A stretch of 25,191 nucleotides of DNA from Candidatus Pacearchaeota archaeon. GTDB lineage: Archaea; Nanoarchaeota; Nanoarchaeia; Pacearchaeales; GW2011-AR1. The stretch lies in assembly GCA_002690445.1 (NCBI GenBank), contig NZER01000492.1:1-25191 (forward strand). Reading direction: 5' to 3'. Both the position numbers and the translations under genes were made by a program. Below are positions 1 through 25,191 of this stretch, in pieces (position 1 is the first letter of the stretch; each line of letters begins with the position of its first letter). The notes below the pieces were generated by a model, which did not search any database, had not been told where the DNA came from, and saw only the letters and a program-made list of their open reading frames with translations.

Positions 1-3000
1 GCCATTCGGCAAAGACCCAGCCGCCGTGTGTGGCCCGCAAGAACCACACCCACTTCCGGTCACGCAGTCATCACCTGAAACTGTACATTTTTCGCAATAT
101 CCATAATAAGAAACAGTGCTATGACAGTCTGGCGCATTCGTAGTGGTAGTAGTCGGGCCTCCGGTTGTCGTAGTTGTCGGCGCGGGAGTTGTTGTCGGCG
201 GATCGGCACAATCATGATCACAGGCTCCACTCTCTATAGCTGTAATTTTCCCATCCACACAATAATTTGACCCGTCCTTAGTATAACTAACGGACACTAT
301 CTCCCCTGTTTCCCAACATTCACAATCATCTGAAGTAAAATCAATTGTATCATCAGCACAATAAACGTCTATCGCTTCGCACACTGGACAGCAGCCGGTG
401 CAATCTGCCTCTGGGCCTTGTGCTCCTTGCGCGCCCTGCGCGCCCTGCGCGCCTTGACACCCCTGAAAACCTTGAGATCCGGCCATCCCCTCTTTTCCGG
501 CCATTCCACATGTTAAATTTTTTCTTACTCTTCCCTCTAAATTAATGTCTTCATATTTTATGACCGCGAAAGGTATGTCTGAATATGATCTTGTTTTAGC
601 AAGGTTTAGGGTCTTTACTGTTATGGGTAAATTCTGACACGAAGCCCAACCTAATGATCTGTCTGGCGCCTCCTCTGAGCCTGCATCGACCGCTGTTCTC
701 GCAAAACAAACAGGCACAATTTCCGAATTATTAACAGAAAACTTACTGGTTTTGAAAAGGACACATTCGCCTTCTGCGTAATTTTCGTCAGGTTTCCAAT
801 ATTTTGCTGTGTCACAACAATCGCAAACAGGGCTCGAAGTTGTACTTGTTGTGGTCGCAGAGCCCGGATATTGAGCGGGGTCACATGTAGTGGAGACCGG
901 GTCATCTGGTGTACATTCTCCCGTGTCTGGAGAAGGAAGTTCATATAAACATTCATCGCAAAGCTTCCAATCTAACTCATTTTCAGAAGGTGGCGCTTCT
1001 GGAGCGGTTAAAGTAGGCGCATCAAGGGTGCCGTCTTCTTTGTAGTTTACTTCGTTAGGAGTACAGTAAAAACATTTACCATTATAGGTAACAATGCTTC
1101 CGGCGTTGTATATGGATCCATCATTTTTTCTTATTCCTGTGCCGTCTAATTTTTTCCAATCTAGTGCTCCCCCACAATTTAGCGCGGATGATGGGTTTGG
1201 GTTGCAGCCGTCCGGTTGAGTTTGAGCTCTTTGTTTGTTAACACCAGCATCTGCCTTCCCCGGTGGATTATCGTCACAGCAACCATATATGGAATTCTTG
1301 ACAGTACCCACAGTAATGTCGGACCATATTTGATTGCTGCCATGGGATTTTGCTTTTCTAAATGTTTCAAATAAGCTTACATTTTTTTCTATATTTTTTC
1401 TCCAAACTCCATCGAAGAAAAACTGATCTCCTCCCCGCCATATAATATGATGAGGCTCATCTAAATGAGAAAGATCATCAATGTCAGGGTCAACTATCTT
1501 TCCAAAATCTTGGCCAGAAATATCAGAAACAGTGCACTCATGCTTGCTATCCGCTTTTACTGTAGAATTAATTTCAGCACACTCTCTACCTGCTTCTGAC
1601 TCGGTTATGGCGTTGACAATTTCTCCGTTATCACACTCCCAGCAGCTCGTCGCGAAATCAGGATTTTTTACATAAATAGGGTCAAGTATTGCATGGACAG
1701 ATATTATATCTCCCGCTTGATAGGATGGAAATACAGGACCTAAGGAGCCTCGCCAATCGTCTGGATTTTCCAAATATTCGCAGCAATATCCACCGCAGTC
1801 ACTGGAAGCTTCTTCATAAGCTTCTTGAGATATGTACCTATTGTTCCCGTCTTGATCTTCTCTAAATGCTCCCCCCTGTTTTTCAGCCCTACCCCAAGGA
1901 GAAACTACAAGGCTTTCGATTGCGCTCCCTATTCCGCAGGAATCAAAAAACAAAGGGTTATTACCTTTCTCGGCGTCATCCTTAGATAAGTGAAGAGAAA
2001 AACAATAGCAGGATGGAGAATTTTCTCCCGGATTAATAACCTTATGTATGAAAAGTCTTTCTCCGTCCCACTCAGGTATTTTCTCATCTGCTCTATTTTC
2101 GTCATGTCCACCGTGAGAATATAATGTATAATATTGCTCGGGTTCTATTGCGTTGCTATCTGTTTTAAAATAATAAGCCTGTATTTCGTCGTGAGGCTTA
2201 GAATTATCATTCGCTCCATCATGGTGAACTTCTTTCCCCTGCGCATTTAAAAACCAAAATTCTACTTCCTCTCCGTTTAAAAGATTGTGCTCGTCGGGAG
2301 CACAAAATTTTGTTATTCCTTCTGTTGCGTCCGCAGTGCTAGTTGGGGCCAACGAAGCAGTATAACTCCAAGCAGTTCCGCTACAGTCACTTCCCCCATG
2401 GTTTACTACAATTTTGATGTATCTTTTTTTATCGTGATCGGCTAAATTTATTTCTATAACCCCATCCATTCCTCCGTATGGATAATCTTTTCCTCCACAA
2501 GCGCCATCGCCACCGTATTTTGTTGTATTGGAATCACCAAATCTTGTGATATCATATATTTTTTCCGTATCAGTCCAAACTTCGTCAGCGTCATCTGAAT
2601 ATTGCACCCCAATCCAATCTGGAACCATGAGAGGATCAAATAATATAGTTAATTTTCCTTGAGAACAGTGCTCTTCAACCTCAGTTTCTGTATCAATTAT
2701 CTTCCAACTTTCGTCATCACGACCCCCAGCAGTTCCATCCACTGTATAACACACTGGAGTTACTTGTGTTTTGGTTGTCCCACAGGAGCGGAGTCCTACT
2801 TGAGCTTTATGATTGACTACGAAATCCCCACACCTATCAAAAGCGCCACTTACCCATAAGTTCTTGGGTCTCGCTACGAGAAATCTTTTATCAGGGTCAT
2901 ATAAATCTTCAACCAACAAGAGCCTACTATATAAGTTAACATCCTTGCACCATGCGCCAGAGTAACCCACGTCCTCGTGCAGACCGACGACTTTCACCTG

Positions 3001-3051
3001 TTTATAAGGTTCGCCTTGACCCGGGTTAAGTTCTCTCCACGTTTCGTTCAT
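1..3051 (-). CDS. Adhesin-like virion protein with collagen-like and carbohydrate-binding-like modules (3' partial)
   Basis: This reading frame starts with ATG at 3051 and stays open through base 1, giving 1,017 residues with the end missing. The ATG overlaps the TAA of the upstream peptidase gene (TAATG), which suggests coupled translation. Visible order: an unrecognised domain (1-460); a Cys mini-domain beginning CWEC (about 470-506); two modules shaped like chitin-binding CBM5/12 domains (about 632-698 and 750-805), each with a Trp, a Y-x-x-G-x-x-V-like core and a closing Trp; eleven collagen-like Gly-X-Y triplets (849-881); a Cys-rich part; and Thr/Pro linkers from about 951. Collagen-like triplets in phage fibres are known to trimerise. 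Its position last in the tail cluster, after the M23 protein, fits a receptor-binding fibre or adhesin. The CBM5/12 match is by eye and weak in places. Host-surface binding is inference. Confidence 0.72.
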   Translation of the reverse strand, partial: MNETWRELNPGQGEPYKQVKVVGLHEDVGYSGAWCKDVNLYSRLLLVEDLYDPDKRFLVARPKNLWVSGAFDRCGDFVVNHKAQVGLRSCGTTKTQVTPVCYTVDGTAGGRDDESWKIIDTETEVEEHCSQGKLTILFDPLMVPDWIGVQYSDDADEVWTDTEKIYDITRFGDSNTTKYGGDGACGGKDYPYGGMDGVIEINLADHDKKRYIKIVVNHGGSDCSGTAWSYTASLAPTSTADATEGITKFCAPDEHNLLNGEEVEFWFLNAQGKEVHHDGANDNSKPHDEIQAYYFKTDSNAIEPEQYYTLYSHGGHDENRADEKIPEWDGERLFIHKVINPGENSPSCYCFSLHLSKDDAEKGNNPLFFDSCGIGSAIESLVVSPWGRAEKQGGAFREDQDGNNRYISQEAYEEASSDCGGYCCEYLENPDDWRGSLGPVFPSYQAGDIISVHAILDPIYVKNPDFATSCWECDNGEIVNAITESEAGRECAEINSTVKADSKHECTVSDISGQDFGKIVDPDIDDLSHLDEPHHIIWRGGDQFFFDGVWRKNIEKNVSLFETFRKAKSHGSNQIWSDITVGTVKNSIYGCCDDNPPGKADAGVNKQRAQTQPDGCNPNPSSALNCGGALDWKKLDGTGIRKNDGSIYNAGSIVTYNGKCFYCTPNEVNYKEDGTLDAPTLTAPEAPPSENELDWKLCDECLYELPSPDTGECTPDDPVSTTCDPAQYPGSATTTSTTSSPVCDCCDTAKYWKPDENYAEGECVLFKTSKFSVNNSEIVPVCFARTAVDAGSEEAPDRSLGWASCQNLPITVKTLNLAKTRSYSDIPFAVIKYEDINLEGRVRKNLTCGMAGKEGMAGSQGFQGCQGAQGAQGAQGAQGPEADCTGCCPVCEAIDVYCADDTIDFTSDDCECWETGEIVSVSYTKDGSNYCVDGKITAIESGACDHDCADPPTTTPAPTTTTTGGPTTTTTNAPDCHSTVSYYGYCEKCTVSGDDCVTGSGCGSCGPHTAAGSLPNG
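139..201 (-). repeat. Thr/Pro linker in the adhesin-like protein
   Basis: Three Thr runs (5, 5 and 3 codons) are separated by Gly, Pro and Ala and read in frame in the partial gene. All four Thr codons are mixed, so the peptide is repeated more strictly than the DNA. The run separates two Cys-rich segments. A second short Thr/Ser run lies at about 834-858, just before the second carbohydrate-binding-like module. Confidence 0.8.
409..507 (-). repeat. Collagen-like Gly-X-Y repeat containing a 9-bp tandem repeat
   Basis: Eleven consecutive Gly-X-Y triplets (residues 849-881) include four GAQ units in a row. At 427-453 the DNA is three near-identical 9-bp units, differing by one synonymous base, so this part could expand or contract by slippage. 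Collagen-like segments are established trimerisation elements in phage tail fibres. There are too few triplets for a long rod, so a short trimeric neck is more likely. Confidence 0.85.
1534..1644 (-). repeat. Single Cys mini-domain copy (CWEC form) in the adhesin-like protein
   Basis: CWECDNGEIVNAI, an Ala/Gly/Arg stretch with the third Cys, and HECTV as the fourth Cys, about 37 residues in all. It is the copy nearest the left edge and shows the module also occurs in the last gene of the cluster. Confidence 0.6.
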
Positions 3052-5666
3052 TATATTGGGGCTGCTGTTGTTGTCGTCGTCGTTGTCGTTGTCGTTGTCG
3101 TCGTTGTTGGATCACAGTTTACTTTCGGTGGTTCATCTCCACTTAAAGTTTGCCAGTGCGAACCTTCTATTGGGCTTGGGCTCCACGACGACGGTGCTCC
3201 GATAGGATTGCCGTCCCATTTTCTATATATATCTAGCCCACACTGGTCACACCACAGACTTTTAACTGTATTTGAAGCACCAGAGCTAGCGAGCCCTTGA
3301 AATGGGTCAACGGCACTAGCGGAGGAGGGGGTTATAATTCTTCCAACGGGCAAACCTGTTTCAGGATGTATTTGTTCTTTGCGCGGAAACAAACTCCACG
3401 GATAATCATGCCCCGAACGGAAGACCAATGGTCCATTACTGACTTCAAAATGAAGATGTGGCCCTGACGATGTTATACCTGAAGCGCCAACTGCTCCAAG
3501 CACTTCGCCCTGAGTAATTGCTACGGGGCTTGCCAAGCTCGCATCAAGAAATTTTTCAGGTATACTTCCATATTGAAGATGAACGTAACTGGTGTATCTC
3601 CATTCTATTCCCTCTGTTGATTGTTGTCCGTGGTCTATTACAACGTGATTCTGACATCCTGCGAACGTACCATCGGGACGATTACATATTTGACTACATC
3701 CGGGCCCCGTTGGCATTTCCTCACCCGTAAGCGGATCAACATGGGGGTGCATACCCGGACCTTGTCCCGGTACATGGACCCCAGTAGAATAAATGCTTCC
3801 CGGCATAGCGCATTGATCGTCATGTAGACAAAAAGCATAAATAACATTACCATCTGCTGCTGCACGAACCCACGTAGGATTTATTTCCATATCATCCCAC
3901 ATGGCCTGCGCGGCGCACGGCGGGTTTGGACAAGGTGACCTTTCTTGTACATTGCTAAAATTTCCAAATTCAGGATCTGGTTGACCTATATCATATCTAT
4001 GGAACATCATATCTGTTCCTTTGTGCCCGTTGTAATCGTCGTCACCACCACCCGTCCAATCAGGATCAAAAACTTGAATATAATTATGATGAACGTCGAA
4101 AGGCCACTCCAAACACCTTACAACACCATTGGGGTTTGGATGCCATGGTGGTAATGAGGTAGTTGTAGTTGTAGTTGCCGGCACTGCTGTAACGCATGGC
4201 GTAGAACCAATAACGTTTCCTGCTGAGAATGAAATTTCTTCTACTTTACGACCAGTTTGAGTATCTTTTAATTTTGATTCAACTTTTAGTTTGACCCCCA
4301 TGTTGTCAAAATCACAAAGGCTTTTGCTGGTTACTTTTATGTAAAAAATTTCTTCCGACTCTAACTCCTCTGAAAAATCCCTATGAACCATGGTTGAGCC
4401 TTTTGTCCACGTTAACCATGGTTCATTTGGGAAGGACATACTAGAGCAAGAAAAACCCCCAGAATTTGTCTCGCCCAATGGTCGACTAGAGCAAACATCC
4501 CAAAGGTCTTCAAACTTTTTTTCCACTATCTCGAACGTAGCTACCCCTTCTGCTTGTCCGGCTGGAGCTAACGGCGATTCAGAAAAGGTAACGACTGGAG
4601 GAGAGTCAAAATAAATTCCGGGCGTAACGCTTACTCCGGTAACGGCGTCCTCCTGACCCGTTCCCGGTAGCCCTAAAACCGCCGTTCCTTCTGCCTGTAA
4701 ATCATTCCCTGTTTCGTTCGAATTTGGATCAGAAGAGAAGGTAACAGTTGGAGCAGTAGTGTAACCAGCTCCATTATCGAGAATTTCTACGCCTGTTACA
4801 AAATAATAGTTTCCTATATTACCTTCTATATATTCGAGGCTTATTTTTTTAATTTGTTGTTTTTCATTTGAACCCTGCACAAAAGAACTATATTTAAATG
4901 TTTTTTCTCCTTTGCTGTTTGTTGAATTAAACGCAAGATCATCAGAAGAAGTTCGCTCTTCGAAAGTTGTTAATACATCAATCTCTTGTACTGCATTTAC
5001 TAAAAAAGATATGTTTTTTGTTATGCTTCCTATATTTGTTTTTAGCTCTAAATCGAACTGACTTTTGCCGGCGCCAGCATTAGAGGAAGAAGAGACCAAT
5101 AAGTCTCCTGATTGCCCACTACTAATTCCATCCGAAATAGCAACTAAACTAACTGGGTTGATGGAATAATGATCGGCTTTCCCTGACTTTAATTCAGCAG
5201 AATATATAATTAGTTTTCCAGTAATTGAGTTGTTATTAATTGTAATGTTAAAGGGTTCAGCAGTATTAATGCTAGCTGGCGCGGTTATAGAATAGTCTAT
5301 TGTATCTCCAGAGATAAATAAATCAGTTGTAAGGGTGCTGTTGGTTGCGGTAACAAAAAATTTTTCAACTTTAAAATTATTTTTAGCTACCCCTCTCGCA
5401 ATGCTTTCTCCATTAATTGAATAATCATAATAATCCCCATCAACATCTCCCGAAATTTCGAAAACGTCAGAAGGTGTGTAGGATCCAACAAAGACGTCAT
5501 CAAAATCGAAAACCCTACCTCCTTTAAATTTAAATTCCAAGGACTCACCCTCCCCACTAATACCAAACGAAGACTCATCACCAACAACAGAAGATCCTCT
5601 CATCGAAAAAGATAAATTCTCCCTTTCGGTAAAGTCTCTTGAATATGTTCCGTTGGTAAATTTCAT
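3051..5666 (-). CDS. Virion-associated peptidoglycan hydrolase, M23 (LytM-like) metallopeptidase
   Basis: This 871-residue protein carries a complete M23 signature: HKGTD (ligands H548, D552), a glycine turn ADGNVIYA, NHVVIDHG, YVHL (H696) and GPHLHFEV (H737, H739). M23 enzymes are zinc endopeptidases that cut peptidoglycan cross-links, and in phage tails they open the wall during DNA entry. The N-terminal 500 residues are beta-rich, with two copies of a GxGYTxxPTVTFS-type repeat (about 295-390) of a kind common in phage tail proteins. A six-Thr linker (4158-4175) precedes the catalytic domain. The domain is unusual in having two Cys-containing insertions. HPETGLP at 3348-3368 matches a motif repeated in the giant protein. 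The protein ends in 14 Thr plus AAPI. The start is fixed by an in-frame stop 9 bases upstream; it lies one base after the preceding stop (TAATATG). Hydrolase call strong; tail location inferred from context. Confidence 0.9.
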   Translation of the reverse strand: MKFTNGTYSRDFTERENLSFSMRGSSVVGDESSFGISGEGESLEFKFKGGRVFDFDDVFVGSYTPSDVFEISGDVDGDYYDYSINGESIARGVAKNNFKVEKFFVTATNSTLTTDLFISGDTIDYSITAPASINTAEPFNITINNNSITGKLIIYSAELKSGKADHYSINPVSLVAISDGISSGQSGDLLVSSSSNAGAGKSQFDLELKTNIGSITKNISFLVNAVQEIDVLTTFEERTSSDDLAFNSTNSKGEKTFKYSSFVQGSNEKQQIKKISLEYIEGNIGNYYFVTGVEILDNGAGYTTAPTVTFSSDPNSNETGNDLQAEGTAVLGLPGTGQEDAVTGVSVTPGIYFDSPPVVTFSESPLAPAGQAEGVATFEIVEKKFEDLWDVCSSRPLGETNSGGFSCSSMSFPNEPWLTWTKGSTMVHRDFSEELESEEIFYIKVTSKSLCDFDNMGVKLKVESKLKDTQTGRKVEEISFSAGNVIGSTPCVTAVPATTTTTTSLPPWHPNPNGVVRCLEWPFDVHHNYIQVFDPDWTGGGDDDYNGHKGTDMMFHRYDIGQPDPEFGNFSNVQERSPCPNPPCAAQAMWDDMEINPTWVRAAADGNVIYAFCLHDDQCAMPGSIYSTGVHVPGQGPGMHPHVDPLTGEEMPTGPGCSQICNRPDGTFAGCQNHVVIDHGQQSTEGIEWRYTSYVHLQYGSIPEKFLDASLASPVAITQGEVLGAVGASGITSSGPHLHFEVSNGPLVFRSGHDYPWSLFPRKEQIHPETGLPVGRIITPSSASAVDPFQGLASSGASNTVKSLWCDQCGLDIYRKWDGNPIGAPSSWSPSPIEGSHWQTLSGDEPPKVNCDPTTTTTTTTTTTTTTAAPI
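3066..3107 (-). repeat. Run of 14 Thr codons at the end of the M23 gene
   Basis: Fourteen ACA/ACG codons run almost to the stop codon at 3051-3053, followed only by Ala-Ala-Pro-Ile. It is the longest Thr run in the window and the only one at a protein's extreme C-terminus; the others visible here lie inside proteins. The same bases read in the frame of the next gene encode Asn/Asp and stay open from 3111 down to that gene's ATG. Confidence 0.9.
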
Positions 5667-5667
5667 A

Positions 5668-8600
5668 TTATTTTATATTCCAGTCATTCATTATTGTGTC
5701 TACAGAAGGCTTCGGAATTCTTCCTTCAATTGCTCTTGGTCCAATTTTTTGCATAAGCACATCTCTCTTAGGCAACTTAGCTGGTCTCGATACATATGTT
5801 ATATCTGTTGCTATTCCATCAGAGCCCACGGAAACAGTAAAGCTAGATAAGCCTTTCGCTGGGGTTAGTAGGGTTTTTAAAGTGTCAAATTCTGTTCCGT
5901 CAACCCTTATGTTTAATGTTCTGTTTGCGTTATCCGCGCTTTTATTTACCGCTCTTAAAAATGTGTAATACGTTGGAAGGTTAACCACCTCAGGAATAGG
6001 CTGATCATCGGCATCACGATTGTATGGATTATTTACAACTAATTGCTCGTGATATGATCCGGGGGAGTTATTGTCCCCCATCTCTATAGAATCCAAATCC
6101 TGCGTAACATCTACGTCGACTATTCGAGTTTCCATTACGTTTGCACCTACCTTGGCTGCAAGCGGATTGAAATTTGGATCGTTGGGGTCAGGGGCTTCTA
6201 AATTTGCTAAGTCAGGAGGAGTGCCTAACACAATGTGTTTTCTAGGATAATAACCTTTTTCTGTTGCGTCAGAAAACCAATACCCTACATAGTCATGCTC
6301 GATAGGAAATATGATTTTCTTTGTTATAGCTCTATGTGTGATATTAAAATATCTTGCTCTATAATTTGAAAATTTATGTATCGGCTCGTTAGGAGGATCA
6401 CACCCACAGACAGTTTTGACTATGTCTTCCTCGCACCACAAAGTGCAATCTTTGGGAGAAGCATTTTCTGCATGCCACTCCATTACTCTTCTTCTCGTGT
6501 TATCATATACTTTTGCATTTACTAATTCTGCCCCAGAAAGATAAACGCCAGCCGGACAAGGCCCTTCGGGCCCTACGCCACATTCTCCACCCGAAGCAGA
6601 AGAGGGAATGCGAATAGCTTCTATTGTTTCCCCAAATGTTGATGTAGCACTAGCCGTGGAGGGACTAGTGCCTACTGCTACGGTTTTATCAGCCAAAACT
6701 GGTGTTCCATTAGGTAGCGCCGGAGTCACAACTGACACTATGTTTCCAGAGGCAGTTGCGGTAATACCCGTAATTCCGCTTCCTAGTATGTCGGTGGCAA
6801 GTTGAACAGCTGTAGAGTCATCGTCATTCGCGAATGATTGAGTCGTAACAACAACAGGCCCACTAGCAAGGGAGAAAGTCACCTTGATAGAACCACCGAC
6901 AGTATCTCCAGCCGTTACAGTAATTTCATCTTTCTGAGCTATGGTAGAATTTTGACCGCAAAATTCTTTTGCTTTTGTTTCGTCCCCAAAGTAGTACACC
7001 CCCATGCCCACTTCATTAATGCTGCACTCCCAGCAGGCACACGCATTTGGATCGGCATTAACTGATACTTTAACGTCAATCGCTTCATTACTTACACACT
7101 CAGCTGGATTATCTGAGCCTTTCCATGTCGCTTCATCAATCGCTTCACAGCTAGTTTTATCCATGGCGGGCAGAGGGTTGTCGTCTATTGTTCTGGCGGT
7201 TGGATAGCCAATTATTTTTTTGTCTTTTTCGCAATACCCGTAATCCTCCTGACAAGCTAAAGTTAAGCATGATTGCCAAGCAGGATTAAACGGCTCATAA
7301 TTAGGTTTATCTGGGTCTGAAACCCATGGTGAACCGGTGGCCGGATCGTCTGGGGGTGGGTTTGGGGTACCAGACGATCGAACGTTTCCGTATTTTTTTG
7401 CCTTGGGTCCCATGCAGTCCCAGCATGGTTCAATACAATCTGGTGGATCACAGGTTTCTCCCGAGATGGCGTCTAATATATCACCGCAAGTACATGGTGG
7501 GCACCCCGTCTCACAAAAAGCGGTTGTCGTCGTTGCCTCGCAGTACCAATGCTCGTAATCTATTTTCAATATAGGATCCCCTCCGGAACCATCAGGTTTC
7601 ACTTCGTCTATACATTTGTCCAAGCGAGGAATAAATGCTACACCGGGAAAATACCCTGATTCTGCATGTTCTGGTTTGTATACTGATTGATCGAAATATC
7701 TAATTCCCAAAGTTTTGTAAAGATCCCGAACTTGTCGATCTTGCCTTAGAACCGTATAAATTGGAACGTATTCTCCAATGTCTGTCATTGCCGTAAGTGC
7801 TTGCGGGGAAAACGAGGGGGAAGAATGTTCGGTATCAACAATGTACCTATTGTGAAATAAATCATCTATAACCTCCTGAGGAGTTCCCCAAGTATTATCT
7901 TCAATTTCAAAAATGGCCCGCTCAGGACAGTAAGTGCAAGGATCTGTGTCGTCGCCATTAATAGCTTTTCCGTTATCTGCAAATATATAATCATTAACCT
8001 TTAAAACCTCTATGAATGGATAGCTGTTTCCAGAATACACATTGCTTTCTGGTGATGTTTTTACATCAAACCTATACATGTATGTTCTATGTTTTGATTG
8101 AGCCTCATAATCAAATAGCCATTTTGGACATTGTTGCTCACTTGGAGGCGGATTTATTGGTCCGTAATTAGGGGGAATCCCCATGGCTAATTCTCCTTCA
8201 TCCGTTCTGTTCCCATACCACCACGCATATTTTCCGAAAAAATTATCAGCAACATCTTTGTCGTATTCTAGAACTTTGTTTTGAAAATTTTTATTCCAAA
8301 CCCCTATTAAACAGTCATAATTTTCTGCACTCTTCCAAATTGGGTGCTTAAATGGATTTTTGATTTTCCCCTGCATTGCCTCTTTGTGCGCGCTCAGCAA
8401 ATCGTGCCTCTGCGTTGCGTTCGTTAATCTTCTTTCTGGGAAAAATCCTAAAGCCATCCAAGGTATGTCTATTCTCCACGCGGCATTTTGCCACCCCGGC
8501 CTTTGCGATGCATTCTGAATGGCTAAAGCATGATTAGCGAGCTTATTACAATAGTAATCTGCGAAATGACTTTCGTCATGCCCTTGAGGTCTAAGCAGGC

Positions 8601-10239
8601 AGTCAGGATTATGATACCTCATTTCGTTAGGAAATCGTTTTACCTTTCCCCATTTATTTAGAGGTATATCGTATTGAAACCATTCCTCTAATGGCATGCT
8701 TGGGTTGTTAGGTATGACCGAACCTGTTCCTTCTCCATTTTTTATACATTCATATTCGCTTGTCCATTTTTTAGATCCATTTGCATTCAGTTGTTTATCC
8801 CAATTTGGGCATTCTTTACAGCCGCCGGGGAAATTTGCTTGCCCGGGAAGCCCCGCACCGAAGTGTGGATTTACATTCCCAGCGGTAGGATATACATCTG
8901 GATTTACCCAATCTGGATCAAGGTATTTTTTTCTAGCCTGATCGCTTAGCCAAAGGATCCTTGCTTCTGGTTGAAATTTCGCCAAAGCAATACTTATATA
9001 TAATTCGTCCCACGATCTTCCTAAGTTTGCACGTTGACCCACTGCGTCTTCTAGTTTTAAAACTTTTCCTACTGCCTGCTCGTAGTGTTTTTGATTTCTA
9101 ACGAAAGGTCTTGGGGGTTTAATATACTTTACTAGTGGTGTTTGCTTGTAGGTATTTTCTAGGGTAATTTTTTCGGTCATATTTCTAATCAGCGCGTTTT
9201 CCGAATCCTGCCCAAACCCTAGTTCTATTGCTTCTTTGATTTCATTTAAATTTACTGGATCTTCCAAACTAATACCTTCAATCCATAAATCTTCTTTCGT
9301 ATAGTCGAAGGAAAAATCAAAACTAAAATCCGCAGCCCAAGCGCTTAGTACTTCTCTTAAGTTTCCCGTGTACGAAGCCGTATAAGTTGAGCTTCTTTTA
9401 AAATCTCTTAAGTTGTGTTTGTATTTTATTCCCTGACCTAGAAAGTTATTAGGGTCACCGCCAAGTATATAATCTAATGCGTCACAAAGTTCATCAAAAT
9501 TATATTCGACCTTTGGAGTTTCGCATGGTGTTTCTGTGAACCCTTCTCTTCCAAGGAGCATGTATCCTCCGTCTACGCAATCCACCCCCGGATTCACTTG
9601 GATAAAGGTAGCTAATGGGGCGGGTCCAGCAGATCCATCTCCAGCCATATAAGACATTCTTGTTATTCTGGCGGGATCCTCCTTAGAAGAGGGTCTCACA
9701 TATTTTCTAGGTCTTAAACTGTTACATTCTGTGCACATTAACCTGAACTCATAAACCTGAGAAAAAGCTGTAACCTGCACTAAACTTTTTGGGTTATAAT
9801 AATTCCATCCACCGCCATGAAATAAAGCATCATTAGCTGTTGAAGTTCCATGCCTCATTGCTAGTCCGACAAAAATCTTATCCAAACACACAGATTGATC
9901 CACGAACTCAGCCGTCATGGTTTTTGAAGAAGGAGTATCATTAAAAGAGTAAGAATATAAATACATGTTGTGGAACTTTATGTCCCCAACCTCAATTGTT
10001 TTCGACCCAGTGCTAGTTACATTAAGGGCTGTATCGTTTCCTTCTGCATCAACCAAATCTACAAGCTGGTCATTTATATCTTTTTGTTTATACGTGCCGT
10101 CTTCACTTACTATGCTTAGGGTTATTTTAGTGGGAGACGCAGAGAACCCAACATTACACGAGGCGGCAAAAATACCACCTCCGAACGCTCTACCGGGCTC
10201 TCCTCCGTCATACACTATTCCCTTAATATCCTTAAACAT
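5668..10239 (-). CDS. Large tail-hub/tail-tip-like structural protein (1,523 aa)
   Basis: I do not recognise a named family with certainty. The region around residues 285-330 (a helix with LREVLSAWAADF followed by strands ending DLWIEGI) resembles the hub domains of phage tail-tip and baseplate proteins. The middle is rich in Trp, Pro and CxxC pairs (for example near 169, 767, 938). A four-Thr linker (7522-7533) precedes a Cys cluster. A CWEC mini-domain (about 1069-1094) is followed by an Ig-like segment (about 1102-1215) of the AGDTV...ITATASGN type seen in phage surface proteins. The C-terminus (about 1450-1510) has a GLxSFTVSVGSDGIxT motif leading to a conserved-looking KIGPR. The start is set by an in-frame stop 24 bases upstream and an AAGGA ribosome site. 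Its place just before the M23 protein fits a hub that carries the wall-cutting enzyme; that role is inferred. Confidence 0.6.
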   Translation of the reverse strand: MFKDIKGIVYDGGEPGRAFGGGIFAASCNVGFSASPTKITLSIVSEDGTYKQKDINDQLVDLVDAEGNDTALNVTSTGSKTIEVGDIKFHNMYLYSYSFNDTPSSKTMTAEFVDQSVCLDKIFVGLAMRHGTSTANDALFHGGGWNYYNPKSLVQVTAFSQVYEFRLMCTECNSLRPRKYVRPSSKEDPARITRMSYMAGDGSAGPAPLATFIQVNPGVDCVDGGYMLLGREGFTETPCETPKVEYNFDELCDALDYILGGDPNNFLGQGIKYKHNLRDFKRSSTYTASYTGNLREVLSAWAADFSFDFSFDYTKEDLWIEGISLEDPVNLNEIKEAIELGFGQDSENALIRNMTEKITLENTYKQTPLVKYIKPPRPFVRNQKHYEQAVGKVLKLEDAVGQRANLGRSWDELYISIALAKFQPEARILWLSDQARKKYLDPDWVNPDVYPTAGNVNPHFGAGLPGQANFPGGCKECPNWDKQLNANGSKKWTSEYECIKNGEGTGSVIPNNPSMPLEEWFQYDIPLNKWGKVKRFPNEMRYHNPDCLLRPQGHDESHFADYYCNKLANHALAIQNASQRPGWQNAAWRIDIPWMALGFFPERRLTNATQRHDLLSAHKEAMQGKIKNPFKHPIWKSAENYDCLIGVWNKNFQNKVLEYDKDVADNFFGKYAWWYGNRTDEGELAMGIPPNYGPINPPPSEQQCPKWLFDYEAQSKHRTYMYRFDVKTSPESNVYSGNSYPFIEVLKVNDYIFADNGKAINGDDTDPCTYCPERAIFEIEDNTWGTPQEVIDDLFHNRYIVDTEHSSPSFSPQALTAMTDIGEYVPIYTVLRQDRQVRDLYKTLGIRYFDQSVYKPEHAESGYFPGVAFIPRLDKCIDEVKPDGSGGDPILKIDYEHWYCEATTTTAFCETGCPPCTCGDILDAISGETCDPPDCIEPCWDCMGPKAKKYGNVRSSGTPNPPPDDPATGSPWVSDPDKPNYEPFNPAWQSCLTLACQEDYGYCEKDKKIIGYPTARTIDDNPLPAMDKTSCEAIDEATWKGSDNPAECVSNEAIDVKVSVNADPNACACWECSINEVGMGVYYFGDETKAKEFCGQNSTIAQKDEITVTAGDTVGGSIKVTFSLASGPVVVTTQSFANDDDSTAVQLATDILGSGITGITATASGNIVSVVTPALPNGTPVLADKTVAVGTSPSTASATSTFGETIEAIRIPSSASGGECGVGPEGPCPAGVYLSGAELVNAKVYDNTRRRVMEWHAENASPKDCTLWCEEDIVKTVCGCDPPNEPIHKFSNYRARYFNITHRAITKKIIFPIEHDYVGYWFSDATEKGYYPRKHIVLGTPPDLANLEAPDPNDPNFNPLAAKVGANVMETRIVDVDVTQDLDSIEMGDNNSPGSYHEQLVVNNPYNRDADDQPIPEVVNLPTYYTFLRAVNKSADNANRTLNIRVDGTEFDTLKTLLTPAKGLSSFTVSVGSDGIATDITYVSRPAKLPKRDVLMQKIGPRAIEGRIPKPSVDTIMNDWNIK
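6958..7035 (-). repeat. Cys mini-domain copy in the hub-like protein (CWEC form)
   Basis: The segment begins CWEC, continues through a GVYYF beta-like stretch and an Ala/Lys helix start, and closes with a Cys about 26 residues later. It matches copies in the proteins encoded at 12115-15321, 15323-17737 and 1-3051. Directly downstream comes an Ig-like insertion, so module and insertion may have moved together. Confidence 0.65.
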
Positions 10240-10252
10240 TTTTCCTTTTTTC
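10240..10252 (-). promoter_or_regulatory. Ribosome binding site of the hub-like gene
   Basis: AAGGA lies with a short A-only spacer before the ATG at 10239. With the in-frame stop TAA at 10261-10263, it fixes the start of the 1,523-residue protein. Confidence 0.7.
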
Positions 10253-10270
10253 TTTATAAATTACACTTTT

Positions 10271-10292
10271 TTAAAAAATCATTTTTTACTCC
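10271..10292 (-). promoter_or_regulatory. Strong ribosome site followed by a three-residue reading frame (Met-Ile-Phe-stop)
   Basis: AAAAGGAG, a six-base spacer and ATG are followed after two codons by TAA. The signal begins directly after the stop of the lectin-like gene. The ATG is one base out of register with the hub gene's ATG 43 bases downstream. It could be a decayed former start, a minimal leader that passes ribosomes on, or chance in A-rich sequence. Confidence 0.4.
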
Positions 10293-10299
10293 TTTTCTA

Positions 10300-12108
10300 C
10301 TATTGTATACTAAAAAAAGTACCCTCATTATTATAAATAAATAACGGGTTTAATTGCGCTGTATTGTCGGAATTGTTCAAATTACAGTTGCACGTTAATG
10401 AATATCCATTTCCCTCCGAAAATCTTACCCCATCAACCCAAACCATTTCTGAAATAATATTAAAATTTTGACAATGTATATACTTATTGCTTGAATTATT
10501 GGTGTTTGTTATACCGCTGTTCCTGTCAGCGAATAACATTCTTCCAGACTCTAAGTTTTCGGCATGAAGCACCAAGAATGTTCCCATCCACGACTCGTAA
10601 TCCACCCCATAAACAAGTTTTTTTCTGTTCAAATAAACATCTTTATTTTGCCAGCCATAAAAATAAACATCTCCCCAGTATTCTGTAAAATCTAGTCCGA
10701 CAACGGGTGAGGTGGATATGTCGTACGTTACGATATCCAACTCAGAATAGCTGCCTTGTAGCTTTTTAATTGTTGTCCCGCTTATTTGATAATCAACATC
10801 TTTTTCTTGTATCTCTCCATTCAAATAAATATTAATATTTATTTCCGTTGAATAAGTGCTGTTGATCCTAAATGAGGCGTCTCCAGTGTTAAATGTTGCT
10901 TTTCTGTTTAAATTGACTTGAATCTCGTCGAAGGAATAAATTTCTACAGTTTTTGTTTTGTCTACGTTCTTGTCTAAAAGCAAACATTTTTCAGAATATG
11001 TCTTAGAATGACTATTGTCATATGTTTTTGATTCGGGTATCAGGGTGGATGTTTTCTTGGTTAGGGTTCCCTCTCCCGCTCTATATTGTGTAACTGTTTT
11101 ATAATTTGTTTCTTTTATGGGTATTTTATCATACGCTGTAATTGTTAACCCTGTCGCAGATGTTATCGGTCTTGGTTGATATGCGTATCCTGTTGTTTTT
11201 AACCCATCTTTGACTTTAGTTTCCACTGCAACACCCGGCTTGTTAACCTCAGAAACAACCTCTTTGTAATACTTGCTTGTGTAGCTAGTTAAGAAGAATG
11301 ATTCTGATATTTCTTTAATTTCTCCTAGAGAGGTATGCTTATTTATTAATACAAAATTATTTATATTTCCAGTAAACCCAGTGTATTCTGAATTCTGAGT
11401 AAGATCTTCAGTCCCGAGCCCTCCTATAGAAAAAAGATTAGTATTTGTTTTGTCTTTTGTTGTAAAAGTTTTTGAATATATTTTTTTGTATATTGGATTA
11501 TAAATATTTAAAGATATCCCGCTTGCATGCGAAGACTTAGAAACTATAATTAGCGCGTTGTCCCCTATCGGTTTGTGGAATGTTTTTATATTTTTTATTC
11601 CGTCAACGTCAACATCTTCGTAGAACAAGCTATTTGCCCCATTTAGCCCAACGGTAAAACCGCTAAGGTTAGTCGAGCTTCCTCTATTTGAAAATAGAAT
11701 TCTTGCTTTACCTTTTTCTGAGGTTGTTGGGCATTCGCTTGAAATGTCAAAAAATGCAGTCCAACTTTCTATGCTTGACGATCCTAGAACTAAAACGCTA
11801 GATGACCCATCAAAAACCCCTCCCCCAGACAAGCTCCTTGGAGCACTGCTTAGCCCCGCGGAAATACCGCACATAGATTCAGAATCAATTTCAGTAATTC
11901 CACCCGTTACAAAATATTTATCAGTAGTCTTAAAAAGATTAAAAATCATATAGCTATTTAAATTCGCAGCAACTAAGTTTTGCTCAGTAATTGGCGCGGT
12001 TATAGTCATCTCCGAAGGTGGTCTCCAGTCATAGAAAACCTTTGCCTGAGACTCTGGAATGCCTTGGTTTTTTATTTTTGCTAATAATATGTCTTTGTTA
12101 ACGTTCAT
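10300..12108 (-). CDS. Lectin-like tail fibre/spike protein (602 aa)
   Basis: Residues about 90-275 have the pattern of a concanavalin/LamG-type beta sandwich: WTAFFDIS, then ILFSNRG, SGFTVGLNG, ALIIVSK, and a closing TGNINNFVLIN strand. The C-terminal part has three diverged copies of a fibre repeat of the type hLNGxxhxxGxDYxh (around 423, 490 and 558), known from phage tail fibres. Sugar or surface binding is therefore likely. Unlike its neighbours it has no Thr linker, few Cys and no C[WY]xC module, and its DNA looks more A/T-rich, so it may be an exchangeable insertion. The start is set by an in-frame TGA six bases upstream; I see no clear ribosome site. The gene begins 6 bases after the preceding stop. 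Confidence 0.62.
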   Translation of the reverse strand: MNVNKDILLAKIKNQGIPESQAKVFYDWRPPSEMTITAPITEQNLVAANLNSYMIFNLFKTTDKYFVTGGITEIDSESMCGISAGLSSAPRSLSGGGVFDGSSSVLVLGSSSIESWTAFFDISSECPTTSEKGKARILFSNRGSSTNLSGFTVGLNGANSLFYEDVDVDGIKNIKTFHKPIGDNALIIVSKSSHASGISLNIYNPIYKKIYSKTFTTKDKTNTNLFSIGGLGTEDLTQNSEYTGFTGNINNFVLINKHTSLGEIKEISESFFLTSYTSKYYKEVVSEVNKPGVAVETKVKDGLKTTGYAYQPRPITSATGLTITAYDKIPIKETNYKTVTQYRAGEGTLTKKTSTLIPESKTYDNSHSKTYSEKCLLLDKNVDKTKTVEIYSFDEIQVNLNRKATFNTGDASFRINSTYSTEININIYLNGEIQEKDVDYQISGTTIKKLQGSYSELDIVTYDISTSPVVGLDFTEYWGDVYFYGWQNKDVYLNRKKLVYGVDYESWMGTFLVLHAENLESGRMLFADRNSGITNTNNSSNKYIHCQNFNIISEMVWVDGVRFSEGNGYSLTCNCNLNNSDNTAQLNPLFIYNNEGTFFSIQ

Positions 12109-12114
12109 ATTTCA

Positions 12115-15100
12115 TTAAGGGCATGGCACCGGTTGAGTTCCTTCCATGAGAGCATCATTTGGGCATTGAGTCTTTGCGGAGGTTTCTGTAAATGCGTAAA
12201 CAATGCTTTCGTCTTCACACTTCCAGCACTTAAGGTCGGCAGTTTCGCCGCATGGGACAACAGCTATGTCAAAAAGAGAAATGCCCGCCGTCGACCCTTC
12301 TTCCGTACACTCGTTAGTAGCTTGTTCTTCGCTAGCGGCGTATACATACGTGTATCCTGTTGGCGGATCTTCCCCCATATTCATACACGCGTAACAATCA
12401 GCTGGCGGTGATGGGCATTCTTCAGCTACACTTTCTTCTCCCGAGTTTTCGCAAACTTGCTGTGCGTCTTCTGGGGTTAAGGCATCAAAGTCTGGCACAA
12501 CAACAGTCCCGTCGTCCGCAACACAGTTATAACATTTTTTCTCCAAGATATATTCACAGGGGTAAACATGGTCTGCTGCACCATGCTCATTCATGCAAGC
12601 GGTCGATGCGGCAGTGATGTCTACGGCTTGTACATCTCCCAACTCCACAAGGCTGCTTCCATAACAAGTATAACAATTCTTACAGGGAGAAGGTGTTAAT
12701 ACATGGGTTTCTCCTGCGGCAGGCGCCGTGGTGGTCGTAGTGGCTCCGCCACCTGAAGGAGCAGCGGTAGTGGTCGTCACAACAAGACCCAAATCGGTGG
12801 CTAATTGATCACATTTCTCATAAGCTTCTTCAGGTATAGTTCCATTCTCGGCTTCTTCATCAGTTTGATATGCGTACACTTCACCGCGCGTAACGCCAGC
12901 GGCAGTTAGGCAGTCCCAACATGCTTTCTGTTTTTCTGGCTCAGGTATTTCTACGCAAAACGAGGCATCATCTTCAGGTATATAACTTCTTTCCAACGAA
13001 ACAGAGATAGATTGAGCCGCGGATTCCCTATGAGAAACATTTTTGTTTATGTCGTAAGGTCCATCTGGAGTTCCAAGCGCTGCAACCTGTGGGTTTCCCT
13101 CGTAATCAAGAGCGGTGCCTTCTTGTTTGAGCGCTGCGTTTAATATTTCTTGTATTTCATTAGCTTTTATTCTTAATTCATTTTCCATTGCCGCATCAAT
13201 CACAAGGGCGTCTTGCCGCATCGTAAGATTCACTTTTGTAGTTGATTTTGCTCTTGTTTGAATTCCAAATTTTTGTATAGCCCAATGTCCATTGTAAGAA
13301 TTCTCTTCGTTTTCTTTTTGGCCCGAGGCATTTACTTTAACAAAGTTAACAGGATTATTAACCAATACGTTATAAGAAGCTTTGTCATAACACCCCGTGG
13401 GGTTGTCTGTTCCACCGCAAAACCCCTCACTTACTTCAACCACTGTTATATCACCTTCGGGATAAGGAAACTCTCCTTCGCAATAACTTTTAGCGGAAGC
13501 AGCTGTACCTGAAATATACACAGCTTGAGGAGTGCCGTCATCGACGCACTCCCAACACACATCTGCAGCTCCACTTCCAAAAACGTTTAAAAAATCTGAG
13601 TCGTTAAAGGTTGCAGCTAAATTTAACTGACCTGACGATTCATTCCTTGTTACAGACAAGGATTCCGCGCATTCATTTAACTTCCAGCACAATGACGCAG
13701 GATCGCCAACAGCCGTGGCATTTTGGTAGGGGGACCAGTGTGCGCACGCTTCTTGCCCTGATTGATAAGGCTGCGCTTTCGCATAAAAAGTGGTAACTTC
13801 ATTAGGCGGATCAGAATTAGGATCTTGTCCACTACACTTATGACAGACTTTCATTATTACGTCATACTCAGCCTTCGCTTTTTTAGCCAAGAAGTCCATT
13901 AGGTCTGTGTTATCTAAAAAGTCTTGTATATAACATTTTCTTTCTGTTATTAGGCCTCTTACTTTTAATGTGCCTTTAATTGAAATTTTTGATATTTGTG
14001 TTATTTCATCAGTAGAAACTTCCACGGTATAATCAAAATAATGCCTACTCTCATCGCCATTTTCATCTACAAATAATGGGTTTGTGTCAAATTTTGCTTT
14101 TACATTTATCTGTTTCTCTTCTATGCTTTCGTCAAGGCTGTATGATACAGGTATTCTCTGTAGCAATGGGTGTTCTACGTCTGAGCCATCCATTCCTGAT
14201 ATTTCTTTAGCTTTTTCGTACAAACCCTTTTTTCCAGCCACAGGAGCGGGGGGAATCACCGACATGTCATATGCGTCATTTTTAATTACCGCTGCTCTTA
14301 ATTCACCCATGGTGGTATTTTTCCCACCCTTAATTGTCCCGTTTATAGTTACATTTCTAAAGTCGTCATTAAGAGATTGACTCATTTCAACTGAGTATTT
14401 TGAGACAGCCTTTAATCCCTCGACAGCGCTATCTTCGTCAAGGTAAGCGATAAAGGTCTCCGTAATACTATATTGACCTTCCATTCTGTTTATCTTTTCG
14501 TTTTGATTTAATAGGACTAGATATAATTTTCCTACCCCCGTGCCACAGTCCCAAGCCTTTACGGCACCCTCATCAGACATATTTCCTTCGCCCAGTCTTG
14601 AGTTAACCCAAGTGATGGCATTATCTAAGCCGTTTTCTAGTTGCCCGGGGTTTGTGGCGGATGCTCCCTGAGTAAAATCTACACCCCTTGCTGACACGGT
14701 GTGAGTTACAGACATGGAGCCATCTTCTCCCTCTGTTAATTGGAATTCGTCTGTCGGATCAACTATCCCTTGAGCTATAAAGAAATCCTGTTCGTAGCAC
14801 CTTAACCTAATTGCGAAATCCAAAAAACCATGATACCCAGACTCAGGAAACTCGATGCTCTCCACAACGGTATTGGGAAAAGACATTTTGTTTGGTGGGG
14901 TTTCAGAATCCTCGAACTCAAAAGTTTTTAAATTCTTTCTGAAAACATCTATGATCCCATCTCTAGCTGTTTCTAAGATTTTAACGCCCACTGGATAATT
15001 ACTAACGTTTCCCCAGTTTCCTCCGTTTAGACAGTTTGTTTGATCGGGCTCAGGAGCAGCCGCGTTATTTGCCACGTCAACAGCCTGACAAAAAATAAGT

Positions 15101-15321
15101 GCTGTTGGGGCATCGGGGGCCAAAATATATTGTCCACCCGGGTTACATAGCCAACACTGGGCATTTAGTCCTAGTGATATTTGACCATTTAGAGTTACGT
15201 TCATTACTTGCCCCCATTTTCCTCCGAAGAACAAGGGCTGCCTATCAATTTGAATATAGGGAACCGCCTCCCCCCAAGGAGCTTTTCCGTCATATTTAAT
15301 TGATACTGGGCTAACTGGCAT
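12115..15321 (-). CDS. Beta-rich tail/baseplate structural protein with tandem Cys mini-domains (1,068 aa)
   Basis: I do not recognise a named family. The N-terminal part carries a CWLC module (residues 56-78) inside a beta-rich domain, then IRLRCYEQDFF and DGSMSVTHTVSARG, then a helix (ITWVNSRLG). Several copies follow of a strand pair of the type YSxxhxxSLxxxxxxVxIxGxI. Comparable blocks in the same order occur in the next upstream gene, so the two look like paralogs. A CWEC module sits at 589-614. The last 270 residues (801-1067) are five Cys modules in tandem, with a Thr/Ala/Pro/Gly linker (about 849-868) between the first and second. The protein ends within the last module (VPCP). The ATG follows the previous stop by one base (TAATATG). 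The position after the tape-measure candidate suggests a distal-tail or baseplate role, which is inferred. Confidence 0.6.
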   Translation of the reverse strand: MPVSPVSIKYDGKAPWGEAVPYIQIDRQPLFFGGKWGQVMNVTLNGQISLGLNAQCWLCNPGGQYILAPDAPTALIFCQAVDVANNAAAPEPDQTNCLNGGNWGNVSNYPVGVKILETARDGIIDVFRKNLKTFEFEDSETPPNKMSFPNTVVESIEFPESGYHGFLDFAIRLRCYEQDFFIAQGIVDPTDEFQLTEGEDGSMSVTHTVSARGVDFTQGASATNPGQLENGLDNAITWVNSRLGEGNMSDEGAVKAWDCGTGVGKLYLVLLNQNEKINRMEGQYSITETFIAYLDEDSAVEGLKAVSKYSVEMSQSLNDDFRNVTINGTIKGGKNTTMGELRAAVIKNDAYDMSVIPPAPVAGKKGLYEKAKEISGMDGSDVEHPLLQRIPVSYSLDESIEEKQINVKAKFDTNPLFVDENGDESRHYFDYTVEVSTDEITQISKISIKGTLKVRGLITERKCYIQDFLDNTDLMDFLAKKAKAEYDVIMKVCHKCSGQDPNSDPPNEVTTFYAKAQPYQSGQEACAHWSPYQNATAVGDPASLCWKLNECAESLSVTRNESSGQLNLAATFNDSDFLNVFGSGAADVCWECVDDGTPQAVYISGTAASAKSYCEGEFPYPEGDITVVEVSEGFCGGTDNPTGCYDKASYNVLVNNPVNFVKVNASGQKENEENSYNGHWAIQKFGIQTRAKSTTKVNLTMRQDALVIDAAMENELRIKANEIQEILNAALKQEGTALDYEGNPQVAALGTPDGPYDINKNVSHRESAAQSISVSLERSYIPEDDASFCVEIPEPEKQKACWDCLTAAGVTRGEVYAYQTDEEAENGTIPEEAYEKCDQLATDLGLVVTTTTAAPSGGGATTTTTAPAAGETHVLTPSPCKNCYTCYGSSLVELGDVQAVDITAASTACMNEHGAADHVYPCEYILEKKCYNCVADDGTVVVPDFDALTPEDAQQVCENSGEESVAEECPSPPADCYACMNMGEDPPTGYTYVYAASEEQATNECTEEGSTAGISLFDIAVVPCGETADLKCWKCEDESIVYAFTETSAKTQCPNDALMEGTQPVPCP
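12118..12921 (-). repeat. Five tandem Cys mini-domains
   Basis: Copies begin at about 12921 (CWDC), 12675 (CYTC), 12534 (CYNC), 12396 (CYAC) and 12228 (CWKC), reading leftwards. Each starts C-W/Y-x-C, usually followed by an acidic or Gly-containing turn, a Val/Tyr strand, an Ala-rich helix start with a third Cys, and in most copies a fourth Cys. Lengths are about 37-49 residues. Sequences between the Cys differ strongly, so the copies are old or fast-evolving. Paired Cys suggest disulfides or a metal site; the sequence cannot decide between them. Confidence 0.7.
12719..12778 (-). repeat. Thr/Ala/Pro/Gly linker between Cys modules
   Basis: Two runs of 4 and 5 Thr codons, each followed by an Ala/Pro segment and separated by Gly-rich residues, lie between the first and second of the five tandem Cys modules. 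Codons are mixed. The wording closely matches the linkers at 16264-16405. Confidence 0.75.
13480..13557 (-). repeat. Single Cys mini-domain copy (CWEC form)
   Basis: CWECVDDG, a VYIS strand, an Ala-rich turn and a closing Cys 26 residues on. It is the clearest match to the copies at 6958-7035 and 1534-1644, which share the CWEC start. Confidence 0.65.
15088..15156 (-). repeat. Single Cys mini-domain copy (CWLC form)
   Basis: CWLCNPGGQYILA with a following Ala/Pro turn and a third Cys about 22 residues after the first. It lies near the N-terminus of the 1,068-residue protein and is the shortest copy, so membership is less certain. Confidence 0.5.
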
Positions 15322-15322
15322 A

Positions 15323-17737
15323 TTATCTTTTTTGTAAATAGTTTACTGCTGCTGTAAAGCTTGCACTTCCTTTTGAGTCAAATGACCACTGGCATAACTT
15401 TATGTACATGTCATCTTCAATTATATTGTCAATATCATTATCATCAAAAACTTGTTGTAATTCCTTTTTTACAATTTCACTAGACATGTGTTTTAAGGGT
15501 ACGGATGGAAGTTTTGGATCAGCCAATCTGTTTTCATTGGGTACCCTATCTAAGAATGCTTTCACACTTACGCTTCTCTCCCCTATGTCTGTCTGTTTCG
15601 GGTCGTGAACCATCATCTTCCATTGTATAATTGGGTATTCTTCTTTAATTCTTTGAGGTAATTTATCTTCTGTTTCTATTTCTGCTTTTCTTATTCCATT
15701 TGGGTCTGGATAGGTGCAGGAAATACTTGGGTCACCGGCCCAAGTAGAAGAGTAACTAAGAGTTCTTCCGTTTGGGTTGTAAGAAACTGTCGTTGATTTT
15801 AATTTTGCACTGTCAACCACTACTGCGTGGCCATCGTCAGCACAGCCATCATCCCTTATATCAAAATCCTTTAAAGAATTATAAAAATCCTTTACTCTCG
15901 CCGCCTGTCCTTTTCTGTCCTCGGGATAAATTACCTCCCAAGGGTTATCTATTTTACCGTCTGGTGTTGCGCCACTTCCCCAAGAAGGTCCATCGTCGGG
16001 GATTCCATCATCGTTAGCGTCTACATAAGGAGAGGCAACGTCACTTCCTTTATCTTGGAATTGAGTTAAGTCACAGTTTTCGTTAATTGTTATTACGCCG
16101 CTTGAGTCTTTTGAAGCTTTCAAGGTTCTGCTTGCAAAATATCCTTGTGTCATTTCTGGATCATCCGTAAATGTTATAGAATAAGAAACGTCTCCTCCAA
16201 TTCCGTTTATGTTCTTGCTTAGTTCAAGGGGGAAAGCTTTATTTAAAGTAGGGCAAGGTGAGCAGGGCGCTGCCGTCGTTGTTGTTACAGCGGGCGCTAC
16301 CGTTGTTGTAGTTGTACCACCGCTCTGATCATCTCTAATAGCTGGCCTAGGCGTCGTTGTGGGGGCGGACGTTGTTGCTGGCGCTGCGGTCGTAGTTGTT
16401 GTTGTGTTGCAACAATCATTCCATGGTCCAGTAAAATTACAAAAATGAGCATCGTAAAATATAGAACATCTTACCGCAGCAGCGCCATACGGGTCTCCAG
16501 CGACCACCTCGGGGTCGCCAGCCAACCACTCTTCCATTCCTTCTCTTGCTCTCGTTAGAGTAGCGTCATTTACATTTTTCCCATCCCCTAAACATTTTTT
16601 GTTGCCCTTTACTTTTCCTGATTCCGTTACGTTTAACGTTCCTTCGGCTGTTAGAGTGAGGGAGTGCTTGTATGTTGCTGTCCAATCTAACTCTGCGTCT
16701 TTTTCTGTTAATAAGCTTATTTTTTTAGACATTGAACACTCACCCGTTATCAGGTTTTGTGTTTCTGTGTAGTAACAAATTATGTCATTATTAACTTGGA
16801 TATCTTTGTACTGTCCTGCTTGATACCTTAACCCAAAGGCAGGGATATTAGCTTTAGTATCGAGTATTCTTCTCGCCAACTGTAATGCTTTATGAATATT
16901 ATACTGTCCGGGGCGACATAGTTCTGATACTCCGTCGCTCGCAGTAATCCATCCTGCTGGATCAATTGGTGTATTTATTCCCGGTTGCCCGGGTTCTCCC
17001 TGCGCGCAATCCGCTTGACTTGCTGCCAGTACCGCGGTTTTACCTCCGTTGGCAATACAGGTTTTTTCGGCGGCATCCAGTGAGTCTGCCATAAAATTTC
17101 CAATGACTGCGCCAGCGTCGTCTTTACATTCGTAACAATCAGTTAAACCAGTGGGGCAACTATCGAAAGGGGTTATTGATATAGAGTGGGTTATGTCAAC
17201 CTGCTCTCCCTTGCCGTAATTAAATGTAAAATCTTCTGATATACCATCTAAATATGGACAAACATTTGGATCATTAAAAATACCAGTAGGCGTTCCGTCA
17301 GCAGCTTCGCTAAAGAAATCTTTATAATAATCGTGATCTTTTATATTTTCTCCGTCACCACAAATTCTTTGTTCTATTTCTAATCTTATATTGCCTCTTC
17401 CTACGGCATTTTCATTAGCATCTGAACTTGTGGAAGCGCTTTCATTTATAATTCTGCAATTATCTATTTCTATTCCATATAGATCAATTTTAGTTTGCCA
17501 AGTGCCAAGGTCTTGGTAGTTGTTGATCATTGAAATCCATTTACCTAAATCTTGGCTACTTAAAGGATTAACAAAAAATATTTCAAAAACCTGAGTTACG
17601 ACATCGTGAATATTTATGACGTCGCCAAGCATATTTTTTTGAATGTTTATACCTCTAGTTTTAATACATTCAATATCCCAAGGTTGAGGCTGCATTTCAT
17701 TTGAGCCGGGCCCTGTATATGTTGTGTTACTGTGCAT
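15323..17737 (-). CDS. Beta-rich tail/baseplate structural protein (804 aa), apparent paralog of the next gene
   Basis: I do not recognise a named family. The N-terminus (1-200) contains IRLEIEQRIC and later GEQVDITHSISITP, which align in order with IRLRCYEQDFF and DGSMSVTHTVSARG of the 1,068-residue protein. A CYEC mini-domain (201-244) follows. A helix with LARRILD, a strand pair KHSLTLTAEGTLNVTESGKVKG and a long Thr/Ala/Pro linker (residues 445-490) come next. The C-terminal half has a similar block beginning SYSITFTDD and ends in SASFTAAVNYLQKR. The start follows two ribosome sites, with an in-frame TAA nine bases upstream of the start. It sits 19 bases after the giant gene, the usual place for distal-tail genes in tailed phages. 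A structural role is likely; the exact part is unknown. Confidence 0.6.
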   Translation of the reverse strand: MHSNTTYTGPGSNEMQPQPWDIECIKTRGINIQKNMLGDVINIHDVVTQVFEIFFVNPLSSQDLGKWISMINNYQDLGTWQTKIDLYGIEIDNCRIINESASTSSDANENAVGRGNIRLEIEQRICGDGENIKDHDYYKDFFSEAADGTPTGIFNDPNVCPYLDGISEDFTFNYGKGEQVDITHSISITPFDSCPTGLTDCYECKDDAGAVIGNFMADSLDAAEKTCIANGGKTAVLAASQADCAQGEPGQPGINTPIDPAGWITASDGVSELCRPGQYNIHKALQLARRILDTKANIPAFGLRYQAGQYKDIQVNNDIICYYTETQNLITGECSMSKKISLLTEKDAELDWTATYKHSLTLTAEGTLNVTESGKVKGNKKCLGDGKNVNDATLTRAREGMEEWLAGDPEVVAGDPYGAAAVRCSIFYDAHFCNFTGPWNDCCNTTTTTTAAPATTSAPTTTPRPAIRDDQSGGTTTTTVAPAVTTTTAAPCSPCPTLNKAFPLELSKNINGIGGDVSYSITFTDDPEMTQGYFASRTLKASKDSSGVITINENCDLTQFQDKGSDVASPYVDANDDGIPDDGPSWGSGATPDGKIDNPWEVIYPEDRKGQAARVKDFYNSLKDFDIRDDGCADDGHAVVVDSAKLKSTTVSYNPNGRTLSYSSTWAGDPSISCTYPDPNGIRKAEIETEDKLPQRIKEEYPIIQWKMMVHDPKQTDIGERSVSVKAFLDRVPNENRLADPKLPSVPLKHMSSEIVKKELQQVFDDNDIDNIIEDDMYIKLCQWSFDSKGSASFTAAVNYLQKR
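16264..16405 (-). repeat. Long Thr/Ala/Pro linker in the 804-residue protein
   Basis: Three main Thr runs (6, 5 and 4 codons) alternate with Ala, Pro and Val, and end in AAPCSPCP. The linker joins two beta-rich halves. Mixed Thr codons argue for selection on the peptide rather than simple slippage. Confidence 0.8.
17006..17137 (-). repeat. Single Cys mini-domain copy (CYEC form)
   Basis: CYECKDDAGAVIG, an Ala-rich segment with the third Cys and a fourth Cys in ADCAQG, about 44 residues. The CYEC-D-D start and four-Cys spacing match the tandem copies of the next gene. Confidence 0.65.
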
Positions 17738-17756
17738 TATTCCTTATTCCTTTTTA
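17738..17756 (-). promoter_or_regulatory. Doubled ribosome binding site before the 804-residue gene
   Basis: The 19-base gap contains AAGGAAT twice in direct succession before ATG 17737. The nearer copy is very close to the start and the further one is at a more usual distance, so the latter may be the working site. Confidence 0.65.
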
Positions 17757-20700
17757 TTATGTATGAGATGTTGGAGTTATTCCTCCTTCCGCCACTGGTG
17801 AAGCGCCCATAGATAATCCTGAGTCCCGCAAAATACCTTCTACAATTTCTTTTATCTTTGATTCTAAATTTGCTACTTGCCCGCTTACTGACATATTTGA
17901 GTGATCTACCTTTAACGCGTCTCCCCAGTTAAGCGTCATTGTGTGTTCGCCAGTAACTGTTTGGCCGGTTGCCTCCGTTTCTGTTGGTGCCGCTGCGTCT
18001 GCTGTTCCTTCGTTATTTCCTAGGTTTGCGAAAGCTGTTTCTATAGCGACTCTTACAGCTTCCCCCATGTCGTCTGGCAAACTGGATAGTCTACTTAATT
18101 CTGTGGTTAAAGTTTCTATTTTTAATGCTAGCTCGTTCGAGCTTTCTTGCGTTTCGTTTTCGCTAGAATTTGTTCTATCTGCTTCTCTGGCTTCCGTTAT
18201 GTTCGCGTGTCTAAAATTAACTGGAGATTCAAAATCGGGGCTAGAACCTGCAGCGTAATCAGGAGAACATACACAGTCTTTCATGTCTGAAATCATAGAG
18301 GTTATTCCTCCTCCTGCTCCCCCACCCCCAGCGGTATTTAGCCAGCTTGGTACAGCTGGGCCACCTGATGCAGGTAAGTCAATGCCACCACCGTAATCTA
18401 TTGCTGGAGATTCTTGTGGCCCTTCGTAAGTAGACGGGATCAGGTGACTTAAATCAGTCATGAATGATGAGTCTACCCCCATTGAAGCATCTGTCATTGC
18501 TGGTCCTCCGCCGGGTATATTTAATGTGTTACCCATTGTCGGATCTCTATATACTGCTCCTCCGTGCATTGGCGCATCAGTTCTCCCCATGTATGATGCT
18601 GATCCTAATCCAGTTACCCCTAAGTCTTCTATAGCTATTTGTCTGGATGTATCCTTGGTATTTAGTTTCGCAGCCTCCGCCATAGCCGCACCTTGTTCTT
18701 CTCTAGCTTTTTCTAACTCAGGCAACCTTGCTTCAAAGCGCGCTTGAGCATCCTTGTCACCGCGCATTCCTGCAGCTCTATCTCTTTCCATTTGAGATTC
18801 TAGTTTGCTTTCTACTATATTTGCTTTTTGCAGTCTTTCGTTTGCCTCGTAACGTTTTGTTTCTGTTATTCCCCTTGCATCTGCCCCTGATAAGACTCGC
18901 TGCCTTTGAGCTACCCCTCCGCCTTGAGCACTGCCGATGCCGTAGTCTTCGCCCGAAGCTGCATTAAAATCTGTTCTACCGGTAGTCGGGAGACCTTTTT
19001 CTTCTCCTCTTGCCCTTAGTATTTTAATAAATTCTTCACGCTTACCGGAGGCTGCCGCCTGTTTCTTATCAACATCTGCCTTAATTGCTTCATAAGTATT
19101 TTCACCAAGATCAACTTTTTCTGCTGCTGGTCCCGGTGGCGTAGGCGGTTTTGTGGTTGGGGTTGGAGTGCTAACATATTTTTCTCCCTCTTCGGCTTTC
19201 CGAGTAAACCGATCGAATCCATCTTCAGTTTTGTCCGTCGTCGTAGGCAATGCTGGGAATCCAGATGCCAGTTTTTCTATTGCATCTGCTATTTTCCAGC
19301 AGCATTTTACAAGTCCCTTAAATCCCTTTCTGGTTTCATCGTTTGCGATCTTTATGTTGGAACCTAATGCTTCGGCACCCCTCTTCGTGTCTTCTGGAGA
19401 TGATGTTAAAGCGTTACGTTGTCGAGCGCCGACGGTTGGTGGCCCTGCGGGCGCTGCTGGTATTGTGGGTGCGTCGGCCGGGGGCACATTTGACGGTACT
19501 GAATCAGGATCGCTTTCTGTTGCCTCGCCGGGTAATGGGGCTGCTGGATCTACCACGGGCGTTGGTGCAACTGATCCACCTCCGGGTATCGACGTTTCTG
19601 GGCCGCCGCTAGTTGTTGGGGTAGACGTTTCTGTTGTGCTGGGAATTGGGCCAGCCGGACCCGTTGGGGGTGGCGCGGGAGTCGTGGTTGTTGGCTGCGG
19701 TTTCATTTCACCCGCAGCTAGTTGACCACGTCCACCTGTCGGGAGAAAAGCTTCATGACCCGGATCAAATATCGAAGTTAACCCTTCGTCCGTTCTTCCT
19801 ACGTTACGCCCAGTTTGATCTGAGCGATTCCAACTATAAGGAGTAGCGCCTAATTTACCGTCTTCATCTTTTCTAAATCCGGTTGGCGTTGGACGACCTT
19901 GATAGCCCTCAATTTTAACTCCCCCCGGAGCTATGCCTGACGATGGTAAATCAAATGGTAAGTACCCAGCGCCGCCACCCTGCCCCGCGTAATCTGTTCC
20001 CCCAGTAAATCCTTTGGTGGGGTCACTAAGTGTTGCTTCTCTTGCGTCTAGCTTAACATCGGGAGAATATCCCATTTCTTTCCAAGGTAAATTCTTAAGT
20101 GCGTCTTTTCTTGATTCTATTTCTGCGCCCCGTGCTTTTTGTTTTCCAGCCTTCTCTTCTTCTAGCTTCTTTTTCTTGTCTGGATCTGTTTCTTCGGCAA
20201 TTTGTTTATCTAGCTTTGAAACTTCCGCAGCCAACGCGTCTTCAAGACCTACAATATTCTCACCCAAGCCCTTGAGCGCATCCCTTCTATCTGTTCCTGT
20301 TTTACCCTCTATCGCTTTGAGGGCGTCTTTAAGGTCTCCAAGTTTATTAACGTCTTGTTCTTGTTTTTCTCTTTCCGTCGTAGCTTCTGCAGCCTTCTTG
20401 TCGGCAGCAGCCTGTTTCTTTTCTATGTCTGCTAAATGTTTTGTGTTTTGTTTTACTTCTTTTTCAGCGCGAGCAAGATTGTCTGTGGCTTCTCTAAGCT
20501 TGTCTGCTGCATCAGATTCTTCTTGAGACGCGGCACGCACATCTCTTTCGTCGACCCCCTCCTTTAAGGATCCATCATCTTTGTAAAACTCTTCGTGTTT
20601 TTTCTTAGCTTCGTCAAATTCTTTTTGAGCTTCGGGGACACGCTCTTTGTAATCTTTGACTCTTGCTTTTTCATCTTTAAGAGACGCCTCTATGGACACC

Positions 20701-23700
20701 TTATCTTTCTTGCCGGCGCTGGTCGTTACCGTTACTTGTTCTGCTTCTTCTTTAGCTTTCTTTTCAGCTTCTTTAGCTTTTTTTACATCTTCAATTTCTT
20801 TGGGAAGTTGATCTTTAATATCTTTTTGTTTTGCGTCTATTGCTGCTTGAACGGCTTTCCTTTGTTTTGCTACTTCTCCTTCGGGTAGCGGTCTTAGTGC
20901 TCTCCCTCCCGTGCTACCCTCACCAGCCACGCCTCCGGGACCTCCGTGACCCGGCCTTCCGGCTCCCGGTTTTCCGCTCGTGCTTGCAGCAGCAATTCCT
21001 GTGCTCCTTCCTGAAATAGTGTCAGAACCCTTAAGTATATCTCTTATTTCACATAAACATTTGCAGGCTTTCTGCATGCAATTACCGTCGTCTTTCGGCG
21101 CGCGTGCAGCCTCAACATTTCGCGCGAATTGACCTTCAGCGGAACCGGGTAAGCTGCCGCCGGGGAGGCCGGTGGTTGGATCAACGGCACCGGTCTGTGC
21201 GGCTGGGCCATAGGTAATTCGAGCTGGTCCGGCTGATGGCCCAGTAACAGGATTTGTTCCGCTCGGCGCGGAGGCAGTACCCGGCATACCGGGTAATGGG
21301 CCCGTTGGTGCCACAGGTGTGTCGTCGGGTGTGCCGCCGGGTTGCCCAGCCATGTTAGGAACATGACCTTCCGCCGCCATTCCCTTCGTTTGAGGCGTAA
21401 TTCCTACGTTTCTAGCAAGACTAATACCGCCGGCCAAGCTTCCTTCTCCAAACCCTCCGTTGTTAAATATGCCTTTACCGGTGGGATTATATCTTGGTCC
21501 CGTCGTTAAGTTCTTTAAGCTCGTATTTGTATCTAGCCTTACCGCTGAAGAAGGTACAGCTTGTGATTCTCTGTTTATGGCATCCATTGTCGGATCAAAA
21601 TTCGGAACGAAGCCCCTAGATAAGTTCCTTGGAAGACCTGTTACGGGATCTATGTCTAGCGGGGCTTTGTTTCTATCCATCTCCTCGTGCTCTTCGCCCG
21701 TGACGATGATTGGCGCGTTAAGTTCATCCTGCTTAATATTATCCAACCTGCCGGGCACTTGCGACAAGTGTCTGTTTCTTAATGTTTTATGTTTTTCGCG
21801 AGCTTTTTTTAGTTGCTCGGCCAATTGCGGCTCAGTGAGGCCGCCGCGGATCAACCCACGCCTGCGGTAATACTCCCGTGGAGTAATTTCTCCGGAAAGA
21901 TATTGGTCGTCCAACTCGCGCCGTTTGCGAGTCGCAGAACTACCACCCACAGCGAGTGCAGCTTCCTTAGCGCGAATGTCATCCTTAGCGGCTTCAAGCA
22001 TGTCCGCAGTTATCAACTTGTGACCGCTGGATTTGTCACGATCAACAGCTGGATCATCGCCAGTCACCGACCTATATGTACCTTCTCCCCACCTTGGATC
22101 GTATGCGTATCCTTTTGGTTTGTGTAACTCAAAGGCAAATTTACGCATGCCCAACAACGTTTCTTTTGTGTAAGATTGGCTTAGCTGATTTCGAGCAGCG
22201 AAAGTCATATCATCCGTGCCGCTCTCTTGGCCAATAAACATATCACCCCAAAGTTTGTGAAATTCTTTTCTCTTGCGGGGGTCCATAGCAAGAAGCAGCC
22301 TTGCTGCACTCCCAGATATATCCCCTGCGCCCACTAAAGTACCGATAGACGATTCACTTAGATCCTTGGGCGGACGGCCCGCACGAGCGTCGATCCCCCA
22401 AGCACCCAGAAATGTCTCATGCGCGGGCCGCTCCGCGGACCGGGCCAATGAGGTCACCTTCGCACGGGGATCATATAATGTTCCTCGTTTCGTGACTTGG
22501 GAGAATCTCGAAGTGTCATCCAAGCTATACTTATCAATTTTCCCTTCATGTTCAATACCCATGTCATCCACCAAACTGTGCGCCTGTCTTCTTTCTGCTC
22601 TAATATTTTGCTGGCCAAATTTTATAAGTTTTCCTTGGCGGAATTCCTCTCTTGAGAGGGAATCCAGTCCTCCCCGTAACCAGTGCTCTTGATCAAACAT
22701 TTTATTTCCCCAAGCGCCCTGCTCGCCGGTTATTCCTTCTTCATTACGCAAAATCTTACCCATTGATCTTGCCATAGCTCTTCTTATTACTTGTCGAGTT
22801 GCCGAAGTGTTTGATTTTTTTCGCATGCGGAGGAGTAGTGGGTGATTTGGCCTGAAAATCCTTTTTCTTACATCTGGATCATTTAAGTCCTCATTCAAGC
22901 GGACCACTCTTGCATTTGAACGCCCCAAGAATCCCATCTGGAATGCGTTTGCGTGCCTTCCACCGGCATCAGTAATCGCCACGTCGGCGAAGTTAATAGG
23001 CTTAAATTTGGCCTGAGTAATTTCTGAAGTACCTTCAGGCACAATCATTTTGTGAGGCCCACTAACTTTACCATCACGCGTCATACGGAAATTTGAGTCC
23101 TCATCAGTTCCCGCTTGAAATGTTTCTTTCAAGAAATCATAACGATCACTGGGACTCAGTTTCATTGTCTGTTCTAATATTTTTTCAACATTTGCATCAA
23201 AGAACTTTTTGTCATAGCCATGCTCTGATTGGTTTTTAAGATATCTTTCATAGTCATCCTTGGACTCTTTAATTTGCGCTTGTTCTTCGGCTAATTCTTC
23301 GGGAGTCCAAAAACTTTTACCGGAAGCTTTACGGTAATTTACAAATTCTGGTAGTTTTCTGACTTCTTCATCAGTAAGGTCAGGCCTGCGAGCCTTCATC
23401 GTTTCGAACTGTATATTTATCCTTTCTTGATGTTTTTTCCTGACCTTATCGTCTAGGAAGGCTTCCTGTTCTTCTAGGTTCATGTCTTCCCATTTTTTTG
23501 GTCCGAAATATTTTGCCTCGGAACCATCGTCAGCAAAATTCGGAACGAAGCCGTCAGCTTTAAGTTCTCCCCAAGGGTGATACTTTTTCGATTTTTCGAT
23601 CAGCCTTATATCTTCCTTATATTTATCTTTGTTTATATCTCTATTAAGCCATGCATCTTCTTTAGCTATAATCTCGCGTAATTCTGCGTCTTCGTTTTTT

Positions 23701-25191
23701 GATTGTGCGCGTTCTTTAGCTCCCCTATTAATCCAGTCGCCCATGTATTTGTCTGCTCCAGTTGCGCCAAGTCCTCTTTGGGCTCTTAAAATTGCATCAG
23801 CACCAGCGTCTCGTTTTTGGGTAGCCCCCAACATTTCTAGTCCTGAGCCTAGTAGTCCAAGTATTCCAACTCCCAGACCCTTACCGAACGGAGATTTTCC
23901 ACTGAAGAGCCTTTTCTTTTGTTCTCGTAATTCTTGGTCCGCCGCCTTGTGGTAGTCTCCCGACATGATTTTTTTCCGCATTTTATCCCGTGCTCGTTCA
24001 CGCTTAATCGTATCATCAACAAAATTCGGAACGAAGCCACTAGCTTTTGGGCTAAATTCTGTAGGCAGGCCCGTTGTCGGGTCAAGGATTGGCCAATCAA
24101 AACCAGTCAACTCCTCTTTTTCTCGTTGAGCTCTCAATTTCCGCATCTCAGCCCCGGTTGGGGTGCCCAAAGGCAAACCTGTTTTAGGGTCGACTTGTGG
24201 TGGGCGCGCGCGTTCCTTCATGTCGTTGAGGTGCGCTTTGATGACGGCTTGCCGGGAGGGAGATTTAAAATTCGGAACGAAGCCATCGCTTACCGCGCGC
24301 CCCTCGCGCGCTGCGCGTTTAAAGCGGTTCCAATCAAGCTTTTCTTTTAATTCCTTTGGTACATCTCCGGGGTCGCCGCCAACTTTGCCTCGTGCTTCAA
24401 ATTCTTTCTTTAAATGTTCTAGACGCAGGCGCTCCTCTTCTAAGGCGTCAAAATTTGGATCAGCCATTTTCCCCTGACCCCTCATATGATTTTGCCACCA
24501 GTCTTTGAGCCATCCTTCCTGTTTTAATTCTTCATCAAATTCACGCTTTATTTTCCCGGGATCTGCACCCATAGGTAAACCAGTGTCTGGGTCAATTAGT
24601 GGGGCAACTTTCCTAGCGTCAGGAAAACGGGGATCCTGCATCCCCTGCATCTTGCGAAATTTATTAAGTTGATTAATTCGATGCTGCTTCTCGATCTGTT
24701 CAGGCGTAAATAACGGATCAGGTTGTCCGCGAACTGATCTCCTTGGTTTGTCAGGCTGTAACTGTAACCTGTTACGATACTGGATGCGGGGTACTGTTGG
24801 TTTCTTTTTATCGTCAAAATTCGGAACGAAGCCATCTGCATCACCAATTCCAAACATCGAACCAATGATACTGGGGATCTGGGTTGGATTAGTTAACATA
24901 GTCCACCCTACATCCAATTCATCGTAAATAGTGGAAGCAAGTCTACCGGGACTTAAAATATCAAGCGGATTCCCGAAAACACCTGCGCCTGACCGACTTA
25001 TATTTTCTGACTGCTGCTGCTGAAAGGCGTTTGCTGGACCTTGGAGAGCTGCTCCAAAGAAATGCGCTGCAGTCGAACTTGATTCAGCCGCGGGCCCTCC
25101 CCACATTGGGTTACCGTGATAGTCATAGTCTCCGGTTGAACCATAATCTCCCCACGGTAATGCAGCTAAAGTAACTGGTCCACCAACTCTA
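17757..25191 (-). CDS. Giant repeat-rich virion protein, tape-measure candidate (5' partial)
   Basis: The frame is open from 25190, with no stop upstream of the first ATG at 25106, so that ATG is unlikely to be the real start; at least 2,477 residues are visible. Numbered from that Met: GFVPNF at 92, 275, 357, 519 and 1165, a variant GHVPNM at 1247, and five DPxTGLP motifs between 170 and 1320. A Gly-rich hydrophobic stretch lies near 405-425. An unrecognised charged globular region spans about 760-1120. A long Lys/Glu coiled coil spans about 1406-1680. Pro/Gly/Thr linkers follow, with Cys-pair helices near 1340 (KACKCLCEI) and 1932 (VKCCWKI). Great length, coiled coil and position upstream of the tail genes fit a tape-measure protein, which sets tail length. 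The shortage of membrane-like segments is unusual, so another large internal or tail structural protein remains possible. Confidence 0.55.
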   Translation of the reverse strand, partial: RVGGPVTLAALPWGDYGSTGDYDYHGNPMWGGPAAESSSTAAHFFGAALQGPANAFQQQQSENISRSGAGVFGNPLDILSPGRLASTIYDELDVGWTMLTNPTQIPSIIGSMFGIGDADGFVPNFDDKKKPTVPRIQYRNRLQLQPDKPRRSVRGQPDPLFTPEQIEKQHRINQLNKFRKMQGMQDPRFPDARKVAPLIDPDTGLPMGADPGKIKREFDEELKQEGWLKDWWQNHMRGQGKMADPNFDALEEERLRLEHLKKEFEARGKVGGDPGDVPKELKEKLDWNRFKRAAREGRAVSDGFVPNFKSPSRQAVIKAHLNDMKERARPPQVDPKTGLPLGTPTGAEMRKLRAQREKEELTGFDWPILDPTTGLPTEFSPKASGFVPNFVDDTIKRERARDKMRKKIMSGDYHKAADQELREQKKRLFSGKSPFGKGLGVGILGLLGSGLEMLGATQKRDAGADAILRAQRGLGATGADKYMGDWINRGAKERAQSKNEDAELREIIAKEDAWLNRDINKDKYKEDIRLIEKSKKYHPWGELKADGFVPNFADDGSEAKYFGPKKWEDMNLEEQEAFLDDKVRKKHQERINIQFETMKARRPDLTDEEVRKLPEFVNYRKASGKSFWTPEELAEEQAQIKESKDDYERYLKNQSEHGYDKKFFDANVEKILEQTMKLSPSDRYDFLKETFQAGTDEDSNFRMTRDGKVSGPHKMIVPEGTSEITQAKFKPINFADVAITDAGGRHANAFQMGFLGRSNARVVRLNEDLNDPDVRKRIFRPNHPLLLRMRKKSNTSATRQVIRRAMARSMGKILRNEEGITGEQGAWGNKMFDQEHWLRGGLDSLSREEFRQGKLIKFGQQNIRAERRQAHSLVDDMGIEHEGKIDKYSLDDTSRFSQVTKRGTLYDPRAKVTSLARSAERPAHETFLGAWGIDARAGRPPKDLSESSIGTLVGAGDISGSAARLLLAMDPRKRKEFHKLWGDMFIGQESGTDDMTFAARNQLSQSYTKETLLGMRKFAFELHKPKGYAYDPRWGEGTYRSVTGDDPAVDRDKSSGHKLITADMLEAAKDDIRAKEAALAVGGSSATRKRRELDDQYLSGEITPREYYRRRGLIRGGLTEPQLAEQLKKAREKHKTLRNRHLSQVPGRLDNIKQDELNAPIIVTGEEHEEMDRNKAPLDIDPVTGLPRNLSRGFVPNFDPTMDAINRESQAVPSSAVRLDTNTSLKNLTTGPRYNPTGKGIFNNGGFGEGSLAGGISLARNVGITPQTKGMAAEGHVPNMAGQPGGTPDDTPVAPTGPLPGMPGTASAPSGTNPVTGPSAGPARITYGPAAQTGAVDPTTGLPGGSLPGSAEGQFARNVEAARAPKDDGNCMQKACKCLCEIRDILKGSDTISGRSTGIAAASTSGKPGAGRPGHGGPGGVAGEGSTGGRALRPLPEGEVAKQRKAVQAAIDAKQKDIKDQLPKEIEDVKKAKEAEKKAKEEAEQVTVTTSAGKKDKVSIEASLKDEKARVKDYKERVPEAQKEFDEAKKKHEEFYKDDGSLKEGVDERDVRAASQEESDAADKLREATDNLARAEKEVKQNTKHLADIEKKQAAADKKAAEATTEREKQEQDVNKLGDLKDALKAIEGKTGTDRRDALKGLGENIVGLEDALAAEVSKLDKQIAEETDPDKKKKLEEEKAGKQKARGAEIESRKDALKNLPWKEMGYSPDVKLDAREATLSDPTKGFTGGTDYAGQGGGAGYLPFDLPSSGIAPGGVKIEGYQGRPTPTGFRKDEDGKLGATPYSWNRSDQTGRNVGRTDEGLTSIFDPGHEAFLPTGGRGQLAAGEMKPQPTTTTPAPPPTGPAGPIPSTTETSTPTTSGGPETSIPGGGSVAPTPVVDPAAPLPGEATESDPDSVPSNVPPADAPTIPAAPAGPPTVGARQRNALTSSPEDTKRGAEALGSNIKIANDETRKGFKGLVKCCWKIADAIEKLASGFPALPTTTDKTEDGFDRFTRKAEEGEKYVSTPTPTTKPPTPPGPAAEKVDLGENTYEAIKADVDKKQAAASGKREEFIKILRARGEEKGLPTTGRTDFNAASGEDYGIGSAQGGGVAQRQRVLSGADARGITETKRYEANERLQKANIVESKLESQMERDRAAGMRGDKDAQARFEARLPELEKAREEQGAAMAEAAKLNTKDTSRQIAIEDLGVTGLGSASYMGRTDAPMHGGAVYRDPTMGNTLNIPGGGPAMTDASMGVDSSFMTDLSHLIPSTYEGPQESPAIDYGGGIDLPASGGPAVPSWLNTAGGGGAGGGITSMISDMKDCVCSPDYAAGSSPDFESPVNFRHANITEAREADRTNSSENETQESSNELALKIETLTTELSRLSSLPDDMGEAVRVAIETAFANLGNNEGTADAAAPTETEATGQTVTGEHTMTLNWGDALKVDHSNMSVSGQVANLESKIKEIVEGILRDSGLSMGASPVAEGGITPTSHT
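20070..20890 (-). other. Coiled-coil coding segment of the giant protein
   Basis: About 270 residues are dominated by Lys, Glu, Ala, Asp and Gln with Leu/Ile at heptad-like spacing and almost no Pro, Cys or Trp. Flanking DNA encodes Gly/Pro-rich linkers, so the rod is sharply bounded. Such rods are common in tape-measure proteins. Confidence 0.7.
21162..24593 (-). repeat. Five DPxTGLP peptide motifs with diverged codons
   Basis: DPDTGLP (24573-24593), DPKTGLP (24171-24191), DPTTGLP (24063-24083), DPVTGLP (21630-21650) and DPTTGLP (21162-21182). The third and fourth sit 8 and 5 residues before a GFVPNF copy. Codon choice differs from copy to copy, unlike GFVPNF. A related HPETGLP lies in the M23 protein at 3348-3368. 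Confidence 0.88.
21597..24833 (-). repeat. Five exact copies of an 18-base repeat encoding GFVPNF
   Basis: GGCTTCGTTCCGAATTTT occurs without a mismatch at 21597-21614, 23535-23552, 24021-24038, 24267-24284 and 24816-24833, always in the same frame. A diverged peptide version (GHVPNM, 21351-21368) has different codons. Preceding residues are A/S/R plus D/S/R, and following residues vary. Flanking DNA is not repeated beyond a few bases. Confidence 0.95.

Follow-up and report, generated by a model that had tools for sequence, protein, structure and literature searches.

The GF[IV]PNF peptide as a probable seam between exchangeable modules of giant tape-measure-like phage proteins

In the stretch of contig NZER01000492.1 analysed here (25,191 nt at full length, hereafter the window), a giant open reading frame on the minus strand encodes the peptide GFVPNF five times, each time with the same 18 bases. 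This raises the question of whether the DNA of the motif is preserved along with the peptide that it encodes, and how several copies within one gene could have become identical.

The repeated motif in the giant ORF

All of the five copies lie in one frame of the giant ORF (Table 1) and read GGC TTC GTT CCG AAT TTT, as noticed in the initial annotation of this DNA, whose figure of 512 synonymous spellings for GFVPNF is also correct. Based on the codon usage of the giant ORF itself (motif codons excluded), the probability of this spelling is 0.0014, and that of five copies sharing any one spelling is 1.0 × 10−9. A codon bias strong enough to make the spelling expected, the objection foreseen in the annotation, is therefore not a property of this gene. 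Within the window, no further site with three or fewer mismatches to the 18-mer was found on either strand (mean expected by chance, 0.09). The ORF does contain a sixth, degenerate motif that had been overlooked, GHVPNM, which is encoded by different codons (GGT CAT GTT CCT AAC ATG) and has not been homogenised with the others; the gene accordingly counts as a carrier of several G[FYHL][IV]PNF motifs, five exact and one degenerate. The five DPxTGLP repeats of the same ORF are written in five different spellings, in agreement with the earlier remark that their codons vary, and none of the other 249 motif ORFs described below contains this repeat. The codon-variable DPxTGLP repeats and the unhomogenised GHVPNM indicate that not all repeats of the gene have been made alike.

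Table 1. Features of the window; the GFVPNF copies and GHVPNM are referred to as seams.
Feature	Position	Strand	Remark
Giant ORF	17757..25190	−	2,477 aa; all motifs inside; 5′ end past window edge
Seam 1, GFVPNF	24816–24833	−	Exact 18-mer
Seam 2, GFVPNF	24267–24284	−	Exact 18-mer
Seam 3, GFVPNF	24021–24038	−	Exact 18-mer; near flank akin to that of seam 4
Seam 4, GFVPNF	23535–23552	−	Exact 18-mer; near flank akin to that of seam 3
Seam 5, GFVPNF	21597–21614	−	Exact 18-mer; start of shared module
Seam 6, GHVPNM	21351–21368	−	Degenerate; end of shared module; position derived from motif list
Aligned stretch	21333..21638	−	Seam-bounded module of ~88 aa plus a few residues either side; common to 26 other motif ORFs
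DPxTGLP copy 1	24573–24593	−	Codon-variable control
DPxTGLP copy 2	24171–24191	−
DPxTGLP copy 3	24063–24083	−
DPxTGLP copy 4	21630–21650	−	Slightly upstream (sense) of seam 5
DPxTGLP copy 5	21162–21182	−
Four large adjoining proteins	5668–17737	−	1,523, 602, 1,068 and 804 aa

Identity among the five copies is complete in the core (mean, 1.0), falls to 0.39 and 0.33 in the adjoining 9 nt and to 0.20–0.33 farther out, and beyond about 9 nt from the motifs the mean equals background. The flanks had been described as unrelated, and this holds for nine of the ten seam pairs, which are at or near background (best pair, 9 of 18 nt; null tail, 0.042). It does not hold for seams 3 and 4: of the 9 + 9 nt that immediately flank each motif, they have 13 in common (null tail for this pair, 0.0006, with ten pairs compared), and their likeness also appears as repeat family D2.

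The visible part of the giant ORF, which is open at its 5′ end, has no PHROG match and no significant Pfam match, and the tape-measure minor tail domain PF10145 was not found in it. In other long carriers, however, the first motif typically lies downstream of that domain, and the start of the window ORF lies beyond the end of the contig. Beside the giant ORF, a cluster of genes on the same strand encodes one protein with an M23 peptidase match slightly under the Pfam cut-off and another with matches to collagen-like tail-fibre PHROGs. Judging from the relatives that bear PF10145 and from these neighbouring genes, the giant ORF probably encodes a tape-measure-like protein of a phage tail. The four large adjoining proteins have no significant family match in Pfam or PHROG; the 1,523-aa protein has no counterpart among named phages, and scans of viral contigs gave no relative of either the 1,523-aa or the 804-aa protein. 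The cluster ends with two genes at 3051–5666 and 1–3051 on the minus strand; their products are, respectively, the protein with the sub-cut-off M23 peptidase match and one in which collagen-like repeats are accompanied by a weak carbohydrate-binding match. Searches with the proteins of the window revealed no close relative of it, and hence no junction was seen in the window itself.

Spread and spelling of the motif in other phages

Other carriers were collected by scanning IMG/VR with a degenerate pattern for GFVPNFA, which gave at least 120 stretches, and with patterns for GFIPNFA and for the interior of a module. The loci are a sample of the matches, and all of them were selected for the motif or its module. 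The statistics cover 304 loci together with the window (L305–L323 were left out); after 31 near-duplicates had been removed from 281 motif ORFs, 250 were counted. In this sample, G[FY][IV]PNF is a recurrent element of giant modular proteins of phages, tape measures in many cases, and 10 of the 18 diverse carriers examined match PF10145. In motif ORFs longer than 1,500 aa, some of which are cut at the edge of the locus, the first motif lies at median residue 547, and the spacing between motifs has a median of 166 residues. Searches with two whole proteins, those of L001 (293 records) and L056 (276 records), matched the tape measures of named phages; among the matches listed, only the N-terminal core was covered, up to residue 465 of L056. 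When genomes were searched with the internal module pattern, only seven contigs were found, all of them titled MAG or uncultured bacterium. The peptides GFVPNF, GFIPNF, GYVPNF and GYIPNF were not found in the open-access papers searched.

The part of the window ORF that runs from seam 5 through GHVPNM, residues ~1187–1280, aligns with a module found in 26 further motif ORFs, so that the gene shares a motif-bounded module with other carriers. In 20 of the 26 alignments, the similarity stops between two residues before and four residues after the end of GHVPNM, and in the other six it stops earlier. An alignment of 16 representatives (A1) has invariant P, N, R, E, L and G positions. A protein search with this region gave nothing at an E-value of 0.001, although the 26 relatives exist among the fetched loci; the method needs shared exact words, and its silence consequently means little. 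No fold is claimed for this module, the predicted model being of low confidence (pLDDT, 61) with no match in the PDB.

The 163 GFVPNF copies outside the window are written, in the sampled loci, in 85 spellings. The initial annotation had proposed that the 18-mer is under a DNA- or RNA-level constraint or is a binding site, and had named ordinary synonymous variation in related genomes as the observation that would speak against it. Such variation is what the relatives display, and as a general rule the constraint on the 18-mer is thereby refuted. The same numbers rule out a site for site-specific recombination, or a binding site, that is fixed across the carriers. It is the peptide that is conserved across the carriers.

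Among 83 groups in which a single ORF holds the same peptide at least three times, the window alone has all of its copies spelled identically, and the runner-up is L230 with three of four copies alike. If the V and I forms are pooled, the three motifs of L017 are identical in 16 of 16 comparable codon pairs, in a spelling other than that of the window; it is the sole such gene among 168 ORFs with at least three motifs, the window being uncounted there owing to GHVPNM. Uniformity of the seams within a gene is rare, yet not quite unique.

Elsewhere in IMG/VR, the 18-mer of the window was found in L001 and L002 only, both of which had been fetched by that 18-mer. Another spelling has 24 matches and accounts for 5 of 160 copies, from which about 770 GFVPNF copies are estimated overall; among these, about 0.3 copies with the spelling of the window would be expected if codons were independent. 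Compared with this expectation, the two occurrences are no strong evidence of exchange, and sharing of the exact 18-mer across phages was rejected as proof of it. The sole motif of L001 with the window spelling (6273–6290, plus strand) has Asp and Lys flanks like those of seam 2, a hint of exchange that is weak when taken alone.

Recombination junctions at the motif

The DNA of relatives was compared in pairs. The ends of BLAST alignments may be drawn a few nucleotides toward a conserved motif, and as statistics based on them are prone to this pull, a stricter filter was used: at least 90% identity over at least 150 nt, followed by at most 45% over the next 60 nt, with ORF ends avoided. This reduced 142 pair-level junctions to 91. 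Of the 91 sharp junctions, 55 are no more than 12 nt from a motif, and 51 of these no more than 6 nt; of positions drawn at random from these genes, 3.1% come within the 12 nt. In the motif-bearing part only, the count is 55 of 67, versus 8.5%. The motif is present in both partners at 52 of the 55 junctions, and 51 of the 62 junctions lying no more than 60 nt from a motif are within 6 nt of it. The other 36 of the 91 are more than 12 nt away from any motif. The 55 motif junctions derive from 42 ORF pairs, none of which comes from one sample, so they are unlikely to stem from a single chimeric assembly.

In the pair L077/L112, the genes are unrelated before the motif; starting at the first base of the motif, they are 99.6% identical over 1,555 nt. 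In L121 and L269, an identity of 99.6% over 1,898 nt ends at the motif, beyond which the two are unrelated; in L055/L108, an identity of 98.8% over 1,522 nt starts or stops at the motif. For 23 seams, there is a donor on the left as well as on the right, the donors having been picked because their alignments end no more than 15 nt from the motif. Within this selection, the best crossover interval touches the unit of motif and Ala codon in 20 cases and lies 1–4 nt upstream in three. Among 148 replaced or inserted segments, both ends lie at a motif in both partners in 50, one end does in 47, and neither in 51. Differences of a single cassette comprise whole codons, with a seam overlap of 10–26 nt; cassette differences amount to 528 nt in L055/L108, 639 nt in L068/L195, 471 nt in L084/L099 and 1,734 nt in L189/L281. 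In the relatives, the motif is thus a seam between exchangeable modules, at which whole cassettes have been replaced or dropped with the reading frame kept. The proposal of a module-shuffling site, which the initial annotation had suggested to check by looking for breakpoints at the motif, finds support in the relatives from these junctions and in-frame differences, and may by extension apply to the window.

With respect to the seam DNA itself, the identity of motif codons within a gene was compared with an expectation based on gene usage and on the motif-wide codon preference, with a bootstrap that treats related ORFs as independent. An excess was found for the codons of P (+0.097; 95% interval, 0.049–0.145), V/I (+0.064; 0.019–0.110) and G (+0.033; 0.007–0.062), while the Phe, Asn and Phe codons have no clear or significant excess. 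Random non-motif codons gave no within-gene excess. The left and right donors have identical 18-mers in only four of 154 non-independent triples, and perfect homology is therefore unnecessary for exchange. Together, the tight junctions, which are not scattered across the surrounding linker, the sharing of the seam in single-cassette differences and the codon likeness weakly suggest that the seam DNA is involved. The further idea that the copies are kept uniform by recombination has the small codon excess in relatives, seen at three of the six codons, in its favour, and for the window it remains a reasoned extension.

Explanations for the uniform seams

It is fairly likely that the GF[IV]PNF linker doubles as a short-homology recombination seam, and that the spelling in the window results from recent copying of seams within the gene. 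GF[IV]PNF would be a conserved linker peptide between swappable modules of giant tape-measure-like phage proteins, and its coding DNA, about 18–24 nt with the adjoining Ala codon, would work as the seam. Cassettes between two seams are seen in relatives to be swapped, inserted and lost in frame, a process that DNA homology may drive; codons drift between phages, with selection presumably acting mainly on the peptide. As no cassette event takes place without a seam being carried along or copied, the seams of one gene would grow alike. In the window, five seams appear to have become fully alike, and recent copying within the gene, or gene conversion, is the most likely cause; the gene, with several seams in one spelling amid unrelated flanking DNA, could be in an active phase. 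As most of the sequence around the 18-mers is unrelated, the copied tract must have been very short, probably barely longer than 18 nt, and the likeness around seams 3 and 4 may be what is left of a longer tract that the two once shared.

The strongest rival, which is nevertheless rather unlikely, is a filter by viability: recombination may occur anywhere, and junctions would be found at the motif since only chimeras made between modules survive, the seam DNA being passive. This would fit a motif that is a boundary at the peptide level, with codons varying freely between phages and the motifs of donors mostly differing by several bases, and the filter alone would place junctions at domain borders. 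It accounts less well for their tightness, as 51 of 62 fall within 6 nt (a BLAST pull of a few nucleotides is conceivable), for the 10–26 nt seam overlap in single-cassette differences and for the raised codon likeness in the motif core, and it leaves the five identical spellings of the window unexplained.

Selection at the nucleotide level on a lineage-specific DNA or RNA site, recognised by a recombinase, a nuclease, the packaging machinery or a regulatory protein, is improbable. The identity of all five copies (P ~10−9) would be expected of such a site, as would its fall to near background at the codon edges, but these edges lie exactly at codon boundaries, which points to a peptide unit. 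A small dyad within the 18-mer, TTCG-TTC-CGAA, might likewise be taken as a recognition feature, but it results from any choice of TTC with CCG. Moreover, none of the 82 other groups of at least three copies is uniform, no copy or near copy occurs elsewhere in the window, and the sixth seam, GHVPNM, has a different sequence.

Selection on translation, through codon context or pausing at the domain boundary, is very improbable as the factor that sets the motif codons. Across phages, these codons do depart from gene usage, GTA being avoided (8.9% vs. 31.7%) and CCT favoured (51.6% vs. 34.9%). The bias of the V and I codons is, however, mostly shared by VP and IP pairs outside the motif (the CCT excess is not), and the favoured codons are not those of the window, which has CCG and TTC. 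Chance combined with codon bias was rejected as extremely unlikely, given P ~10−9 for five identical spellings under the ORF's own codon usage.

Known systems and the modules between seams

The short-homology seam resembles known arrangements. In the CdiA/Rhs polymorphic toxins, a short boundary peptide (VENN in CdiA) marks the border of module exchange in a giant secreted protein, and the likeness lies in a short conserved peptide at such a border. In those toxins, one C-terminal toxin is swapped beside an immunity gene, whereas in the phage tail protein several cassettes are swapped, and those exchanged in the relatives are internal. In the vls system of Borrelia, 17-bp direct repeats within a coding region bound recombining cassettes, as the seams do here, but the vls donors are silent cassettes and the repeats are nearly identical, whereas the phage seams are conserved at the level of the peptide and the partners are other phages. 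With PF10145 tape measures, 10 of the 18 diverse carriers share the domain itself; the carriers differ from ordinary members in adding long strings of seam-bounded modules, mostly without a family match, P-loop and HAD-like ones among them.

Recent mosaicism of phage proteins through domain exchange has been surveyed (Nat Commun 2023, PMC10684548); that survey reported sequence mosaicism in tape measures but was unable to confirm any genuine recent case among them. In the present comparison, tape-measure-like proteins have abrupt junctions that coincide with one named motif, and a named seam makes the suspected mosaicism of tape measures directly testable. SNIPE, a host defence, is reported to associate with tape measures while they take part in injection (2026, PMC13190303), which is one possible reason for varying them; exchange at seams suggests a route by which phages may vary the protein met by a host defence such as this one. 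The motif can also serve as a tool for splitting giant tail proteins into modules.

A broader reading is put forward tentatively and is somewhat doubtful: the tape-measure genes of a large, mostly uncultured phage group may be arrays of cassettes for tail-delivered enzyme or effector modules, linked by GFxPNFA, with the linker DNA as the trading seam, and the window may be a gene whose seams are freshly homogenised and ready for exchange. Based on P-loop and HAD-like sequence motifs, the modules probably include enzyme domains carried by the tail, and such putative cargo enzymes inside tape measures would be of interest by themselves. Apart from PF10145, 22 further families were matched in the 18 diverse carriers, with one member each, including a transglycosylase SLT domain, a staphylococcal nuclease and weak GNAT matches. 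Two modules compared with the INPHARED set of named phages gave no match.

A P-loop-like module of 166–183 aa lies between two seams in 19 ORFs, for example at L158:1482–1991 and L084:5615–6133 (both minus). The model predicted for a representative of this module (A4) has a pLDDT of 84.9. The A4 profile matches two P-loop proteins of the PDB in the surroundings of the P-loop only (E-values, 10−5 and 9 × 10−4), the Pfam AAA matches are sub-cut-off, and the fold matches are weak, with kinase-like folds among others and no E-value below 0.001. The module is therefore offered as P-loop NTPase-like and nothing closer, and it is possible that the P-loop modules are enzyme cargo of phage tails. A second type, A5, reads as HAD-like by inspection of its motifs and gave no significant match among PDB sequences or in Pfam. 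Three modules that look HAD-like by eye, with a DxD close to the N-terminus, TAR and D[DN] and no library match, lie between two seams at L068:6324–6797 (minus), L106:4129–4689 (plus) and L064:911–1549 (minus).
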